Assembly (NCBI RefSeq): GCF_011742555.1
Contig: NZ_JAAQQR010000003.1
Coordinates: 186,001 to 250,000 of the forward strand
Reading direction: 5' to 3'
From: Luteibacter jiangsuensis
GTDB lineage: Bacteria > Pseudomonadota > Gammaproteobacteria > Xanthomonadales > Rhodanobacteraceae
Length of the DNA stretch: 64,000 nucleotides
Positions 1-64,000 of the stretch are shown piece after piece. Both the position numbers and the translations under genes were made by a program. The notes under the pieces were generated by a model that saw only the letters and a program-made list of their open reading frames with translations, made no database searches and was not told where the DNA came from. Numbering within the stretch: position 1 is the first letter of the stretch; each line of letters begins with the position of its first letter.

Positions 1-48
1 CAGACGCGGCTTCGCTTCACTCGGGCTCCCACCACAGGAGCCGATGCC

Positions 49-1167
49 ATGCGCCATGCCTTCCGAACCCTTGCCGTCACGATAGCCCTTGCGGCAGCAC
101 TGCCCGCCGCCGCGGGAACGTACCGCCCGCCCACGCGGGCCGACGATGGCTGGCCCGTGGCCGATGCCGGCACGCTCGGCTGGAACACGGCGAAGCTCGC
201 CACCCTGGAAGACAAGGTGGCCGACGGCAGCTACAAGAAGATCACCAGCGTCCTCGTCGCCGACCATGGCCGGCTCGTCTACGAGCACTACTTCAACGGC
301 GGCTCGCCGGAACTGCTGAACGACGTGCGGTCGGCGAGCAAGAGCCTTACGGCCATGCTCGTCGGTGCGGCTATCCAGCGCGGTGCGATCCCGAATGTGG
401 AAGCGCCGGTGTATACCTTCTTTCCGGATATCCACATCGAGCACCCCGACCCGCGTCGCGCCGCGATCACCCTGGAAGACCTGCTCACCATGAGTTCCAT
501 CCTCGAGTGCGACGACGAAAACCCATTTTCGTCCGGCAACGAGGAACGGATGTACGTGAGCGAGCGCTGGCTCGATTTCGCGTTGAACCTGCCGATCCGC
601 GGTTACGCGCCGTGGGTGAGTCGTCCGAAGGATTCACCATACGGTCGGACGTTCTCGTACTGCACGGCAGGCAGCTTCATCGCCGGCGCGGCGGTGGAGC
701 GGGCGACGAAAAAGCCGCTCGCCGCATTTGCCCACGAGGCACTGGAGGAGCCGCTCGGCATTTCGAAGGTGAAGTGGAACGTGTCGAGCGAGGGCATCGG
801 CATGGGCGGCGGCGGTACCCGCTACCGCACACGCGACCTCGCGAAGCTGGGTCGGCTCGTCGCCGACGGCGGCCGCTGGAACGGCAAGGCAGTGCTGCCT
901 TCCGGGTGGGTGCACGCGATGCTGACGCCGCACGCGCAGGCACGCGACGATGCGGATTACGGGTACTTGTGGTGGCAGTTCCGCTTTCCCATCCACGGGG
1001 TGGAAACGAAGGTCTGGGCGATGAGTGGAAACGGCGGGAATTACGTCTTCGTATTGCCGGAACGCGAGCTCGTGGCGGTGATCACCAGCCAGGCGTACAA
1101 CCAGGGCTATGCACATCCGCAGTCGCAGGCAATCTTCCGCGACATCGTGCTCGGTGCGATACCGTGA
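49..1167 (+). CDS. secreted serine hydrolase, beta-lactamase/class C family
   Basis: The 372-residue protein begins with a Sec signal peptide (charged MRHAFR, then a hydrophobic Ala-rich stretch, cleavage near residue 22). The beta-lactamase/transpeptidase fold is shown by the SxxK motif SASK at residues 95-98, with Ser95 the expected nucleophile, and by a Tyr motif at 204 (YCT, less usual than YxN). A Gly-rich SGNGGN stretch near the C-terminus sits where the KTG box normally lies. It is probably a periplasmic esterase or D-aminopeptidase-like enzyme rather than a true beta-lactamase; the substrate cannot be read. The ATG follows CAGGAGCC, a good ribosome binding site. A second lipoprotein of the same superfamily lies at 40968-42107. 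Confidence 0.85.
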   Translation: MRHAFRTLAVTIALAAALPAAAGTYRPPTRADDGWPVADAGTLGWNTAKLATLEDKVADGSYKKITSVLVADHGRLVYEHYFNGGSPELLNDVRSASKSLTAMLVGAAIQRGAIPNVEAPVYTFFPDIHIEHPDPRRAAITLEDLLTMSSILECDDENPFSSGNEERMYVSERWLDFALNLPIRGYAPWVSRPKDSPYGRTFSYCTAGSFIAGAAVERATKKPLAAFAHEALEEPLGISKVKWNVSSEGIGMGGGGTRYRTRDLAKLGRLVADGGRWNGKAVLPSGWVHAMLTPHAQARDDADYGYLWWQFRFPIHGVETKVWAMSGNGGNYVFVLPERELVAVITSQAYNQGYAHPQSQAIFRDIVLGAIP

Positions 1168-1169
1168 GT

Positions 1170-1284
1170 CGTAGGGAGCCGGCTGTGCCGGCAGCGGCCT
1201 TGTGGGAGCCGGCTGTGCCGGCGATCCCGCGGCAGCGGGCCAGCTCGCCGCGAGCACCCATCGCCGCTGAAGCGGCTCCCACAG
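1170..1284. repeat. REP-like palindromic repeat, family 1, copy 1
   Basis: Two GGGAGCCGGCTGTGCCGGC units are followed by a GATCCCGCGGCAGCGGGC block and an inverted closing arm, CCGCTGAAGCGGCTCCCACA. Related copies lie at 8309-8390, 55916-55998 and, split, at 61932-61958 and 62020-62062. All are intergenic or just touch gene ends. It fills the gap between two convergent genes and may serve as a bidirectional mRNA end structure. Confidence 0.8.
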
Positions 1285-1287
1285 GAT

Positions 1288-2850
1288 TCAATGTGTACCG
1301 GAAGCGAGCAGTTCTTCTGGGCACCACGGCGCCGCGAGTACCCGCTCGCGTTCGGATGCCACCCGGCGCTCGATGGCATCGATCACCGCCGTGAAGCCCG
1401 GGTCCGCGCGTAGCGGCGCGAACAGCGGCGACGCACGGAGATACCCCGCGTCGCGCCAACCCTTGTCCACGGCGTCGGACAGCGCCGCCAGCGCGCCGCG
1501 ACGGTCGTGCGCGGCTTCCAGCAGCAGGGCCAGTTCGAGTCGGCTGCCCGGCCAGGGGTCGCCTGGCACCGCGGCGCGTGTCATGGCAATCCGTTCGCGC
1601 AGCCACGCGGTGTCCACCGGCGTCGGGCCGTACAGCGCGGCCAGCGTGGTGGGCAGGGTGGCCGAGGGGCGCAGGGCCTTGGCTTCCGCGAACGCTTTCG
1701 CCGCCGCGACGGCATCGCCGCGGCGTAACGCAAGCTCTCCCGCCATCTGGGCCAGCTCCGCGCGCGCGGTGCCGCGTCGCTGCGCTTCGGCGAGTGCCAC
1801 GCCCGCTTCGTCGAAACGCTGCTGCGCGAAGAGAAAGGCAGGCCAGCCGATGTTCGCGAAGACATTGTCTGGCGACAGTTCGAACACGTGCCGGTAGCGG
1901 GCCTCCGCCGCCGCGGCGAATCCCAGTAGTTCGTATTCGCGCGCCACCTGCACGTCGCGGAAGCGGACCCTGGACGGGTCGCCGTGCATGTCCATGTTGG
2001 CGTGCAGCGCATCGGCCAGGCGGCCCTGCTCCTGGTAAAGGTAGGCGGCCGAGGAGCGGGCGGCATCGTTGGTGGGATCGAGCCGCACGGCGCGCTCGTA
2101 GGCCGTGATGGCGCCCGGAATATCGCCGAGGCAATCCCGTGCGTATCCAAGCGCGGACCATGCGCCGGCATGGTCCGCGCGGACGGAAACGGCACGCGTG
2201 GCCAATCGCAGTGCTTCGCGGGCCTCGTCGGGTCCGGCGTTGTAGAGACAGGTGCGTGCCGCGCGCGTGCGGCTGGCGCCGGCGAGCGCGTCCACGTCGT
2301 CGGGTGCTTCGCGCAAGGCGCGGTCGTACAGCGCAAGGGCGCGTTCGTTGTTGTCGCGCTGGCCCATCGCGCCGTACCAGCGCGCGCGTTCGAGGATCTC
2401 GTGCTGCGCGCTGGCGGGCGGTTTCTGCTCGCGGGCCAGGAAGCCCACGCCCAGGGCTGTGGCGGCAAGCACGCCCACCGCGGCGACGGCGGGCCACAGC
2501 GTGCGGCGCCGGGATACCTCGTCGGCGGCCACCGGCACGGGCGGCGCGCCCAGCTGGTAGCCCCGACTGCGCACGGTGCGCACGTAGCGCGGCTGGCGGG
2601 CGTCGTCGCCCAGTGCCTGGCGGAGCAACCGCACGCGCTGGGTCACCGTTTCCTCGTTCACCACCGCCGGTGCCCAGACCTCCGCCATCAGCTCGTCGAA
2701 ACCGACGACGCGGTCGCCGCGCTCGACCAGGCAGGCAAGCAGCCTGAAGCTGAGTCCCGCCACGTCCAGCGGCACGCCATCGCGTTCGACCCGCTGGCGC
2801 GCGAGGTCGATCGTGAGGTCGAGCAGGCGGTAGCGGGCGGCCTCGGGCAC
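1288..2850 (-). CDS. CadC-like winged-helix transcriptional regulator with TPR domain
   Basis: The 520-residue protein starts with an OmpR-type winged-helix domain (residues about 5-100), with the typical 'VTQRVRLLRQALGDD...YVRTVRSRGYQL' pattern. A single membrane helix follows (about 115-138, Ala/Val/Leu rich), then a long helical region with TPR-like repeats. This is the CadC/ToxR-like layout: a membrane-anchored DNA-binding protein sensing a periplasmic cue. The start is GTG, 4 nt after the uppP stop, so the two are probably co-transcribed. The signal and targets are unknown. No kinase partner is adjacent, in keeping with a one-component regulator. Confidence 0.85.
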   Translation of the reverse strand: MPEAARYRLLDLTIDLARQRVERDGVPLDVAGLSFRLLACLVERGDRVVGFDELMAEVWAPAVVNEETVTQRVRLLRQALGDDARQPRYVRTVRSRGYQLGAPPVPVAADEVSRRRTLWPAVAAVGVLAATALGVGFLAREQKPPASAQHEILERARWYGAMGQRDNNERALALYDRALREAPDDVDALAGASRTRAARTCLYNAGPDEAREALRLATRAVSVRADHAGAWSALGYARDCLGDIPGAITAYERAVRLDPTNDAARSSAAYLYQEQGRLADALHANMDMHGDPSRVRFRDVQVAREYELLGFAAAAEARYRHVFELSPDNVFANIGWPAFLFAQQRFDEAGVALAEAQRRGTARAELAQMAGELALRRGDAVAAAKAFAEAKALRPSATLPTTLAALYGPTPVDTAWLRERIAMTRAAVPGDPWPGSRLELALLLEAAHDRRGALAALSDAVDKGWRDAGYLRASPLFAPLRADPGFTAVIDAIERRVASERERVLAAPWCPEELLASGTH

Positions 2851-2854
2851 CGCG

Positions 2855-3649
2855 TCAGCCGCCAGCGGGCAGGAACAGCAGGAGCGCGATACCGAGCGCG
2901 ATGCGGTAGATCGCGAAGGCGGTGAAACGATGCGAGCGGATGTAGCCGAGCAGCCATTTCACGGCCGCGAACGCGACAATCGTGGAGACGACGAAGGCGA
3001 CGGCCAGACCTGTCCAGTCCTCGCCGGCCGCGCCACCGCCATGCATGGTCTTAAGCAGTTCATAGCCGGTGGCCGCGTACATCGTGGGAATGCCCACGAG
3101 GAAGGCAAACTCCGTCGCCGCGGCGCGGTTGTTCGTGCCGGCCAGCATCGCGATGAAGATGGTGGCCGCGGAGCGCGAGGTGCCGGGGAACACGCCCGCC
3201 ACGATCTGCGCGAGGCCGACCAGGATCGCCACTTTCCAGGTGACGGCCGTATGGTCCGGCCGGTTCGCGGCGAACTTCTCCGCAAGCAGCATCCACACAC
3301 CGCCGACGACGAGCGCCCAGGCGATGGGCGTGACGGTTTCCGGAAGCTTGAAACCCATCTTCGACACCACGAGGCCGAGCGCGGCGGTGATGAGGAAGGC
3401 CACGGCCAGCTTCATCACGTAGTCGCGGGTTTCGGGGCGGCGCCAGTTCTGCATCATGCTCCACAGCGTGCGCCAGTAGATGAAGGTGACGGCGAGGATC
3501 GCACCTGCCTGGATGGCGACGTTGAAGAGGTCGGAGCGGGCGCCGAGCCAACGTTCGGCGATGAGCAGGTGGCCCGTGCTGGAGATCGGCAGGAACTCGG
3601 TGATCCCCTCGACAATACCGAGGAGGATGGCGCTGAGCAGGTCGTTCAC
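2855..3649 (-). CDS. uppP: undecaprenyl-diphosphatase (UppP/BacA)
   Basis: This integral membrane phosphatase recycles undecaprenyl pyrophosphate to the monophosphate carrier used for peptidoglycan and other envelope polymers. Its loss or overproduction alters bacitracin sensitivity. The 264-residue length is normal. Both family signatures are present: EGITEFLPISSTGHLL near the N-terminus and PGTSRSAATI in the second half, with multiple hydrophobic helices between. I chose the GTG start at 3649, preceded by AGGA about 11 nt upstream. The reading frame stays open far upstream, but that extension is Arg/Pro-rich noise. It overlaps nothing and runs straight into the winged-helix regulator. Confidence 0.95.
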   Translation of the reverse strand: MNDLLSAILLGIVEGITEFLPISSTGHLLIAERWLGARSDLFNVAIQAGAILAVTFIYWRTLWSMMQNWRRPETRDYVMKLAVAFLITAALGLVVSKMGFKLPETVTPIAWALVVGGVWMLLAEKFAANRPDHTAVTWKVAILVGLAQIVAGVFPGTSRSAATIFIAMLAGTNNRAAATEFAFLVGIPTMYAATGYELLKTMHGGGAAGEDWTGLAVAFVVSTIVAFAAVKWLLGYIRSHRFTAFAIYRIALGIALLLFLPAGG

Positions 3650-3804
3650 GTGGTGGGGATTCCTGTGGGGACGCCTCCATAGCTTAGCCCGTGGGCCCCT
3701 TGTCCCGTCACGCATTGCCCACGCAGTGCACTGATATGTTCGCCCGGACGCGGCGAACGGACGCGAAATCCGCCCGACCGCAAGAATTCTCGAACGGACT
3801 TGCC

Positions 3805-5319
3805 ATGGTGCCAGACCCTTCCCCACCGGGCCGCTTGCGCGGTTCGCATGCTGTCGTTTGTGCTGTGGCGCTTCTGCTTGGCGCCTGCGCGCCGCCCGTG
3901 CGGCCGCCCGCGTTCGCGCCGCGCGAGGAGGTGCCGCTCGCGGGCGTTTCGGTTGGCAAGGCCGGCTGGCCATCGCCCGAGTGGTGGCGGAGCTATCGCG
4001 ACCCGCAATTGGATCGCGTGGTGGCATTAGCCATGCGTGGCTCGCCCGACATGGAGCAGGCCGAAGCGCGGTACCGCGCCGCGCAGCGGGCAGTCGACAC
4101 TGCGCGTGCGGAACTGAATCCGCAGGTGCGCGGCCTGTTGAACGGTGGCCACGGCTACAGCGATGTGGACGTGCGCGGCGATGTGCCGGGCGCGCCGGGC
4201 AACGCGCAGGGCTTCCAGCTGAATCCCGGGCACAGCTGGAGCAACAGTGGCGCAGCCGGCGCTCTTGCCACCTGGGACCTCGACCTCTGGGGCAAACAAA
4301 AGGATGCCGTGGCGGCAGCCGTCGGCCAGGCGCGCGCCGCGGAAGCGGAACGCGCCGCGGCCGCCACGTCCCTGCAATACAACGTGGCCAACACGTACTT
4401 CGACTGGCAGGCGCAGCAGGCGCGGATCGGCGTGGCACGGCACGCCGCGACATCCGCGGCTGACTATCGGGAACTCGTGGCGCTGCGGGTAAAGCACGGA
4501 CTCGACGATCCCACCGCCCTCGACCAGGCCGATGGACGGCTTGCAGGCATGCGCCGGTCCGTGGCCCAACTGGAAGGCGCGGCCAGGCTGGATCTGGTCC
4601 AGCTGGCGGCACTGGCGGGCGTGTCGCCGAAGGAACTGGGCACGCTGACTCCTTCGCCGCTGCCGATGCCGGACACGAGGCTGCCGCCGGACGCGCGCCT
4701 GGAACTGTTGGCCCGCCGTCCGGACATCGCGGCCGCGCGATGGCAGATCGAGGCCTCATCGAAGAACATCGACCAGGCGCGCAAGGCGTACTACCCCAAT
4801 GTGAGCCTCACGGCGCTCGGCGCGTTCCTGCGTACGTATCCGGATCTCGGCTCGGGTACGCGCACGGACCTCACGATCGGTAACATCGGTGCCGCCGTGC
4901 AGCTTCCGATCTTCAGCGGCGGACGCCTGCGTGCACAGTACGAGAGCGCGCAAGCCCAGCTAGACCTCGCCGTGGCGCAATACGACGGCGCCGTCGTGCA
5001 GGCGGCGGGACAGGTGGCGCAAGGCGTCGCGACGCTTACCGCGCTGGACGAGCAGCGCGTGCAGGTGGATCGCCAATACGAGGCGAGCGCCGCGCAGAAG
5101 CGCAAAGCGGCCGACCGCCGCGCGAAGGGTCTCATCGACGACCGCACCTGGCTCGATGCCGACATGCAACTGGACCAGCAGCGCGATGCGCGCCTGCAAC
5201 TGACCAGCCAGATGCTCTCCGCCAACCTTTCCCTCATCCACGCGCTGGGCGGCGGCTACCGCGCCGACGACCTGCCCGAGCTTCCGGCCGCCCGTGGCGG
5301 CGAGGATTCCACCCGATGA
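3805..5319 (+). CDS. NodT-family outer membrane factor lipoprotein of an MFS efflux pump
   Basis: This is the outer membrane channel component (TolC/OprM superfamily) of a tripartite efflux system. The N-terminus is a lipoprotein signal with lipobox LLGAC, followed by two long helical OEP repeats. The second half shows the usual 'RRPDIAAARWQIEASSKNI' pattern. I chose ATG 3805, which places the signal peptide correctly; the frame stays open to 3691, but that stretch has no signal character. Its stop overlaps the next start (ATGA at 5316), so the three genes to 8285 form one operon. A second set of the same three components lies at 32788-36793 on the other strand. Confidence 0.9.
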   Translation: MVPDPSPPGRLRGSHAVVCAVALLLGACAPPVRPPAFAPREEVPLAGVSVGKAGWPSPEWWRSYRDPQLDRVVALAMRGSPDMEQAEARYRAAQRAVDTARAELNPQVRGLLNGGHGYSDVDVRGDVPGAPGNAQGFQLNPGHSWSNSGAAGALATWDLDLWGKQKDAVAAAVGQARAAEAERAAAATSLQYNVANTYFDWQAQQARIGVARHAATSAADYRELVALRVKHGLDDPTALDQADGRLAGMRRSVAQLEGAARLDLVQLAALAGVSPKELGTLTPSPLPMPDTRLPPDARLELLARRPDIAAARWQIEASSKNIDQARKAYYPNVSLTALGAFLRTYPDLGSGTRTDLTIGNIGAAVQLPIFSGGRLRAQYESAQAQLDLAVAQYDGAVVQAAGQVAQGVATLTALDEQRVQVDRQYEASAAQKRKAADRRAKGLIDDRTWLDADMQLDQQRDARLQLTSQMLSANLSLIHALGGGYRADDLPELPAARGGEDSTR

Positions 5320-6734
5320 CCCCCGAAAACGACGACCCACGCGACACCGGCGAGAGCGGCGCGCCGCTGCCGTACAAATACCGCTACAAGTACCTGCACA
5401 AGTACGGTGACGAATCGCCGCGCGGAGAGCGCGACGACGATCGCGTGGACGACGACGAGGAGGACCGGAAGGGACGGTCTGAAGACAGCGACGACGAGGG
5501 CGAGAAAAAAGACGGGGAGAAGCAGGAAGACAAGGACAAGAATGACAAGGACAAGAAGGAAGACCCGAAGGCGAAGCGCCGCAAGGTCATCATCCTGTCG
5601 GTGATCGCTGCCGTCTTCCTGCTGGGCGGCCTTGCCTGGCTGCTGCTCTACATCTTCGTCTTCTCGCAGCGCGAAACCACCGACGACGCCTACGTGAAGG
5701 GCGACATGGTCACCATCTCCTCGCGCATCGCAGGCACCGTGATCGAGGTGGCCGTGGAGGAGACCGACCGTGTGCACCGGGGCCAGGTGCTGATCAAGCT
5801 GGACCCGGTCGATGCTCGCGTGAGCCTGATGAATGCCGAGGGACAGCTCGCCCAGGCGGTGCGCGAAGCCCAGGCACGCATGCAGCAGGCCAACCAGGCC
5901 GACGCCGCCATCCCGCAGCGCCGCGCGCAGTACGAACAGGCCCGCGACGAATACAACCGCCGTCACCCGCTGCTCGCACGCCGTGCCGTGTCGGCCGAGG
6001 AAGTCGATACCGGGAAGCGGCAGATGCAACAGGCGCTCGCGGCATTGCAGGCGGCCGAGCGCGAAGCCGCGGCGGCGCACGCACAGGTGGACGGCACCAC
6101 GGTGGAAGACTTCCCGGCCGTGATCCAGGCGCGCGCGCAGTTCCGCAACGCCTGGGTGAACAACGGCCGCAACGCCATCGTATCGCCGATCGAAGGCTAT
6201 GCGGCTCGACGGCAGGTGCAGGTGGGCCAGCGCATCCAGCCCGGACAGGACCTGCTGACCGTGGTGCCTCTCTCGGACGTCTGGGTAGATGCGAACTTCA
6301 AGGAAACCCAGCTGGAAAACATCCGTATCGGCCAGCCGGTGAAGGTCACGACGGACATGTACTCGGATGTCGAATACCACGGCAAGGTGGTGGGCCTGAA
6401 CGCCGGCACGGGCAGCGCGTTCTCGCTGCTTCCGGCGGAAAACGCCACGGGCAACTGGATCAAGGTGGTGCAGCGCCTGCCCGTGCGTATCGCCATTGAC
6501 GCGAACGAACTCGAGAAGCACCCGTTGCGCCTGGGACTGTCGGCGGACGTGAACGTGGACACGCACGACCGCGACGGGCGCGTGCTCGCCGAAACGCCGC
6601 GGAACAAGCCGCTGGCCAGTACCGATGTCTACGCGCAGGAGATGGATCGTGCGGATGAACGCGCCGAGGAGATCATCCGCGCGAACACCGTCACCGGCAC
6701 GCCGAAACCCGTTCCGGCCCGGCGTGGCCACTGA
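5316..6734 (+). CDS. EmrA/HlyD-type membrane fusion protein with long charged N-terminus
   Basis: This periplasmic adaptor links the inner-membrane EmrB-like transporter to the outer-membrane factor. The single membrane helix is at about residues 91-118, followed by the EmrA hallmark TTDDAYVKGD, a biotinyl-lipoyl-like half, a coiled-coil hairpin (about 170-265) and the second lipoyl/beta-barrel part with 'VWVDANFKETQL'. What is odd is the roughly 90-residue cytoplasmic tail before the helix. It contains a Tyr/Lys stretch (YKYRYKYLHKY, residues 20-30), then an almost uninterrupted run of Asp, Glu and Lys. Typical EmrA tails are far shorter. Start overlap and frame are unambiguous. Confidence 0.92.
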   Translation: MTPENDDPRDTGESGAPLPYKYRYKYLHKYGDESPRGERDDDRVDDDEEDRKGRSEDSDDEGEKKDGEKQEDKDKNDKDKKEDPKAKRRKVIILSVIAAVFLLGGLAWLLLYIFVFSQRETTDDAYVKGDMVTISSRIAGTVIEVAVEETDRVHRGQVLIKLDPVDARVSLMNAEGQLAQAVREAQARMQQANQADAAIPQRRAQYEQARDEYNRRHPLLARRAVSAEEVDTGKRQMQQALAALQAAEREAAAAHAQVDGTTVEDFPAVIQARAQFRNAWVNNGRNAIVSPIEGYAARRQVQVGQRIQPGQDLLTVVPLSDVWVDANFKETQLENIRIGQPVKVTTDMYSDVEYHGKVVGLNAGTGSAFSLLPAENATGNWIKVVQRLPVRIAIDANELEKHPLRLGLSADVNVDTHDRDGRVLAETPRNKPLASTDVYAQEMDRADERAEEIIRANTVTGTPKPVPARRGH

Positions 6735-6737
6735 GCG

Positions 6738-8285
6738 ATGGCGAAGCCGCGGCAGGACAATGGCCGGAAGCCGCTGACCGGCGGTGCGCTCGCCCTGCTG
6801 ACGGCGGGCGTGGCGCTGGCCACCTTCATGGAGGTGCTCGACATCTCCATCGTGAACGTGTCGGTGCGCACGATCGCGGGCAATCTAGGTGTCAGCAGCA
6901 ACGAAGGCACCATGGCCATCAGTGCCTATTCCATGGCGAGCGCCGTGATGCAGCCGCTGACGGGATGGATCGCCAGGCGTTTCGGAGAGGTACGTACCTT
7001 CTCCATCTCGGTGATGCTGTTCGTGGTGTTCTCCGCGTTGTGCGGCCTGTCGCAGAGCATGACGATGCTCATCGTGTTCCGTCTCTGCCAGGGCGCCGTG
7101 TCCGGACCGATGGTTCCTTTGTCGCAGACGCTGCTGCTCAACAACTACCCCGTGGCGAAGCGGCCCATCGCGCTGGCGCTATGGGCGATGACCGTCGTGG
7201 TGGCCCCGGTGTTCGGACCGATCCTCGGCGGCTGGATCACCGACAACTACCACTGGTCATGGATCTTCTTCATCAACATTCCGGTGGGTATCTTCGCCAT
7301 CGTCATCACCTACGCGCTGCTGCGCGACCGTGAATCGAAGACCGCGAAGCTGCCGATCGACGCCGTCGGCCTGTTCCTGCTCGCGGTGGGTGTCGGATGC
7401 CTGCAATTCATGCTCGACAACGGTAACGACGACGACTGGTTCACCTCGCGCACCATTACCGTGCTGGCCATCGTGTCGCTGGTGTGCCTCACCTTCCTCG
7501 TGGCGTGGGAGCTGATGCACAAGAACCCGGTAGTCGACCTTCGGCTGCTGGCGAAGCGCAACTTCCTTGTCGGCGTGATCTGCCTGTCGCTCGGCATGTT
7601 CGCATTCTTCGGCGGCACGGTCGTCATGCCGATGTGGGTGCAGGAGGTGCTCGGCTATACGGCCACCTGGGCGGGCTTCGTGGTCGCGCCGATCGGGTTG
7701 CTGGCCATCGTGATGTCGCCGCTGGTCGGCGCGTTCCAGAACAAGTTCGACCTTCGCCTGCTGAATACCGTCGGATTTGCGATCTTCGCAGGCGCGTCGT
7801 TCTACATGTCGACCCTGAGCACCAACGCGCCGTACAGCGAACTGGCACTGCCACGTATGTGCATGGGTGCGGGCGTGGCGTTGTTCTTCGTACCGGTGAA
7901 CCAGATCATCCTCTCCGGACTGCCGGACGAGCAGGTGGCGAGCGCGTCAGGCCTCTCCAACTTCTTCCGCACGCTGGCTGGCAGCATCGCCACCGCGGTG
8001 AGCACCACGATGTACTCCCACCGCACGACATACCACCACGCGGTGCTGGCCGAGCACGTGAGCGACGGCAGCCGGGCCACCAGTGAATATCTGGAGCGCT
8101 TCCAGGCGCTCGGCGCGCAGGGGCCCACGGCGAATGCCGCGCTCAACCGCATCGTGGACATGCAGGCCGCCACGCTCGCGGTGAATGACGTTTTCTGGCT
8201 GTTCGGCCTGATGTTCGGCCTCGCGATGTTTGCGGTGTGGTTCGCAAAGCCGCCGTTCGCCTCAGGCGGTACGCCGGGGCATTGA
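6738..8285 (+). CDS. DHA2-family MFS drug:H+ antiporter, EmrB-like
   Basis: The 515-residue inner membrane transporter has the 14-helix DHA2 layout. Motif D1 appears as 'EVLDISIVNVSVRTIAGNLG', the antiporter motif C region as 'MTVVVAPVFGPILGGWI', and the loop 'DNYHWSWIFFINIPVGI' is characteristic of EmrB/QacA relatives. It starts 3 nt after the adaptor gene and completes the pump operon begun at 3805. The substrates are probably hydrophobic or amphipathic toxins, but specificity cannot be predicted. A REP-like element follows the stop by 24 nt and may end the transcript. Confidence 0.93.
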   Translation: MAKPRQDNGRKPLTGGALALLTAGVALATFMEVLDISIVNVSVRTIAGNLGVSSNEGTMAISAYSMASAVMQPLTGWIARRFGEVRTFSISVMLFVVFSALCGLSQSMTMLIVFRLCQGAVSGPMVPLSQTLLLNNYPVAKRPIALALWAMTVVVAPVFGPILGGWITDNYHWSWIFFINIPVGIFAIVITYALLRDRESKTAKLPIDAVGLFLLAVGVGCLQFMLDNGNDDDWFTSRTITVLAIVSLVCLTFLVAWELMHKNPVVDLRLLAKRNFLVGVICLSLGMFAFFGGTVVMPMWVQEVLGYTATWAGFVVAPIGLLAIVMSPLVGAFQNKFDLRLLNTVGFAIFAGASFYMSTLSTNAPYSELALPRMCMGAGVALFFVPVNQIILSGLPDEQVASASGLSNFFRTLAGSIATAVSTTMYSHRTTYHHAVLAEHVSDGSRATSEYLERFQALGAQGPTANAALNRIVDMQAATLAVNDVFWLFGLMFGLAMFAVWFAKPPFASGGTPGH

Positions 8286-8308
8286 GGCCGATGTCAGGCG
8301 CGTCCCTT

Positions 8309-8390
8309 GTGGGAGCCGCTTCAGCGGCGATCCCGCGGCAGCGGGCACGTGCCTTCGCGAGCACCCATCGCCGCTGAAGCGGCTCCCACA
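8309..8390. repeat. REP-like palindromic repeat, family 1, copy 2
   Basis: The element opens with TGTGGGAGCCGCTTCAGCGG, continues with GATCCCGCGGCAGCGGGCA, and closes with the inverse arm CCGCTGAAGCGGCTCCCACA. The outer arms are exact inverted copies of each other, so the whole element can fold into one long hairpin. It separates the convergent emrB-like and phosphoesterase genes. Confidence 0.85.
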
Positions 8391-8417
8391 GAGAGCGCTT
8401 CCGCGCGATGCCAGCGA

Positions 8418-10094
8418 TCAGCCGAACTGAAGCGTCTCGGTCAGATCGCCCGGCGCCGGCCCGCCCGCCGCCAGCATCGCCTTCTCGCGCTCGACCAGCC
8501 CCGGCAGTTTCTCCAGCTTGAAGCGGCGGGTGATGAAACGCGCGATGGAGCCGGTGTCGTAGACCGTGTGCTCCACATGCCCCTTCTTCGCGTACGGCGA
8601 GATCACCAGGGCGGGGATGCGCGTGCCCGGTCCCCAGCGGTCGCCCTTCGGCGGGGCCACGTGGTCCCACCAGCCGCCGTTCTCGTCGAAGGTGACGATC
8701 ACCAGCATGTCGTTCCAATGCGGGCTTTTGCGCAGCGCATGCACCACGTTGGCGATATGTCGGTCGCCTGCCTCCACGTCGGAGTAGCCGGCGTGCATGT
8801 TGAGATCGCCCTGCGGCTTGTAGAACGTGACGGGCGGCAGCTTGCCTGCCGCGACGTCGGCGAGGAAGTGGTTGGTGGACGGCGTTTCGCCGAGGCCGCC
8901 ATCGCGCAAGTGGCGCTTGCGCGCTTCCGTGCCGGGTGCCAGCGAGACGAAATAATTGAGCGGCTGATGGTGCGGCTGGAAATTGGGCGTCTGCGGAAAG
9001 CTGCCGTCGTCGCCGTCGCCCTTGCCGTCGAGCGCGGCCTGGAAGGCGCCGCCATACCAGGCCCAGTCGACGCCCTTCGCCGAGAGCATGTCTCCGATGT
9101 GCCGGTGCGATTGCGGCGGCAGCGTGTTCGGGCTGTTGGCATCGGCCAGCAGCGGGTTCTTGCGGTCGACGTTGAAGCCGGGCGAGTAGGGCGGGCCGAT
9201 GGTGTTCACCGCCCAGAAGTCCGGCGTCAGCGTGTTGTGGTGCGCGAACTTCGGCTTGCCGTTCATCGCGCTCTTCGGCGAATCTTCGGCCATCTTCAGG
9301 CGATGGTCCTTGGGATCGCCGCTTTCCGTTACCGCGATATTGAACTGCGCCGGACTCTTGTCGGCATTCGGGTAGAACGGCGGCTGCGCCGCGACGAGGT
9401 ATTGGTGGTTGAGGAACGAACCACCGAAAGCACCCATGAAGAAGTTGTCGCACAGCGTGAACTGCTCGGCCAGGCGCCACAACCGCAGGTGCACGGGCGC
9501 GCTGGCATAGTGGCCCATGGTGAGCGCGCCGTTGTCGCCCCACGCCACGAAGCCGTCGTTCTTGCCACCGTTGATCTGCAGCTGGTTGTTGTAGAACGCG
9601 TGGACGAGGTCCCGTGTGACGACGCCGTGCGGCAACGGCGTGTGGCCATCGCCGGTGTGCAGGGCCCACGGCGCATTCGGCAGTCCGACGATGTCCTTTT
9701 CCAGAATCTTGTACGTCTTGTGGTCGACCACCTGCTCGTGCGGAACGAGGCCGCCCCAGATCGGGGGAAGCGTTTTGAGCACCGTGCCGTCGCGATCGCG
9801 CTGGAGGTAACGCTCCTTCGGAACGGCACTCAGCGGGCTCTGCAATCCGGGGAAGTCGGCAAACAGATTGTTGAAGCTGCGGTTTTCCGCGTAGATGACC
9901 ACGACGTGCTGGATGTGCTTCTCGAGCAGTGCATCCATGGCCTTGCCGCCCGGCGCGACAGGTGCCCCCTGCGCGGCATTCGCCGTCGCGTCGGGGAGGC
10001 CGCCCAGGGCCAGCAGCGCCCCGGTGGTGGCCATGCCACCCAGCAGGCGGCGCCGGCCGGCGTCAAGGGTGTCGTCGTCGTGCTTGTTCGTCAT
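8418..10094 (-). CDS. exported phosphoesterase of the phospholipase C/acid phosphatase family
   Basis: The 558-residue protein belongs to the family uniting bacterial phospholipase C and AcpA-type acid phosphatases. The family motif ENRSFNNLF follows 'HIQHVVVIYA' near residue 65, and the metal-binding segment TFDENGGWWDHVAPP lies in the C-terminal third. The N-terminus reads RRRLLGG followed by a hydrophobic stretch, which looks like a Tat signal (RR motif, exported folded). It lacks the two small C-terminal domains of haemolytic PLCs, so an acid phosphatase role is equally likely. It lies 36 nt behind the GH43 gene on the same strand and is probably co-transcribed with it. Confidence 0.88.
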   Translation of the reverse strand: MTNKHDDDTLDAGRRRLLGGMATTGALLALGGLPDATANAAQGAPVAPGGKAMDALLEKHIQHVVVIYAENRSFNNLFADFPGLQSPLSAVPKERYLQRDRDGTVLKTLPPIWGGLVPHEQVVDHKTYKILEKDIVGLPNAPWALHTGDGHTPLPHGVVTRDLVHAFYNNQLQINGGKNDGFVAWGDNGALTMGHYASAPVHLRLWRLAEQFTLCDNFFMGAFGGSFLNHQYLVAAQPPFYPNADKSPAQFNIAVTESGDPKDHRLKMAEDSPKSAMNGKPKFAHHNTLTPDFWAVNTIGPPYSPGFNVDRKNPLLADANSPNTLPPQSHRHIGDMLSAKGVDWAWYGGAFQAALDGKGDGDDGSFPQTPNFQPHHQPLNYFVSLAPGTEARKRHLRDGGLGETPSTNHFLADVAAGKLPPVTFYKPQGDLNMHAGYSDVEAGDRHIANVVHALRKSPHWNDMLVIVTFDENGGWWDHVAPPKGDRWGPGTRIPALVISPYAKKGHVEHTVYDTGSIARFITRRFKLEKLPGLVEREKAMLAAGGPAPGDLTETLQFG

Positions 10095-10130
10095 GTCGTG
10101 GATCCGATGGGGGTCTGCGGCCGCCCATCG

Positions 10131-11951
10131 TCATGGAACGATCTGTACGACCTGTGACAGCGGAGAGACACCTCGCTCGTCGAAGGCCTCCACGGCCACG
10201 ACGTAACGAACGCCCTTGTTGAGGCTACGAAGGGTAAACGAAGTCGGCCGATCCGCGAAACGCTGGTACGTGGAATGCAGGCGGTCGGCGGCAAGGCCCC
10301 AGCGCACGTTGTAGCCCACTGCGCCCGGTACAGGCTTCCACGAAATCGTGGCGTCCCTCTCGTCGCTGCCGCGTGTCGCCTGGACATCCTGCGGAGCGGC
10401 GGGCGGTGCGCCGTCCGCATTACCGAATACACGCAGATCGGAAATCGCAAGATGCTTCGCGCCCACATGCTTGTGCACGTAGCGAATGAAGCGCAGCTTC
10501 CGCGGTTGTTCCAGTTCGATGTACGCGTTGGGGCGGTCGCGCGTTTCCTTCGACAGGTCGGCCAGCGTGATCCAGCGTTCGCCGTCCGTCGAACCTTGCA
10601 GGACGAACTGCGTGACGATGTCGGGGGCGTCGCCATAGCGGCCGGATTCGAAATCGGCGTAGTCGACCTGCACGGCGCGAACGGTTGGGGTTCCGCCCAG
10701 GTCCAGCGTGAGCGTCTGGCCGGCGTCGTTCGTCTTGGCCACCCAGAATGTGCGCGGATCCTCGTCGGTCAGCGTGGACGCCGGGTGCGCGGGCAGCGAC
10801 GACGACGCCACCACCGGCTTGCGGTACGACAGCAGCATCCAGCCGGTGAATGTGTCTTCGTTCTCGCGCAGCTTGTGGTCGGGCATCCGATGCGGGAAGT
10901 CGCCGAAGCGCGTGTCCACCCACATCTGCCCGTCGTCGTGCCACCCCGCGGGAAACAGGTCGATGCGGCGTTCGAAGGTCCAGTTCACGCCGAGCCAGGC
11001 GGTGCCCGTATTCCAGGCGTTGCCATACGCGTCCTCGAAGGTGGAGCCGTGGCCGGCTCCGGTGACGAAGCCGCCAGGCTTGTATCCGACCGGGTTGTAA
11101 GGAGCGTATTCGAACGGCCCCAGAGGCGTCTTTCCGACATACACGCCCGTGGCATACACGTTGTATTCGGTGCCCGGGCCGCCGTACTGGAAGTAGTAGC
11201 GGCCGTTGTGTTCGTTCATCCAGGCCCCTTCGATATACGAGGGCTTGTCGCCCATCGTATGGTCCGGGCCGAAGCGCTCCCAGCCATGGTTCGCCGGATC
11301 CAGACGCAGGAAGGGGCGGGGCTTCGTCAGGAACGACAGGCGCTTGCCCTCGCCCTCCGTGGAGCCGAGCTTCAGGTCGAGCTCCGCACCGTACAGCGGA
11401 TAGACGTACGAGGAGCCCCAGTACAGGTACACCTTGCCGTCCCTGTCCTGAAACAGGCCGGGGTCCCACGGCCCCTGCGGCAGCTCACCGGGCTTCAGCA
11501 GCACGCCGGGTTGCTCGTTCCGCACGGCACCCGGCACGGGCGGCAGCAGACGCGTCCAGAACTGCCACCGTCCGCTGGCCGGGTCCGTGCTGACCATGAG
11601 CGGCCGCGGCGCGACGGCCGACTGCATGAGGAACAGCTTGCCGTCCGCAACGAGCGTCGCCGGCGCGACCACCCCGTCGTAAGGCCAGTGGTCCGGCTTC
11701 ACGAAGTCCCAGTGCAGCAGATCCTTCGACATCCAGTACCCGTCGGCGAGCGTCTGGAACAGGTAATAGGCATCGCCGAAGCGCACCACGGCCGGATCGG
11801 CTCCCGTCCGGTACGAAACGCCCTCGTTCATCTGCTCGAAGTTGTAGCGGTAGTCGATGTCGATGGGGTTGGCGTACGTCCGCTGAGCGGCATGGGCCAG
11901 GACGGGCGAGGCCCCGAGGGCGGCGGCCAGGGCGATGAGGGAAAGATGCAT
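10131..11951 (-). CDS. secreted GH43-type glycosidase with F5/8C and fibronectin III domains
   Basis: The 606-residue protein has a signal peptide ending near AHAA (residue 22). The N-terminal five-bladed propeller (about 25-370) shows family 43 features. Candidate catalytic residues are Asp52 in GADPAVV, Asp163 in PWDPGLFQD and Glu241 in YIEGAWM; these assignments are by pattern only. A discoidin-like (F5/8 type C) carbohydrate-binding domain follows (about 390-510, ending in 'IRYVHKHVGAKHLAISDLRVFG'), then a fibronectin III domain. It probably trims arabinosyl or xylosyl side chains of plant polysaccharide. ATG 11951 is preceded by AGGAACGAGC; the open frame upstream has no signal peptide. 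It is divergent from glnA. Confidence 0.85.
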   Translation of the reverse strand: MHLSLIALAAALGASPVLAHAAQRTYANPIDIDYRYNFEQMNEGVSYRTGADPAVVRFGDAYYLFQTLADGYWMSKDLLHWDFVKPDHWPYDGVVAPATLVADGKLFLMQSAVAPRPLMVSTDPASGRWQFWTRLLPPVPGAVRNEQPGVLLKPGELPQGPWDPGLFQDRDGKVYLYWGSSYVYPLYGAELDLKLGSTEGEGKRLSFLTKPRPFLRLDPANHGWERFGPDHTMGDKPSYIEGAWMNEHNGRYYFQYGGPGTEYNVYATGVYVGKTPLGPFEYAPYNPVGYKPGGFVTGAGHGSTFEDAYGNAWNTGTAWLGVNWTFERRIDLFPAGWHDDGQMWVDTRFGDFPHRMPDHKLRENEDTFTGWMLLSYRKPVVASSSLPAHPASTLTDEDPRTFWVAKTNDAGQTLTLDLGGTPTVRAVQVDYADFESGRYGDAPDIVTQFVLQGSTDGERWITLADLSKETRDRPNAYIELEQPRKLRFIRYVHKHVGAKHLAISDLRVFGNADGAPPAAPQDVQATRGSDERDATISWKPVPGAVGYNVRWGLAADRLHSTYQRFADRPTSFTLRSLNKGVRYVVAVEAFDERGVSPLSQVVQIVP

Positions 11952-12022
11952 GCTCGTTCCTGCGGAGTGATGGCCGCATCCTGCCAGCGTAATCAGCGTT
12001 ACGCCGGACCCGGGCATCGTTG

Positions 12023-12069
12023 GCCCCGAGCGTGGTGCAACGCCTGCCAATTTGCACCAACGTGGTGCT
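12023..12069 (+). promoter_or_regulatory. NtrC enhancer sites upstream of glnA
   Basis: TGCACCAACGTGGTGCT at 12053-12069 matches the NtrC consensus TGCACCAnnnTGGTGCA in 13 of 14 fixed positions. A weaker second site is at 12023-12039, with a perfect right half TGGTGCA and a poor left half. Their centres are 30 bp apart. The strong site lies about 109 bp upstream of the start predicted from the sigma-54 promoter, close to the -108/-140 arrangement of enteric glnA. Confidence 0.85.
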
Positions 12070-12143
12070 TTTGCACAAGGCGCTCACGGCCGTTCTATGA
12101 TGCGCCGGCTTGGTCCATGCCGGTCCGCCGCACGCGGCAGCGC

Positions 12144-12159
12144 TGGCATAGCGTTTGCT
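12144..12159 (+). promoter_or_regulatory. sigma-54 (-24/-12) promoter of glnA
   Basis: TGGCATAGCGTTTGCT fits the sigma-54 consensus TGGCAYR-N4-TTGCW at every fixed position, with the GG and GC dinucleotides at the required spacing. It predicts transcription starting near 12169-12170, about 25 nt before the glnA ATG. NtrC sites lie at the normal enhancer distance upstream. Confidence 0.9.
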
Positions 12160-12194
12160 AACCGCATCCCGCCCCATACCCATTCGAGGTTTGT

Positions 12195-13607
12195 ATGTCC
12201 GCCGCTTCCAAAGTGCTGAACCTGATCCAGGACGAGGAAATCGAGTTCGTCGATCTGCGCTTCGCCGACATTCTCGGCAAGCACCACCATGTCACGTTCC
12301 CGGCCCACGCCATCGACGAAGGGACCTTCGAAGACGGCAAGATGTTCGACGGTTCGTCGATCGCGGGCTGGAAGGGCATCAACGAGTCCGACATGGTGCT
12401 CATGCCGGATCCGGAAACGGCACACCTCGACCCGTTCAGCGCGCACAAGCAGCTGATCCTGCATTGCGACGTGCTCGAGCCGAGCACCATGCAGGCCTAT
12501 GGTCGCGATCCGCGCTCCATCGCGAAGCGCGCCGAGGCCTACCTGAAGTCCACCGGCATCGCCGACACCGCCTTCTTCGGTCCGGAACCGGAATTCTTCA
12601 TTTTCGACTCCGTGCGCTGGCAGAACGACATGGGCCGCGTGTTCTATGAAATCGGCTCCGAGGAAGCGGCCTGGTCGTCGCGCTACAAGTACGACGGCAC
12701 GAACACCGGCCACCGCCCGGGCGTGAAGGGCGGCTATTTCCCGGTCAGCCCGGTGGACAGCCTGGGCGACCTGCGCGCGGACATGTGCAAGGTGCTGGAA
12801 TCGCTGGGCCAGGTGGTGGAAGTGCACCATCATGAGGTGGCCAACGCGGGCCAGTGCGAAATCGGCACCCGCTTCAATACGTTGGTGAAGAAGGCCGACG
12901 AACTGATGACGATGAAGTACGTCATCAAGAACGTCGCCCACCAGGCCGGCAAGACGGTGACCTTCATGCCGAAGCCGATCGTCGGCGACAACGGCTCGGG
13001 CATGCACGTGCACCAGTCGCTGTCGAAGAACGGCGAGAACCTGTTCGCCGGCGACCTGTACGGTGGCCTTTCGCAGACCGCGCTGTGGTACATCGGCGGC
13101 ATCTTCAAGCACGCCAAGGCCATCAACGCGTTCGCCAACTCCACCACCAACAGCTACAAGCGACTGGTGCCGGGCTTCGAGGCGCCGGTGATGCTCGCCT
13201 ACTCGGCGCGCAACCGCTCGGCTTCCTGCCGTATTCCGTACGTCTCCAGCCCGAAGGGCCGCCGTATCGAAATCCGCTTCCCGGACCCGATGCAGTCGGG
13301 CTACCTCACCTTCACCGTGCTGATGATGGCCGGTCTCGACGGCATCCTGAACAAGATCGACCCGGGTGCGCCGGCCGACAAGGATCTCTACGATCTTCCG
13401 CCGGAAGAAGAGAAGAACATCCCGCAGGTGTGCGCCAGCCTCGACGAGGCCCTGGTGGCCCTCGACAAGGACCGCGAGTTCCTGAAGGCCGGCGGCGTCT
13501 TCACCGACGACTTCATCGACGGCTACATCGCGCTGAAGATGCAGGAAGTCACACGCTACCGCGCGAGCACCCACCCGCTCGAGTTCCAGATGTACTACGC
13601 CATCTGA
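12195..13607 (+). CDS. glnA: type I glutamine synthetase
   Basis: This enzyme condenses glutamate and ammonia to glutamine using ATP and is the main ammonia-assimilating enzyme under nitrogen limitation. The 470-residue length is standard for GSI-beta. Visible motifs are FDGSSIAGW (substrate binding), [11 protein letters not shown], the catalytic loop '[17 protein letters not shown]' and the C-terminal adenylylation loop [10 protein letters not shown], with Tyr399 as the predicted AMP-acceptor residue. The ATG follows GAGGTTTGT. Regulation is readable: a sigma-54 promoter and NtrC enhancers upstream and a strong terminator directly downstream, so glnA is monocistronic here, without an adjacent ntrBC. 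Confidence 0.98.
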
Positions 13608-13632
13608 CGTTCGCTCGGTCGGATGAGGGAAA

Positions 13633-13656
13633 GGGGGCGCTTCGGCGCCCCTTTTT
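13633..13656 (+). terminator. rho-independent terminator of glnA
   Basis: A perfect 7-bp stem (GGGGCGC with GCGCCCC) closed by a TTCG tetraloop is followed immediately by five T residues, 26 nt after the glnA stop codon. Confidence 0.95.
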
Positions 13657-13795
13657 CTGGTTCTTCACGCGCTCTTTTAAAGACATGGGCGAGCCTGCCG
13701 ATGAACTGAGTGCGGGGTTGAGCGGATTCTCAAGCACGCCATAACCATTGATGTCGCAAACCGGTGCCGCCGGTTCGCTTGAGAGGGGTTTCACC

Positions 13796-14983
13796 GTGAA
13801 GAAGACCATCGTCGGCGCGCTCGCGCTGATCGCTCCCGTGCTCGGCGCCGCCGCCGCGCCGGCGTCCAACGATTACGACTGGCGCACCAACTGGCCCACC
13901 CACTACGTGTTCGCCGATGGTACGGACATCGGTTTGTCGCTGAAGTATCAGTACGATCTGGACCGCTTTTCGCACGACGAGGGCACGTACGAAGACGCGC
14001 AGACGAACCGCCGCAAGGAGTTCGGCTTTTTCGTCCGCAATAAGGGTGTGTACGACGGCACGGTGGTTTTCGACTTCCAGACGAAGACGTGGCTGGACGT
14101 GTTCTTCCGCCTGCAGAGCAAGGCCCTGTTCGACAGGGATATTGGCGCGTTCCGCGTCGGCTTCATGAAGACGCCCGTCGGCTTCGAAGGCAACACGAGC
14201 ACGGGCAGCACGTCGTTCATGGAAACTTCGCTGCCGATGCAGGCGATCTATGCAAACCGCCGCTTGGGCTTCGACTGGGCGCTGACGCGTAAGGCGTACC
14301 TCGTGCAACTGGGCTATTACAAGGGCGGCAACCTCCAGGGTGATCTCGACGGTCGCATGGTGGCCGCTCGCGCCGCGTGGACACCGATGAACAGCCCGGG
14401 CAACGTGCTCCACCTGGGCGGGTCGTATTCGCGCGAAAACCCGGACGGCAGCACCGACGGCCGCGGGCGCTACAACCCGCCGAGCGTGCGCCTGCGCGCG
14501 CTGCCGGAGGCAGGCCTCGCCTCGCGCCGGCTCATCGACTCCGGCGCGCTGAGCGTGGCCGAGCACGTCGAGCGCCGCGGCCTGGAAGGTCTGTGGATTC
14601 GCGGCCCCTGGTCAATGCAGGGCGAATACCTTTCCGCGCGCGTGAAGCTCGAGAACAAGCCGGCCTATGACGCCCACGGCTGGTATGCGTTCGGCAGCTG
14701 GGTCGTCACCGGCGAGTCGCGCACCTACAGCGCGGGCAACATCGGCGACGTCGTCCCGAAGGGCCCCTGGGGCGCCCTGGAGTTCGTGCTTCGCTACAGC
14801 ACGCTCGATCTGGACGACGGCCCCACCTTGGGTGGCACCGAGCATGACTGGACGCTCGGTGCCAACTGGTACCTCACGAAGTACTTGAAGTTGCAGGCCA
14901 ACTACGTACGTGCCACCAGCGACCGACGTGACCTGCGCATCGATCCGCACATCTTCCAGATGCGTGCGCAGGTCATGTTCTGA
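13796..14983 (+). CDS. outer membrane porin, OprP/phosphate-porin-like family
   Basis: The 395-residue protein has a signal peptide (VKKTIVGALALIAPVLGAAAA) and a beta-strand-rich body with alternating aromatic residues. The C-terminus ends in Phe (RAQVMF), the usual outer-membrane assembly signal. Segments such as 'FRVGFMKTPVGFEG' and 'GPWGALEFVLRYSTLDLDDG' are typical of the OprO/OprP porin family. I chose the GTG at 13796 because it follows GAGAGGGG at good spacing; an in-frame ATG at 13748 would place 16 unlikely residues before the signal peptide. The transported solute, phosphate or another anion, is not determined. It ends 12 nt from a convergent hydrolase. Confidence 0.85.
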   Translation: MKKTIVGALALIAPVLGAAAAPASNDYDWRTNWPTHYVFADGTDIGLSLKYQYDLDRFSHDEGTYEDAQTNRRKEFGFFVRNKGVYDGTVVFDFQTKTWLDVFFRLQSKALFDRDIGAFRVGFMKTPVGFEGNTSTGSTSFMETSLPMQAIYANRRLGFDWALTRKAYLVQLGYYKGGNLQGDLDGRMVAARAAWTPMNSPGNVLHLGGSYSRENPDGSTDGRGRYNPPSVRLRALPEAGLASRRLIDSGALSVAEHVERRGLEGLWIRGPWSMQGEYLSARVKLENKPAYDAHGWYAFGSWVVTGESRTYSAGNIGDVVPKGPWGALEFVLRYSTLDLDDGPTLGGTEHDWTLGANWYLTKYLKLQANYVRATSDRRDLRIDPHIFQMRAQVMF

Positions 14984-14995
14984 TTCAAGTCGCTA

Positions 14996-16672
14996 TCAGA
15001 GTTCGTCGTGAGCGGCCGGTGCCGGCAGGGTCACGGCAACTGGCTCGACGACGGGCAGAGGCGGCTCGCCGGGAATACCTTCCAGCGGGCTGCCGTGCGT
15101 GCCGTCGCACGCGAAGGCCCGGGAACCGGTTTCGGGCAGCTGGCCGGTGGCGAGATAGCGTGCGGCAGTGAGCTCGATGCACGGCGACCGCGTGAAATTG
15201 AAGAGGCCGTGTTCATCCGAGTTGCGCACCAGCAGCATGCGGGCATTGGCGAACCTGTCGAGCGCGTTCATGGCACCCGTGAGCGGGGTCGATGTGTCGG
15301 CGTCCGACTGCAACATCAGGAACGGTGGTGCGAGTTCGATGTTCGCACTCACCATGGGCCTTGCTGTCGGCGGACCCCAGCGCAGGCAGATGATCTCATC
15401 CAATACCTCGTGCCCGGTCGTGCTCAGGTAGCGACGCGCGTTTTCGCGTGCCGCCCGACGAACGGCGCTTTCGCTGCGTGTCCACAGCATGTCGTTGCAG
15501 GGAACGACGACGCGGACGGAGTCTCCTTCGGGTCCTGATTGGAACCTTGGCGTGGTGCCAGGCTGCATGTACACCAAAGCCGCCAGCTTGTTTGCCATGT
15601 GACGCAAGCGCGCGTCCATGTTCGGGTCAGGCGCCAGCGGATTCCGCAGCAGGCGCAACATGGCGTTAAGCGTTGCGGGTTTTCGTACCTCCCACAAGTT
15701 TGCGAGGTGCAATGTGGCCGCGAGTTCCTCCGGCGTTTTGATGGCCGCCAGACGCAGTTTGCGCATGCGCCCGGGGAGCTTGTCGACGGCTTCGGTAACG
15801 ATGCCGGGGTTGCTGCCGAACCCATACCGTGCGGGATCGCTGAGGATGGGGTTGAGCGCCTTGCGCACGATGGCGTCGTGCTGGGCGACGATAGCGCTCT
15901 GGAGCGCGGAGGCATAATCGCGCGTGACGTCCAGGCCGGAATCCCAGAGCATCCGCCCGGTGTGATAGGGGTAGACCGATGCATACCATGCGCCGACGAG
16001 GGATCCGTAGGAGATGCCGTAAAAATGGAGGCGCTCATCGCCGAGCGCGCGACGCAACATGTCCATGTCGTGTACGTGCTGTTCGGTATTGATATAACGC
16101 GCATGCCATGGAGCGCGACAGGTGTCGGCCATGGCCTGCGCTTCCGAGAGCATCAGGTTCCAGTTGGCGTCGCTCAGGTCGCCGGACAGGGTCTCGTAGG
16201 AAGGCGGCATGCCGGTCACGCAGCGCAGCTCGCCACTGCCGACGAGTCCACGCGGAATGACGGCGACGAGATCGAAGCGCTCGCTCAGGTGGTGCTGGTA
16301 TATCCAGTCGGAGTCCGTCCAGGCCCTCGCGATGGCTTGCAAGAGCGTGCCCGGATGCGCACCCGGGCCGCCGGCCTGGAAGAAGATCGAGCCTTCGCGC
16401 AGCGCCGGCACGGCGGCGCGTACACGTATGACACCGATCTCCAGCAAGTTCCCGTCAGGTGCTTCGTGATCGAGTGGCGCCGACATGCTGCCGCACTCGA
16501 GGCGGTCGCCGAGATCGGGTGACGCGGGACCGGTCCATGCGTCCGGGCATGGACTCCACGTGATGGAGGGCACTGTGGCGGTGGCGTTGTTCACGCTGGC
16601 TTGTGCCGGCGACACGGCGACGGCGAAGAGGGGCAGACAGGCGACGTGGGCCGCAAGGCGAAGCATTTTCAT
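14996..16672 (-). CDS. secreted alpha/beta hydrolase, S33/TAP-like family (copy A)
   Basis: The 558-residue protein has a signal peptide (cleavage near AQA-S, residue 26) and an alpha/beta-hydrolase fold. The oxyanion segment is GGPGAHPG, the nucleophile elbow is GISYGS (Ser221), and a C-terminal TAP-like domain carries the acid/base pair in 'MLQSDADTSTPLTG' and 'NSDEHGLFNF'. Relatives are tripeptidyl aminopeptidases and proline iminopeptidase-type exoenzymes. AAGGACGCGCACC precedes the ATG. It lies 11 nt downstream of its close paralogue (16684-18375), so the pair is a tandem duplication in one operon. The mature protein ends in AHDEL, an odd feature shared with its paralogue. Confidence 0.88.
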   Translation of the reverse strand: MKMLRLAAHVACLPLFAVAVSPAQASVNNATATVPSITWSPCPDAWTGPASPDLGDRLECGSMSAPLDHEAPDGNLLEIGVIRVRAAVPALREGSIFFQAGGPGAHPGTLLQAIARAWTDSDWIYQHHLSERFDLVAVIPRGLVGSGELRCVTGMPPSYETLSGDLSDANWNLMLSEAQAMADTCRAPWHARYINTEQHVHDMDMLRRALGDERLHFYGISYGSLVGAWYASVYPYHTGRMLWDSGLDVTRDYASALQSAIVAQHDAIVRKALNPILSDPARYGFGSNPGIVTEAVDKLPGRMRKLRLAAIKTPEELAATLHLANLWEVRKPATLNAMLRLLRNPLAPDPNMDARLRHMANKLAALVYMQPGTTPRFQSGPEGDSVRVVVPCNDMLWTRSESAVRRAARENARRYLSTTGHEVLDEIICLRWGPPTARPMVSANIELAPPFLMLQSDADTSTPLTGAMNALDRFANARMLLVRNSDEHGLFNFTRSPCIELTAARYLATGQLPETGSRAFACDGTHGSPLEGIPGEPPLPVVEPVAVTLPAPAAHDEL

Positions 16673-16683
16673 GGTGCGCGTCC

Positions 16684-18375
16684 TTAGAGTTCGTCATGCA
16701 CGGCCGGGGCGGGCGCGGGTGTCGGGGCAGCCGTGGGGCGGCGCGGGGCATTCGGCATGACGTCCGCGGCGTTGCCTTGCGTGCCGTAGCACGTGGCCAC
16801 ACGCGTCGGTGTGTCAGGTAGCGCGCCCGTCAGCAGGTAGTTGGCGGCCGTACCCTCGATGCATGGCGAGAGGGTGAAGTTGAACAGGCCGTGGACGTTG
16901 GAACCTCGCACCATCAGAAGGCGCGCGTTCGGGAAGCGCTCCAGCACGTGTGCCGCGCCGCTCGGCGGGGTGGTGTCGTCATTGTCGGATTGAAGCATGA
17001 GGAACGGCGGCACCTGCTCCAGCAAGGCAAGGTCCGGTTGCCGGGCCGTGGATCCCCCCCATTGCAGACACATGAGCTCCTGCATGGTGGTGTCGCCCGT
17101 ATAGCTCCAGTAGCGGCCGGCATCCGCCTGCGCGCCCTCGCGGATGTCCTGTTCACTGCGTACCCAGGGAATGTCGTTGCAGACGACGATGGACCGGACG
17201 GAATCTCCCTCCGGAGAGTCGGCGAACAGCGGGGTGGTTCGCGGCGGGGCATACAGCTTTGTCGCCAGTAATCTGGCCGCGAGGCGGATCCTCTCGGCCA
17301 TTCCGGCATCGGGGGTGATCGGCGCCCGCTGTATGAGCGCTTCCATGGCGTCGTAGCTGGGCGGGCGCGCGTCGCGCCACCACGGTGCAACGAGCAGAGC
17401 GGCAGCAAGCTCCACGGGGGATTCCATCCCCGCGAACCACACCTCCCGGATGCGAGAGGGGAGGTGGGCAATGGCGGAGGCCACCGCCTGAGGGTCCCTG
17501 CCGAAGCCGAAACGCGCGGGATTGTCGAGTACCGGCTGCACGACTTCCCTCTGGATGGTGTCGTGCCTCGCCCTCAGGTTAAGGCGCACCGCGGTCACAT
17601 AGTCGTGGGTGAAGTCGAGGGTGGAGTCCAGGAGCATGCGGCCCGTGTTCTGCGGGTAATTTGCCGCATACCAGGCGGCGATCATGCCGCCATAGGACGC
17701 ACCATAGATGTGTATGCGTGCGTCGCCGAGCGAGCGACGGACCATGTCCATGTCGTGCACGTGCTGCTCGGTATTGACGTAAGGGGCGTGTGCGGGCGCG
17801 GCGCACGCCCGCACCACCGAAGCCGCGGCAACGGTCATGAAACCCCAATTGACGTCATCCAGGTGCGTCGGCACATAGGCATGGGCGCCCGGAAGCCCGT
17901 CGAGGCAGCGGACTTCCGTGCTGCCCACCAGGCCGCGCGGATTCACCGCGACGACGTCGAAGCGGTCGGCGAGGAGGCGTTTGCTGCCCTCATGCGGATC
18001 GCTTGCGTCGGTGTCGGCCCAGCCGTTGACGATGGAACGAAGGAACCTCCCCGGATGGATGCCGGGACCGCCGGGATTGAAGAAGATCGATCCTTCGCGC
18101 TGCGACGGAACACCCGCGCGCACGCGAATGACGCCCACGGCAAGTGTTCGTCCGTCACGAATCGCATGGTCGAGCGGCGCCTGGATCGTGGCGCACTGCA
18201 GACGGTCGCGAAGGCGGCCGGGCGTGCTGCCCACCCAGGCATCCGGACAGGTGTCCCAGGCGATCGGCAGGCTGGGAACGGGAGCGGCATAGGCTGCCGT
18301 GGCGTGGGTTGTCTCGGATGCGGCGAGGATGCCGAACATCCCCGCCGCTATGGCTAGCGTGCGTAATCGGAGCAT
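16684..18375 (-). CDS. secreted alpha/beta hydrolase, S33/TAP-like family (copy B)
   Basis: This 563-residue paralogue of the next gene downstream shares the layout over its full length: signal peptide, GGPGIHPG oxyanion segment, nucleophile elbow GASYGG (Ser227), shared 'YVNTEQHVHDMDMVRRSLGD', and a TAP-like C-terminal domain with 'LMLQSDNDDTTPPSG' and the His in 'NVHGLFNF'. AAGGAACACACGC precedes the ATG. It is the first gene of the two-gene unit. It probably acts as a secreted aminopeptidase or esterase; the substrate is unknown. The C-terminus ends in a Pro/Ala-rich tail and VHDEL. Confidence 0.88.
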   Translation of the reverse strand: MLRLRTLAIAAGMFGILAASETTHATAAYAAPVPSLPIAWDTCPDAWVGSTPGRLRDRLQCATIQAPLDHAIRDGRTLAVGVIRVRAGVPSQREGSIFFNPGGPGIHPGRFLRSIVNGWADTDASDPHEGSKRLLADRFDVVAVNPRGLVGSTEVRCLDGLPGAHAYVPTHLDDVNWGFMTVAAASVVRACAAPAHAPYVNTEQHVHDMDMVRRSLGDARIHIYGASYGGMIAAWYAANYPQNTGRMLLDSTLDFTHDYVTAVRLNLRARHDTIQREVVQPVLDNPARFGFGRDPQAVASAIAHLPSRIREVWFAGMESPVELAAALLVAPWWRDARPPSYDAMEALIQRAPITPDAGMAERIRLAARLLATKLYAPPRTTPLFADSPEGDSVRSIVVCNDIPWVRSEQDIREGAQADAGRYWSYTGDTTMQELMCLQWGGSTARQPDLALLEQVPPFLMLQSDNDDTTPPSGAAHVLERFPNARLLMVRGSNVHGLFNFTLSPCIEGTAANYLLTGALPDTPTRVATCYGTQGNAADVMPNAPRRPTAAPTPAPAPAVHDEL

Positions 18376-18479
18376 GCGTGTGTTCCTTCGACGAAAAGGA
18401 ACACGATGCTAGGTAACGCTTATTTTCCGTCGTATCGGTGCAGCGCTCCGCAGCCCGGTGCCAGGGCCTACATGCGTCG

Positions 18480-20657
18480 TCAGCAGTCGCGGAGCGTGAA
18501 GCTCGCGGCGTCGCCTGTGGCGGACGAGCCGGCGATCCACACCAGGAATTCGCCGGGCTCGGCTTCGAACGTACGGCCGTCGCGATGCGTAAACGCGAGA
18601 TCGGCACGCGTGAGTTCGAATGCCACGTCTTCCGAGGCACCGGGACCGAGCAGGATCTTCCGGAAGGCTTTCAGTTCGCGCACAGGGCGAACGCGACTGG
18701 CCACACGGTCGTGAATGTAGAGCTGCACCACTTCTTCGCCGGCGATGTCGCCGGTATTGGTCACGTTTGCGGACACGACGATGGTCTCGTCCCAGCCCAC
18801 CGTCGCGGCGACGCGCGGTGCGGAGTAGGCGAAGCGCGTATAGCTGAGACCATGCCCGAACGGGTACAGCGGCTCGAAGGTGACTTCCCGGTAGCGTGCC
18901 TTGAAGGCGGGCGGCTGGTCGGGCAGTTCGGGGCGACCCGTCCGCGGATGGTTGTAGAAATAAGGCTGTTGCCCGGAGTCCTGGGGAAAACTGACCGGCA
19001 GGCGCCCGGACGGGTTGTAGTCGCCGAACAGCACGTCGGCAATGGCGGGGCCGGTCTGGCTCCCGAGGAACCAGGTCACGAGGATGGCACCGGCTTCGCG
19101 CACCGCGCCGGTCAGTGCGAGCGCCCGTCCGTTCTTCAACAGCACGACGACGGGCTTGCCGGTGGCGGCCACCGCCTCGGCCAGTGCCTGCTGCGCGGCC
19201 GGCACGACGATCTGTGTGCGCGACTGCGCTTCGCCGGAGTAGTTCTGCGGTTCGCCGATGGCCAGAAGCACGACGTCGGCGCGGCGCGCGGCGGCCACGG
19301 CCGCCTCGATGCCGCCCTCCAGCGGAGCCTCCAGGCCCGAGCCGGCCACCACTTCCAGTGTCGAGGCGTCCGCCAGGGCGTCGCGCAGGCCGCGCTCGAT
19401 GGTCACGTGCCGGGCCGCGTCACCGAACAGCGTCCAACAGCCTTCGAGGTTTTCGGTATCGGCGCCGAATGGGCCAATCAACGCGATCTTCTGGCCGTTC
19501 TTGCGCAACGGCAGCACGCCCTCGTTCTTCAGCATGACGATGGATCGGCGCGCGGCGTCGCGTGCCAGCGCCGCATGATCGGCATCGTGCGAACCGTCGG
19601 CCTCCGCGGCGGGATCGAGCGAACGATACGGGTTGTCGAAGAGGCCGATGGCATCCTTCACCGCGAGCACGCGGCGCACGCCTTCGTCGAGCACGTCCAT
19701 CGGCACCGCGCCGGATTCGACGAGCGCGGGCAAGTGTGCTGCGTAGAAGCCGCTTTGCATGCTCATGTCCACGCCGGCCAGGAACGCGAGCCGTGTCGCG
19801 TCGCGTTCGTCTTCGGCGAAACCATGCGCGATGAGTTCCATGTCGGCCGTGTAATCCGACACAACGAGCCCGCGAAACCCCCACTCGCCACGGAGGATGT
19901 CCGTCATCAACTCGCGATTGGCCGATGCCGGCACGCCGTTGATGTCGTTGAACGCGCTCATGAAGGTCAGCGCGCCCGCGTCCAGCGCGGCCTTGAACGG
20001 TGGCAGGTGGACGTCGCGCAGCGTCTGCGGCGAGATGTCCACGGTGTTGTATTCCATGCCGGCCGCGACGGCGCCGTAGGCGGCAAAATGCTTGGGCGTG
20101 GCCAGCAGCGAGTCCCCGGCCGTGAGGTCCGGACCCTGGAAGCCACGCACGCGGGCGGCGGCGAACGCCGAACCCAGCACCACGTCCTCCCCCGCCCCCT
20201 CGGCGACGCGGCCCCAGCGCTGGTCGCGCGCGATGTCCACGGCCGGGGCGAACGTCCAGTGCACGCCCGCGGCGGTGGCCTCGATGGCCGTGGCCCGCGC
20301 GGTGCGCTCGGCCAGGTCCGGCTCGAACGAGGAGGCTTCGGCCAGGGGGATGGGGAATACGGTGCGCATGCCGTGGATGACGTCGGCGCCGAACAGGAGC
20401 GGGATGCCGAGCCGGCTCTCCTCCACGGCCACGCGCTGCGCCTCGCGACCCTCGGCAGCGCCCACGCCGTTGAACAGCGCGCCCACGCGTCCTGCCCGGA
20501 CCTGTTCGAGAACGTCGGCTGCCCCCCGTGCGTTCACCTCCGGATTGATGTCCGGGGCGAACGGACGCACGGCATCGGCGAACACGCCCAACTGGCCCAC
20601 CTTCTCGTCGAGGGTCATTCGGGAGATCAGGTCTTCGATGCGGGGATTGCGGTTCAT
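18480..20657 (-). CDS. glycoside hydrolase family 3 beta-glucosidase
   Basis: The 725-residue enzyme has the standard GH3 order. An N-terminal TIM barrel contains 'KHFAAYG' (189-195) and the nucleophile Asp268 in GLVVSDYT. A sandwich domain with 'LLKNGRALAL' follows, then a C-terminal fibronectin III-like domain ('VSANVTNTGDIAGEEVVQLYIHD'). It should release glucose or a related sugar from beta-linked oligosaccharides. I chose ATG 20657 (MNRNPRIEDL), because the 27 residues upstream are Arg/Pro-rich and lack signal character. No signal peptide is visible, so it may act in the cytoplasm, unlike many BglX relatives. A LacI-type palindrome and a second palindrome lie in its promoter region. Confidence 0.9.
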   Translation of the reverse strand: MNRNPRIEDLISRMTLDEKVGQLGVFADAVRPFAPDINPEVNARGAADVLEQVRAGRVGALFNGVGAAEGREAQRVAVEESRLGIPLLFGADVIHGMRTVFPIPLAEASSFEPDLAERTARATAIEATAAGVHWTFAPAVDIARDQRWGRVAEGAGEDVVLGSAFAAARVRGFQGPDLTAGDSLLATPKHFAAYGAVAAGMEYNTVDISPQTLRDVHLPPFKAALDAGALTFMSAFNDINGVPASANRELMTDILRGEWGFRGLVVSDYTADMELIAHGFAEDERDATRLAFLAGVDMSMQSGFYAAHLPALVESGAVPMDVLDEGVRRVLAVKDAIGLFDNPYRSLDPAAEADGSHDADHAALARDAARRSIVMLKNEGVLPLRKNGQKIALIGPFGADTENLEGCWTLFGDAARHVTIERGLRDALADASTLEVVAGSGLEAPLEGGIEAAVAAARRADVVLLAIGEPQNYSGEAQSRTQIVVPAAQQALAEAVAATGKPVVVLLKNGRALALTGAVREAGAILVTWFLGSQTGPAIADVLFGDYNPSGRLPVSFPQDSGQQPYFYNHPRTGRPELPDQPPAFKARYREVTFEPLYPFGHGLSYTRFAYSAPRVAATVGWDETIVVSANVTNTGDIAGEEVVQLYIHDRVASRVRPVRELKAFRKILLGPGASEDVAFELTRADLAFTHRDGRTFEAEPGEFLVWIAGSSATGDAASFTLRDC

Positions 20658-20735
20658 GGGGCTGGCCTTGGGACGAGGCGACGGGGGAATACGCGTCAAG
20701 CGGACAAGGATACCGGCATCGGGTACGCAAGTGCG

Positions 20736-20766
20736 CACGTAAATGACGTTACAGGTAAACGTTTAC
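20736..20766. promoter_or_regulatory. operator cluster upstream of the GH3 gene
   Basis: GTAAACGTTTAC at 20755-20766 is a perfect 12-bp palindrome of the kind bound by LacI-family sugar repressors. Directly beside it, 20736-20755 holds ACGTAA-N5-CGTTAC, related to the stronger palindrome at 20877-20896. Both lie 79-109 bp before the GH3 start, within its likely promoter. No LacI gene is present in the window. Confidence 0.6.
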
Positions 20767-20876
20767 GTCCTTGGGGCCCAAGACGTGCAGGAGACGTCGG
20801 CACGCGGCCCCGGCCCAGCTTTCGCATGAGCGGCGCCTGCGGCCCGGCATGGGCAAATCGGCAGGCGATGCACGGC

Positions 20877-20896
20877 GACGTAACTATCGTTACGTC
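20877..20896. promoter_or_regulatory. 20-bp palindromic operator in the GH3/ABC-exporter divergent region
   Basis: Perfect 8-bp arms GACGTAAC and GTTACGTC flank a TATC spacer. The element lies about 98 bp upstream of the ABC ATPase start and 220 bp upstream of the GH3 start. It shares ACGTAA/GTTAC half-sites with 20736-20755, so one regulator may bind both. The rest of the gap 20767-20993 shows no gene. Confidence 0.6.
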
Positions 20897-20993
20897 TTTC
20901 CGGCAACATCGGGAAGATTGCTATTGGAGACGGGTTCGGCGGCCACGACAAGCCATCACGCTGCGTTATGTTGACCCCATACGGAGTCGCGCG

Positions 20994-21758
20994 ATGCAGT
21001 GCTTCACCCATCCAACGATCATCGAGATGCGAGGCGTCGGGAAAGCATTTCCCGCCGGCTCAGCCGACTGTCACGTGCTGACGGACATTCACCTGAATGT
21101 GCGGCAAGGCGAATTCGTCTCGGTGGCCGGACCTTCGGGCTGCGGCAAGACCACGCTCCTGTCGCTGATGGGTCTGCTGGACGTGCCGACGAAAGGCGAA
21201 CTGCGGTTCGCGGGTCAGCCGGTGCAGCATCTGGGGCGCGCGCAGCGTGCCATCCTGCGCAACAGGCACATCGGGTTCGTGTTCCAGGCTTCCAACCTTA
21301 TCGAGGATCTGAGCGTGGCGGAAAACGTTGCGCTGCCCCTCTCGTTCCGAAAGGGCATTTCGCGGCACGAGAGCCGGCGTCGTGTTCGGGATGCGCTGGC
21401 GGGCGTCGGCATGGCGCATCGCATGCGCTACTACCCGTCCCAACTCTCCGGTGGGCAGAAGCAACGAGTTGCCGTCGCGCGCGCGCTCGCCGGCAATCCG
21501 ACCATCCTGCTGGCGGACGAACCGACGGGAAACCTGGACCTCAGGAACGGCGAAGCCGTCATGTCGCTCTTCTCGCGCCTGCATGCGGAGGGGCGGACGA
21601 TCTGCATGGTGACTCACGACGAACGTTTTGGCGCCATGGCCGAGCGCACGGTGCGCCTGTTGGACGGACACGTCGTCGACGAGAGCACGCACCAGCAGCG
21701 GCTCGCCGAATCGGAATCGGGCCTCGACCAGTACAGTCTCGGCGAGCCCGTGCAGTGA
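20994..21758 (+). CDS. MacB-type ABC transporter ATP-binding protein
   Basis: The 254-residue nucleotide-binding subunit belongs to the MacB/LolD family. Walker A is GPSGCGKT, the signature is LSGGQKQR, Walker B is ILLADEPTGN and the switch His is in VTHDE. The family trait 'NLDLRNGEAVMSLF' is also present. I chose ATG 20994, preceded by GGAG about 9 nt upstream; the frame is open for another 850 codons upstream, but that is antisense to the GH3 gene. It overlaps the permease start (GTGA at 21755). In context it is most likely the exporter, or the self-protection pump, for the lanthipeptide encoded further downstream. Confidence 0.92.
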   Translation: MQCFTHPTIIEMRGVGKAFPAGSADCHVLTDIHLNVRQGEFVSVAGPSGCGKTTLLSLMGLLDVPTKGELRFAGQPVQHLGRAQRAILRNRHIGFVFQASNLIEDLSVAENVALPLSFRKGISRHESRRRVRDALAGVGMAHRMRYYPSQLSGGQKQRVAVARALAGNPTILLADEPTGNLDLRNGEAVMSLFSRLHAEGRTICMVTHDERFGAMAERTVRLLDGHVVDESTHQQRLAESESGLDQYSLGEPVQ

Positions 21759-24118
21759 AGTGGCGCCCGCAGGCTTCTCGCGACGCGCATGCGCTCGCGC
21801 GCTGGCCGGCCTTCATGTTGCTGGCTTCCGGAACGCTGTCGCTGGGAGTTGCCGCCGCGATCGGCGGGGTCACGCTGCTCGACGCCGTACTGCAACCCCC
21901 GCCTTGGCCGAACCACGAGCGGGTGGCGATTTACGGGCGCCGCACGCCCGACGACCCCATGCGCGCGATGTCGCCGCAACTGTACGATGCCGTTGGCCAA
22001 CCGGCGATGGTGCTGTCACGTGGGATCGCACGTATTCCCGAAACGGTGAACGTCGTTGCCGGCCGGCACACGGAAATCCTTCGCGCCCAGCGGGTCGACA
22101 CCGGATTCCTTCACACGCTCGGCGTGGCTCCCTCAGGCACCACGGACGGCGGGATGGGCCATGGCGCCCTGGTGTCTGAAGCCCTGCGCGCTCGCCTGGC
22201 GGACATCGCACCGCAGGTTGTCGGACAGACGATCGTCGTCGACGGGTCGAATGTCGAGATTCGCGGTGTGCTGCCTGCGGAATACCGCTTCTTCTCCGAC
22301 GTCGATTTGCTCCTTTCGCTCGACCCGTTGAACGGCTCGACGGCGCTGGATGGCAACATGACGGCCGTGGCGCTGTTGTCGTCCGCGAGCGACATCCGCC
22401 CGTTTTCGGCCCGCGTGCTGCGTGCCGCCCGCGACATTGGCCCGGACCCGCATGGTGAGGACGTCCGATGGAGCGGCGCCACTCCGATAGACGATCTGGT
22501 GGCGTACCGCGCGCGCGCGCCCCTATGGGGCTTTGCGCTGTCGGGCGTGCTCGTACTTGCCGTGGCCGGGATGAATGTCTCGCAGCTGATATCGACGCGC
22601 ATGTTCGCTCGCATCGACGAAACGGCGGTGAAGATGGTGTTCGGTGCGAGGTGGGAACCCTGGCGATCGGCGGGGTTCGATGCCCTGGCCGTGGGCGTCC
22701 TCGGCTTCGCCGTGGGCCTGCCCGGCGGTACGGCGCTGGTGCGCCTGTTCAAGCCATTCATTCCTCCCGCATGGCTGGTCTCGGCGGCCCCCATGGCGCC
22801 CGGCTGGCGCGTGCTGTCGGTGGTGGCGGCGATGACGTTCGTCGTGCTCGTCCTGGCGGCCGTCATCGGGGCGGCACGCGTGATGGGTCGCCTGCGCCAT
22901 CGGGAGCGCACGATGATGAGCGGCGCCCCGGCCATGCGTGTGACAACCGGCTGGACGGCTTCCGCACTGGTTCTCGCCCAGGTCGCGTTGGCGACCTTGC
23001 TCGTCTCATACGGCATGATCGCAGTGTCGCGGGCATGGCTACTGGCCGGTACATCTCCGGGTTTCGACACTGCGGACGGCGTGGTGGTGGAACTGCATCC
23101 CCCGATGGGCGCATATCCGGAGTTGAGCAGTGTCGTTCGGCTGGCCGATGCCATCCGTTCGACGGTATCGGCATTGCCGGGCGTGGAAGCGGTGGGTTGG
23201 TCGAGCGACGTCCCGACGGGAAGGGGTTTCCGCATGCCCTTCCTGCGTCGCGGCGGCGGCAGCCGGTTCATACCCTTCGCGGTGGTTTCGCCTGGCGGAA
23301 TCGAGGCCATGGGCCTGCGGTTGCTCGCCGGCCGAACCGTCGTCGAAAGCGACGGCTCCGATGCCCATCCCGTCGCCATGGTGAACGAAGCCTACGTGCG
23401 TGCGTTCGGCAGCCGCGGCATCGGCGGTTTCGTCCGGCCAGCGGGCCGGGGCGCGCGCGAGGCCCGTATCGTCGGCATTGTCGGCAACACCCGGCGCGAC
23501 GCGAAAGGCGCTGCGGCACCGGCGGTCTATGTTCCTCTCGCGCAGGTCGATCCGCACGTCTTCGCGTTGATGCGCCAGCTGCAACCCTTGTTCGTCGCGA
23601 TCCGGGGGCCCGCCGCCGCCACGGTTGCGAGCGACGCACTGCCGTCGATCGTCGGCGAAGCCGCACCTTCGCTTGCGCTGTCGCCGCCCGTTCCGCTCGA
23701 ACGGATCGCCGACGCGCCGCTGGCAGGAGCACACCGGGATGTCGCACTCTTTGCCACGCTTTCAGGCGTTGCCGTAAGCCTGACCGCGGCGGGCCAGTAT
23801 GCGATGCATTCCGTGGAGGTCGCCGCGTCACGCTACGCGTTGAGCCTGCGCATGGCTCTTGGTGCCACCCCCGGCCAGCTCCTTGCCCATGTGGTCCGGA
23901 AGGCGTTCCGCGTGGCCCTGAGCGGTATCGTCCTGGGCCTGTTCGGCACGTGTGTCATGCAGCACTTCTCGCTCGGAATGGTCATGCCCGCAGGTACCGC
24001 TATCGGCGTGTCCATGGCTGCGGCCCTTGTCATGGTGTTCGGGACCCTGGTTGCCGTGGCCGCGCCCGCGAGCCATGCGGCGGCGCTCGAGCCTTGGCGA
24101 GTGCTCCGCAGCGATTGA
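21755..24118 (+). CDS. ABC transporter permease with two FtsX domains (MacB/ADOP type)
   Basis: The 787-residue permease appears to have eight membrane helices: one near the N-terminus, a group of three around residues 260-380, one opening the second half, and three at the C-terminus. Periplasmic domains lie between. Two FtsX-like units are recognisable, and the protein ends in the family signature 'EPWRVLRSD'. This is the duplicated-permease layout seen in ADOP-type transporters, which work with a separate MacB-like ATPase. The start is a GTG overlapping the ATPase stop. The sigma-54-type regulator gene follows after 19 nt, so exporter and two-component system are probably one transcript. 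Confidence 0.88.
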   Translation: MKWRPQASRDAHALARWPAFMLLASGTLSLGVAAAIGGVTLLDAVLQPPPWPNHERVAIYGRRTPDDPMRAMSPQLYDAVGQPAMVLSRGIARIPETVNVVAGRHTEILRAQRVDTGFLHTLGVAPSGTTDGGMGHGALVSEALRARLADIAPQVVGQTIVVDGSNVEIRGVLPAEYRFFSDVDLLLSLDPLNGSTALDGNMTAVALLSSASDIRPFSARVLRAARDIGPDPHGEDVRWSGATPIDDLVAYRARAPLWGFALSGVLVLAVAGMNVSQLISTRMFARIDETAVKMVFGARWEPWRSAGFDALAVGVLGFAVGLPGGTALVRLFKPFIPPAWLVSAAPMAPGWRVLSVVAAMTFVVLVLAAVIGAARVMGRLRHRERTMMSGAPAMRVTTGWTASALVLAQVALATLLVSYGMIAVSRAWLLAGTSPGFDTADGVVVELHPPMGAYPELSSVVRLADAIRSTVSALPGVEAVGWSSDVPTGRGFRMPFLRRGGGSRFIPFAVVSPGGIEAMGLRLLAGRTVVESDGSDAHPVAMVNEAYVRAFGSRGIGGFVRPAGRGAREARIVGIVGNTRRDAKGAAAPAVYVPLAQVDPHVFALMRQLQPLFVAIRGPAAATVASDALPSIVGEAAPSLALSPPVPLERIADAPLAGAHRDVALFATLSGVAVSLTAAGQYAMHSVEVAASRYALSLRMALGATPGQLLAHVVRKAFRVALSGIVLGLFGTCVMQHFSLGMVMPAGTAIGVSMAAALVMVFGTLVAVAAPASHAAALEPWRVLRSD

Positions 24119-24137
24119 AACGTGGGGAGTGGCAGGT

Positions 24138-25514
24138 ATGTCCAGAGGTCAAGAATCCGCAGCGCCGGTGCTCGTCGTGGACGATCATCCGGACGTCCGA
24201 CTTGCGCTACGCATCCTGTTGCAATCGGAAGGTATTCCGTCGGTCGACGTCGGCTCTGCGGCCGCGGCGCTGGACGCCGTGGCACGGACCGAATTCGCCT
24301 GTGCCGTCGTCGATCTCAACTATGCATCGGACACGACGTCCGGGCTCGAAGGTCTGGAACTCGTCACCCGTCTACGTCAGGAAGACCCGGAACTGCCGGT
24401 GGTGACCATGACGGCCTGGGGCAGCATCGAGATCGCCGTGCGCGCCATGCGCCTCGGCGCATCCGATTTCATCGAGAAGCCCTGGAACAATGCTCATATG
24501 GTCCACACCATCCGCACACAGATCGCCGTGCGCCGGATGCAGGAGGAAAACCGGCGATTGCGGGCGGAGGCTGCATTGTCGCGGGAGGCTGGCGACATGC
24601 TCCGGATCGGCGAGTCCTCGTCCATGCGGCGCGTATTGGACCTGATCGGCCGCATAGCCGGCGGCGAGGCCAACGTGCTTGTGCTCGGCGAGAACGGTAC
24701 CGGCAAATCGCTGGTGGCGCGCGAGATCCACGCCTTGTCGCCCCGCGCGGAGCACCCGGTCATTCGCGTCGACATGGGTACGCTGCCGGAGTCGCGCTTC
24801 GCCGAAGAAATGTTCGGAGAAGATCTGCCTACTTCACGTCCCGGCCGGTTCGAACTGGCTCACGGAGGCAGCCTCATCCTCGAGGAAGTGGGAAGCATCC
24901 ACCCGCTCCAGCAGGCGAAACTGCTTCGCGTCGTGGAAGAGGGGGAACTTGAACGTTGCGGCGGCATGCGCACGCGGCGCGTGGACGTACGTGTCATATC
25001 CACGTCGAATGCCGATCTGGAAGCTGCCATCCGCCATGATCGCTTCCGTCGCGACCTGCTCTACCGGCTCAATGCCATGCAGGTGCGCCTGCCGCCACTG
25101 CGCGAACGGCAGGAAGACATCGTACCCCTGGCCCGTCACTTCATCCTTCGCGAATGCCGTCGGCGGGGACGTGGGGCGATGCTGCTGACGCCGTCGGCCG
25201 AGAGGGCACTTCGTGGCTATGCGTGGCCCGGAAACGTGCGCGAACTCGAACACACGATCGAACGCGTGGTGCTGTTGACCCCGCATGACGGGATCGATGC
25301 CGATGCCCTGTCGCTGCAACGACGCGCGGACGAACCCGTGGTGCTCGACAGCCTCACTCTCCCCGAGGCCGAAGAACTGCTGATCAAGCAGGCGCTCGAA
25401 CGCCATGGCCACAATCTGCAAAGGGCGGCCGAGGCCTTGGGTATCTCCAGGCAGGCCCTGTATCGCCGTCTCGAAAAGTTGCGGGCCCGGACCTTTCTGG
25501 CGCCGATCACCTGA
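24138..25514 (+). CDS. NtrC-family response regulator lacking the GAFTGA loop
   Basis: The 458-residue protein has a receiver domain (phospho-acceptor Asp59 in AVVDL, acidic pair Asp15-Asp16, Lys in EKPW). An AAA+ domain follows with Walker A GENGTGKS (184-191), then a Fis-type helix-turn-helix ('NLQRAAEALGISRQALYRRL'). Two key features are altered. The segment where GAFTGA should lie reads MFGEDLPTSRPGRFELA, so the sigma-54 contact loop is gone. The Walker B Asp is Glu249 (LILEEVGS). Such regulators cannot be expected to activate sigma-54 and probably work on sigma-70 promoters. The ATG has AGG just upstream. It pairs with the next kinase gene and probably controls the lanthipeptide promoter. 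Confidence 0.9.
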   Translation: MSRGQESAAPVLVVDDHPDVRLALRILLQSEGIPSVDVGSAAAALDAVARTEFACAVVDLNYASDTTSGLEGLELVTRLRQEDPELPVVTMTAWGSIEIAVRAMRLGASDFIEKPWNNAHMVHTIRTQIAVRRMQEENRRLRAEAALSREAGDMLRIGESSSMRRVLDLIGRIAGGEANVLVLGENGTGKSLVAREIHALSPRAEHPVIRVDMGTLPESRFAEEMFGEDLPTSRPGRFELAHGGSLILEEVGSIHPLQQAKLLRVVEEGELERCGGMRTRRVDVRVISTSNADLEAAIRHDRFRRDLLYRLNAMQVRLPPLRERQEDIVPLARHFILRECRRRGRGAMLLTPSAERALRGYAWPGNVRELEHTIERVVLLTPHDGIDADALSLQRRADEPVVLDSLTLPEAEELLIKQALERHGHNLQRAAEALGISRQALYRRLEKLRARTFLAPIT

Positions 25515-25548
25515 AAGCTCAATCAACCTCCCTTTCGTCGGGATCACC

Positions 25549-26877
25549 TTGAACCTCGACGCGCGTTCGACCAACCTGGCCTCCGGAGCGATGCCTGCCG
25601 TCGGTATCGTGCTTTTGCCCGTGGCTGCGATGGGCGGAACGCTCGTCGTCGTCGAGGGCCTGTCCTGGCAACTTCGGCTGGGCCTTTTCAGCTTGGGCAT
25701 GTCGCTCACCCTCGCACTGGCCTGGGTCATTGGAGGCCGCATGTTGCGCACGCTGGGCACGATAACCGAACTGCTCGGCGCGCTTAGCGAGGGAGACTTT
25801 TCGCTCCGGGGACACGTACGGCCGGGAAGCGATCCCCTGCAGGGGATCGTGGCAGACGTGAACCTGCTGTCCGACGCCCTGAGTAAAGCACGGCGCAAGC
25901 GCACGGAAACCTCGCGCTTCCTGAGCAAGACGGTCACGGCCCTGAAGGACCCGGTGTTCGTTGCAGATGATGAAGGGAAACTGCGTCTGATCAACGCGGC
26001 CGCGCGAACCTTGATCGACGCGGAGAGCGTTGCCGTGCTCGGCCGCGATCTCGACTCCCTAGGGCTCACGGAGGCTTTCAATACTCCGGACAACGCCATC
26101 TTCCATGGTCGCTTCCCGGGTGGCGAAGGGCGATGGGCCGTGCGCCAGGTGGCATGGCGCAGTGATGGCCGCGAGCATCGCCTGGTCATGCTGCGTGACC
26201 TCAGCGCGGCGCTGGGGCAGGAAGAACGCCGCGCATGGCAAAGGCTCATCCGCGTGCTGAGCCACGAGCTCAACAATTCACTGGCTCCGATCGCATCGTT
26301 GGCGGGCAGCCTCGCCAGCCTTCTGGAGGATCGACCCGCAGAGGAAGTGCGCACCGATTTGCACATCGGTCTCGACGTTATCGGGCGGCGCGCCGATTCG
26401 CTTGCGCGTTTCCTTTCCGGATATGGCAGGCTGGCCCGCTTGCCGCCGCCGCAATCGACTTTGTTCCGCCTCGATCTCGCATTGTCCCGGCTGGCGCTAC
26501 TGGAGCGCCGGATCGATGTCGTCGTCCTCGGCAGGGAGCCTGTGGTGCTCTACGGCGACGAAGACCAGTTGGGCCAGGCATTCATCAATCTCGTGCGCAA
26601 CGCCGCGGAAGCGGCACTGCCGGTTCGTGGCGGAGTGCGCCTGGATTGGGTCACCGAGGGGCGGCGGATCCGGGTGGTTGTGGAGGATGACGGCATGGGT
26701 CTGCCTGATAGCGACGCATTGTTTGTGCCGTTCTTCACCACCAAGCCCGATGGATCGGGCATTGGTCTCAGCCTGACACGTTTGATCGTCGAAGCTCACG
26801 GTGGCACGGTCGAACTGACGAACCGGCCCGGCGCTCGCGGCGCGATCGCCACGGTACGGCTTCCGTTGCCCTATTGA
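25549..26877 (+). CDS. NtrY-like sensor histidine kinase
   Basis: The 442-residue membrane kinase has two hydrophobic helices near the N-terminus separated by a very short periplasmic loop (VEGLSWQLRLG). HAMP-like and PAS-like regions follow. The kinase core has an H-box LSHELNNSLAPI (His239), N-box LVRNAAEAA, G1 DDGMGL, F-box FFTTKPDGSG and G2 GIGLSL. The family usually starts with a short basic segment before the first helix, which supports the TTG at 25549 (34 nt after the regulator stop). An ATG at 25591 is the alternative but would clip that segment. The tiny sensor loop suggests it senses events in or near the membrane. Confidence 0.88.
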   Translation: MNLDARSTNLASGAMPAVGIVLLPVAAMGGTLVVVEGLSWQLRLGLFSLGMSLTLALAWVIGGRMLRTLGTITELLGALSEGDFSLRGHVRPGSDPLQGIVADVNLLSDALSKARRKRTETSRFLSKTVTALKDPVFVADDEGKLRLINAAARTLIDAESVAVLGRDLDSLGLTEAFNTPDNAIFHGRFPGGEGRWAVRQVAWRSDGREHRLVMLRDLSAALGQEERRAWQRLIRVLSHELNNSLAPIASLAGSLASLLEDRPAEEVRTDLHIGLDVIGRRADSLARFLSGYGRLARLPPPQSTLFRLDLALSRLALLERRIDVVVLGREPVVLYGDEDQLGQAFINLVRNAAEAALPVRGGVRLDWVTEGRRIRVVVEDDGMGLPDSDALFVPFFTTKPDGSGIGLSLTRLIVEAHGGTVELTNRPGARGAIATVRLPLPY

Positions 26878-26885
26878 GCCTGCGC

Positions 26886-26921
26886 TGTCCGTTGCCGGAC
26901 ACGACTGTCCGTTTCCGGACA
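26886..26921. promoter_or_regulatory. tandem TGTCCG-N4-CGGACA operators before the lanthipeptide precursor
   Basis: Two 16-bp palindromes, 26886-26901 (spacer TTGC) and 26906-26921 (spacer TTTC), have identical 6-bp arms and centres exactly 20 bp apart, about two helical turns, so both face the same side of DNA. They begin 9 bp after the kinase stop codon. The obvious candidate ligand is the Fis-type response regulator encoded at 24138-25514. Only this pair was seen in the window. Confidence 0.75.
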
Positions 26922-27002
26922 TGTCGGTGACCGTTTTCGATACGGACCTTGCAAAAAATTGAATTTCAGGCGACCGAAAACGAAATCCCCGCGAATTTCA
27001 TC

Positions 27003-27032
27003 TTGAGCATGCAAGTATCCGGCGCCTAGATT
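27003..27032 (+). promoter_or_regulatory. possible sigma-70 promoter of the lanthipeptide genes
   Basis: TTGAGC (27003-27008) and TAGATT (27027-27032) are separated by 18 bp and would start transcription near 27039, about 38 nt before the precursor ATG. The match is moderate (4 of 6 in each box). The paired operators would then lie about 125 and 145 bp upstream. Confidence 0.4.
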
Positions 27033-27076
27033 CGCGCGGCGCAAAGGGCGCGCACGAATCGATCATCGAGGACGAC

Positions 27077-27211
27077 ATGAACCGGATACTGGAACTGCAA
27101 CTCCTGCAAGTCGACAACGCGTCGCAGAACGAGACGAACGAAACCAACTACAGCACCTGCAGCCACAGTGCCTGCTCGACGGCGAACGGTGACGGATTCG
27201 AGGATCTCTGA
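27077..27211 (+). CDS. lanA: class III lanthipeptide precursor peptide
   Basis: This 44-residue peptide begins MNRILELQLLQVDN, containing ILELQ, the conserved leader box recognised by class III LanKC enzymes. A polar Asn/Glu/Thr-rich linker follows (residues 14-24). The core starts around Tyr25 and contains STCSHSACST. Ser26, Ser29 and Cys33 form the exact Ser-x-x-Ser-x-x-x-Cys pattern that yields a labionin (or Dha plus lanthionine). Thr27, Cys28, Ser31, Ser34 and Thr35 offer further sites. The acidic tail ends GFEDL. GAGGACGAC precedes the ATG. It lies 68 nt before the LanKC gene. Small peptides are easily miscalled, but the leader box, core motif and position agree. Confidence 0.85.
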   Translation: MNRILELQLLQVDNASQNETNETNYSTCSHSACSTANGDGFEDL

Positions 27212-27217
27212 GACGCG

Positions 27218-27244
27218 GGGACGGTGTCGGGAGAGCACCGTCCC
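27218..27244 (+). terminator. intercistronic hairpin between precursor and synthetase
   Basis: A perfect 9-bp stem (GGGACGGTG with CACCGTCCC) with a 9-nt loop starts 6 nt after the precursor stop. There is no T-tract, so it is more likely a partial terminator or an RNA-stabilising structure giving more precursor than enzyme, as in many peptide operons. The synthetase start follows 35 nt later behind its own GGGGAG. Confidence 0.65.
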
Positions 27245-27279
27245 GGTCGCAGGGCGAGGACTTTCGGGGAGCGCGCAGC

Positions 27280-29955
27280 ATGGAGCGGTACACGGAACTG
27301 TTGCAGTACACCGCCGTCGATCGGGAATTCTTCGAACCCTACGGCAACCGCGAGATCGACCTCGCCGACTTCGCAGAGCCCGTGCAGCGCATCCTTCCCG
27401 CCACGTGGACGATGCAACGCGCCGGCATATGGATGCACTGCCAGCCACCCGGGGTCGATCTACCCGACCAAGGCTGGAAAATACATGTCTCCAGCGTGGC
27501 ATCCACCGCACGTATCGTGCTGTCGATTGCCGCGGCGACGCTCGCGGTCTCGCAGACCGCCTTCAAGTTCGCTGCCGACGCGCGCATGCTCGCCGCGATC
27601 AATGGAAAGCGCTGGCCGCGCGGCGGATCCGGGAAGTTCATCACCGTGTATCCGGTCAACGTGGATGACTTCCGCCGCATCATCGACGACCTGCATGTGG
27701 CGCTGTCAGGCTACGTGGGGCCTTACGTCCTCACCGACCGACGCTACCGCGATTCGCGCGTGCTCCATTACCGCTATGGCGGTATCGCGGGCCCATACCG
27801 CACTACCGCGGACGGTCGGCGTGAGTATGTTCTCCGCTCACCCGACGGGGGCCTGGAGCCAGACGAGCGCAAGCCACACTTCCACCTTCCCACCTGGCTG
27901 CGCGATCCGTTTCCCGAGGAAGGCACCGACACCAGAGAGCGGCACGCCCACCTGGGTGGCGGCCGCTTCCGGGTTCGCCACGCGATTTCCTTTTCATCCG
28001 CCGGCGGCATCTACCTCGGTGACGATCTCGACGCGGGCCGCCGCGTGATCATCAAGGAAGCGCGCCCTTACATAGGCGGCGGCGACACGGCGGTGGCGAT
28101 GCTCCGCAAGGAATTCCGTCTGCTGCGCCATCTGGCGCCGCACGGAGTCGCCCCCTTGCCCGTGGCGCACTTCCGGGACTGGGAGCACAGTTATCTCGTC
28201 GAGGAATACATCGAGGGCGATACGCTTCGCCACTGGCTTGCACGACGGTATCCGTGGTTGAAAACGCGGACGACGCGTGATGACGTACGCCGTTACCTCG
28301 GGGAATTCGCCGCGGTTTTCACGCGGTTCGCCGAGGCGCTCCAGCTGGCGCACGGCGCAGGCGTGTCGCTGGGCGACCTTTCGTTCCACAACTGTATCGT
28401 CACGCCACAGGGCGACATTCGCCTCATCGATCTGGAGACAGCGGTCGAGGAGGGCCTGGATCTTCCGGCGGACGTACGCACGCCCGGCTTCGCTTCGCCA
28501 CGCCCGCTGCGCGATCATCCTGACGGCGCGCGCGCCGAGGACGCCTACGCTTTCGGCGCCAACCTGCTGGCCGCGATCATGCCGATGAACGCCATGCTGC
28601 CCCTGGATCGTCAGGCAGCGGCGCGATTCGTGCGCCGACTGAGCGAAGACCTCGGTTATCCGCACGAACTCGGCGCCATCATCGCGTCCCTGCTGGACAC
28701 CGAGGCCACGAGGCGCACCTCGCCGATAGTGGCGATGGAGCGCCTGCGGGCCGCACTGGACGCCCCGTCGACGGCCCGCCCCACCGTGAGCCACGCACCC
28801 CCGCCGGACCATGCGGATGCCCTCTTCGCCTACGTCGACGCGATGGCGAGACGGGCGCGGCCGGATCGGTATGTCCCCGCAGGGCCCGAAGTGTTCCAGA
28901 CCCACCCCTGGGGCGTGGCGCATGGCGCGGCAGGTGTGCTGCACGCCTACCTGCGTGGCGGCCGGAAGGCGCCGGAGGGACTGCTCTCGTTCGTTGCCGA
29001 TGGCGCACGGCGGAGGCGTGACCGCGGCACGAATCTCATGCACGGCGACGCAGGCATCGCATGGGTGTTGTTCGAGGCGGGCGAGGGCGAGCTGGCGGCG
29101 GATATGCTGCGCGACCGGATGCCGGACACCGGCCTTTGCGAGCGTGCCGGATGGCACGACGGTCTGGCCGGGTGGGGTCTTTCACGGATCAAGGCATGGC
29201 GCGAGACGGCGGAAGAAGGCTTTCTTGCCGCCGCCGCCGAGGCGGGCGAAGTGCTGCTCCGGACAGCGGTGTCCGGTGACGGTACCTTGTGCTGGCCAGT
29301 GGGCGACGTGCAGCCGGTCGGTCTTGGTCATGGGGCCACCGGGGTTGCGCTCTTCCTTCTCCATCTGCACGTTGCCACGGGCGACGAGCGCTTCATGCGT
29401 GCCGCCGACGCCGCGCTGTCGTTCGACCTTGCCCAGCGCGGCAGCAATCCCGATGGCGATCCCACGTGGCCGAAGCAGGTCGGCGGCGCCACGACGTTCC
29501 CCTATCTCCGGCACGGTACGGCAGGCATTGTCGCGGTGGCGGCGCGCTTCCATGCATGCACCGGTGATGCGCGGTACCGTCATGCCGTCCGCGGCGCCGA
29601 GGCCGATCTGATGCGCCGGCATGCGATGTCACCGGGCCTGTTCGAGGGCCTTGCCGGCATTGGCGAAACCCTGCTGGATCTTGCAGGGATGTTTCCGGAC
29701 AGCGCCGCAGGGTATCTGGCAGCCGCGTGTCACATCGCACGCGGCATCGAGCCATTCCTCGTCCCGCGGCACGAAGGGCTTGCCGTGCCAGGCGTCGAAC
29801 TGCTGCGCCTGAGTTGCGATTTCGCCACCGGCAATGCAGGCGTGGGTGCCTTCTTCGATCGCCTCCATCGCGGTGGTCCTGCGTCCTTCATGCTCGACGA
29901 GCACCTGTCGCTCGCTGCATGGAGGCCGGCGGCAGGCGTGGTGTTGAACTCATAG
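27280..29955 (+). CDS. lanKC: class III lanthionine synthetase (lyase-kinase-cyclase)
   Basis: The 891-residue enzyme dehydrates Ser/Thr in the precursor and closes thioether or labionin rings. An N-terminal lyase-like domain (to about 210) opens with the family-typical 'YTAVDREFFEPYGNREID'. The kinase domain follows: Lys259 in VIIKEA, catalytic loop GDLSFHN (Asp366, Asn371) and IDLE (Asp384). The C-terminal LanC-like cyclase keeps GLGHGATG, but the zinc ligands are gone: the WCxG cysteine is Arg744 (YLRHGTAG) and the CHG pair is Phe788-Glu789 (GLFEGLAGIG). That places it in class III rather than IV. The ATG follows GGGGAGCGCGCAGC. No leader peptidase gene is adjacent. The end overlaps the convergent TonB receptor by 6 nt. 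Confidence 0.93.
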   Translation: MERYTELLQYTAVDREFFEPYGNREIDLADFAEPVQRILPATWTMQRAGIWMHCQPPGVDLPDQGWKIHVSSVASTARIVLSIAAATLAVSQTAFKFAADARMLAAINGKRWPRGGSGKFITVYPVNVDDFRRIIDDLHVALSGYVGPYVLTDRRYRDSRVLHYRYGGIAGPYRTTADGRREYVLRSPDGGLEPDERKPHFHLPTWLRDPFPEEGTDTRERHAHLGGGRFRVRHAISFSSAGGIYLGDDLDAGRRVIIKEARPYIGGGDTAVAMLRKEFRLLRHLAPHGVAPLPVAHFRDWEHSYLVEEYIEGDTLRHWLARRYPWLKTRTTRDDVRRYLGEFAAVFTRFAEALQLAHGAGVSLGDLSFHNCIVTPQGDIRLIDLETAVEEGLDLPADVRTPGFASPRPLRDHPDGARAEDAYAFGANLLAAIMPMNAMLPLDRQAAARFVRRLSEDLGYPHELGAIIASLLDTEATRRTSPIVAMERLRAALDAPSTARPTVSHAPPPDHADALFAYVDAMARRARPDRYVPAGPEVFQTHPWGVAHGAAGVLHAYLRGGRKAPEGLLSFVADGARRRRDRGTNLMHGDAGIAWVLFEAGEGELAADMLRDRMPDTGLCERAGWHDGLAGWGLSRIKAWRETAEEGFLAAAAEAGEVLLRTAVSGDGTLCWPVGDVQPVGLGHGATGVALFLLHLHVATGDERFMRAADAALSFDLAQRGSNPDGDPTWPKQVGGATTFPYLRHGTAGIVAVAARFHACTGDARYRHAVRGAEADLMRRHAMSPGLFEGLAGIGETLLDLAGMFPDSAAGYLAAACHIARGIEPFLVPRHEGLAVPGVELLRLSCDFATGNAGVGAFFDRLHRGGPASFMLDEHLSLAAWRPAAGVVLNS

Positions 29956-32256
29956 GTGAAACTTTGCCTCGACCAGCCAGGTTCGGGACGGGTAGGGGTA
30001 GTACACGTAGTAGCGCCGGTTGGTGAGGTTATCCACGCCTGCGCCGAGGTCCACGTGGTCGTTCGCTTTCCAGGTCACCTTGGCGTCGAAGGTCAGGAAG
30101 TCGCTTGCGCCGCCGAATGTGTCGGGGTTCACGTCGCTGTGGTCGAGGGTGTTGTACTGCCGCCCGGAGTAGCGCCCCGCCAGGGTGAGTGCCAGGCGTT
30201 CGGTCGCGCGCCAGGTGGCCACCAGGTTCGCGCGCCAGCGCGGGATACGGTAGAACTGCTTGCCTTCGGAGGCGGGGTTGCGGCGATTGCGTACCGTGGT
30301 CGCCTGGGTATAGGCCGCGTTCGCCGTGAGGTCGAAGCCCTGCCAAAGCACATCGCGCGCATCGTAGCTGGCTTCGGCACCGCGGGTCCGCACCAGCCCC
30401 ACGTTCTGCACGTTGGTGACGTTGGGAAACACGGTGGTGTCGGTCTGGCTGAAGAGCGTGTTCCTCGTGTCGCTGCGGAACACGCTGAAACGTGCCACGC
30501 CGTTCTCGCGATACCACTCCGCCGACAGCTCGCGCGACAGGTCGTTCTCCGGCTTCAGGTTCGGATCGTTGTTCACGAGCGCGATGCCGTTGAACGTGCC
30601 CTGGAACAGCTCGTTGACGGTGGGGAAACGGTACGCGCGGGCCGCGGACAGGCGCAATAGCACAGTGTCGCTGGCGGACCACGCCAGCGAGGCTTTCGGC
30701 GAGGTGTGCGATTCCTTGCGTTCCGGGTAGCCGATGCGCGCCGTCGCCGTCGAACGCATGCCACCGAAGGCGCGCCACTGCTCGTAGCGCGCACCCACGG
30801 TGAGTCGCCAGCGCTCCGCCAGCTGCCATGCATCCTGCAGGTAGACGGCCTGGGTCTGCGTGCTGCCGCCATTGCTTGCGGTGAGCGGACCGGCGGCCCC
30901 GTTGCGCCACGCATCCAGCGAATAACTGGCGTTTGCCAGCCGGTATCCATCGTAGTGGTAACCGAAACTCACGGTATGCGTGTTCGTTCCCGTTTCCGTC
31001 GGTGTGTGGCTGGCGCGCAGGTCCAACGTACGCCAGCGGCTGCCGTCACCCGCCGTGAGCAAGCCCACGTCGTCGTAGGTCACTGCGGAGGCGACACGGT
31101 CGCGATTCCGGTCCATGTCGAAGTACGACACGTTGCCCTCGACGTTCCAGCCAGAGTCCTTATGCGTGCCCAGCGAGAGGCCATAAAGGTAGTTGCGGCC
31201 CTGACGCGTGCTCGGCGCGAAGTAGTTCGCCGGCAGCGTGTATTGCCTGCCGTCGATCGTGACCGGGCCCGACCACACGGGCTGTCCCTGCGCGTCGCGC
31301 AGGAACGTGTCGGTACGGTGCGACAGATCCTGCTTCCAGTAGCCCGCCGTGAATGCGCCGGTAAGTTCGTTGGTGAAGTCGTAGGTGAGGCGCACATGCG
31401 CTTCGTCCTGGCTCGTGGCTTCCTGTCCCTCGCTGTTGATGCCGACCACCTGCCGGGGCAACCCGTTGGCGCCGGTATCGGCGATCGCTCCCGTCACGGG
31501 GCGGGCAAGACCCGGGCGCGCCGAGGTGGACTGCGTGGCGTACACCAGCGGCTGGCCGTTCGCCTTCAGGTGCGACACGCCGACGAGGAAGGCGAAGCGA
31601 CCCGAGCGGTTGCCGAGGGTGGCCGCCTGGCGGCTGCCGCCAAAGTCGCGGTCCACGCCGTATGTGTCGACGTGCTGGGTAAACGCCTGCGCCTCGGCGG
31701 TGACTTCGAGCCTGTCCGGCATGCGCGTGGTCATGAGCACGGTGGCGCCGATGGCGTTGCCCGGGTAGAGCGCGGAGTAGGCGCCGTAGATCACGTCGAC
31801 GCGCGCGAGGTTCCCCGGAAACGCCATGGACCAGCGCGGCGGGTTCGCCCAGTTGTTGCCGAGGAGGTTGGAGAGGAGCAGGCCGTCGAGGTAGACGAGT
31901 CCACGCGCGCTCTGCTGGTTGCTGGTGCCCCGTACGGAAAACGTGGCGTTTTCGTCACCGACGAAACGCTTCCGGATGCCGAAGGCGGGCAGGTACTTCA
32001 GGGCGTCCTCGGTATTGACGATGTTGAGATGGTCGAGCTTCGCCGCGCTGACGGTTTCCACTGCGGCCGGCATGTCGGAGTCGACGCTGCTCGCGGCATG
32101 CGTTGCCGAAACGCGTACCTCGCGTAACGTGGTGGCGCGCTGGGGATCGCTGGCTGGGTTATCGGGCTCGGCGGCATGTGCGGCGAGCGAGGTGGCGCCC
32201 ATGGCACAGGCGATGGCGCGCGCAAGCGCGCGCCCATGGAGGAAAGGCAAGGGCAT
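29950..32256 (-). CDS. TonB-dependent outer membrane receptor, probably copper-related
   Basis: The 768-residue receptor has a signal peptide ending AAHA, then a plug domain ('DALKYLPAFGIRKRFVGDENATFSVRG', with 'ARVDVIYGAYSALYPGNAIGATVLM'). A 22-strand-type barrel ends in the C-terminal aromatic signature (WLVEAKFHL). I chose ATG 32256, where the signal peptide begins; the upstream open frame is Arg/Asp/Pro-rich. The gene lies 43 nt behind a His-rich DUF2946 protein. In pseudomonads this pairing is found with OprC/NosA-like copper receptors, so copper is the best guess for the ligand. It converges on the LanKC gene and is on the opposite strand, so it is probably not part of the lanthipeptide locus. 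Confidence 0.88.
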   Translation of the reverse strand: MPLPFLHGRALARAIACAMGATSLAAHAAEPDNPASDPQRATTLREVRVSATHAASSVDSDMPAAVETVSAAKLDHLNIVNTEDALKYLPAFGIRKRFVGDENATFSVRGTSNQQSARGLVYLDGLLLSNLLGNNWANPPRWSMAFPGNLARVDVIYGAYSALYPGNAIGATVLMTTRMPDRLEVTAEAQAFTQHVDTYGVDRDFGGSRQAATLGNRSGRFAFLVGVSHLKANGQPLVYATQSTSARPGLARPVTGAIADTGANGLPRQVVGINSEGQEATSQDEAHVRLTYDFTNELTGAFTAGYWKQDLSHRTDTFLRDAQGQPVWSGPVTIDGRQYTLPANYFAPSTRQGRNYLYGLSLGTHKDSGWNVEGNVSYFDMDRNRDRVASAVTYDDVGLLTAGDGSRWRTLDLRASHTPTETGTNTHTVSFGYHYDGYRLANASYSLDAWRNGAAGPLTASNGGSTQTQAVYLQDAWQLAERWRLTVGARYEQWRAFGGMRSTATARIGYPERKESHTSPKASLAWSASDTVLLRLSAARAYRFPTVNELFQGTFNGIALVNNDPNLKPENDLSRELSAEWYRENGVARFSVFRSDTRNTLFSQTDTTVFPNVTNVQNVGLVRTRGAEASYDARDVLWQGFDLTANAAYTQATTVRNRRNPASEGKQFYRIPRWRANLVATWRATERLALTLAGRYSGRQYNTLDHSDVNPDTFGGASDFLTFDAKVTWKANDHVDLGAGVDNLTNRRYYVYYPYPSRTWLVEAKFHL

Positions 32257-32299
32257 GACAAAGGTCCAATGTCGTTGGCGTGGGTCGGGATCGGATCGA

Positions 32300-32701
32300 T
32301 CAGACTCGCGCGGACGGCGGACCTCGGGCGGGAGCATGGATGAGAGGGATGGACGGCGCGGCGCGCCCTGCCGGCGCGGCGCCCGGCATGTGTTTCAGCG
32401 GCTCGAGCGCATGACCGACGAAGACGCCGCCCGCCATCGCGGGCTGCTGCGCGAAGAGCGTGCAATAGCCGCAGGCGGCGTCGCAGTCCCCTCCGTTCCG
32501 CGGCGCTTCCGGCATGGACGCGTGATCCATGTCGTGGTGGTGCATGCCGGCCATGGGTGCGGACGCATGCGCATGCGCGTGCATCGCCATCGTGCCGAGC
32601 GCGCGCGACGTGGTGGGGGCGAGCACGATGAGCCAGGTGGCGACGAGCGCCATCCAGTTCCACCATGATGTTCGCGCCGGGCCTCGTCGCACCGGAATCA
32701 C
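32300..32701 (-). CDS. DUF2946 His/Met-rich small protein
   Basis: The 133-residue protein has an N-terminal hydrophobic helix (ALVATWLIVLAPTT). A metal-binding-looking stretch follows, rich in His and Met ('MAMHAHAHASAPMAGMHHHD'). The DUF2946 cysteine signature CDAACGYC sits in the middle. The family is of unknown function but is repeatedly found next to TonB-dependent copper receptors, and it may handle copper in the envelope. The predicted start is a GTG with GAGG directly in front, which is too close to be ideal; an ATG 16 codons in is an alternative. It leads the receptor gene in a two-gene unit. Confidence 0.75.
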   Translation of the reverse strand: MIPVRRGPARTSWWNWMALVATWLIVLAPTTSRALGTMAMHAHAHASAPMAGMHHHDMDHASMPEAPRNGGDCDAACGYCTLFAQQPAMAGGVFVGHALEPLKHMPGAAPAGRAAPSIPLIHAPARGPPSARV

Positions 32702-32711
32702 CCTCGTTCAA

Positions 32712-32731
32712 CCCTGGACATGGGTCCAGGG
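32712..32731. promoter_or_regulatory. 20-bp palindrome upstream of the DUF2946/receptor unit
   Basis: CCCTGGAC and GTCCAGGG are perfect 8-bp arms around ATGG, 11 bp upstream of the DUF2946 start. The shape resembles MerR-family metal operators, which would suit copper control, but no clear promoter boxes flank it. It could also be an mRNA hairpin at the end of the MFS gene at 32788, although there is no T-tract. Confidence 0.45.
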
Positions 32732-32787
32732 ATCATCGCACGACCCCGTGTGAACCCCATGCGACATGGTGTCGCTGCGCTCGTGGC

Positions 32788-34380
32788 CTACCAGGGGCGG
32801 GGCGGCACTGCCGGAGGCGGCGTGCCGATGGCCGGTGCCTCACGCAGGCACAGCACGAGACAGACTCCGAGCAGGCCAACGACCGCCGCCAGCAGGAAGC
32901 CATCCAGCGCGGAAAGCGTGTATGCCTGCGCGCGCACCGCGGCGGCCAGCAGCCCGATCCCGCGTTCTTCGGCACCGCCCGTGCCCTGGGTGAGAGGGGT
33001 CATGGCCTTTGCATAGCTCGCGATCCGCTCCATGGTGACGGGATCGCCGTTGGCCACATGCTCGCCGATCAGGTACGAATGCCACTGTTCCGCCTTGCGC
33101 GTGAACAGGATCAGCACCGACGTGCCCAATTGCCCGCCGAAGAGTCTCGCCGTCTGGATGATCGCGCCGAACGTGATGCCGTCGGCGGGCCCGAGGTGGT
33201 GGCCGAAGAAGTAGATCACCGCCGTGAGTTCCAGCGTCTCGCCCATCGCCTGGAGGAGCAGGGCCACACTGAAGTTCGATTCCACCCACTGCGAGGTGAT
33301 GCCGGTCGCCAGCAGGAAGCCGGCGGTGGCGATGGCGAGCCCCGTGCCGATGGCGAAGCGGGGTTCGATGCGGCCGAGCATCCAGGCCACCGTGGGGGCG
33401 ATCACGAACTGGGGCAGAGCCACCCACAGCAGCGCGTTGCCCACCTCGAGCGGACGCAGGCCACGTACCTGGATGAGGTAATTGGCGACCAGCGAATTGC
33501 TGGCCGTCACGAGGAAGCGCGTCACCAGCACCAGCACGATGAGGACGATGACATTGCGCCGGGCGAGCAGTGCGAAATCGAGACTCGGCGTGTCCAGGGT
33601 GGATTCGTGCAACAGGAAGAGGCCCAGCGCGATGACCCCAAGCGCGAGGAGCGTGACCACGAGTGTCGACGAGAACCAGTCCAGCCGGTCGCCCTGGTCG
33701 AGCGCGACGAACACGAGCGTGAACCCGGCGGCGCCGAGCAGCATGCCGCGGAAGTCGCCATGGCGGAGGTAATCGTGGTCGATGGGCAGGCGGCGCAGGC
33801 CGAACCAATAGAGGACGAACAGCGGGCCGGCCACGACGGTGTTCTGCCAGAAGATCCAGTCCCAGGTCACGTGCTCCACGTACCAGCCTTCCAGCGAGGA
33901 GGCCACGTTCAACCCGAGGATGATGTTCATCGCGTACGCCGCGAGGCCCCATGGCCACAGCGTTCGCGGCAGGCTCGTCAGGATGAACGAAGCCGTCAGC
34001 GGAATGAACGTTCCCGAGCCGAGCCCCGCCATGACCTGAAGCAGCAGGAACGTGCGCAAGTCCGGCGCCAGGGGCAGCAGGAACTCGGCCACGCCGTAGA
34101 CCACGCAACCGACGAGAAGCACCCGGCGTGGCGTGAAGGCGCGCCCCAGGAAGATGGCCAGCGGGCCGATCATCATCTGCGCCGCGGAAAACGCGGTCGG
34201 AATCCACGCGCCTTCGTCGAAACCCGCCCCGATCGCGCCGCGCACGTCGGCGAGGCCGATGGACGTCAGGCGGGTCGTGAGTGTCGTGGTCACCGCACCC
34301 ACCAGAACCGCCGCAATGCCGAGCCACGGCAGGGGAGCCGGCGGTGCCGGCGCGGCGACGGCATCGGCGCTGGCATTCAT
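32788..34380 (-). CDS. DHA2-family MFS transporter of the second efflux operon
   Basis: The 530-residue multi-helix inner membrane protein is related to EmrB. 'FDEGAWIPTAFSAAQMMIGP' corresponds to the start of helix 2 in the DHA2 family. 'EHVTWDWIFWQNTVVAGPLF' matches the conserved loop before helix 6. It is more divergent than the EmrB homologue at 6738 and lacks the LDxTIVNVALP form of motif D1. It is the last gene of the operon adaptor, outer-membrane factor, transporter; the start ATG overlaps the preceding stop (ATGA at 34377-34380). Substrate unknown. Confidence 0.9.
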   Translation of the reverse strand: MNASADAVAAPAPPAPLPWLGIAAVLVGAVTTTLTTRLTSIGLADVRGAIGAGFDEGAWIPTAFSAAQMMIGPLAIFLGRAFTPRRVLLVGCVVYGVAEFLLPLAPDLRTFLLLQVMAGLGSGTFIPLTASFILTSLPRTLWPWGLAAYAMNIILGLNVASSLEGWYVEHVTWDWIFWQNTVVAGPLFVLYWFGLRRLPIDHDYLRHGDFRGMLLGAAGFTLVFVALDQGDRLDWFSSTLVVTLLALGVIALGLFLLHESTLDTPSLDFALLARRNVIVLIVLVLVTRFLVTASNSLVANYLIQVRGLRPLEVGNALLWVALPQFVIAPTVAWMLGRIEPRFAIGTGLAIATAGFLLATGITSQWVESNFSVALLLQAMGETLELTAVIYFFGHHLGPADGITFGAIIQTARLFGGQLGTSVLILFTRKAEQWHSYLIGEHVANGDPVTMERIASYAKAMTPLTQGTGGAEERGIGLLAAAVRAQAYTLSALDGFLLAAVVGLLGVCLVLCLREAPAIGTPPPAVPPRPW

Positions 34381-35804
34381 CGCGGCGCTCCGGCGGACGC
34401 CACCGGCTGGCGGGGTACCGCATCGCCTTCCTGCCATCCGCCGCCGAGGGCCTTGATCAGCGCCACCGTGGCAAGGAGGCGCTGCTGGTCGTTCTGGATG
34501 GCGGCGCGGCGGCTTGCCAGCGCCTGCCGTTCCGAATCGACCACTTCGAAATAACCCGCCAGGCCACGGTCGTAGCGCGAACGCGACACCTCTGCGGCGG
34601 AGGTCGCCGCATCGACGGTCGCGGCCAGCGCCTCGCCCTGCTCGCGCAGCCAGCGCGCGTCGCTGAGGGCATCCTGCACTTCCCGGAACGCGACGATGCC
34701 ACCCTGCCGCCAGTTCGCCAGGGCGCCGCGGTATGCCGCTTCGGCCGCCTGCAGGTTGGCGCGGTTGCGGCCGCCGTCGAAGATCGGCAGGCGGACGACA
34801 GGGCCGATCGACCACGCACGGCTGTCGCGGCCGGTAAGGTCGCCGAGGCTGTCGCTGGCCACGCCGCCCGCCGCGGTCAACCGCACCTGGGGGAAGAACG
34901 CGGCTCGCGCCACGCCGATCCGGGCACTGGCCGCCGCAAGCGCACGCTCGTCCGCGGCGACGTCGGGGCGCCGTTCGAGCAAGCTGGACGGCAGACCGGC
35001 AGGTACGTCGGGCAGTACGGGCGTCCATGCGCGCGCGGCCAGCGTGAAATCCGGCGCGTTGCGACCTTCGAGTACCGCGAGCGCGTGCTCGAGGTTGTCC
35101 CGGCGGCGCCGGGCATCGGCGAGGTCGGCCCGCGTCTGCGCGAGGTCGGCGCGGGCGCGCAGCACGTCCAGATCGCCGACCACGCCGGCATGCGCACGTC
35201 GCTCCGCCAGCCGAAGCGCGTCGTCGCGCAGGCTTACCGTGCGCACCAGCACCTCGATGTCGCGGTCGGTGCTGCGTAACGAGACATACGTGGAGGTGGT
35301 GGTCGCAGCGAGGCTGAGGCGGACGGCGGCCACGGTATCCGCGCTGCCTTGCACGTCGGCACCCGCGGCTTCGACGCTTCGTCGCACGCGCCCCCAAAGG
35401 TCCACTTCGTAGGCGACGTCGACGGGTACGCGCCACAGCGTGGTTTCGAGTTCGGGGAGGCGGTTGTCCACGGTGCTCGACGTCCGTGCACGCGCATAGG
35501 CCGGATCCAGCGAAACGTCCGGAAACTCGTCGGCACGTGCCACGCCGAGCAGGGCACGGATGCGGTCGTGCCGCGCAAGCGCGGCGGCGAGGTCCTGGTT
35601 GGCGGCAAGCGCCGCTTCGACATGGCGATCCAGTTCCTCGTCGCCGAACAGGGTCCACCAGCGGTCCGGCAGAGGCGCGCCCGGCGCGGGTGCCTCGCGC
35701 CAGGCGTCGGGCGGTGCGGTATCGGGCCGCCGGTAGTCCGGCCCGACGACGCAACCCGCGAGTGCGGCGACAAGCAGGCACGGCAAGGCGGCGCGTATCG
35801 TCAT
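34377..35804 (-). CDS. NodT-family outer membrane factor lipoprotein (second efflux operon)
   Basis: The 475-residue TolC-superfamily channel has a lipoprotein signal with lipobox LAGCV right at the N-terminus. 'VGPDYRRPD' follows, typical of NodT/OprM proteins, and then two OEP repeats ('ERRPDVAADERALAAASARIGVARAAFFPQV'). Translational overlap on both sides (ATGA with 35801 and 34377) shows a single three-gene transcript. It is a paralogue of the channel at 3805-5319 but clearly diverged, so the second operon is not a recent duplicate. Confidence 0.92.
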   Translation of the reverse strand: MTIRAALPCLLVAALAGCVVGPDYRRPDTAPPDAWREAPAPGAPLPDRWWTLFGDEELDRHVEAALAANQDLAAALARHDRIRALLGVARADEFPDVSLDPAYARARTSSTVDNRLPELETTLWRVPVDVAYEVDLWGRVRRSVEAAGADVQGSADTVAAVRLSLAATTTSTYVSLRSTDRDIEVLVRTVSLRDDALRLAERRAHAGVVGDLDVLRARADLAQTRADLADARRRRDNLEHALAVLEGRNAPDFTLAARAWTPVLPDVPAGLPSSLLERRPDVAADERALAAASARIGVARAAFFPQVRLTAAGGVASDSLGDLTGRDSRAWSIGPVVRLPIFDGGRNRANLQAAEAAYRGALANWRQGGIVAFREVQDALSDARWLREQGEALAATVDAATSAAEVSRSRYDRGLAGYFEVVDSERQALASRRAAIQNDQQRLLATVALIKALGGGWQEGDAVPRQPVASAGAPR

Positions 35805-36793
35805 GGCCTGTCGTTTCCGCCGGCGCGGATCCGCACCACCGTCGACAGGCCCGGTGCCAGCCGTTCGCGGTAGCGGCGCAGGTCGTCGGCCGCGAAGAGG
35901 ATCTTCACCGGCACGCGTTGCACCACCTTCGTGAAATTGCCGGTGGCGTTGTCAGGGGGGAGCAGCGCGAATTGCGAACCCGAGGCCGGTGAAATGCTGT
36001 CCACCCGGCCTGCGAAGCGTACGTCGGGCAGGGCGTCTACGGTCATGTTCGCGACGGTGCCGCGGCGAATGCCCGCCAGTTGGGTTTCCTTGAAATTGGC
36101 CACGACCCACACGTCGTCCGACACGATGGAGAGCAGCGTCTGGCCGGCATTCACACGCGCGCCGACCTCGACGGTGCGGCGGCCGACGTAACCGTTCACA
36201 GGCGCGATCACCTTGGTGTAGCCGTATGCCAGCTGTGCGTCGTGCAGGGCGGCTTCTCCCGTCGCCACCTGGGCCTGTGCCGACTCCCGGGCAGCCATGG
36301 CGGCCACCTTGCGCGCGGCGGCGCTCGCACGATGGGCCACCGCGGAATCGGCCGCCGCCTTCGCCGCATCGTATTCCTGCCGGGAGATGCCACGCGGGGT
36401 TTCATTCACCAGCTCCCCGGCGCGGCGCAAGTCCAGCGTCGTCTTCCTCACCGATGCGTCGGCGGCGGCGATGGCGGCGGCGGCCTCCGCCACTTGCGCC
36501 TCCGCGCTGGCCACCTGGCCCTTCGCCCGGGCGATCTCGGCGCGGGCCTGCTCCACGCGCACGTCGAAGTCGCGGGTGTCGAGCTCGAGCAGTACCTGTC
36601 CCGCCAGCACGTGCTGGTTGTCGTCCACGTGCAGCGCCAGCACGGTACCGGTGACGCGTGGCGCGACCGGATGAATGCGGCCGGTCACGTAGGCATCGGT
36701 GGTCGTTTCGGTACGGTCCAGCCAGAAGAAAAGGAAGACGGCCAACGTGCCGAGCACGAGCATCCCCCCGACGATGCGCAACGCGTGTTTCAT
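35801..36793 (-). CDS. HlyD/EmrA-type membrane fusion protein (second efflux operon)
   Basis: The 330-residue periplasmic adaptor has one N-terminal membrane helix (IVGGMLVLGTLAVFLFFWL), the hallmark 'TTTDAYVTGRIHPVAPRVTG', a long Ala-rich coiled coil, and the C-terminal 'VWVVANFKETQLAGIRRG' segment. Unlike the adaptor at 5316 it has only a few cytoplasmic residues. I chose ATG 36793, preceded by AGGAACG; the frame extends 30 codons further without any sign of coding use. It is the first gene of the operon and is divergent from modA. The shared gap 36794-36941 holds the ModE box. Confidence 0.92.
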   Translation of the reverse strand: MKHALRIVGGMLVLGTLAVFLFFWLDRTETTTDAYVTGRIHPVAPRVTGTVLALHVDDNQHVLAGQVLLELDTRDFDVRVEQARAEIARAKGQVASAEAQVAEAAAAIAAADASVRKTTLDLRRAGELVNETPRGISRQEYDAAKAAADSAVAHRASAAARKVAAMAARESAQAQVATGEAALHDAQLAYGYTKVIAPVNGYVGRRTVEVGARVNAGQTLLSIVSDDVWVVANFKETQLAGIRRGTVANMTVDALPDVRFAGRVDSISPASGSQFALLPPDNATGNFTKVVQRVPVKILFAADDLRRYRERLAPGLSTVVRIRAGGNDRP

Positions 36794-36884
36794 GCAGAGC
36801 GTTCCTGACGATAGCCCGTCACGCTGCCACCATGGCGCCCCGTTAGCTTGGCGATTCCTGTGTCGCGGCACGGCGGTTTTCACG

Positions 36885-36918
36885 TTGACCTGCCGCTATA
36901 TAGGTTCCTATATTGCGG
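36885..36918 (+). promoter_or_regulatory. modABC promoter with overlapping ModE box
   Basis: TTGACC (36885-36890) and TATATT (36909-36914), 18 bp apart, form a good sigma-70 promoter. Over the -10 box lies an inverted repeat: CCGCTATATAGG, spacer TT, CCTATATTGCGG (36893-36918), with 11 of 12 positions paired. This is the form expected of a ModE operator, so molybdate-bound ModE (39140-39934) should repress modABC. Confidence 0.88.
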
Positions 36919-36941
36919 TCCTTCCCTTCCGGAACCGGCCC

Positions 36942-37688
36942 ATGCGCCTTCGCCTCTTCGTCGCGCTGATCCTGCTCGCCGGGTCACCGCTGGCCGGTGC
37001 CGCCGATCTCGTCGTATCGGCGGCTGCCAGCCTGACCGACGCCTTTCGTGCCACCGCCCGGGCCTACGAGACGGCCCATCCCGGCACGCACGTGGTGCTG
37101 AACTTCGCGGCGTCGGACGTGCTGCTGCGCCAGATCGTCAATGGCGCGCCGGCGGACGTCTTCGCTTCGGCCGATCAGGCGGCGATGGACAAGGCCGTGG
37201 CCGCGAACGCCGTGGAGCCGGCGTCCCGCGTCAATTTCGCACGCAACCGGCTGCTGCTGATCGTCCCGAAGCCCCCGCGCGTGGCAGTCACGTCGCCCGC
37301 TTCCCTCGCCGAAAGCGCGGTGCAGCGCGTGGCCTATGGCGATCCGGCCTCGGTGCCGGCGGGCCGCTATGCGAAGGCCGCGCTGGAAGCGTCGGGCCTG
37401 TGGGAAACCGTGTCCGCCAAGGGCGTACTGGCGCAGAACGTGCGCCAGGCGCTGGATTACGTCGCGCGGGGCGAGGTCGATGCGGGCCTGGTGTTCGCCA
37501 CGGACGCGGCGATGATGCCCGATCGCGTGCAGGTGGTGGCCACCGTGCCCACCACCACCCCGGTCACCTATCCCATCGCCGTCGTCGCCGGCTCGAAGCA
37601 GGGTGCGGAAGCCGCATCGTTCGTCGCCTTCGTCACATCGGACCAGGGCCGGCGGATCCTGGCCCGCTACGGTTTCGGGGCGCCCTGA
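36942..37688 (+). CDS. modA: molybdate-binding periplasmic protein ModA
   Basis: The 248-residue protein captures molybdate (or tungstate) in the periplasm for the ModBC importer. It has a signal peptide ending LAGAA and the ModA signatures 'LVVSAAASLTDAFRATARAYE', 'VLNFAASDVLLRQIVNGAPADVFASAD' and the Tyr-containing 'VAYGDPASVPAGRYAKAALE'. The open frame begins earlier, but ATG 36942 fits the signal peptide, has GGAA upstream and lies just after the predicted promoter and ModE box. modB starts 5 nt after its stop. Confidence 0.96.
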   Translation: MRLRLFVALILLAGSPLAGAADLVVSAAASLTDAFRATARAYETAHPGTHVVLNFAASDVLLRQIVNGAPADVFASADQAAMDKAVAANAVEPASRVNFARNRLLLIVPKPPRVAVTSPASLAESAVQRVAYGDPASVPAGRYAKAALEASGLWETVSAKGVLAQNVRQALDYVARGEVDAGLVFATDAAMMPDRVQVVATVPTTTPVTYPIAVVAGSKQGAEAASFVAFVTSDQGRRILARYGFGAP

Positions 37689-37693
37689 CGGTC

Positions 37694-38368
37694 ATGGACC
37701 CACTCTGGGTGCCGCTCGCGCTCACGCTCAAGGTGGCCTTGTGGGCGACCGCGATCAATCTGGTGCTCGGCGTTGCGGTGGCATTCGGGCTCTCGCGCTG
37801 GCGCTCGCACATGCGCGAGGTGGTGGACTCGGTGCTCACCCTTCCGCTGGTGCTGCCGCCGACCGTGCTGGGTTATTACCTGCTGGTGCTGCTGGGCCGG
37901 CGCGGCACGTTCGGCGCGTGGCTCGATCGCCTGGGCATCGAGCTCGTGTTCACCTGGCAGGGCGCGGTCATCGCGTCGACGCTGGTGGCCTTTCCCCTGG
38001 TGCAGAAGGCCGCGCGAGCCGCGTTCGAAGCGGTGGATCCGCAACTGGAGGACGCAGCACGCGTGCTCGGGTTGGGCCGCGCAGCGACCTTCTTCCGCGT
38101 ATCGCTTCCGCTCGCGAGCCGCGGTATCACCGCCGGCGCGCTGCTCGCTTTCGCGCGGGCGATGGGCGAGTTCGGCGCGACGCTGATGATCGCGGGCAAC
38201 CTGCCGGGCCGCACGCAGACACTTTCCGTGGCGATCTACGCCGCGGTGCAGGCGGGTGACGATCGTTCCGCGGGCGTCATGGTGGCCGTCACCTCGATCG
38301 TCTGTGTCGTGGCGCTGCTGCTGGCCGGCTGGCTGGCGCCGGACCACCTGCGGAAAACGCGGCCATGA
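37694..38368 (+). CDS. modB: molybdate ABC transporter permease ModB
   Basis: The 224-residue inner membrane permease has five to six predicted helices. The CysTWM-type permease loop reads 'VDPQLEDAARVLGLGRAATFFRVSLPLASRGITAG', which is the EAA motif that docks on the ATPase. 'FARAMGEFGATLMIAGN' follows, characteristic of ModB. The ATG at 37694 is 5 nt after modA, and the stop overlaps the modC start. Length and order are normal for the family. Confidence 0.96.
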   Translation: MDPLWVPLALTLKVALWATAINLVLGVAVAFGLSRWRSHMREVVDSVLTLPLVLPPTVLGYYLLVLLGRRGTFGAWLDRLGIELVFTWQGAVIASTLVAFPLVQKAARAAFEAVDPQLEDAARVLGLGRAATFFRVSLPLASRGITAGALLAFARAMGEFGATLMIAGNLPGRTQTLSVAIYAAVQAGDDRSAGVMVAVTSIVCVVALLLAGWLAPDHLRKTRP

Positions 38369-39042
38369 GCGTCGACGTATCGATCCGCAAGGTGCTGCGC
38401 TCGGGCGACCGCCATTTCGAGCTGGACGTGACCTTCGCGTCGAACCACCGGCGGATCGTGCTCTTCGGCCATTCCGGCGCGGGCAAGAGCCAGACGCTGC
38501 GCGCCATGGCGGGGTTGCTGACGCCGGACGCGGGGCATGTACGCGTCGACGGCGCCACCTTGTTCGACGCATCCGCGGGGGTGAACCTTCCGCCGCGCGA
38601 GCGCGGCGTCGGATATGTCTTTCAGGACTACGCCCTGTTCCCGCATCTCACCGTGGCGCAGAACATCGGCTTCGCGCTGGAGGGCGGCTGGCTCAACCCT
38701 CGCCGCCGGGCCCGCGGCGAGCGGGTGCGCCGGTGGATCGACATGTTCGAACTCGGTCCGGTCGCAGAGAGCCACCCGTCGCGCATCTCCGGCGGGCAGC
38801 GGCAGCGTGTCGCACTGGCGCGCGCGCTCGTGGCGGAACCGCGGCTCGTGCTGCTCGACGAGCCCTTCGCCGCGCTCGATCCCGCACTGCGCGCGCGCAT
38901 GCGCAGCGAACTGTGCGCGTTGCAGGCGCGCCTGGACCTGCAGATGCTGGTGATCACGCACGATCCGGCGGACGTCGAAGCGCTGGACGGCCACACCATC
39001 GAACTGCGCGACGGGCGTGTCGTGACGACGGCACGCTTGTAG
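38365..39042 (+). CDS. modC: molybdate ABC transporter ATP-binding protein ModC, short form
   Basis: This subunit powers ModAB. Walker A is GHSGAGKS, signature ISGGQRQR, Walker B LVLLDEPFAAL, and the Q-loop is 'YVFQDYALFPHL'. At 225 residues it has only the nucleotide-binding domain. The C-terminal MOP (molybdate-binding) regulatory domain of the roughly 350-residue E. coli ModC is absent, so trans-inhibition by molybdate is probably missing. The stop codon TAG lies inside the palindromic repeat at 39039-39143, which may have trimmed the original C-terminus. Confidence 0.93.
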   Translation: MSVDVSIRKVLRSGDRHFELDVTFASNHRRIVLFGHSGAGKSQTLRAMAGLLTPDAGHVRVDGATLFDASAGVNLPPRERGVGYVFQDYALFPHLTVAQNIGFALEGGWLNPRRRARGERVRRWIDMFELGPVAESHPSRISGGQRQRVALARALVAEPRLVLLDEPFAALDPALRARMRSELCALQARLDLQMLVITHDPADVEALDGHTIELRDGRVVTTARL

Positions 39043-39143
39043 GAGCGTGCCCCGCGCGACATGTTTTCGGGCCAGTCCCCAAGTGGGCGCGCCAGCTCCC
39101 GGTCACGGCCTCAAAACATGTCGCGCGCAGGGCGCGCTCCTAC
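39039..39143. repeat. family 2 palindromic repeat between modC and modE
   Basis: The element runs from GTAGGAGCGTGCC to GGCGCGCTCCTAC, with inner inverted arms around ACATGTTTT and AAAACATGT. A second copy lies at 63205-63310 with the same ends and inner arms. The modC and modE stop codons are both the TAG of the element's GTAGGAGC ends, one on each strand, so the element is exactly wedged between two convergent genes. Confidence 0.88.
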
Positions 39144-39934
39144 GTGGTCACTCCCAGAATCACCGACGACGCATCGAAGATCGCGACGACGCTCTTGCCC
39201 TCGGCGAGTTCCAGCGCGTGCACGCTCTCCATGGTGACGATGGCGGCGATGTTGCCGCCGCCGCCGAGGGCGATACTCACCTCGCCGTTCACGGCGCCGG
39301 GTGACACATGCGACACCGTGCCCGGCAAGCGGTTCGAAGCGGACAGGCGCCATCCGTCGCCGGGTAGCCCGACCATCACCCAGCTCGCTTTCACCAAGGC
39401 GACCACGGGGCGGCCTGGAACAAGGCCGAGACTCGCCGCGCTTTCGCGCGTCACCGTGGCGACGAGGCAGGTGTCGCCGGGCAGCCGGATCTCGACGGTG
39501 TCGTTCACGACGCCCTCGACCACTCGCGACACGATACCGGCCAGCTGATTGCGTGCACTCGTGCGCATCGTGAAATTCCTCAGCATGTGGAGATCGTCGG
39601 CAGCGCTATCGCCCAATGCCGCGAGACGGTCAACGAAGTGGCGGTGTTCGGTCTCGATGCGGCGAAACGATTCGATCAGGCGTTCGGCACGCGGCGTCAG
39701 CCGGGCACCACCGCCGCCACGGCCGCCGGCGGAACGCACGACCAGCGGTTCGCCGGCGAGGTTGTTCATGGTGTCCACCGCATCCCAGGCACCCTTGTAA
39801 CTCATGCCCACGGCCTTGGCGGCGGCCGTGATGGAGCCGGTAGCAGCGATCTGCGCCAGCAGTTCCACGCGGTCGATGCCGCCCCAGCGGCGGGCGCCAT
39901 CGGTCAGCCAGAGCGAGCCTTCGTAACGGAGCAT
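39140..39934 (-). CDS. modE: molybdate-responsive transcriptional regulator ModE
   Basis: The 264-residue regulator has an N-terminal LysR-type winged helix ('LAQIAATGSITAAAKAVGMSYKGAWDAVDTMNN', about residues 25-60) and the ModE-typical 'RSAGGRGGGGARLT'. Two MOP domains (SARNQLAGIV... and 'GLVPGRPVVALVKASWVMVG') bind molybdate at the dimer interface. With metal bound it should repress modABC through the box at 36893-36918. It is convergent with modC. The domain set is complete. Confidence 0.95.
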   Translation of the reverse strand: MLRYEGSLWLTDGARRWGGIDRVELLAQIAATGSITAAAKAVGMSYKGAWDAVDTMNNLAGEPLVVRSAGGRGGGGARLTPRAERLIESFRRIETEHRHFVDRLAALGDSAADDLHMLRNFTMRTSARNQLAGIVSRVVEGVVNDTVEIRLPGDTCLVATVTRESAASLGLVPGRPVVALVKASWVMVGLPGDGWRLSASNRLPGTVSHVSPGAVNGEVSIALGGGGNIAAIVTMESVHALELAEGKSVVAIFDASSVILGVTT

Positions 39935-39981
39935 CGTCTTTTCCCAAGGGACCGTCGAAGTTTAGGCTTCCCGGCCCGGTC

Positions 39982-40971
39982 GTGGGATCATTCCCGGCAT
40001 TCACGACGATACGACAGGCAGGCGCGGCGGTGCTCAGGCAGGATTCGAAGACTTCGAAGGCGATCGCGGCGCGGACGGCGAAAATGCTCGTGATGGCCGC
40101 GATCGTCGGTGGCGCCGTGTTCCTCCTCCACCGCTATATCGAACGCATGGCCTGGCAGGACGTGCGCGAGGCCATCGACCGCATACCGCGCTGGCATGTG
40201 GTGGGCTCCATCGTCGCCACGCTGATCAGCTGGATCTGTCTGACCGCTTACGACGTGTTCGCCGTGGAGACCGTGGTTCCCGGAAAGGTGTCGATGCGGA
40301 TGAAGATCTTTTCCGGTTTCACCACCCACGCCATCTGCAATGCACTGGGCTTCCACGCCATTACGGGCACGGCGCTGCGTTATCGCATGTTGTCCACCCA
40401 GGGCGTGGGCGCGGCCGATGTCGCGCGCGTGGTCGGGCTGATCGGCTTCGCGGTGGGCATGGGGTTTGCCTCCGCCACGTGTCTCGCGCTGATGCTCGAA
40501 CCGTCCATTGCCCAGGGCTGGGGGCGCTGGCCCGGCGTGGCCTTGCTCGTCGCCTTCGTGGTCCTGCTGCGCTGGCTTGCCGGGAAACACGACGAATTGA
40601 AAGTATGGAAATTCAGCACACCGGTGCCGTCGGCACGCTCGGCCGGCGCCCAGATGGCGATCGGCGTGGTGGAAATGGTCGGCGCCACCGGTGCGATGTA
40701 CTTGCTGCTACCGACCGAGATCGCCGGCAGCTTCCTCGACTTCGCACCGATCTACGTGGGCGCGATCCTCGCCGGCATCGTCAGTAACACGCCGGGCGGC
40801 ATCGGTGCGTTCGAAGCGATCACCCTCGCGGCATTCCCGCAGGAGCAGCGGGCGCAGGTACTGGCTGCCTTGCTCGCCTATCGCGCCATCTATGGTCTGG
40901 GACCGCTGGCGGTGGCATCGCTGGCGCTCGCGGTGTTCGAGGTGCGGCGCCGGGTGGCCAGCCCCGCATGA
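39982..40971 (+). CDS. lysylphosphatidylglycerol synthase-like (UPF0104) membrane protein
   Basis: The 329-residue polytopic membrane protein resembles the flippase half of MprF/YbhN proteins. Visible segments are 'GFTTHAICNALGFHAITGTALRYRM' and 'GIVSNTPGGIGAFEAITLAAFP', the latter the family signature near the C-terminus. About eight hydrophobic helices are present. The aminoacyl-transferase domain of full MprF is absent, so it probably moves a lipid rather than modifies it. The start is uncertain: GTG 39982 has no ribosome binding site, while GTG 40030 has AGGCAGG upstream. Its stop overlaps the next start (ATGA at 40968). Confidence 0.8.
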   Translation: MGSFPAFTTIRQAGAAVLRQDSKTSKAIAARTAKMLVMAAIVGGAVFLLHRYIERMAWQDVREAIDRIPRWHVVGSIVATLISWICLTAYDVFAVETVVPGKVSMRMKIFSGFTTHAICNALGFHAITGTALRYRMLSTQGVGAADVARVVGLIGFAVGMGFASATCLALMLEPSIAQGWGRWPGVALLVAFVVLLRWLAGKHDELKVWKFSTPVPSARSAGAQMAIGVVEMVGATGAMYLLLPTEIAGSFLDFAPIYVGAILAGIVSNTPGGIGAFEAITLAAFPQEQRAQVLAALLAYRAIYGLGPLAVASLALAVFEVRRRVASPA

Positions 40972-42107
40972 AGCACCTGACGATACTGGCCCTGCTGTTC
41001 CTGGCGGGCTGTGCGGCAACGCATGCCCGGCGCACCGATGTGCTGTTCTGGAACCAGGCGCAGCGTGAGGCGTCGTTCCGCGCGATGGAAACGCATTACG
41101 CAAGCAACGTGGTGCGGCACGGGGTGGCCCATCCGCTGCCTGCCGGAGCGCCGCTCGAGCCCCGGTTCGACGACGGGCGAACGCTCGAAACGTACATGGC
41201 GGCGCACCATGTCGCCGGGCTCATGGTGGTGCAGGACGGCCACGTGCGGGTGGAGCGCTATGGCCTCGGTGCCGGGCCGTCGACGCGCTGGACCTCGTTC
41301 TCGGTGGCGAAATCGTTCACCTCGACCCTCGTGGGCGCCGCGCTTCGCGACGGTGCGATCCGCAGCCTCGACGACAAGGTGACCCGATACGTTCCCGAAC
41401 TGGCGGCAGGCGCCTATCGCGATGTCACGGTACGTCAGCTCCTCGACATGACATCGGGCGTCCGCTGGAACGAGGATTACGCCGATCCGCATTCCGACGT
41501 GGCGATGATGTACGAGGGCACGCGCGAACCGGGCGTGCCGCTGCTCGTGACGTACATGTCGCGCCTGCCGCGTGAATTCGCGCCGGGCGAGCGCTGGGTC
41601 TACAAGACCGGCGAAACCGACCTGGCAGGCATCCTAGTCACGCGCGCCACGGGCAAGTCGCTTGCGGCGTACCTGTCGGAAAAGATCTGGAAGCCCTATG
41701 GCATGGCGTCGGATGCGCTCTGGCTGAAAGACGAGGTGGACGGCACCGAGGCCGGAGGTTCGGGCGTGTCGGCCACGCTGGCCGATTACGCACGGCTCGG
41801 CCAGTTCCTGCTCGACGGCGGCGTGGCGGCGGGAAAGCCGGTATTGGCGGACGGCTGGCTCGCCGATGCCACGCGCCGGCACTCCGACATCGGCGTGCCG
41901 GGCCGCGGCTATGGATACCAATGGTGGACCTACGACGACGGCAGCTTCGAAGGCATCGGCATCTTCGGCCAGCTGTTGCATGTGGACCCGCGGCGGCACC
42001 TCGTCATCGTGCAACTCGCAGCGTGGCCCGTGGCGACAAGCGACGCGGAAGCCAACGCGCGGGCGGGCCTTGTGAGGGCGGTGAATCGGGCCGTGGACGG
42101 GCTCTAG
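40968..42107 (+). CDS. lipoprotein serine hydrolase, beta-lactamase/class C family
   Basis: The 379-residue lipoprotein (lipobox FLAGC, Cys15) has a beta-lactamase-type fold. SxxK is SVAK with Ser112 and Lys115, a Tyr motif YKTGETD lies mid-protein, and 'VRQLLDMTSGVRWNEDY' is typical of the family. It may be an esterase or act on peptidoglycan-like substrates; true beta-lactamase activity is unlikely. It is translationally coupled to the membrane protein before it. It is similar in type to the hydrolase at 49-1167 but anchored to a membrane instead of free. Confidence 0.87.
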   Translation: MKHLTILALLFLAGCAATHARRTDVLFWNQAQREASFRAMETHYASNVVRHGVAHPLPAGAPLEPRFDDGRTLETYMAAHHVAGLMVVQDGHVRVERYGLGAGPSTRWTSFSVAKSFTSTLVGAALRDGAIRSLDDKVTRYVPELAAGAYRDVTVRQLLDMTSGVRWNEDYADPHSDVAMMYEGTREPGVPLLVTYMSRLPREFAPGERWVYKTGETDLAGILVTRATGKSLAAYLSEKIWKPYGMASDALWLKDEVDGTEAGGSGVSATLADYARLGQFLLDGGVAAGKPVLADGWLADATRRHSDIGVPGRGYGYQWWTYDDGSFEGIGIFGQLLHVDPRRHLVIVQLAAWPVATSDAEANARAGLVRAVNRAVDGL

Positions 42108-42146
42108 GGCCTAAACTATCCCCTCCCCCTCGCATCAGGCGCCCCC

Positions 42147-42623
42147 ATGGCCCTTTCCTGGAACGACCTCACCTGCACTCCGGACAAGGAGGCCATCGAC
42201 GCGCTCGCCGAATCCTGGCGCTGGCGCATCGGGGACGCCTTCACGCCGCTTCTGTTCACCGCGCTCGGCGACATGTTCTACGAAGCCGACGAGGGCGGCA
42301 TTTTCTGGCTCAACACGGGCACGGCCGAGCTGGAACGCGTCGCGGAGAGCGTCGAGGGCTTCAACAATCTGCTGCGCGAAGAGGTGGCCGAGGACTGGTT
42401 GTTGCCGTCGCTCGTGGAAGCATTGATCGAGGCCGGCAAGAGCCGCGCGGAAGGCGAGTGCTACACGTACGTGACCCTGCCGGTGTTCGCGGAAGGCGAA
42501 TACTCGGTGGAGAACCTCAATCCGGTGCCGGCGAAGGAGCACTTCGAACTCACCGGCTCCGTGCTGCAACAACTCCAGGACGTGCCCGACGGCACCAACG
42601 TGAACATCGACATCACGCATTGA
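42147..42623 (+). CDS. DUF1851/Tdi1-like protein
   Basis: The 158-residue acidic soluble protein has no signal peptide or membrane helix. The pattern 'GDMFYEADEGGIFWLNTGTAELERVAESVEGFNNLL' matches DUF1851 proteins, a family that includes Tdi1-type immunity proteins of type VI secretion effectors. No effector or secretion gene is nearby, so an immunity role here is only a possibility, perhaps as an orphan. It starts 40 nt after the hydrolase gene. Confidence 0.7.
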   Translation: MALSWNDLTCTPDKEAIDALAESWRWRIGDAFTPLLFTALGDMFYEADEGGIFWLNTGTAELERVAESVEGFNNLLREEVAEDWLLPSLVEALIEAGKSRAEGECYTYVTLPVFAEGEYSVENLNPVPAKEHFELTGSVLQQLQDVPDGTNVNIDITH

Positions 42624-42636
42624 GCGTTGGTGCCCG

Positions 42637-42936
42637 TTACAGGAAGTAGTCGTCCTCGCGCTGGTGGCGCAGTGCCAGCAAGGTGACGTGTTCCACTCCG
42701 ATATGGAACAGCACGACATAGCCGTTGCCGCCGAACGGAACGACGAGCTCGCGGAGGAACGGATCGTCCGCGGCGGCTCGTCGGCAGGTGTAGGGAAATT
42801 CCTCGAGGATACCCACGGCGCGAACCAGCGTCTGGATCGCCCGGTCGGCCACGTCCGGGTCCTTCGCAGCGAGAAAATCGGTCAGTCGAAGTAGATCGGC
42901 CCGCGCGCCGTCCGTGTAGCGAACCTCGTACTTCAT
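42637..42936 (-). CDS. RelE/ParE-family toxin
   Basis: The 99-residue protein has the ParE-like layout: 'MKYEVRYTDGARADLLRLTDFLA' at the start, an Arg-rich middle ('PYTCRRAAADDPFLRELVVPFGGNGYVVLFHI') and the closing 'VTLLALRHQREDDYF' typical of ParE/RelE toxins. It overlaps the upstream antitoxin gene by 4 nt (ATGA), the normal type II arrangement. It could act on gyrase (ParE) or on translating mRNA (RelE); the sequence favours ParE but does not decide it. Confidence 0.88.
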   Translation of the reverse strand: MKYEVRYTDGARADLLRLTDFLAAKDPDVADRAIQTLVRAVGILEEFPYTCRRAAADDPFLRELVVPFGGNGYVVLFHIGVEHVTLLALRHQREDDYFL

Positions 42937-43208
42937 CCCTCTCCCTTCGTCTTCCGCGCGGCAGCGACGCGCGCCGCAGCCTCCTTATGTACGTCCGCGG
43001 CGGCATGGTAGCTGCCGGTGCGCTCCGCCTGGGCCAGTGAGGCAAGGCCACGCGCCAGGAACTCTTTCTGCATGGCGCGCCGTTCCACCGCCTCAGCGAC
43101 GGCGGTTTCGATGAATGCGGAGAGTGTTTCTTCCTGTCCGAGCACAGCTTCCGCTCGCTGACGAAACTCGGGCTCGATACGGATCGAGGGGAAGGTGGCG
43201 GTCTTCAT
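42933..43208 (-). CDS. antitoxin of the RelE/ParE pair (YlcI/YnfO-like)
   Basis: The 91-residue protein has a ribbon-helix-helix-like N-terminus ('FPSIRIEPEFRQRAEAVLGQEETLSAFIETAVAEAVERR') followed by a charged helical tail that should wrap the toxin. I chose ATG 43208, which follows AAGGACACGCC; the in-frame ATG at 43223 would overlap the operator. A TTGCAT/ATGCAA palindrome lies just upstream, fitting autorepression. Confidence 0.85.
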   Translation of the reverse strand: MKTATFPSIRIEPEFRQRAEAVLGQEETLSAFIETAVAEAVERRAMQKEFLARGLASLAQAERTGSYHAAADVHKEAAARVAAARKTKGEG

Positions 43209-43217
43209 GGCGTGTCC

Positions 43218-43239
43218 TTGCATTGCATTTGCGATGCAA
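43218..43239 (-). promoter_or_regulatory. antitoxin operator
   Basis: TTGCAT-TTGCG-ATGCAA (43223-43239) is a perfect inverted repeat, with an extra overlapping TTGCAT at 43218-43223. It lies 15-31 nt upstream of the antitoxin ATG, across the expected promoter, as in self-repressed toxin-antitoxin operons. Confidence 0.65.
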
Positions 43240-43279
43240 AGCTACCATGGCTGCCGCAGGGATTCCAACGCGAGGAAGG

Positions 43280-44554
43280 TCAGCTCTGGACGGGCAAGGC
43301 GCACGCTTCGGCGCGGGATTCCAGGAGCCGGCGCTCGCGGTCGTTTCGCGTCATGCCGGCGGCGCGGAGAAAAGCTTCGCGCGCATCCACCGGCCGGCCC
43401 AGGCGGAAGAGCAGGTCGCCGTGCACACTGGGAAGAAGGTGGTAGTCCTTCAACGCGGGCTCGTCGAGAAGCGATTCCACGATGGGCAAGGCGGCTCCCG
43501 GTCCTTCCGCCATCGATACCGCCACGGCCCGGTTGAGTTCGACCACCGGGGATGGAAGAACGGCCACCAGTTCCGCGTAGAGGGCGGCAATGCGCGGCCA
43601 GTCGGTGTCCTCGGCCCGCGTGGCGCGCGCATGGCAGGCGGCAATCGCGGCCTGCAATGCATAGGGGCCGCGCGCGCCACCCAGTTTTTCAGCGCGCTCC
43701 AGCGCTTTCAGGCCCCGGCCGATCAGCAGGCGGTTCCAGCGGCTCCGGTCCTGGTCGAGCAGCAGGATGGGCGCGCCGTCGGCGTCCGTGCGTGCGCCGG
43801 TGCGCGATGCCTGAATTTCCATGAGTGCGATCAGGCCGTGCACTTCCGGTTCGGCCGGCATCAGTTCAGCGAGCACGCGGCCGAGGCGCTGGGCCTCTTC
43901 GCACAATGCGGGGCGCATCCAGTCGCCGCCGGTAGTGGCGGCATAGCCTTCGTTGAAGACGAGGTACAGCACGCGCAGCACTGACGCGAGGCGTTCCTTC
44001 AGGGCCTCGCCGCGCGGCACCTCGTAAGCCACCGATTCAGCGGCGAGGCTACGCTTCGCGCGCACGATGCGCTGGGCCACCGTGGCCTCGGGAAGGATGA
44101 AGGCGCGCGCGATCTCGTCGGTGGTGAGGCCGCCCAGGAGGCGCAAGGTGAGCGCCACGCGTGCCTCGATCGACAGCACGGGGTGGCAGGCGGTGAAGAT
44201 CAACCGCAGCATGTCGTCGCCGATGTCGTCGTCGAGCGCGTCGATCAGTTTCTCGTCGTGCGACTCCAGCAATCCTTCCATGTCCTGGCCCAGCGCTTCG
44301 AGCTTGCGCCCGGCCATGCGCTCGCGCCGGATGCGGTCCACTGCGCGATGTTTCGCGGCCTGGGTGAGCCAGGCGCCGGGATTGCGCGGCACGCCGTCGC
44401 GCGGCCATTGCTCCAGCGCGGAAACGAGCGCGTCCTGGGCCAGTTCCTCGGCAAGGTCGAGGTCGCGGACCATGCGCGCGATCGTCGCGATCAGCCGCGG
44501 CGATTCGATCTTCCAGATCGCGTCGATGGCGCGGTGGGTGTCGTGCGTGGTCAT
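43280..44554 (-). CDS. ECF42-type RNA polymerase sigma factor with C-terminal extension
   Basis: The 424-residue sigma factor has region 2 ('ARMVRDLDLAEELAQDALVSALEQWP...AVDRIRRE') and region 4 ('LTLRLLGGLTTDEIARAFILPEATVAQRIVRAKRSL'). A helical, TPR-like extension of over 200 residues follows, with the ECF42 hallmark 'YLVFNEGYAATTG'. There is no anti-sigma gene; in this group the extension is thought to control activity. The genes upstream on the same strand encode DGPF/YCII proteins, the constant partners of ECF42. ATG 44554 fits family N-termini; 44572 is possible. It is last in its operon. Confidence 0.9.
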   Translation of the reverse strand: MTTHDTHRAIDAIWKIESPRLIATIARMVRDLDLAEELAQDALVSALEQWPRDGVPRNPGAWLTQAAKHRAVDRIRRERMAGRKLEALGQDMEGLLESHDEKLIDALDDDIGDDMLRLIFTACHPVLSIEARVALTLRLLGGLTTDEIARAFILPEATVAQRIVRAKRSLAAESVAYEVPRGEALKERLASVLRVLYLVFNEGYAATTGGDWMRPALCEEAQRLGRVLAELMPAEPEVHGLIALMEIQASRTGARTDADGAPILLLDQDRSRWNRLLIGRGLKALERAEKLGGARGPYALQAAIAACHARATRAEDTDWPRIAALYAELVAVLPSPVVELNRAVAVSMAEGPGAALPIVESLLDEPALKDYHLLPSVHGDLLFRLGRPVDAREAFLRAAGMTRNDRERRLLESRAEACALPVQS

Positions 44555-44606
44555 GGCCACGCATGACAGCATTCGCCGTCATGCGTGGCAAGCCGCGTTG
44601 CGGCAA

Positions 44607-45371
44607 TTACGCGGGGATCAGGTCTTCCATCCGCCACAGCTCGCGGATCTCCAGGCGGGCATCGTCGCCGTCCGGGAACGGAAAGGTTTCCGTCCAGGCA
44701 ATGACGTCGTCGATGCTGTCCACCCGGAGCACCCAGAAGCCCGCGACCATTTCCTTGATCTCGGCGAAGGGGCCGTCGAGCACCGTCGCCTTGCCTCCGG
44801 AAAAGCTGACCCGTTTCGCGTGCCGGCTGGAAGACAGACCATGGCCAGCGATGAGGAAGCCGGCTTCATGTCCCGCCCGGTTGGCCTCGCTCATGCGGCC
44901 GAGGATCTCCGGACCGGGGTTCCAGTCGGTTTCGCTGCGCTCGTTCGCCTTGAGCATGACGATGTAGCGTGGCTTGGGCGAATCCTCCTCGCTCGGATTG
45001 CCGAAACCGGACAAACCCCCGGGACAACCGATCGGGCGGATCTCTATCTCGGCCTGGCCGTTGGCATCCTCCGCCGGCCAGTCCTTAACCCATGCCACGG
45101 CCTCTTCCATGGAATCGGCTTCGATGATGCTGAAGCCGGCGACCAGTTCCTTCGTTTCGGTAAAGGGACCGTCCACCGTCACCGCCTTGCGCCCCGGCGC
45201 GAACGTGACACGCACACCGGTGCTGCTCGGCTTCAACCCTTCGCCGGCCAGCAGCCGGCCCTCGGCCGCCAGTGTGTCGATGTAGTCGCCCATGGCGTCG
45301 ATCAATTCGCGGCTCGGCTTCACGCCGGCCTCGCTGTCATGGTCCGCCTTGCGGACGATGAGGAACTGCAT
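44607..45371 (-). CDS. tandem-domain YCII/DGPF protein
   Basis: The 254-residue protein is made of two YCII-related domains in one chain. The first (about 1-120) has 'VDGPFTETKELVAGFSIIE', the second (about 132-254) 'LDGPFAEIKEMVAGFWVL'. DGPF is the name-giving motif. Single-domain relatives are about 110-145 residues, so this is an internal duplication and fusion. The biochemical role is unknown; the fold resembles muconolactone isomerase-type dimers. It lies between a VOC gene and the ECF42 sigma gene, all in one direction. Confidence 0.88.
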   Translation of the reverse strand: MQFLIVRKADHDSEAGVKPSRELIDAMGDYIDTLAAEGRLLAGEGLKPSSTGVRVTFAPGRKAVTVDGPFTETKELVAGFSIIEADSMEEAVAWVKDWPAEDANGQAEIEIRPIGCPGGLSGFGNPSEEDSPKPRYIVMLKANERSETDWNPGPEILGRMSEANRAGHEAGFLIAGHGLSSSRHAKRVSFSGGKATVLDGPFAEIKEMVAGFWVLRVDSIDDVIAWTETFPFPDGDDARLEIRELWRMEDLIPA

Positions 45372-45381
45372 GGCTCACTCC

Positions 45382-45834
45382 TTACGGACTGGGTTTGTCG
45401 CCTGCGTTGACCATCCACGGCACGCCGAACTTGTCGGTGCACATGCCGAAGCCCTTCGCCCAGAAGGTTTCCTGGAACGGCATCTTCACCTCGCCTCCTT
45501 CCGACAGCGCTTCGAAGACCTTGCGGCCTTTCTCGACGTCGTCGATGCCGATGGAGATGGAGAGGCCACGGACGGTACCTTCATCCTGCGGGCTGTCCGA
45601 GCCCATGAGCATCATCTGGCCGTCGACGGTGAGGTTGACGTGCATGATGCTCTCGTCGAATTTGGCCTTCTGCTCCGGCGTCATCGGACCGCAACCGTTG
45701 TCGTCGCCACCTTCCTGTGGGGGCATGTCCTTGTAGCGATGCAGCTCGTTGATCTTCCCGCCGAGGGCCTTCTCGTAGAATTTGAATGCTTCTTCGCAGT
45801 TACCGTTGAAGAACAGGTAAGGCTGGATATGCAT
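45382..45834 (-). CDS. VOC (glyoxalase/PhnB-like) protein
   Basis: The 150-residue protein has the PhnB-type VOC fold: 'PYLFFNGNCEEAFKFYEKALGGKI' at the start, 'MHVNLTVDGQMMLMGSDSP' in the middle and 'FWAKGFGMCTDKFGVPWMVN' near the end. Family members bind a metal or act as small dioxygenase/isomerase-like enzymes; many have no known activity. It sits in the ECF42 operon 10 nt upstream of the tandem DGPF gene, a common partner there. Confidence 0.88.
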   Translation of the reverse strand: MHIQPYLFFNGNCEEAFKFYEKALGGKINELHRYKDMPPQEGGDDNGCGPMTPEQKAKFDESIMHVNLTVDGQMMLMGSDSPQDEGTVRGLSISIGIDDVEKGRKVFEALSEGGEVKMPFQETFWAKGFGMCTDKFGVPWMVNAGDKPSP

Positions 45835-45868
45835 GTGTGGACTCCTTTCGTTGGTTGGGGGTACTTAG

Positions 45869-46300
45869 TTACTGACGGGACGCCAGTTCGGCGCGCAGCC
45901 GTTCCTCCTGCGCACGCGCCTCGGGCGTGAATTCCGCGCCGAAGTCGTCGGCATCGTAAACGCGGCGAATCTCAATTTCTGAGTCGATGCCGCCTTCGAA
46001 CGGGTTGGGCGCACGTTTCATCCACTCGATCGCCTCATCGAGCGAGCGCACCTGGATCAACCAGAATCCGGCGATGAGTTCGCGGGTTTCCGCGAAGGGC
46101 CCGTCGATCACCTCGCGGCGATCGCCGAGGAAACGCACGCGGGCCCCGGCGCTGCTGGGGTGCAAACCCTCGCCAGCCAGCATCACCCCAGCCCGGCACA
46201 TCTCCTCGTTGAAATGGCCCATGGCCGTGAGCAATGCCTCACTCGGCATCTCGCCGGCCTCCGAGGCGGGTGTCGCTCGCACCATCACCATGAATCGCAT
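45869..46300 (-). CDS. YCII/DGPF protein, first gene of the ECF42 operon
   Basis: The 143-residue protein has a single YCII domain: 'MRFMVMVRATPASEAGEMPS', 'LLAGEGLHPSS'-like segment (LAGEGLHPSSAGARVRFLG), 'VIDGPFAETRELIAGFWLI' and a charged C-terminal tail. I chose ATG 46300, with GGAGAACGACG upstream; the long frame extension before it is Arg/Pro-rich. A promoter of the ECF42 type lies 49-75 nt upstream, so this gene probably heads the four-gene unit. Confidence 0.9.
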   Translation of the reverse strand: MRFMVMVRATPASEAGEMPSEALLTAMGHFNEEMCRAGVMLAGEGLHPSSAGARVRFLGDRREVIDGPFAETRELIAGFWLIQVRSLDEAIEWMKRAPNPFEGGIDSEIEIRRVYDADDFGAEFTPEARAQEERLRAELASRQ

Positions 46301-46348
46301 CGTCGTTCTCCTACGCGAAGCCGGGGCTGTCCGGCCTTTCATGGAGAC

Positions 46349-46375
46349 GTCGATTGTGAACCCGTTGGATCGACA
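46349..46375 (-). promoter_or_regulatory. putative ECF42-dependent promoter
   Basis: On the minus strand TGTCGA (46375-46370) is followed after 17 bp by CGAC (46352-46349), about 48 nt before the first DGPF gene. This agrees with the -35 TGTCGA and -10 CGA(C/T) pattern I recall for ECF42 targets, and suggests that the sigma factor drives its own operon. Confidence 0.65.
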
Positions 46376-46415
46376 AGGGCGACCGACATTTATTTCGACG
46401 CGTTGCCGGGGAGGG

Positions 46416-47066
46416 TCAGGCCGGGCGGGCGGGTGCCTCGAAAACGGCCCGCACCCCGTCCGGTTCGAAGCGTACGGCCGCCTCGCCATGCGCCTCGCAC
46501 GCCAGCGTCCGTTCGATGAACCGGGTGCCGAACCCCCGGCGGAGCGGCGGCTTCACCGGCGGGCCGCCGCGCTCCTTCCACTCCAGCCGTACCCGGCCGC
46601 CGTCTGGACAGGGAAAGAAGGTCCACGCGAGGGTTACCGTGCCCGAGGCCGTTGAAAGAGCGCCGTATTTGCTCGCGTTGGTCATCAGTTCGTGCAGGGC
46701 CATGGCCACGGCCACGGCGGTCTCGCCGTCCAGCACGAGCGGCGGCCCGGAAAAGCTCACGCGGGCATTGCCCGGGTCGTGCGGCGCGATGGTGGACTCC
46801 ACCATGCCGAAGAACGCGACGTGCCGGGAGGGTCCCGCCAGCAGCAAGTCGTGGGCGCTGGCGAGGGCACGCAGGCGGCTCTCGAAGGCCTCCATCGAGC
46901 AGTCGAGGGAGCGGTCGCAACGAAAGCTCTGCCGCGCCATGGCCTGCACGACCATGAGGATATTCTTCATTCGATGGTTCAGGTCGTCGATCACCACCCG
47001 TTGGGTGCGTGCCATGTTGCGCAACGTCATCACGTCGTCGAGGGAACTGGTCGCATCGTCGCTCAT
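46416..47066 (-). CDS. HWE-family histidine kinase without sensor domain
   Basis: The 216-residue cytoplasmic protein consists of little more than a kinase core. The phospho-acceptor segment is 'DLNHRMKNILMVVQAMA', typical of HWE/HisKA_2 kinases. The N-box is ALHELMTNASKYGALS, and WKERGG supplies the W-x-E signature that names the group. A short coiled coil precedes the H-box; there is no PAS, GAF or membrane segment. It may receive its signal from a partner protein or act as an orphan phospho-donor. No response regulator is adjacent. Confidence 0.85.
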   Translation of the reverse strand: MSDDATSSLDDVMTLRNMARTQRVVIDDLNHRMKNILMVVQAMARQSFRCDRSLDCSMEAFESRLRALASAHDLLLAGPSRHVAFFGMVESTIAPHDPGNARVSFSGPPLVLDGETAVAVAMALHELMTNASKYGALSTASGTVTLAWTFFPCPDGGRVRLEWKERGGPPVKPPLRRGFGTRFIERTLACEAHGEAAVRFEPDGVRAVFEAPARPA

Positions 47067-47484
47067 CGTTTCTACCGTCGGGCCCCGCGTCCGCCCCTGA
47101 TTCCCCGGCGCAGGGCGTCCATGGCGGCAGAGGCGCTCCCTGCGCGCCTGCCACTACGCCCGAAACCGGGCGGCGTGGCGAAGATAAAGCAACATAACCG
47201 CGTGTTACATGACGTTACGCGGTCAGCGTGAGCCACGTCACGCGCGAAGTACTTCACTCTTATTTTCAGAATTCTTCTATTGTGTATCCAGGATGCAACA
47301 GCGCGCGCATTGCCTTTGCTGTGCCAGAATTCCGCCGTCGCTGCGGCATACGTTGCGCACAGCATCGTACGCAAGGGGATAGGTGGGCTTTTGATCCGGC
47401 CGTCGCAGTCGCGACGGGCGGTCTGCTCGCGTATCCGCAGCGCGCCGCGACGCCGTCAACCGGATTAAGGAAAGGGAAACGACC
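47067..47484. other. intergenic region with inverted repeat
   Basis: No gene is seen in these 418 bases. A perfect inverted repeat, ACCGCGT and ACGCGGT (47197-47223), encloses GTTACATGACGTT, and GAAGTACTTC at 47246-47255 is a 10-bp palindrome. The AT-rich stretch 47246-47290 stands out from the GC-rich surroundings and probably holds the promoter of the macroglobulin gene. GTTAC/TGACGTTAC elements recall those at 20736-20896. Confidence 0.5.
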
Positions 47485-50400
47485 ATGGACTTGCTTCGCT
47501 TCATCGCATTGTTGCCGCTGCGCCTCGTCCGCGGCCTTTTCCGGGCACTGGCCTGGGCGTTGCGGCCCCTTTTCGGCAATGTGTCCTGGTCGGCGCCGGC
47601 CTGGGTGCCCGCCACCGGCCGGGCGGCGCGCAGCCACCCCCTGAAATTCACCGCGACCGTCGCCGGCGCCCTGCTGTTGGCCGGTGCATGCTGGTTCGGC
47701 TGGCACTGGTGGCAGAACCGGCCGAGACCTGCCGAACCCGAGCGCATCACGTTCGAGGCGCCCGCGCCGCAGACCACCGACTACGCCAATACCCCCGTCA
47801 CGATCCATCCCCTCGTCGTGACCTTCTCGGCCTCGGCCGCACGGCTGGAGTCGCTCGGCAAGCCGGTGACGGACGGCATCGCCATGGACCCGAAGCTGCC
47901 CGGCCAGTGGACCTGGGAGAACGACCGGGTGCTGCGCTTCACCCCGGCGGGCGACTGGCCCGTAGGCCGGAAGGTGAGCGTTCGCTTCGACAAGGCGAAG
48001 GTATTCGCGCCGCAGGCGCTCCTCGCCGATGACCAGTTCGCCTTCGAAACCGCGCCGTTCACCGTTCGCGTGGTGAACGGCGAGTTCTACCAGGACCCGC
48101 AGGACCCCACCCGCAAGAAGACCATCGTGCAACTCGGGTTCAACTACCCGGTGGACTCGGCGCAACTGGAGAAACGGCTGTCCCTGGAACTGCGCAACGG
48201 CAACGAGAAGCGCGGCAGCGATCTCAAGTTCACGGTGACCTACGACGAGCAGCGGCTCAACGCCTTCGTCCATTCGCAGCCGCTGCAACTGCCTCGCGAC
48301 GACGGATCGGTGGCCCTGAAGCTAGACGACGGCGTCCGTTCCAGCCGTGGCGGCGACGGCACGGAGAAGGAGCTGGAAACCTCGGTGCGCGTGCCCGGCC
48401 TTTACAGCCTGAAACTCGACGAGGTGTCGGCCACCCTGGTGGACAACGAGCGCTTCGAGCCCGAACAGGTGGTGGTGATGCAGTTCGGTGGCCCGGTGAG
48501 CGACGCCGAGCTGGCGAAGAAACTGCAGGTGTGGGCGCTGCCCATGGACGACCACAAGCACTACGGCGTCGACACCATCGGCGAGGCCGACCTGCGTGGC
48601 TTCGCGCGGCTGAAGCCCGAGATCGTTCCGACGGAAAACGACTGGTCCGAAACCCAGAGCTTCCGTTACCACGCCCAGCCGGGCCAACGCATCTACGTGC
48701 GGGTCGACAAGGGCATGACATCCTTCGGCGGCTACGTGATGCCCAAGGCACGGGCGGACCTGCTTACCGTGCCCGATTATCCCAAGCTGCTGCGTTTCAT
48801 GGCCGACGGCTCCCTGCTGTCGCTGAGCGGCGATCACCGCGTTTCCGTGGTGTCGCGCAACATGCCGGGCATGCGCATCGAGGTGGGACGGGTGCTGCCC
48901 GACCAGCTGCAGCATCTCGTTTCGCTCAATTCCGGCACGTACACGAAACCCGAGATGTACAGTTTCACGCCGGATCACATCGTCGACCGTTTCGTGAGCA
49001 AGGTGTCCTTCCCCGACGAAGGCCCGGGCAAGGCGCATTACGAAGGATTCGACCTGGGCAAGTACCTTGCTTCCGGCAAGCGCGGGGTGTTCCTCCTGAA
49101 GCTTGCCGGCTTCGACCCGAAGGCGGCCGAGGCTGCACGCGCGGCGCGCGAAAAGGCGGCCCGCGAGGCCGCTGCCCGCGAGGCCGGCGGCGATCCCGAC
49201 GCGGCGGCCGCCGCAGCCGCCGCCGAGAAAGAGAACGACGGCATGATGTACGACGCGCCGCGGGACGAGCGCCTGGTCGTCATTACCGACCTGGGCATGA
49301 TCGCGAAGAAGTCGCTCGACGGCAGCTACGACCTCTTCGTGCAGTCCATCCGCAGCGGTGCCCCGGTCGGCGGTGCTTCGGTGTCAGTCATTGCCAGGAA
49401 CGGCAGCACGCTGTTCACCCAGACCACCGATGCCGACGGAAGTGCGCATTTCGCGGATCTGGCGGGCTTTACGCAGGAGAAGGCGCCGGCGATGTTCGTG
49501 GTGCGCCAGGGCGAGGATCTCTCGTTCCTCCCGATCGGCTCGTACGACCGGTCCCTGGATTTTTCCCGCTTCGATATCGGCGGCGAACCCAATGCGCACA
49601 GCCAGGGCCAGTTGTCGGGGTATCTCTTCTCGGACCGCGGCATCTACCGCCCCGGCGACCTTTTCCACATCGGCATGATCGTGCGGGCCAATAGCTGGAC
49701 GCGCAGCGTGGCGGGCATGCCGCTCATTGCCGAAGTGGTGGACCCGCGCGGCACCACGGTGCGCCAGGAAACCGTGTCCATGGACACGGCCGGCTTCGCC
49801 GAACTGGCATATACGACCGCGGAAACCTCGCCCACGGGCAACTGGACGGTGAACCTGTACATCGCCAAGGACGGCAAGCCGTATTCGCAGATCGGCAGTA
49901 CGACGGTGCAGGTGAAGGAGTTCCAGCCCGATCGAATGAAGGTGTCCGCGAAGCTTTCCACGACGGTGGCGGAAGGATGGGTCAAGCCCGCGCAGTTGAA
50001 GGCGCTGGTCGATGTGCAGAACCTGTTCGGCACGCCGGCGGCGAACCGTCGGGTGGAAGGTTCGCTCGTGCTCCGTCCGGCGTTCCCGTCGTTCCCGAGC
50101 TATAAGGACTACCGTTTCTACGACATCCGTCGCGCCAAGGAAGGTTTCGAGGAGAAACTGGCCGACGCGAAAACCGACGACAAGGGCCATGCGGAATTCG
50201 CGCTCGATCTCACGCGCTATGCCGACGCCACCTATCAGCTCTACTTCCTCGCCAAGGCGTACGAAGCCGAGGGCGGACGCAGCGTGGCCGCCGCCACGCA
50301 GGGCATGGTGTCTTCCAACGACTGGCTGGTGGGATACAAGTCGGTGGACAACCTGGATTACGTGAGCCGCGATGCGAAGCGCACCGTGAACCTCGTGGCC

Positions 50401-53400
50401 ATCGATCCGGGTGCGAAGCGCATCGAATTGAAAGGCCTGAAACAGGCCATCGTCGAAACGCGCTTCGTGTCGGTCCTGACGAAGCAGGACTCCGGTGTAT
50501 TCAAGTACGAATCCAAGGCACGCGAGACCACGCTTTCCGAAACGCCGCTCACGATCCCCGCGGCCGGACTCGACGTGGCGCTGCCGACGGACAAGCCGGG
50601 CAACTTCGCGCTGGTGGTGAAGAACGCCGACGGCAAGGAAGTGAATCGCGTGGCGTGGTCCGTAGCGGGCGATGGCAACGTTTCACGCTCACTGGAGCGG
50701 AACGCCGAGCTCCAGCTCACCTTGTCCAAGAAGGACTATGCGCCCGGCGAAGCGGTGGACGTGGCCATCCGTGCGCCATACGCCGGCTCCGGGCTCATCA
50801 CGATCGAGCGCGACAAGGTGTACGCGCACGCGTGGTTCCACGCGGACACGACGAGTTCCGTGCAGCACATCACCGTACCGGCGGGCTTCGAGGGGAACGG
50901 CTACATCAACGTGCAGTATGTCCGAGATCCGTCATCCGACGAGATCTTCATGAGTCCGCTGTCGTTCGGCGTGGTGCCGTTCTCCGTGAACATGGACGCA
51001 CGCCGCGATGCCATCACCGTGGAATCGCCCGCGCTCGTGAAGCCCGGCGACACCGTGACCTTCCATGTCACGTCGCCCACGCCCACCCGCGCCGTGGTGT
51101 TCGCGGTGGACGAGGGCATCCTCCAGGTGGCCCGTTACAAGCTGGGTGACCCGCTCCAGTATTTCTTCCGCAAGCGCATGCTCGAGGTCTCCACCTCGCA
51201 GATCCTGGATCTCATCATTCCGGACTTCCAGAAGCTGATGGGCATGGCGGCACCGGGCGGCGATGCCGAGGGCGCGATCGGGCGTCAGCTGAATCCGTTC
51301 CGGCGCAAGCGCGACAAGCCGGTGGCGTATTGGTCGGGCATCGTCGACGTCGACGGTTCGCGCGACCTCACCTACAAGGTGCCGGACTACTTCAACGGCA
51401 AGCTCCGCGTGATGGCCGTGGCCGTGTCGCCCGAGCGGATGGGCACCTTCGAGGGCGCGACCACCGTGCGTGGCGACTTCGTGCTGTCGCCGAACGTACC
51501 GACCACGCTCGCGCCCGGCGACGAAGCGGAAATCAGCGTCGGCGTGGCCAACAACCTCACCGGTCTGGGCGGGAAGGACGTGCCGGTGGCCGTCAACCTG
51601 AAGCTCGGTCCGCAGTTGCAGATCGTAGGCGACGCCGCGAAAACGCTCAGCCTTGGCGAGATGCGTGAAGGCGTGGCGATCTTCCGGGTCCGCGCCACGG
51701 ACAAGCTGGGTTCCGGCAACATGACCTTCACCGCGAACTACGGCGGCAAGTCGGCGAAGCAAAGCGTGGACCTCTCGGTGCGGCCCGCCTCGCCGATGCG
51801 CACCGACCTCGCGTTCGGCCACGTGGATGCGCACTCGCGCGGCGACGTCACAGGTCTTCGCGACATGCACGACGAGTACGCCGTGCGCGACGCCGCGTTC
51901 TCCACGGTGCCGGCGGTGCTCGCGCGCGGGCTGGCGGCTTATCTCGTGGACTTTCCGCACTACTGCACGGAACAGGTGATCAGCGCGGCGATGCCGGCGC
52001 TGGTGTTCGGCAAGCATCCGGAGTTCGGCGACGTGAAGCCGGCGCACATGCAGGACGGCTCGGCACCGCCGGCGGACCCGGTGGCTGCCTTGCTCGACAC
52101 GCTGCGTGCCCGGCAGAACGGGCAGGGTGGCTTCGGCCTGTGGACGGCCACGCCCGATACGCACGCCTTCGCCACCGATTACGCCGTGCATTACCTGATC
52201 GAGGCGAGCGACCGTGGCGTGGCCATACCGCGCGACATGCTCGCTTCGGCCGACAACGCATTGCGCCAGATCGCCGCCGACGACTCGGGAGACGCGTTGG
52301 CGGACATGCGGCAGCGTGCCTACGCCATCTATCTGCTCACCCGGCAGGGCAACGTCACCACGAACGACCTGGCGTCCGTGCAGCGGCGCCTGCAGGAGGC
52401 CTATCCGAAGGAATGGAAGAACGACCTGGCCGCCGCCTGGCTTGCGGCATCGTACAAGCTGATGCACCAGGACAAGCTGGCCGCCGACCTGATCGCGGGG
52501 CCGCGAAAGCTGCTCACGCGTACACCGGCGGATGAAGCGTATGCGTACGCGGACTACTACGACGCACCGATCCGCGATGCCTCGGTGCTCTACCTCCTGG
52601 CGAAGCACTTCCCCGAAGAGGCCAGGGCGCTTCCGCCACAGACGGTGGAGAACCTGGTGCGTCCGCTGGGCAAGGGGCACTACAACACCTTGTCGTCCGG
52701 CATGATCGTGCTTGCGCTCGACGCCTGGGCGAAGGAGGGCGGCGATTCCGCGAAGCTGTCGATCGGCGCGGTGGCTGCCAACGGCACGGTGACGCCGATC
52801 GGAGCGCCCAAGGGCGCCATCCTCGATGCGCATTGGACGGCGGGCACGCAGAGGCTGCGCCTCGTCAACGATGCCGACACCACCGCGTGGTACGGGGTGG
52901 CGCAGACGGGCTTCGACCGCAAGCCGTCGACCGACGTGCGCAAGGACGGCCTGGAAATCACCCGCACCTATACGACGCTGGACGGCAAGTCGGTCGACAC
53001 CGTGAATACGGGCGACGAAGTGAACGTGCACGTGCGCATTCGCGCCACGAAGGATGACGGCGTGGCCGATGTCGCGATCGTGGACCTCCTTCCGGGTGGT
53101 TTCGAGCCGGTACTCGACACGGCGCCCGCGGAGGCGGCCGCAACCGAGGCCGCGGCTGGCGACGATGCTTCCTCGGAGGAATCGTCCGAGGAGGGCGAAG
53201 CGGAAGGCGGCGAAAGTCAGGACGGCACGCCAGCCTGGCGCTCGCCGGTTGGCCTTCCGGAGTCCACGTGGAAGCCGGAGTACGCGGACGTGCGGGAGGA
53301 TCGCGTGGTGGTCTACGGCTACGCGAGCCGCGACGTGCAGGAGTTCGTCTACCGTATAAAGGCAACCAATGCCGGACGGTTCGTCATTCCACCCGCGCTC

Positions 53401-53478
53401 GCGCAATCGCTGTACGACCGCACCGTGCAGGCGCAGGCGCCGGGCGGCGGCACGCTGACCGTGGAGCGCAAACCCTGA
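47485..53478 (+). CDS. bacterial alpha-2-macroglobulin with thioester motif
   Basis: The 1997-residue protein is a membrane-anchored periplasmic protease trap that works with PBP1C in envelope defence and repair. An N-terminal cytoplasmic stretch and one helix (about 58-74, 'VAGALLLAGACWFGW') precede a chain of macroglobulin domains. The thioester motif CTEQ (Cys1494 to Gln1497) is intact in 'HYCTEQVISAAMPALV', so it should trap proteases covalently. It is longer than typical relatives because of an Ala/Glu-rich insert near residues 550-585 and an acidic Ser/Glu-rich loop near 1875-1915. It lacks the lipobox of E. coli YfhM. AAGGAAAGGG precedes the ATG. Confidence 0.93.
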   Translation: MDLLRFIALLPLRLVRGLFRALAWALRPLFGNVSWSAPAWVPATGRAARSHPLKFTATVAGALLLAGACWFGWHWWQNRPRPAEPERITFEAPAPQTTDYANTPVTIHPLVVTFSASAARLESLGKPVTDGIAMDPKLPGQWTWENDRVLRFTPAGDWPVGRKVSVRFDKAKVFAPQALLADDQFAFETAPFTVRVVNGEFYQDPQDPTRKKTIVQLGFNYPVDSAQLEKRLSLELRNGNEKRGSDLKFTVTYDEQRLNAFVHSQPLQLPRDDGSVALKLDDGVRSSRGGDGTEKELETSVRVPGLYSLKLDEVSATLVDNERFEPEQVVVMQFGGPVSDAELAKKLQVWALPMDDHKHYGVDTIGEADLRGFARLKPEIVPTENDWSETQSFRYHAQPGQRIYVRVDKGMTSFGGYVMPKARADLLTVPDYPKLLRFMADGSLLSLSGDHRVSVVSRNMPGMRIEVGRVLPDQLQHLVSLNSGTYTKPEMYSFTPDHIVDRFVSKVSFPDEGPGKAHYEGFDLGKYLASGKRGVFLLKLAGFDPKAAEAARAAREKAAREAAAREAGGDPDAAAAAAAAEKENDGMMYDAPRDERLVVITDLGMIAKKSLDGSYDLFVQSIRSGAPVGGASVSVIARNGSTLFTQTTDADGSAHFADLAGFTQEKAPAMFVVRQGEDLSFLPIGSYDRSLDFSRFDIGGEPNAHSQGQLSGYLFSDRGIYRPGDLFHIGMIVRANSWTRSVAGMPLIAEVVDPRGTTVRQETVSMDTAGFAELAYTTAETSPTGNWTVNLYIAKDGKPYSQIGSTTVQVKEFQPDRMKVSAKLSTTVAEGWVKPAQLKALVDVQNLFGTPAANRRVEGSLVLRPAFPSFPSYKDYRFYDIRRAKEGFEEKLADAKTDDKGHAEFALDLTRYADATYQLYFLAKAYEAEGGRSVAAATQGMVSSNDWLVGYKSVDNLDYVSRDAKRTVNLVAIDPGAKRIELKGLKQAIVETRFVSVLTKQDSGVFKYESKARETTLSETPLTIPAAGLDVALPTDKPGNFALVVKNADGKEVNRVAWSVAGDGNVSRSLERNAELQLTLSKKDYAPGEAVDVAIRAPYAGSGLITIERDKVYAHAWFHADTTSSVQHITVPAGFEGNGYINVQYVRDPSSDEIFMSPLSFGVVPFSVNMDARRDAITVESPALVKPGDTVTFHVTSPTPTRAVVFAVDEGILQVARYKLGDPLQYFFRKRMLEVSTSQILDLIIPDFQKLMGMAAPGGDAEGAIGRQLNPFRRKRDKPVAYWSGIVDVDGSRDLTYKVPDYFNGKLRVMAVAVSPERMGTFEGATTVRGDFVLSPNVPTTLAPGDEAEISVGVANNLTGLGGKDVPVAVNLKLGPQLQIVGDAAKTLSLGEMREGVAIFRVRATDKLGSGNMTFTANYGGKSAKQSVDLSVRPASPMRTDLAFGHVDAHSRGDVTGLRDMHDEYAVRDAAFSTVPAVLARGLAAYLVDFPHYCTEQVISAAMPALVFGKHPEFGDVKPAHMQDGSAPPADPVAALLDTLRARQNGQGGFGLWTATPDTHAFATDYAVHYLIEASDRGVAIPRDMLASADNALRQIAADDSGDALADMRQRAYAIYLLTRQGNVTTNDLASVQRRLQEAYPKEWKNDLAAAWLAASYKLMHQDKLAADLIAGPRKLLTRTPADEAYAYADYYDAPIRDASVLYLLAKHFPEEARALPPQTVENLVRPLGKGHYNTLSSGMIVLALDAWAKEGGDSAKLSIGAVAANGTVTPIGAPKGAILDAHWTAGTQRLRLVNDADTTAWYGVAQTGFDRKPSTDVRKDGLEITRTYTTLDGKSVDTVNTGDEVNVHVRIRATKDDGVADVAIVDLLPGGFEPVLDTAPAEAAATEAAAGDDASSEESSEEGEAEGGESQDGTPAWRSPVGLPESTWKPEYADVREDRVVVYGYASRDVQEFVYRIKATNAGRFVIPPALAQSLYDRTVQAQAPGGGTLTVERKP

Positions 53479-53486
53479 CCGCCTGT

Positions 53487-53516
53487 CTGTAGGAGCCGCC
53501 ATGGCGGCTCCTACAG
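53487..53516. repeat. perfect 30-bp palindrome between the macroglobulin gene and pbpC
   Basis: CTGTAGGAGCCGCCA is followed directly by its exact reverse complement. The ends GTAGGAGC/GCTCCTAC are those of the family 2 repeats at 39039 and 63205, so this may be a minimal form of the same family. It lies 8 nt after the macroglobulin stop and 24 nt before pbpC, where an RNA hairpin could reduce read-through. Confidence 0.88.
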
Positions 53517-53540
53517 GGGGCGCGCCGGTCATCGCATCGC

Positions 53541-55907
53541 ATGAGGTCCTTCCTTCCTTTCAGGCTTCCCCGCTGGCACAACGCGCTGGCGGCGGTGCTG
53601 CTGGTCGCCGGTGTCCTCGTCGGATGCCGCCTCTGGCCGCACGATCCGCTGCGTGCATCGTTTCCGTCGTCCACGGCGGTCTACGACGCGAACGGGCGGC
53701 TGCTGCGCCTTACGCTCGCCAGCGACCAGCAGTATCGGCTCTGGGTGCCGCTAGAGGACGTGTCGCCGGCGATGGTGAACGCGGTGCTCCTGCATGAGGA
53801 TCGCTGGTTCCGCTGGCATCCCGGCGTGAGCGCATGGGGCCTCCTGCGCGGTGCCTGGATGACCTATGTCCGTGGGCGCCATCCGCAGGGTGGGTCGACC
53901 ATCACGATGCAGCTGGCCCGATTGATGTGGCACCTCGACACGCGCAGCCCCGGCGGCAAGCTCGTGCAGGTGGGCCGCGCGTTGCAGCTGGAACTCTTCT
54001 ATTCCAAGCACGACATCCTGGAGGCCTATCTCAATGCGGCGCCCTTCGGTCGAAACGTGGAAGGGGTTGGAGCCGCCAGCCTCGCCTATTTCGGCAAGGC
54101 GCCGTCGCGGCTCAGCCTGCCGGAGTCTCTTACCCTTGCAGTGATTCCGCAGGAGCCCGGCCGCGGCGTGCCGGGGCGCATGGACGGTGCAGCGGTGATC
54201 GACACGTCGCTGAAGATGTCGCGCGACCGCCTGTTCGCCCGCTGGATAACGCGGCATCCCGAAGATGCCGCCGCGCGTCCGCTTTTCGAACTTCCGTTGC
54301 GCCTGAGGCCGTTGTCCCGTCTGCCGTTCGAAGCACCGCACTTCGTCGAGCAAGTGCTAGCGGAGCGCCGCATCGACGGCGGCGACGACATGCGCGTTAG
54401 CACCACGCTCGATCTGGGCCTGCAGCACAGCCTGGAAAGACAGGTAAGGCAATACGTGGAGCGCGGGGCCGATCGTGGCATCCGCAACGCGGCGGCGATC
54501 CTCGTGGACACGCGGGACATGGGCGTGAAGGCCATAGTCGGCTCGGCCGACTATTTCGACGCCTCCATCCTCGGTCAGGTGAACGGCACACTGGCAAAGC
54601 GCTCGCCGGGCTCGACGTTGAAGCCCTTCATCTACGCGCTGGGCTTCGATCAGGGGGTGCTGCATCCGGAAACCGTGCTGCGCGATGTACCGTCGGCCTT
54701 CGGTCCCTATACACCGGAGAATTTCGACGGCCATTTCCTCGGACCGGTCACGGCGACGCAGGCATTGGTGCGCAGCCGAAATATCCCCGCCGTGCAGATC
54801 GCGGCGAAACTGGCATCGCCGAATCTCTACCAGTTCCTGCGCGACGCCGGCGTCTCGCGGATGGCCAGCGAACAGCATTACGGCCTGGCCCTTGTGCTCG
54901 GCGGTGGGGAAGTGACCATGCAGGAACTGGCTCGGCTGTACGCCATGCTGGCGAACCGCGGCGAGCTTCGGCCGCTTCGCCTGCTTGAAAACACGCCGTC
55001 CAGTCGCGGCACGCGCATGCTCAGCGAAGAGGCCAGCTTCATGGTCATGGACATGCTTCGCCAGAATCCGCGGCCCGACGATGCGCTGCCGGCGCAACCG
55101 TCGCGTCTGCCCGTGTATTGGAAGACCGGTACGTCGTGGAGTTTCCGCGATGCATGGACGGCCGGAAGCTTCGGTCCCTACGTGCTCGTGGTCTGGATCG
55201 GCAACTTCGACGGTGCGGGGAATCCCGCCTTCGTCGGCATCGACGCGGCGGCACCGCTGTTCTTCCGTATCGCGGATGCGTTGCGCGCCGAGCGGCCCGG
55301 CCTGGCCGAGCCGATCCGCCGCAATCCACCCAACCTCAGGCGCGTGCCGATCTGCCTCGCCAGCGGCGACCTGCCGAATGCCTGGTGCCCGCAAGTCGGC
55401 AGCACGTGGTTCATTCCCGGCAAGTCGCCCATCCGCGTAAGCAATGTGCACCGCCCGGTGGTCGTGGACATCGCCACCGGCAAGCCCGCATGCCCGCCGT
55501 ACGATCCTGCGAGGACGCGCGTGGAAGTTTACGAATATTGGCCGTCGGATCTCGCGCGGGTCTTCGCGCAGGCAGGCATGCCGCGGCGCACGCCGCCCGC
55601 GCTTCCCGACTGCCAGGGCGGCGGACAACCGGCCGGCGACCCGCCCAGGATCACCTCGCCGCTCAAGGGCAGCAGCTACCAGATCCGCACGTCACGCATG
55701 GGCAGCGAGCGCATCGCCTTCGTCGCGACGGCCGACGCCGGGTCGCGCACGCTGTACTGGTTCGTCGACGACGCTTACCTGGGTAGCGTCCCGAACGGAC
55801 AGCCGCTCATGTGGACCCCGGAACACGTGGGGCGCTTCCTCGTCCGCGTGGTGGACGACCAGGGTCGGACCGATTCGAGAGCACTGGTTCTGGAAGCGCG
55901 ACAGTAG
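53541..55907 (+). CDS. pbpC: penicillin-binding protein 1C
   Basis: The 788-residue bifunctional-type class A PBP begins with a membrane anchor (ALAAVLLVAGVLVG). The glycosyltransferase domain has the catalytic Glu86 in HEDRWFRWHPG and 'GGSTITMQLARL'. The transpeptidase domain has Ser358 in SPGSTLKPF, SRN in 'VRSRNIPA' and KTGTSW. The C-terminal BiPBP_C domain (about 690-788) has the usual 'SPLKGSSYQI'. PBP1C can polymerise glycan strands and is nearly always encoded beside a bacterial alpha-2-macroglobulin, as here; together they are thought to patch and guard breached envelope. All catalytic motifs are intact. Confidence 0.95.
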   Translation: MRSFLPFRLPRWHNALAAVLLVAGVLVGCRLWPHDPLRASFPSSTAVYDANGRLLRLTLASDQQYRLWVPLEDVSPAMVNAVLLHEDRWFRWHPGVSAWGLLRGAWMTYVRGRHPQGGSTITMQLARLMWHLDTRSPGGKLVQVGRALQLELFYSKHDILEAYLNAAPFGRNVEGVGAASLAYFGKAPSRLSLPESLTLAVIPQEPGRGVPGRMDGAAVIDTSLKMSRDRLFARWITRHPEDAAARPLFELPLRLRPLSRLPFEAPHFVEQVLAERRIDGGDDMRVSTTLDLGLQHSLERQVRQYVERGADRGIRNAAAILVDTRDMGVKAIVGSADYFDASILGQVNGTLAKRSPGSTLKPFIYALGFDQGVLHPETVLRDVPSAFGPYTPENFDGHFLGPVTATQALVRSRNIPAVQIAAKLASPNLYQFLRDAGVSRMASEQHYGLALVLGGGEVTMQELARLYAMLANRGELRPLRLLENTPSSRGTRMLSEEASFMVMDMLRQNPRPDDALPAQPSRLPVYWKTGTSWSFRDAWTAGSFGPYVLVVWIGNFDGAGNPAFVGIDAAAPLFFRIADALRAERPGLAEPIRRNPPNLRRVPICLASGDLPNAWCPQVGSTWFIPGKSPIRVSNVHRPVVVDIATGKPACPPYDPARTRVEVYEYWPSDLARVFAQAGMPRRTPPALPDCQGGGQPAGDPPRITSPLKGSSYQIRTSRMGSERIAFVATADAGSRTLYWFVDDAYLGSVPNGQPLMWTPEHVGRFLVRVVDDQGRTDSRALVLEARQ

Positions 55908-55915
55908 GCCAAACC

Positions 55916-55998
55916 TGTGGGAGCCGGCTTCGCCGGCGATCCCGCGGCAGCGGGCAAGCTTGCCGCAAGCGCCCATCGCCGCTGAAGCGGCTCCCACA
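55916..55998. repeat. REP-like palindromic repeat, family 1, copy 3
   Basis: The element runs from TGTGGGAGCCGGCTTCGCCGG through GATCCCGCGGCAGCGGGCA to CCGCTGAAGCGGCTCCCACA. It starts 8 nt after pbpC and directly abuts a decapitated VOC reading frame at its right end, so it marks the point where the 5' part of that gene was lost. Confidence 0.85.
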
Positions 55999-56186
55999 AT
56001 ACCTACGGTATCCAAGACGCGCGGGCCCATTACGAGCGCGCACGGAAGGCGGGGGCCACCATCGTCGATGCCTACGAGGAAAAGGAATACGGCGGCGCCG
56101 GTTACTCGGCTCGCGACCCGGAGGGCCACCTCTGGTACTTCGGCAGTTATGATCCCTGGGTTCAGGGGGAAAGCGACGACAACTGA
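55995..56186 (+). pseudogene. C-terminal remnant of a VOC/glyoxalase gene
   Basis: The frame ending in TGA at 56184-56186 encodes about 60 residues including 'DARAHYERARKAGATIVDAY' and 'GGAGYSARDPEGHLWYFGSY', the clear C-terminal half of a PhnB-type VOC protein. There is no start codon or ribosome binding site, and the upstream part is replaced by the REP-like repeat that ends at 55998. It is therefore a truncated pseudogene, not a small gene. It is unrelated in detail to the intact VOC gene at 45382-45834. Confidence 0.85.
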
Positions 56187-56310
56187 GCGGACGGTCCCTT
56201 GACACCCCGGGCAGTCGCCCGGGCACACGCGCGCCGCCCGGGCGGCGCGTACACAACTTCAATACATGTCACGGCATCCAATGCCGGGATCGCCACGCAA
56301 GGAACCGTTG

Positions 56311-57702
56311 ATGGATGCCGCCACGCAGCAAACCCACGCCGCCCACCCCAAGGCGGCCATCGTCACCACCTGTATCCTCGCCGCCCTCGCGGGCCTCATG
56401 TTCGGACTCGATGTCGGCGTGATATCCGGCGCCACGCAGTTCATCCAGGCGGAGTTCAAGGTTTCGGACCACGTCATCGAGTGGATCGTCAGCGCGATGA
56501 TGGGTGGCGCCGCTGTCGGCTCGGTGGGCGCTGGCTGGATGTCGGCCGCCCTGGGACGCAAGCGTTCCCTCATTCTCGCCGGCATCCTCTTCGTCGCCGG
56601 CTCGATCTTCTGCGCCGTGGCGGGAACGCCCACTATTCTCATTGTGGCGCGCTTCGTGCTCGGCCTCGCCATCGGCATCGCGGCATTCACCGCGCCGCTT
56701 TATCTTGCGGAAGTTGCGCCGGAGAAGATTCGCGGTGCGATGATCTCCACCTACCAGCTGATGATCACCACCGGCATCTTCCTTGCCTTCCTTTCCGACA
56801 CGGCCTTCAGCGCCAGCGGCAACTGGCGCTGGATGCTCGGCGTGATCGCCGCACCGGGCGTGCTGTTCCTCATCGGCCTGTTCTTCCTGCCGGACAGCCC
56901 GCGCTGGCTGCTGCTCGTGGGACGGCGGCACGACGCGGAAACGGTGCTGACCAGGCTGCGCGGCGACCAGGACACGGTGCGGCGCGAAATCGCCGACATC
57001 GACGAGCAGCTCAAGACCCGCCAACACGGCTGGAGCATGTTCCGCGAGAACCCGAACTTCCGCCGCTCCGTGGGCCTGGGCGTCCTGCTCCAGGTGGTGC
57101 AGCAGTTCACCGGCATCAACGTGGTGATGTACTACGCGCCGCGCATCTTCAAGGAGATGGGTTACGACACGCACACCCAGATGGTGTTCACCGCGGTGGT
57201 GGGCCTCACGAACATGCTGGCGACGCTCATCGCGCTCGCGTTCGTCGACCGGTGGGGCCGCAAGCCCATTCTCTACGCCGGCTTCGCCATGATGGCCGTG
57301 GGCCTGGGCACCGTGGGCACCATGATGTCGCTCGGTATCGCCACGCGCGGCGAGCAGCTGTTCACCGTCGGCATGCTGCTGTTCTTCATCGTGGGCTTCG
57401 CGATGTCCGCGGGCCCGCTGATCTGGACGCTGTGTGCGGAAGTGCAGCCGCTCAAGGGCCGCGACTTCGGTATCGCCTGCTCCACGTTTACCAACTGGAT
57501 CACCAACATGGTGGTGGGCGCGACCTTCCTGAGCCTGCTGAGCGGCTTCGGCAATGCGAACACGTTCTGGCTCTATGCCGGGCTGAACGCCGTTTTCATC
57601 GTCGTCACCTTCTGGCTGGTTCCGGAAACGAAGAACGTGAGCCTCGAGCAGATCGAGCGCAATCTCATGAGTGGCAAGGCACTGCGCAAGATCGGCCAAT
57701 AG
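56311..57702 (+). CDS. galP: GalP-like sugar:H+ symporter (MFS sugar porter)
   Basis: The 463-residue, 12-helix transporter has sugar porter signatures throughout: 'GLDVGVISGA', 'GRKRSLILAG', 'LYLAEVAPEKIRG', 'FFLPDSPRWLL' before the central loop, QQFTGINVVMYYAP in helix 7, 'DRWGRKPIL' and the closing VPETKN. Length and motifs are closest to GalP-type galactose/glucose symporters; other hexoses or pentoses are possible. I chose ATG 56311, preceded by AAGGAACCGTTG; the ATG at 56266 has no binding site. Two hairpins follow, the second a typical terminator. Confidence 0.9.
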   Translation: MDAATQQTHAAHPKAAIVTTCILAALAGLMFGLDVGVISGATQFIQAEFKVSDHVIEWIVSAMMGGAAVGSVGAGWMSAALGRKRSLILAGILFVAGSIFCAVAGTPTILIVARFVLGLAIGIAAFTAPLYLAEVAPEKIRGAMISTYQLMITTGIFLAFLSDTAFSASGNWRWMLGVIAAPGVLFLIGLFFLPDSPRWLLLVGRRHDAETVLTRLRGDQDTVRREIADIDEQLKTRQHGWSMFRENPNFRRSVGLGVLLQVVQQFTGINVVMYYAPRIFKEMGYDTHTQMVFTAVVGLTNMLATLIALAFVDRWGRKPILYAGFAMMAVGLGTVGTMMSLGIATRGEQLFTVGMLLFFIVGFAMSAGPLIWTLCAEVQPLKGRDFGIACSTFTNWITNMVVGATFLSLLSGFGNANTFWLYAGLNAVFIVVTFWLVPETKNVSLEQIERNLMSGKALRKIGQ

Positions 57703-57726
57703 ATCGCGGGCGCGCAATAACACGGT

Positions 57727-57756
57727 GGGCACCGGTCTGTCATGAGAACGGTGCCC
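57727..57756 (+). other. stem-loop after the sugar transporter gene
   Basis: GGGCACCG and CGGTGCCC pair over 8 bp around a 14-nt loop, 24 nt after the transporter stop codon. There is no T-tract; the genuine terminator follows at 57783-57810. Confidence 0.6.
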
Positions 57757-57782
57757 CATGTGTCGCAAAGTGCGAGACTCTT

Positions 57783-57810
57783 CGGACTTCCGAAAGGAAG
57801 TCCGATTTTT
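57783..57810 (+). terminator. rho-independent terminator after the sugar transporter
   Basis: CGGACTTCC and GGAAGTCCG form a perfect 9-bp stem closed by a GAAA tetraloop, followed by A and five T residues. It lies about 80 nt downstream of the transporter stop and upstream of the fimbrial leader. Confidence 0.92.
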
Positions 57811-57973
57811 GAGCAATCTTCCATATGGCTTGTAGGCCAAATCCGACAAAATCCTTGTCGCTCGCGTAGACGAGCACTCGGCTGCGTGAGCACGGGGAAA
57901 GGCCCCGTGCCTCCCTACGGCCGACGACCCACTCTGGGTCGTTGCTTCTCTAGAACGTAACAAGGTTAATCGG
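57811..57973 (+). other. hairpin-rich leader upstream of the fimbrial genes
   Basis: This 163-base stretch has no gene. It can form at least four successive stem-loops: CGACAA/TTGTCG (57844-57860), CTCG/CGAG (57861-57874), GCACGGGG/CCCCGTGC with loop AAAGG (57890-57910) and ACGACCC/GGGTCGT (57924-57942). It does not fit the cyclic-di-GMP riboswitch cores I know. An AAGG element precedes the fimbrial ATG. Confidence 0.45.
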
Positions 57974-58525
57974 ATGAACCTCAAGGCAATCACATCGGCC
58001 CTGCTCATCGCAGGGCTGGCGGCTCCGGCCGCCTTCGCTTCCACCGGCACGATCACGTTCACCGGTTCCATCAGCAATGTCACCTGCACCGTCAGCGGCG
58101 GCCAGCCCGGCACGGGCAACCCCGATTTCACCGTGCCCATCGAGGGCGTCAATGCCGGCGACTTCCCGAACGTGGGCAGCCACGCCGGCACGACGGGCTT
58201 TCGTATCTACGTGGGCCAGACCGGTGAAACGACCTGCACGAACGGCACTCAGGTGTGGGCGGCGTTCGAGCCGGGCTCCACGGTCGATCCTCTCACCGGT
58301 GCCCTCATCACCACCGGCGCCGCACAGGGCGTGCAGATCCGTCTGTTCAACAAGAACGGCGATCCCATCGACGTCTGGAGCCCGGACCAGAGCGTGATCA
58401 AGGAAACGGTTGCGGACAACCAGGCTGTGATCGCCCACTCCGCGGCTTTCGAACGCACCGGCAACATCACCGCCGGTGATGCGAACAGCTCGGTCGTGTA
58501 CTCGATCCGCTACGAGGCACCGTAA
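57974..58525 (+). CDS. type 1 fimbrial major subunit (FimA-like)
   Basis: The 183-residue secreted pilin has a signal peptide cleaved at AFA-S (residue 22). The mature N-terminus 'STGTITFTGSI' has the alternating hydrophobic pattern of a donor strand. Cys38 and Cys88 form the expected intrasubunit disulphide, and a penultimate-type Tyr lies in the last strand (VVYSIRYEAP), as chaperone-usher pilins have. It should need a chaperone and an usher for assembly, but the chaperone that follows is only a stub and no usher is present in the window. It may be assembled by components encoded elsewhere or be non-functional. Confidence 0.88.
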   Translation: MNLKAITSALLIAGLAAPAAFASTGTITFTGSISNVTCTVSGGQPGTGNPDFTVPIEGVNAGDFPNVGSHAGTTGFRIYVGQTGETTCTNGTQVWAAFEPGSTVDPLTGALITTGAAQGVQIRLFNKNGDPIDVWSPDQSVIKETVADNQAVIAHSAAFERTGNITAGDANSSVVYSIRYEAP

Positions 58526-58586
58526 GCAAAAGATCGGCCGCCGGCATACCGGCGGCCGAACGCCTTCGCCAAGGAATATCCGAACC

Positions 58587-58712
58587 ATGCAAGGAACGAT
58601 CCGCAAAGCGGGGCGCGGGATCTGTGTTGCCGCCGTCGCGCTGGCAGCCGCCGGCGCAGCGCAGGCCACTGTCGTGATGAACTCGACGCGCTATGTCTAC
58701 GGAAAGAGGTAA
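58587..58712 (+). pseudogene. truncated fimbrial chaperone (PapD-like) remnant
   Basis: The 41-codon frame has a good ribosome binding site region (AAGGAATATC), a complete signal peptide (RGICVAAVALAAAGAAQA) and the first strand of a PapD-type chaperone, TVVMNSTRYVYG, where relatives have 'GVVINGTRVIY'. It then stops with KR and TAA. More than 200 residues of a normal chaperone are missing. The stop sits directly in front of the GAGGTAACC ribosome binding site of the next fimbrial gene. A deletion from inside the chaperone to the end of a lost usher gene would explain this. Confidence 0.75.
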
Positions 58713-58714
58713 CC

Positions 58715-59713
58715 ATGAAACAACGGACACAACCATTCCTTCGCCACGCGCTTTGCGGCGCCATCGCTTACGGAGCGATGCATGCCGCCCCTGCCATGGC
58801 TTTGCCGGGATGCGTCATGAACAATCTGGCCACGTACCAGATCGGCCAGACAACGTATGTCGACGTGTACAACGACATCCCCGTGGGTACGATGGTGCGC
58901 GAGGGGCGCGCCGCGGGCGAAGGCAAGCTCCTGCTCACCTGTGGCGCTGGCGATGCCACCTTCCGGGGACGCTGGCAGGCCGGCAATCCACCCGACGGTC
59001 TGCTGCCGCTCACGGTCGGCGGCAAGCCGTCCGGATTCGGCATCCGCCTCTTCCTCGAGGAAGGCGCGAGCGGCATCCGACGCAGCTTCCCGCACGACTT
59101 CACGCGAACGTTCAACGAAGGAGACACCGTTCGCAGCGACCAGGACGTGGTCAGCTACGAGATCTACCGCATGAGCGGTCCGGTGGAATTCGGAAACGTG
59201 GATCCCGGCGCCATCGCCCAATCGAACGTGGACCAGAGCGGCGGCGGTCTGGTCGTCTTCCGTTCGATGGAAATCTTCAAGCTGATCTTCCGGCGGCCCG
59301 CCTGCTCGATCGCCAGCGACAGCATCAACCAGGAGTTCAATGTCGGCGATTACAGCGTGGCGAACTTCGCCACGCCCGAGCGGGCTACACAGTGGAAGGA
59401 ATTTCACCTCACGGTGGAGAATTGCCTGGAACCCGTGGGCATGGTCGCGCACTTCACCTTCGGCACTCCCGCCGATGCCGATGCGGATACCCCAGAACTG
59501 TTCTCGCTGCGTGGCAGCGATGCGCCCGAGAACGTGGGCCTCGAGATCGGCGACAGCCGGCGGAACACCATCAAGCCGGGCGAAGAGGTTCGCTTCAACG
59601 CAGTGGGGACGGGCGAGGACTTCGTTTTCAACGTGCGCCTGCGCGAAAGCAAACCGACCGTGCGCGGCGGCCGCTTCCGCAGGCCCGTTACGGTCCTCGT
59701 CGACTTCATGTGA
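58715..59713 (+). CDS. two-domain fimbrial tip adhesin-like protein
   Basis: The 332-residue secreted protein has a signal peptide ending AMA-L. The N-terminal part (about 30-185) has a Cys pair (LPGC, LLTC) and looks like a receptor-binding domain. The C-terminal part is a pilin domain with its own Cys pair (RPACSIAS, VENC) and a closing strand 'RRPVTVLVDFM'. This is the tip adhesin layout of chaperone-usher fimbriae. The ATG follows GAGGTAACC. The next gene starts inside its stop (GTGA at 59710), so the operon continues. Confidence 0.82.
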   Translation: MKQRTQPFLRHALCGAIAYGAMHAAPAMALPGCVMNNLATYQIGQTTYVDVYNDIPVGTMVREGRAAGEGKLLLTCGAGDATFRGRWQAGNPPDGLLPLTVGGKPSGFGIRLFLEEGASGIRRSFPHDFTRTFNEGDTVRSDQDVVSYEIYRMSGPVEFGNVDPGAIAQSNVDQSGGGLVVFRSMEIFKLIFRRPACSIASDSINQEFNVGDYSVANFATPERATQWKEFHLTVENCLEPVGMVAHFTFGTPADADADTPELFSLRGSDAPENVGLEIGDSRRNTIKPGEEVRFNAVGTGEDFVFNVRLRESKPTVRGGRFRRPVTVLVDFM

Positions 59714-60333
59714 GCGCGGTCGTGTCCGGGCATCGCGCGGCGTGGCTTCCGCGGGTCGCGCTGATTGCGCTTGTCACCTCGGTCACGGGCTGCGCATCAG
59801 TCGCGAGCGTCGGCAAGCGCGTCGACGGGGGTGACGACGTCGTGGTTCGCAAGCTGGCGCTCTATTCGTTCGCACCGCTGCATGCCATGGGGTACGAACG
59901 GTTGCATCGCGACGCAAGGCAGCTGGACAGCGAGCTTGCGAAGCAACTTGCGGCGCGCAACATCGAGACAATCGTCACCGACGTGGACGAATCCGTGCGG
60001 CGTCATGCGCTGGCCATCGACGTACGCGTGGCCGACGGCGAGGGTATGCGGCGCAGCAGTGTGCTACCGGAGAACGCATTGCTCGAGGCCCAGCGGCCGG
60101 ACGAGTCGGCGGCAGGCGTCACGCATCGGCTCGTCATCGTGCCCTTGCGCCTGAACGTCGATGCCGGCACGGGCGTGGCGCATGGCGTGCTCCGCTGGCG
60201 TGTGGAGGCCGTGGACGGCGCCTCCACCGTGGCCGTGGGGTTGATGCGCTACACGGCGGATGCCAGAGGTTACCCCTCGAAGCGAATGGCGACCCTCCTC
60301 GTGGCGAAGCTTCGGTCCCTGGGCATCCGTTGA
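59710..60333 (+). CDS. predicted lipoprotein of the fimbrial operon
   Basis: I do not recognise this 207-residue protein. The N-terminus is a hydrophobic signal with a likely lipobox VTGC ('ALVTSVTGCASVAS'), so it should be a lipoprotein. The rest alternates basic and hydrophobic segments with 'GYERLHRDARQLDSELAKQLAARNIETIVTDV' (helical) and a beta-rich second half. There are no catalytic motifs. It overlaps the adhesin-like gene (GTG start in GTGA at 59710) and is probably made with it. It may help surface assembly, but that is only context. Confidence 0.65.
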   Translation: MSAVVSGHRAAWLPRVALIALVTSVTGCASVASVGKRVDGGDDVVVRKLALYSFAPLHAMGYERLHRDARQLDSELAKQLAARNIETIVTDVDESVRRHALAIDVRVADGEGMRRSSVLPENALLEAQRPDESAAGVTHRLVIVPLRLNVDAGTGVAHGVLRWRVEAVDGASTVAVGLMRYTADARGYPSKRMATLLVAKLRSLGIR

Positions 60334-60384
60334 GGAATCTTCGGCGCTAGAATCGGGGGATCCGCAAGCAACGAAGCACGCACC

Positions 60385-60930
60385 ATGCGCAACCCCCTGC
60401 AAGAACAGCTCCTCAAGGCCGGCCTCGTGAAGAAGGACAAGGCCGCCAAGATCGTTCGCGACCAGGCGAAGCAGCGCCAGGGCAAGGCACCCGCCGCGCC
60501 GGCGGAAGAGCAGGTGGACGCTCGCCGCCTGCAGGCCGAACGTGCCGAGCGCGACAGGGCCCTGGCAGCGGAACGCAATGCCGAGGCCCGTGCGCGGGAG
60601 ATCCGCGCGCAGGTGCGGCAGATCGTCGAGACCACCCGCGTGAAGCGCGAAGGCGATGTCGCCTACCGCTTCCCCGACGGCGAGAAGATCGCCAGCATCT
60701 TCGTGAACGAATCCCTGCGCGGCCAGCTCGCATCCGGCGCACTGGTCATCGCGCGCCTTGGCGACGGCTACGAGCTCATCCCTCGACTGCCGGCGGACAA
60801 GATCCATGCGAGGTCCCCCGAAACCATCGTGCTGGATCACGGCCGGAAGGAAGGCGCGGCCGTGCAGTCCGAGGAAGAAGTTGACGACTACTACAAGCAG
60901 TTCGTCGTACCCGACGATCTCATCTGGTAA
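60385..60930 (+). CDS. DUF2058 family protein (YaiL-like)
   Basis: The 181-residue soluble protein starts 'MRNPLQEQLLKAGLVKKDKAAK', the DUF2058 signature. A highly charged Ala/Arg/Glu coiled coil follows (about 30-90), then a beta-rich C-terminal domain with 'VAYRFPDGEKIASIFVNESLRGQLASG'. The family is common in gammaproteobacteria and is described only loosely as nucleoprotein-associated; its function is not established. Start and length are typical. It is followed after 6 nt by the epimerase gene. Confidence 0.9.
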   Translation: MRNPLQEQLLKAGLVKKDKAAKIVRDQAKQRQGKAPAAPAEEQVDARRLQAERAERDRALAAERNAEARAREIRAQVRQIVETTRVKREGDVAYRFPDGEKIASIFVNESLRGQLASGALVIARLGDGYELIPRLPADKIHARSPETIVLDHGRKEGAAVQSEEEVDDYYKQFVVPDDLIW

Positions 60931-60936
60931 GGGACC

Positions 60937-61923
60937 ATGACCGTCCTCGTCACCGGTAGCGCGGGGCACCTGGGCGAGGCGCTGGTGCGCCGCCTGCAGG
61001 CCGAAGGCCGCGACGTGCGCGGCCTCGACATCAAGCCTTCCGCGCATACGCATGTCGTCGGCTCCATTCACGACGAGGCCTTCGTGCGCGAGGCGTTGTC
61101 AGGTGTGGAACAGGTCATTCATAGCGCCACCCTGCACAAGCCGCACGTGGCCACGCATTCCAAGCGCGAATTCGTCGATACCAACGTGGGCGGCACCGTG
61201 GCGCTGCTGGAGGCCGCGGTGGCGCAGGGTGTGCGCGCTTTCGTCTTCACCAGCACCACCAGTGCGTTCGGTGCGGCGCTGTCGCCTGCGCCCGGCGAGC
61301 CGGCGGCATGGATCGACGAAGATGTGGTGCCGGTGCCGAAGAACATCTACGGTGCGACGAAGATCGCGGCGGAAGGCATGTGCGAACTGGTCGCCCGGAA
61401 AGAAGGCTTACCCGTGCTGGTGCTCCGCACCTCGCGCTTCTTCCCGGAGGACGACGACAACGCGCACGTGCGCTCCGCTTACGACACAGCCAATATGCAG
61501 GCCAACGAGCTGCTCTATCGCCGTGCCGACATCGACGACATCGTTCAGGCACATCTGCTGGCCCTCGAACGAGCCCCTGTGCTGGGGTTCGGCCGGTATA
61601 TCGTGTCGGCAACGACGCCCTTCTCTCGCGACGACACAGCGGCCCTGCGTTGTGACGCCGCCGCCGTGGTTCGCCGCCTGTTTCCCGATGTCGACGCGCT
61701 GTACGCGACACGAGGCTGGAAGCTGCTGCCGTCGCTGGATCGTGTCTACGACAGCAGCCGCTCCACGCGCGACCTGGGGTGGAAGCCGAAGCGCGATTTC
61801 GCGTTCGTGCTCGACTGCCTGCGCCGCGGCGACGATTTTCGCAGCGAGATGGCGCGCGCGGTGGGAGTGAAGGGGTACCACGACACCGTGTTCGAGAACG
61901 GGCCGTATCCTGTGGTGGGGTGA
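60937..61923 (+). CDS. NAD-dependent epimerase/dehydratase family protein
   Basis: The 328-residue extended short-chain dehydrogenase has the Rossmann motif TGSAGHLG at residues 6-13, the acidic NAD-specific residue in 'VRGLDIKP', the catalytic Tyr-x-x-x-Lys in IYGATKIAAE, and a Ser/Thr stretch (TSTTSAFG) supplying the third catalytic residue. It probably acts on a nucleotide sugar or a small carbonyl compound; the sequence does not say which. It starts 6 nt after the DUF2058 gene and ends just before a split REP-like repeat. Confidence 0.87.
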   Translation: MTVLVTGSAGHLGEALVRRLQAEGRDVRGLDIKPSAHTHVVGSIHDEAFVREALSGVEQVIHSATLHKPHVATHSKREFVDTNVGGTVALLEAAVAQGVRAFVFTSTTSAFGAALSPAPGEPAAWIDEDVVPVPKNIYGATKIAAEGMCELVARKEGLPVLVLRTSRFFPEDDDNAHVRSAYDTANMQANELLYRRADIDDIVQAHLLALERAPVLGFGRYIVSATTPFSRDDTAALRCDAAAVVRRLFPDVDALYATRGWKLLPSLDRVYDSSRSTRDLGWKPKRDFAFVLDCLRRGDDFRSEMARAVGVKGYHDTVFENGPYPVVG

Positions 61924-61931
61924 GGCAAGCA

Positions 61932-62062
61932 CCATCGCCGCTGAAGCGGCTCCCACAGAAAGCCGACAGCTCCAGGGGCAGCAGATATCCCGCCGAGCGC
62001 TCTTGGACTCGCCGCCGCCTGTGGGAGCCGGCTCTGCCGGCGATCCCGCGGCAGCGGCCAGC
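61932..62062. repeat. split REP-like repeat, family 1, with arms swapped
   Basis: The usual closing arm (CCATCGCCGCTGAAGCGGCTCCCACA) comes first at 61932-61958, and the usual opening arm (TGTGGGAGCCGGCTCTGCCGG, then GATCCCGCGGCAGCGG) comes second at 62020-62062. The 61 bases between belong to neither and show no gene. The right part reaches the ada stop codon. Confidence 0.8.
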
Positions 62063-63120
62063 TACGGCAAGCCCGCGAACTTGCGCTCGTGCCGCAGCAG
62101 CCAGTCCTTCCGCCACAGCCCGCCGCCGTAGCCCGTCAGCGAGCCGTCGGCACCGATCACCCGGTGGCACGGAATCACAATGGCGATCTGATTCGCCCCA
62201 TTTGCACGCGCCACGGCACGCACTGCCGTATGCCGGCCCGCCGCCGCGGCAATCTCCGAGTAGCTCCGCGTCGTGCCTGGGGGGATCGCCATCAGCTCGT
62301 CCCACACCGCGCGGGTGAAGGGCGAGCCATGCATCGCCAACGGCGTCTCGAACGTGTGGCGAGTACCCGCGAAATACTCGCGCAGTTCCGCTTCGATCCG
62401 CTCGATGGCGGCCGTACGGCCGAAGGCGATCGTGGAACGCGTGGCCGCACGCAGGCGTTTCAGTTCGTTCGGCAAGGCGGCACGGTCGAAGAATTCGAGC
62501 AGGTGCAGCGATCGTGCGTCGGCCACCGCAAGCATGCTGCCGATCGGTGTCTCGACCCACTCGGCCTTCAGCCATTCGCGGCCGCGCAGTTCGGTCGGAC
62601 AGTCGCCCAGCAGTCTGGCGATCGCTTCGCGGAAGCCGCTACCCGACGCATATCCCGCCTCCTGCTGCGCGTCGATCACGCTGGCGCCGGCCGCCAGCCG
62701 GTCCATGCCTCGGCCGGCACGGCGCAACCGGGCCATGTCGAGGAAGGTGAGGCCAAGGTGGCGCTTGAAGCTGCGCCGCACCGTCGACGGGTCATAGCCG
62801 AGGCGCACCAGGTCGTCCTCCGACCATATCCGCTCCGGTTCGTCCTCGAGATGGCGCAGCAGGGCCGAGACCATCGGCTCGCGCTGGCCCAGGGGGTCGA
62901 GCGGCCGGCAGCGCAGGCACGGCCGGAAACCGGCCTCGAAACAGCCTGCGACGGAATCGAAGAAGCGGGTGTTCTCCAGCCTGGGCTTGCGCGCGGGGCA
63001 GGTCAGCCGGCAGAACACGCCGGTGCTCGTCACGCCGACGTACACGTGCCCGTCGTAAGCGGGGTCACGGTCCAGCAGGGCCCGGTAGAGGGTGTCGTGG
63101 TCGGGGAGGTCGAAGAGCAT
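62062..63120 (-). CDS. ada: Ada: methylphosphotriester and O6-methylguanine repair protein and regulator
   Basis: The 352-residue protein takes methyl groups from DNA phosphotriesters and O6-methylguanine and activates the adaptive response. The zinc Cys4 site Cys37, Cys41, Cys68, Cys71 is in the N-terminal domain (GVFCRLTCPARKP, PCLRCRP), with Cys37 the phosphotriester acceptor. An AraC-type helix-turn-helix pair follows (about 85-180), and the C-terminal methyltransferase has the acceptor Cys318 in IPCHRVIG. All key residues are present. An 8-bp hairpin sits directly before the start codon. The downstream split repeat overlaps its stop. Confidence 0.96.
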   Translation of the reverse strand: MLFDLPDHDTLYRALLDRDPAYDGHVYVGVTSTGVFCRLTCPARKPRLENTRFFDSVAGCFEAGFRPCLRCRPLDPLGQREPMVSALLRHLEDEPERIWSEDDLVRLGYDPSTVRRSFKRHLGLTFLDMARLRRAGRGMDRLAAGASVIDAQQEAGYASGSGFREAIARLLGDCPTELRGREWLKAEWVETPIGSMLAVADARSLHLLEFFDRAALPNELKRLRAATRSTIAFGRTAAIERIEAELREYFAGTRHTFETPLAMHGSPFTRAVWDELMAIPPGTTRSYSEIAAAAGRHTAVRAVARANGANQIAIVIPCHRVIGADGSLTGYGGGLWRKDWLLRHERKFAGLP

Positions 63121-63139
63121 GGGCGCTAGGGTAGCGCCC
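63121..63139 (-). other. hairpin abutting the ada start codon
   Basis: GGGCGCTA and TAGCGCCC pair perfectly around a 3-base loop, ending one base before the ada ATG on the minus strand. No separate ribosome binding site is visible, so ribosome entry would be within or behind this structure. Whether it controls translation is unknown. Confidence 0.5.
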
Positions 63140-63204
63140 GAACGGCCGGCCGCGCCGCCGGAGATCGGGCGGCTATTTCGGACGCCCGGCGCGGCAAGAG
63201 ATGG

Positions 63205-63310
63205 GTAGGAGCGCGCCTTGCGCGCGACATGTTTTGAGTCCGTGCCCGGGAGCTGGCGCGCCAGCTCAAAGCCACCGCGAAACGATGTCGCGCGCAGGGC
63301 GCGCTCCTAC
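63205..63310. repeat. family 2 palindromic repeat, second copy
   Basis: The element runs from GTAGGAGCGCGCC to GGCGCGCTCCTAC with inner GACATGTTTT and a related CGATGTCGCGCGC arm, matching the copy at 39039-39143 in ends, length and order. It lies between the MHS transporter gene and ada, which point the same way. Confidence 0.85.
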
Positions 63311-63337
63311 GGGAGCCGCCCAGGTCACCCTCGGGGC

Positions 63338-64000
63338 TTACGCCTTGTTCTTGTCGGTTTCCAGCGCCCGGTTGATGCGCAGGGCCAGCAACGTGCAAGC
63401 CACGCCGGAGAGCAGGTAGAGGCTGACCGCGCCCAGGCCGAAGCGCTGGGACAGGCCCAGGGCCACCAGCGGCGCAAAGGCGGCGCCCACCAGCCAGGCG
63501 AAGTCGGAGGTCAGGGCCGCGCCCGTGTAGCGGAAGCGGCGGGCGAAATTGGCGGTGACCGTGCCGGCCGCCTGGCCGTACGACAGGCCCAGCAGCGCAA
63601 AACCGATGACCAGGAAGGCGTCCTGGGCCACCTTGCCGCCGCCCAGCAGCCACGGGGAGGCGATGGCGAAGAGGCCGATCAGCACGGCCATGGTGCCGAG
63701 CGTGTTGCGACGGCCCACCTTGTCGGCGATGACGCCCGAGGCCACGGTGGCCAGGATGGCCACGAAGGCGCCCACGATCTGCACGATCAGGACGTTGTTG
63801 ATGTCCTGCGAGCGGGTGAGCGAGATCCACGACAGCGGGAAGATCGTGACGATGTGGAACAGGGCATAGCTGGCCAGGGCCGCGAAGGCGCCGATGAACA
63901 GGTTGTACCCCTGGGCCCGCACCATCTCGATGATGCCGATGGGCTCGAGCTGGCCTTCTTCGAGAAGCTGGGTGTATTCCTCGGTGACCACCAGGCGCAG
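63338..64000 (-). CDS. MHS-family MFS transporter, C-terminal part (cut by window edge)
   Basis: The frame is open to the window edge; about 220 codons of the C-terminal half are visible. Hydrophobic helices alternate with MHS-type features: 'QDINNVLIVQIVGAFVAI', 'GVIADKVGRRNTLGT' (the second MFS motif A) and 'RRFRYTGAALTSDFAWLVGAAFAPLVA', typical of metabolite:H+ symporters such as ShiA and ProP relatives. The gene probably begins beyond 64000; the ATG at 63991 is internal. The substrate cannot be judged from this half. Confidence 0.88.
   Translation of the reverse strand: MRLVVTEEYTQLLEEGQLEPIGIIEMVRAQGYNLFIGAFAALASYALFHIVTIFPLSWISLTRSQDINNVLIVQIVGAFVAILATVASGVIADKVGRRNTLGTMAVLIGLFAIASPWLLGGGKVAQDAFLVIGFALLGLSYGQAAGTVTANFARRFRYTGAALTSDFAWLVGAAFAPLVALGLSQRFGLGAVSLYLLSGVACTLLALRINRALETDKNKA

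What the first reader, a model, noticed from the sequence alone, without database searches (positions are those of the whole stretch)
20994..29955. Class III lanthipeptide locus in a gammaproteobacterial genome
ABC exporter, NtrC-like regulator, NtrY-like kinase, small precursor and LanKC lie in one direction with short gaps. The precursor leader box, core spacing and synthetase domain order all point to class III. Such clusters are best known from Actinobacteria, and this regulatory and export set differs from the textbook lab/ram layout. The product is likely a new labionin- or lanthionine-containing peptide.
Basis: partly seen in the sequence, partly recalled or inferred. Interest (0 to 1): 0.92.

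Follow-up and report, generated by a model that had tools for sequence, protein, structure and literature searches.

The report
Luteibacter class III lanthipeptide gene cluster
This stretch of a soil bacterium's chromosome encodes a small ring-forming peptide, the enzyme that makes its rings, a likely exporter, and what looks like its own private on-switch; the peptide type is known, but this bacterial group and this way of switching it on are little studied.

Summary
Confirmed. Window 20994-29955 (Luteibacter) holds an ABC ATPase, FtsX/ADOP-like permease, NtrC-type regulator, histidine kinase, 44-aa precursor and 891-aa synthetase. The synthetase passes NCBIfam's class III LanKC cut-off and fails the class IV one. 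LanKC occurs in 21 of 23 Luteibacter genomes; the same gene order recurs in all 21, each with a small precursor carrying S/T-x2-S-x2/3-C. Class III clusters in Luteibacter and Lysobacter are already in print as predictions, so the class call is not new.

What I add is regulation. The regulator lacks the sigma54-contact loop (GAFTGA) in 21 of 21. Upstream of the precursor lie TGTCCG-N4-CGGACA palindromes and a sigma70-like promoter; the 20-bp tandem (up to 2 mismatches) occurs once per genome in 18 of 21 carriers, only here, and in neither non-carrier. Most likely a private two-component system switches one lanthipeptide promoter through sigma70, beside a fast-diverging FtsX-type transporter for export, immunity or sensing. 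Chemistry, binding and bioactivity are untested.

The parts
20994..21758 (+). ABC transporter ATPase (MacB/LolD/DevA type; best NCBIfam name is darobactin exporter DarD, below its cut-off)
21755..24118 (+). FtsX/MacB-type duplicated permease (ADOP-like), fastest-diverging long protein of the locus
24138..25514 (+). NtrC-type response regulator lacking the GAFTGA (sigma54-contact) loop
25549..26877 (+). Histidine kinase with two predicted membrane helices and a very short loop (start codon uncertain)
26886..26901 (+). Palindrome 1, TGTCCGTTGCCGGACA, proposed regulator site
26906..26921 (+). Palindrome 2, TGTCCGTTTCCGGACA, 20 bp after the first
27003..27008 (+). -35-like element TTGAGC of a sigma70-type promoter
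27027..27032 (+). -10-like element TAGATT (18 bp after the -35 element)
27077..27211 (+). Precursor peptide, 44 aa, leader MNRILELQ..., core ...NYSTCSHSACSTANGDGFEDL
27152..27175 (+). Core motif S-T-C-S-H-S-A-C (S-x2-S-x3-C)
27280..29955 (+). LanKC: class III lanthionine synthetase (lyase, kinase, zinc-less cyclase)

Best explanation
The locus makes and handles one class III lanthipeptide. LanKC binds the ILELQ leader of the 44-aa precursor, phosphorylates and eliminates Ser/Thr in the core, and closes a lanthionine or labionin ring across the S-x2-S-x3-C motif. An M1-type host aminopeptidase encoded elsewhere probably removes the leader, and the FtsX-type ABC transporter exports the product and/or protects from it. 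The kinase and regulator form a private two-component system. The regulator has lost the sigma54 loop, so it most likely binds the tandem palindromes at 26886-26921 and activates the sigma70-type promoter at 27003-27032 that drives precursor and LanKC. Shown by sequence: gene content, conservation, loss of the loop, the palindromes and their co-occurrence with the cluster. Inferred: every binding, catalytic, export and activation step.
For: LanKC over the class III cut-off and under the class IV one; phmmer matches solved class III synthetases, best over the lyase-kinase part. Lyase and kinase stretches conserved, and no W-C-x-G or C-H-G zinc motif, in 20 of 20 complete LanKCs (motifs and residue roles recalled). 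Same gene order in 21 genomes; precursor in 21 of 21, S/T-x2-S-x3-C in 20 and S-x2-S-x2-C in G014. GAFTGA loop absent in 21 of 21 cluster regulators but a GAFTGA-like loop kept in the 7 other hits at E<=1e-30 in the same genome. Tandem palindrome at the locus with up to 2 mismatches in 18 of 21 carriers, no such site elsewhere in any of the 23 genomes, none in the 2 non-carriers. TAGATT upstream of the precursor in 16 of 21 against 0.058 expected in mononucleotide shuffles; no position-conserved sigma54 site. Precedent for GAFTGA-less NtrC proteins at sigma70 promoters: PMC10274813, passages. Seven M1 peptidase hits in the genome.
Against: No chemistry or binding data. The precursor misses its NCBIfam cut-off by 0.7 bit. 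No leader protease, outer-membrane part or membrane-fusion protein was recognised among the six genes. G022 has only one palindrome, G018 one clean palindrome plus a weak one 23 bp off, and in G007 the two sit 19 rather than 20 bp apart. TAGATT is missing in 5 of 21, and my promoter scan found no TTG/-10 pair in 4 of 21. Leaders of G004 and G014 lack LxLQ. One conserved regulator and one conserved palindrome do not prove that the one binds the other. In G015 the ATPase gene appears frameshifted.
Confidence: 0.75

Rival explanations
1. Class III lanthipeptide locus with conventional sigma54 control: the regulator is a normal NtrC-type activator acting on a -24/-12 promoter.
For: Domain architecture Response_reg + Sigma54_activat + HTH_8; one 9-of-12 match CGATACGGACCTTGCA in the window.
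Against: GAFTGA loop deleted in 21 of 21. The window's match is not among the three best matches listed for G015, whose LanKC is 93% identical, and the best matches of the other genomes lie at differing distances (three best per genome seen). A sigma70-like -10 element is kept instead in 16 of 21.
Confidence: 0.07
2. The regulator represses rather than activates: the palindromes are operators that keep the peptide off until the kinase senses a signal.
For: Regulators of this loop-less kind can repress: PMC10274813 speaks of NtrC-repressed genes in Caulobacter (passages).
Against: The palindromes lie 105-141 bp before the -10 element, a position more usual for activation (general knowledge).
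Confidence: 0.2
3. The synthetase is a class IV (LanL) enzyme.
For: NF038150 LanL scores 563 bits.
Against: Below its cut-off of 650 and 142 bits under the class III model; no W-C-x-G or C-H-G motif in 20 of 20.
Confidence: 0.03
4. The ABC transporter/kinase/regulator set is a general peptide-stress module that merely sits beside the lanthipeptide genes.
For: A second ABC/NtrC/kinase set lies elsewhere in the genome with no LanKC match in the 17 kb fetched, so such sets exist on their own.
Against: In the two genomes without LanKC the best regulator hits are only 42-43% alike and keep the GAFTGA-like loop, the tandem palindrome is missing, and the site beside the TonB receptor holds other genes; at least one palindrome lies between kinase and precursor in each of 21 carriers.
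Confidence: 0.07

Closest known systems
Class III lanthipeptides (SapB, labyrinthopeptin, curvopeptin, NAI-112; recalled)
   Same: Tri-domain LanKC without zinc motifs, LxLQ-type leader, S-x2-S-x3-C core.
   Different: Gammaproteobacterial host; FtsX-type ABC transporter and a GAFTGA-less NtrC-type two-component system in place of the actinobacterial ram/lab layout (recalled); very short precursors (40-45 aa in the 21 genomes).
Class III lanthipeptide clusters predicted by antiSMASH in Luteibacter mycovicinus (PMC11165876) and Lysobacter (PMC11451712)
   Same: Same class, same or neighbouring family of bacteria; the Luteibacter ones are probably members of this same family (inference; those strains were not matched to my genomes).
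   Different: In the passages I saw they are listed as cluster types or counts; precursor sequences, regulation and site conservation were not in those passages.
GAFTGA-less NtrC-type proteins (Caulobacter and Rhodobacter capsulatus NtrC, Vibrio cholerae VspR; PMC10274813 passages)
   Same: NtrC architecture without the GAFTGA motif; reported to act on sigma70 promoters.
   Different: Those named serve other roles (nitrogen control for the NtrCs); this one has one strong tandem site per genome, at a lanthipeptide promoter.
BceRS-BceAB type peptide-sensing modules (recalled)
   Same: FtsX-type ABC transporter beside a kinase with two membrane helices and almost no outside loop.
   Different: Different permease and regulator families (recalled); flux sensing not tested.

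Membership tests
Class III lanthipeptide cluster | LanKC with lyase, kinase and LanC-like domains | tested here: met
   RamC_N, Pkinase, LANC_like; NF038151 704.8 > 575 bits
Class III lanthipeptide cluster | Cyclase domain without zinc ligands | tested here: met
   No W-C-x-G or C-H-G in 20 of 20 aligned LanKCs, judged by eye without a LanC in the alignment; G013 and G007 each have a lone Cys at one of the places (motifs recalled)
Class III lanthipeptide cluster | Precursor with LxLQ-type leader | tested here: met
   L-x-L-Q in 19 of 21, the window's among them; not in G004 and G014
Class III lanthipeptide cluster | Core with Ser/Thr-x2-Ser-x(2-5)-Cys | tested here: met
   21 of 21
Class III lanthipeptide cluster | Dehydration and (labionin/lanthionine) ring formation | not testable with these tools
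   needs co-expression and mass spectrometry
Class IV lanthipeptide (LanL) | Zinc-binding cyclase and LanL model score | tested here: not met
   563 < 650 bits; zinc motifs absent
sigma54 enhancer-binding protein (functional) | GAFTGA loop | tested here: not met
   absent in 21 of 21
sigma54 enhancer-binding protein (functional) | -24/-12 promoter at the target | tested here: not met
   no position-conserved site upstream of 21 precursors
Bce-like peptide sensing/resistance module | FtsX-type ABC transporter with an intramembrane-sensing kinase | tested here: inconclusive
   FtsX permease; two helices in 19 of 21 kinases by a hydropathy scan, window starts 22-33 residues apart in 18 of these 19; sensing not tested

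The most novel reading that the evidence does not exclude
A closed peptide circuit in a Gram-negative: the mature class III lanthipeptide, or its passage through the FtsX-type transporter, is the signal read by the loop-less membrane kinase, which then drives a one-promoter, sigma70-acting NtrC-type regulator to amplify that same peptide. The peptide would be a lineage-specific self-signal or territory marker rather than only an antibiotic, with permease and kinase co-diverging with the peptide core.
Probability: 0.22. Interest if true: 0.72.

Novelty: new variant of a known kind. Interest (0 to 1): 0.47.

Why it matters
In the papers my searches listed (one listed 12 of 19) and the passages I read I saw no class III lanthipeptide from a gammaproteobacterium described as structurally characterised; the library is open-licence papers only. 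This locus offers a genus-wide natural series: 21 precursors with diverse cores, a synthetase beside each, and a compact promoter with one predicted dedicated activator. The prediction that one regulator and one tandem site control one peptide is directly testable, and gives a handle for waking a cluster that may be silent in the laboratory. It would also extend the few known NtrC-type proteins that work without sigma54 into natural-product control.

Tried and rejected
Sigma54 promoter: first suspected from the NtrC-type regulator and a CGATACGGACCTTGCA match in the window; rejected because no such site keeps its place in relatives (an earlier scan used a wrong spacer and was replaced) and the regulator lacks GAFTGA.

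Class IV: considered because the LanL model scores 563 bits; rejected.

Non-Luteibacter LanKC-like loci: G141, G159, G206, G112 and a second copy in G007 (33-37% identity) show no match to the regulator or kinase (E<=1e-8) in the fetched stretches. Of the four scored (G159, G141, G206, G007 copy; G112 not scored) only G141 is over the class III cut-off and none over the class IV one. Not counted as part of this family.

Covariation of core with other proteins: permease, kinase and LanKC distances correlate weakly with core distance after allowing for regulator distance (partial r 0.25, 0.26, 0.30; permutation p 0.011, 0.008, 0.001), the ATPase does not (0.007, p 0.46), in 19 of 21 genomes (G015 dropped for the ATPase frameshift, G011 for its cut LanKC). 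Four tests, related genomes: suggestive only. The first run (20 genomes with G015 in) had a spoiled ATPase row.

Literature: lanthipeptide + response regulator + NtrC + MacB gave 0 papers. The searches were used as listings, from which one paper was opened.

Single palindrome in the window at up to 2 mismatches: 5 matches, 5.28 expected by chance, so a single weak site means nothing; only the two exact copies in tandem stand out.

Relatives in named genomes: one search found 7 loci, all Luteibacter; its search uses short exact patterns and finds close relatives only.
Full report
What is there. The window lies in a Luteibacter genome (own genome G000, contig C14). On the + strand there are an ABC ATPase (20994-21758), an FtsX/MacB-type duplicated permease (21755-24118), an NtrC-type response regulator (24138-25514), a histidine kinase (ending 26877, start uncertain), a 44-aa precursor (27077-27211) and an 891-aa LanKC (27280-29955). 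A TonB-receptor-like gene follows on the other strand (29950-32337), its end overlapping the LanKC stop by six bases, and a beta-glucosidase-like gene lies upstream (18480-20738, minus strand; both named by eye, not by a family search).

Class. LanKC scores 704.8 bits on NCBIfam's class III synthetase (cut-off 575) and 563 on class IV (cut-off 650), with RamC_N, protein kinase and LanC-like domains in that order. In the control genomes of the same model 1 of 14 passes the cut-off. By phmmer its best solved relatives are class III synthetases, among them 8sao/8sap/8sam and SalKC 9ugq. Across 20 complete Luteibacter LanKCs the lyase stretches (GWKIH, GKF, YRYG or YRFG) and kinase stretches (I/V-K-E-A-R, GD-x-S...N, D-L/M-E) are kept, while the places where LanC enzymes carry their zinc ligands hold PYLRHG-like and GLFEG-like residues; G013 and G007 each have one lone Cys there (residue roles and zinc motifs are recalled, and the comparison was by eye without a LanC in the alignment). 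The precursor gives 21.3 bits on the class III precursor model NF038154, just under its cut-off of 22.

Conservation. LanKC over the cut-off is found in 20 of 23 Luteibacter genomes, plus one split by a contig end (G011), so 21 of 23. In all 21 the ATPase, permease, regulator and kinase precede it in the same order, and a small precursor gene lies between kinase and LanKC. Nineteen carry L-x-L-Q in the leader; G004 and G014 do not. Twenty have S/T-x2-S-x3-C, and G014 has S-x2-S-x2-C. Shuffled C-terminal halves give the motif in 0.093 of peptides. A relative of the TonB receptor lies next to LanKC in 19 of the 20 carriers whose fetched stretch runs past LanKC (not in G020), and the beta-glucosidase is seen upstream in 15 of 21, the stretches being of limited length. 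In the two genomes without LanKC, relatives of the same receptor and beta-glucosidase are separated by other genes (one PhzF-like gene in G010, several unrelated ones in G016; named by eye), and no cluster protein matches between them at E<=1e-6 except a weak kinase match in G016 (30.7% over about 205 residues). So the cluster is an old resident of one site, absent in two species.

Spread outside the genus. With LanKC as query, 25 of 233 genomes of the family match at E<=1e-30: the 21 Luteibacter and 4 others at 33-37% identity. A class-wide sample found only the own genome at E<=1e-60 (1 of 369). This sample is thin: Lysobacter class III clusters exist in print. On plasmids the best-ranked hits are Deinococcus at 34-36% identity, so no recent donor is visible.

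Regulation. The regulator of the cluster has a shortened stretch where NtrC proteins carry GAFTGA, in 21 of 21 genomes. The seven other hits at E<=1e-30 in the same genome keep a GAFTGA-like loop, as do the four hits at E<=1e-60 in the two genomes without the cluster. Upstream of every precursor lies at least one TGTCCG-N4-CGGACA palindrome (at most 1 mismatch in 20 of 21, 2 in G020). A second copy, with up to 3 mismatches, sits 20 bp away in 18 genomes and 19 bp away in G007; G018 has only a weak one 23 bp away and G022 none. In whole genomes the exact 20-bp tandem with at most 2 mismatches occurs at the locus in 18 of 21 carriers (not in G007, G018, G022) and nowhere else in any of 23 genomes. 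All off-locus matches have 3 mismatches, and the reversed control pattern, allowed the same 3, also matches 0-5 times per genome. In the own genome the 36-base tandem is unique even at 3 mismatches. Downstream of the palindromes a sigma70-like promoter is kept: TTGAGC-N18-TAGATT in the window, TAGATT in 16 of 21 against 0.058 expected in mononucleotide shuffles; in 4 of 21 my scan found no TTG/-10 pair. No sigma54-type site keeps its place. GAFTGA-less NtrC proteins of Caulobacter and R. capsulatus are reported to act on sigma70 promoters (PMC10274813, passages). I therefore read the pair as a private two-component switch for the precursor-LanKC unit; binding itself is not shown.

Export, sensing and leader removal. 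The permease is the most divergent long protein of the locus (mean pairwise identity 0.39, against 0.72 ATPase, 0.69 regulator, 0.63 kinase, 0.60 LanKC; 19 of 21 genomes). Measured to the window alone it is 33-51% identical in 19 of the 20 other carriers and 89% in G015. A control permease from another ABC/NtrC/kinase set of the same genome is 76-97% identical in 19 of the 22 other genomes; in the other three (G004, G011, G014) the best hits are 40-55% and may not be orthologues. So the divergence is not simply what such permeases do. The kinase has two predicted helices in 19 of 21 (three in G002, one in G007), with window starts 22-33 residues apart in 18 of those 19, so almost no outside domain. 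Together with the FtsX transporter this resembles Bce-type sensing modules (recalled), which is the basis of the novel reading. No protease is among the six genes. M1 proteases encoded outside the cluster process other class III leaders (PMC10885120, passages), and the own genome has 7 M1 hits.

Novelty. Class III lanthipeptides are listed for four of the five Luteibacter mycovicinus strains in PMC11165876 Table 1 (passages), and 8 class III clusters with 3 unique precursors for Lysobacter in PMC11451712 (passages). PMC7268733 says most LanKCs and LanLs come from Actinobacteria and Firmicutes (section 9). PMC9576775 calls two class II products, one of them from Rhodanobacteraceae (rhodanocins), the first characterised lanthipeptides from gammaproteobacteria, and its three modified class III products come from Bacillus (two) and Myxococcus (passages). 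My searches for class III with Proteobacteria, Gammaproteobacteria or Gram-negative, and for lanthipeptide with Luteibacter, Xanthomonadales or Rhodanobacter, listed no paper that I could recognise as describing a characterised class III product from this class; most listed papers were seen as titles and abstract starts only, and the library is open-licence papers only. The enzyme and peptide are thus a new member of a known kind; the regulation and export set make it a new variant.

Noticed in passing
window 16684-18375 and 14999-16666 (minus strand): Two neighbouring hydrolase genes (49% alike) that look like secreted tripeptidyl-aminopeptidase-type enzymes (by eye) lie upstream; relatives lie near the cluster in six other genomes. 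A role in leader trimming was not tested.
   Followed up: partly
window 20755-20766 and 20877-20896: Palindrome GTAAACGTTTAC and inverted repeat GACGTAAC-TATC-GTTACGTC between the beta-glucosidase-like gene and the ABC ATPase; the first looks like a LacI-family operator (recalled).
   Followed up: no
L098 (own genome C20:80000-97000): A second ABC/NtrC-type regulator/kinase set, with GAYTGA kept in its regulator; its permease is 76-97% identical in 19 of 22 other Luteibacter genomes; no LanKC match beside it.
   Followed up: partly
L097 (G007:C1:2268000-2287000) and L093-L096: A second, distant LanKC-like enzyme in G007 and four in other genera of the family, of which one of four scored is over the class III cut-off; three of the loci (L093, L095, L096) seem by eye to carry FtsX-type permeases and an ABC exporter.
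   Followed up: partly
own genome C11:124620-125156: A weak LanKC-model hit in a 1028-aa frame (cyclase part only), as a class II LanM enzyme would give.
   Followed up: no
L030 (Luteibacter sp. SG786), ATPase gene: The transporter ATPase gene appears frameshifted while the permease, regulator, kinase, precursor and LanKC reading frames are open; real or sequencing error unknown.
   Followed up: no
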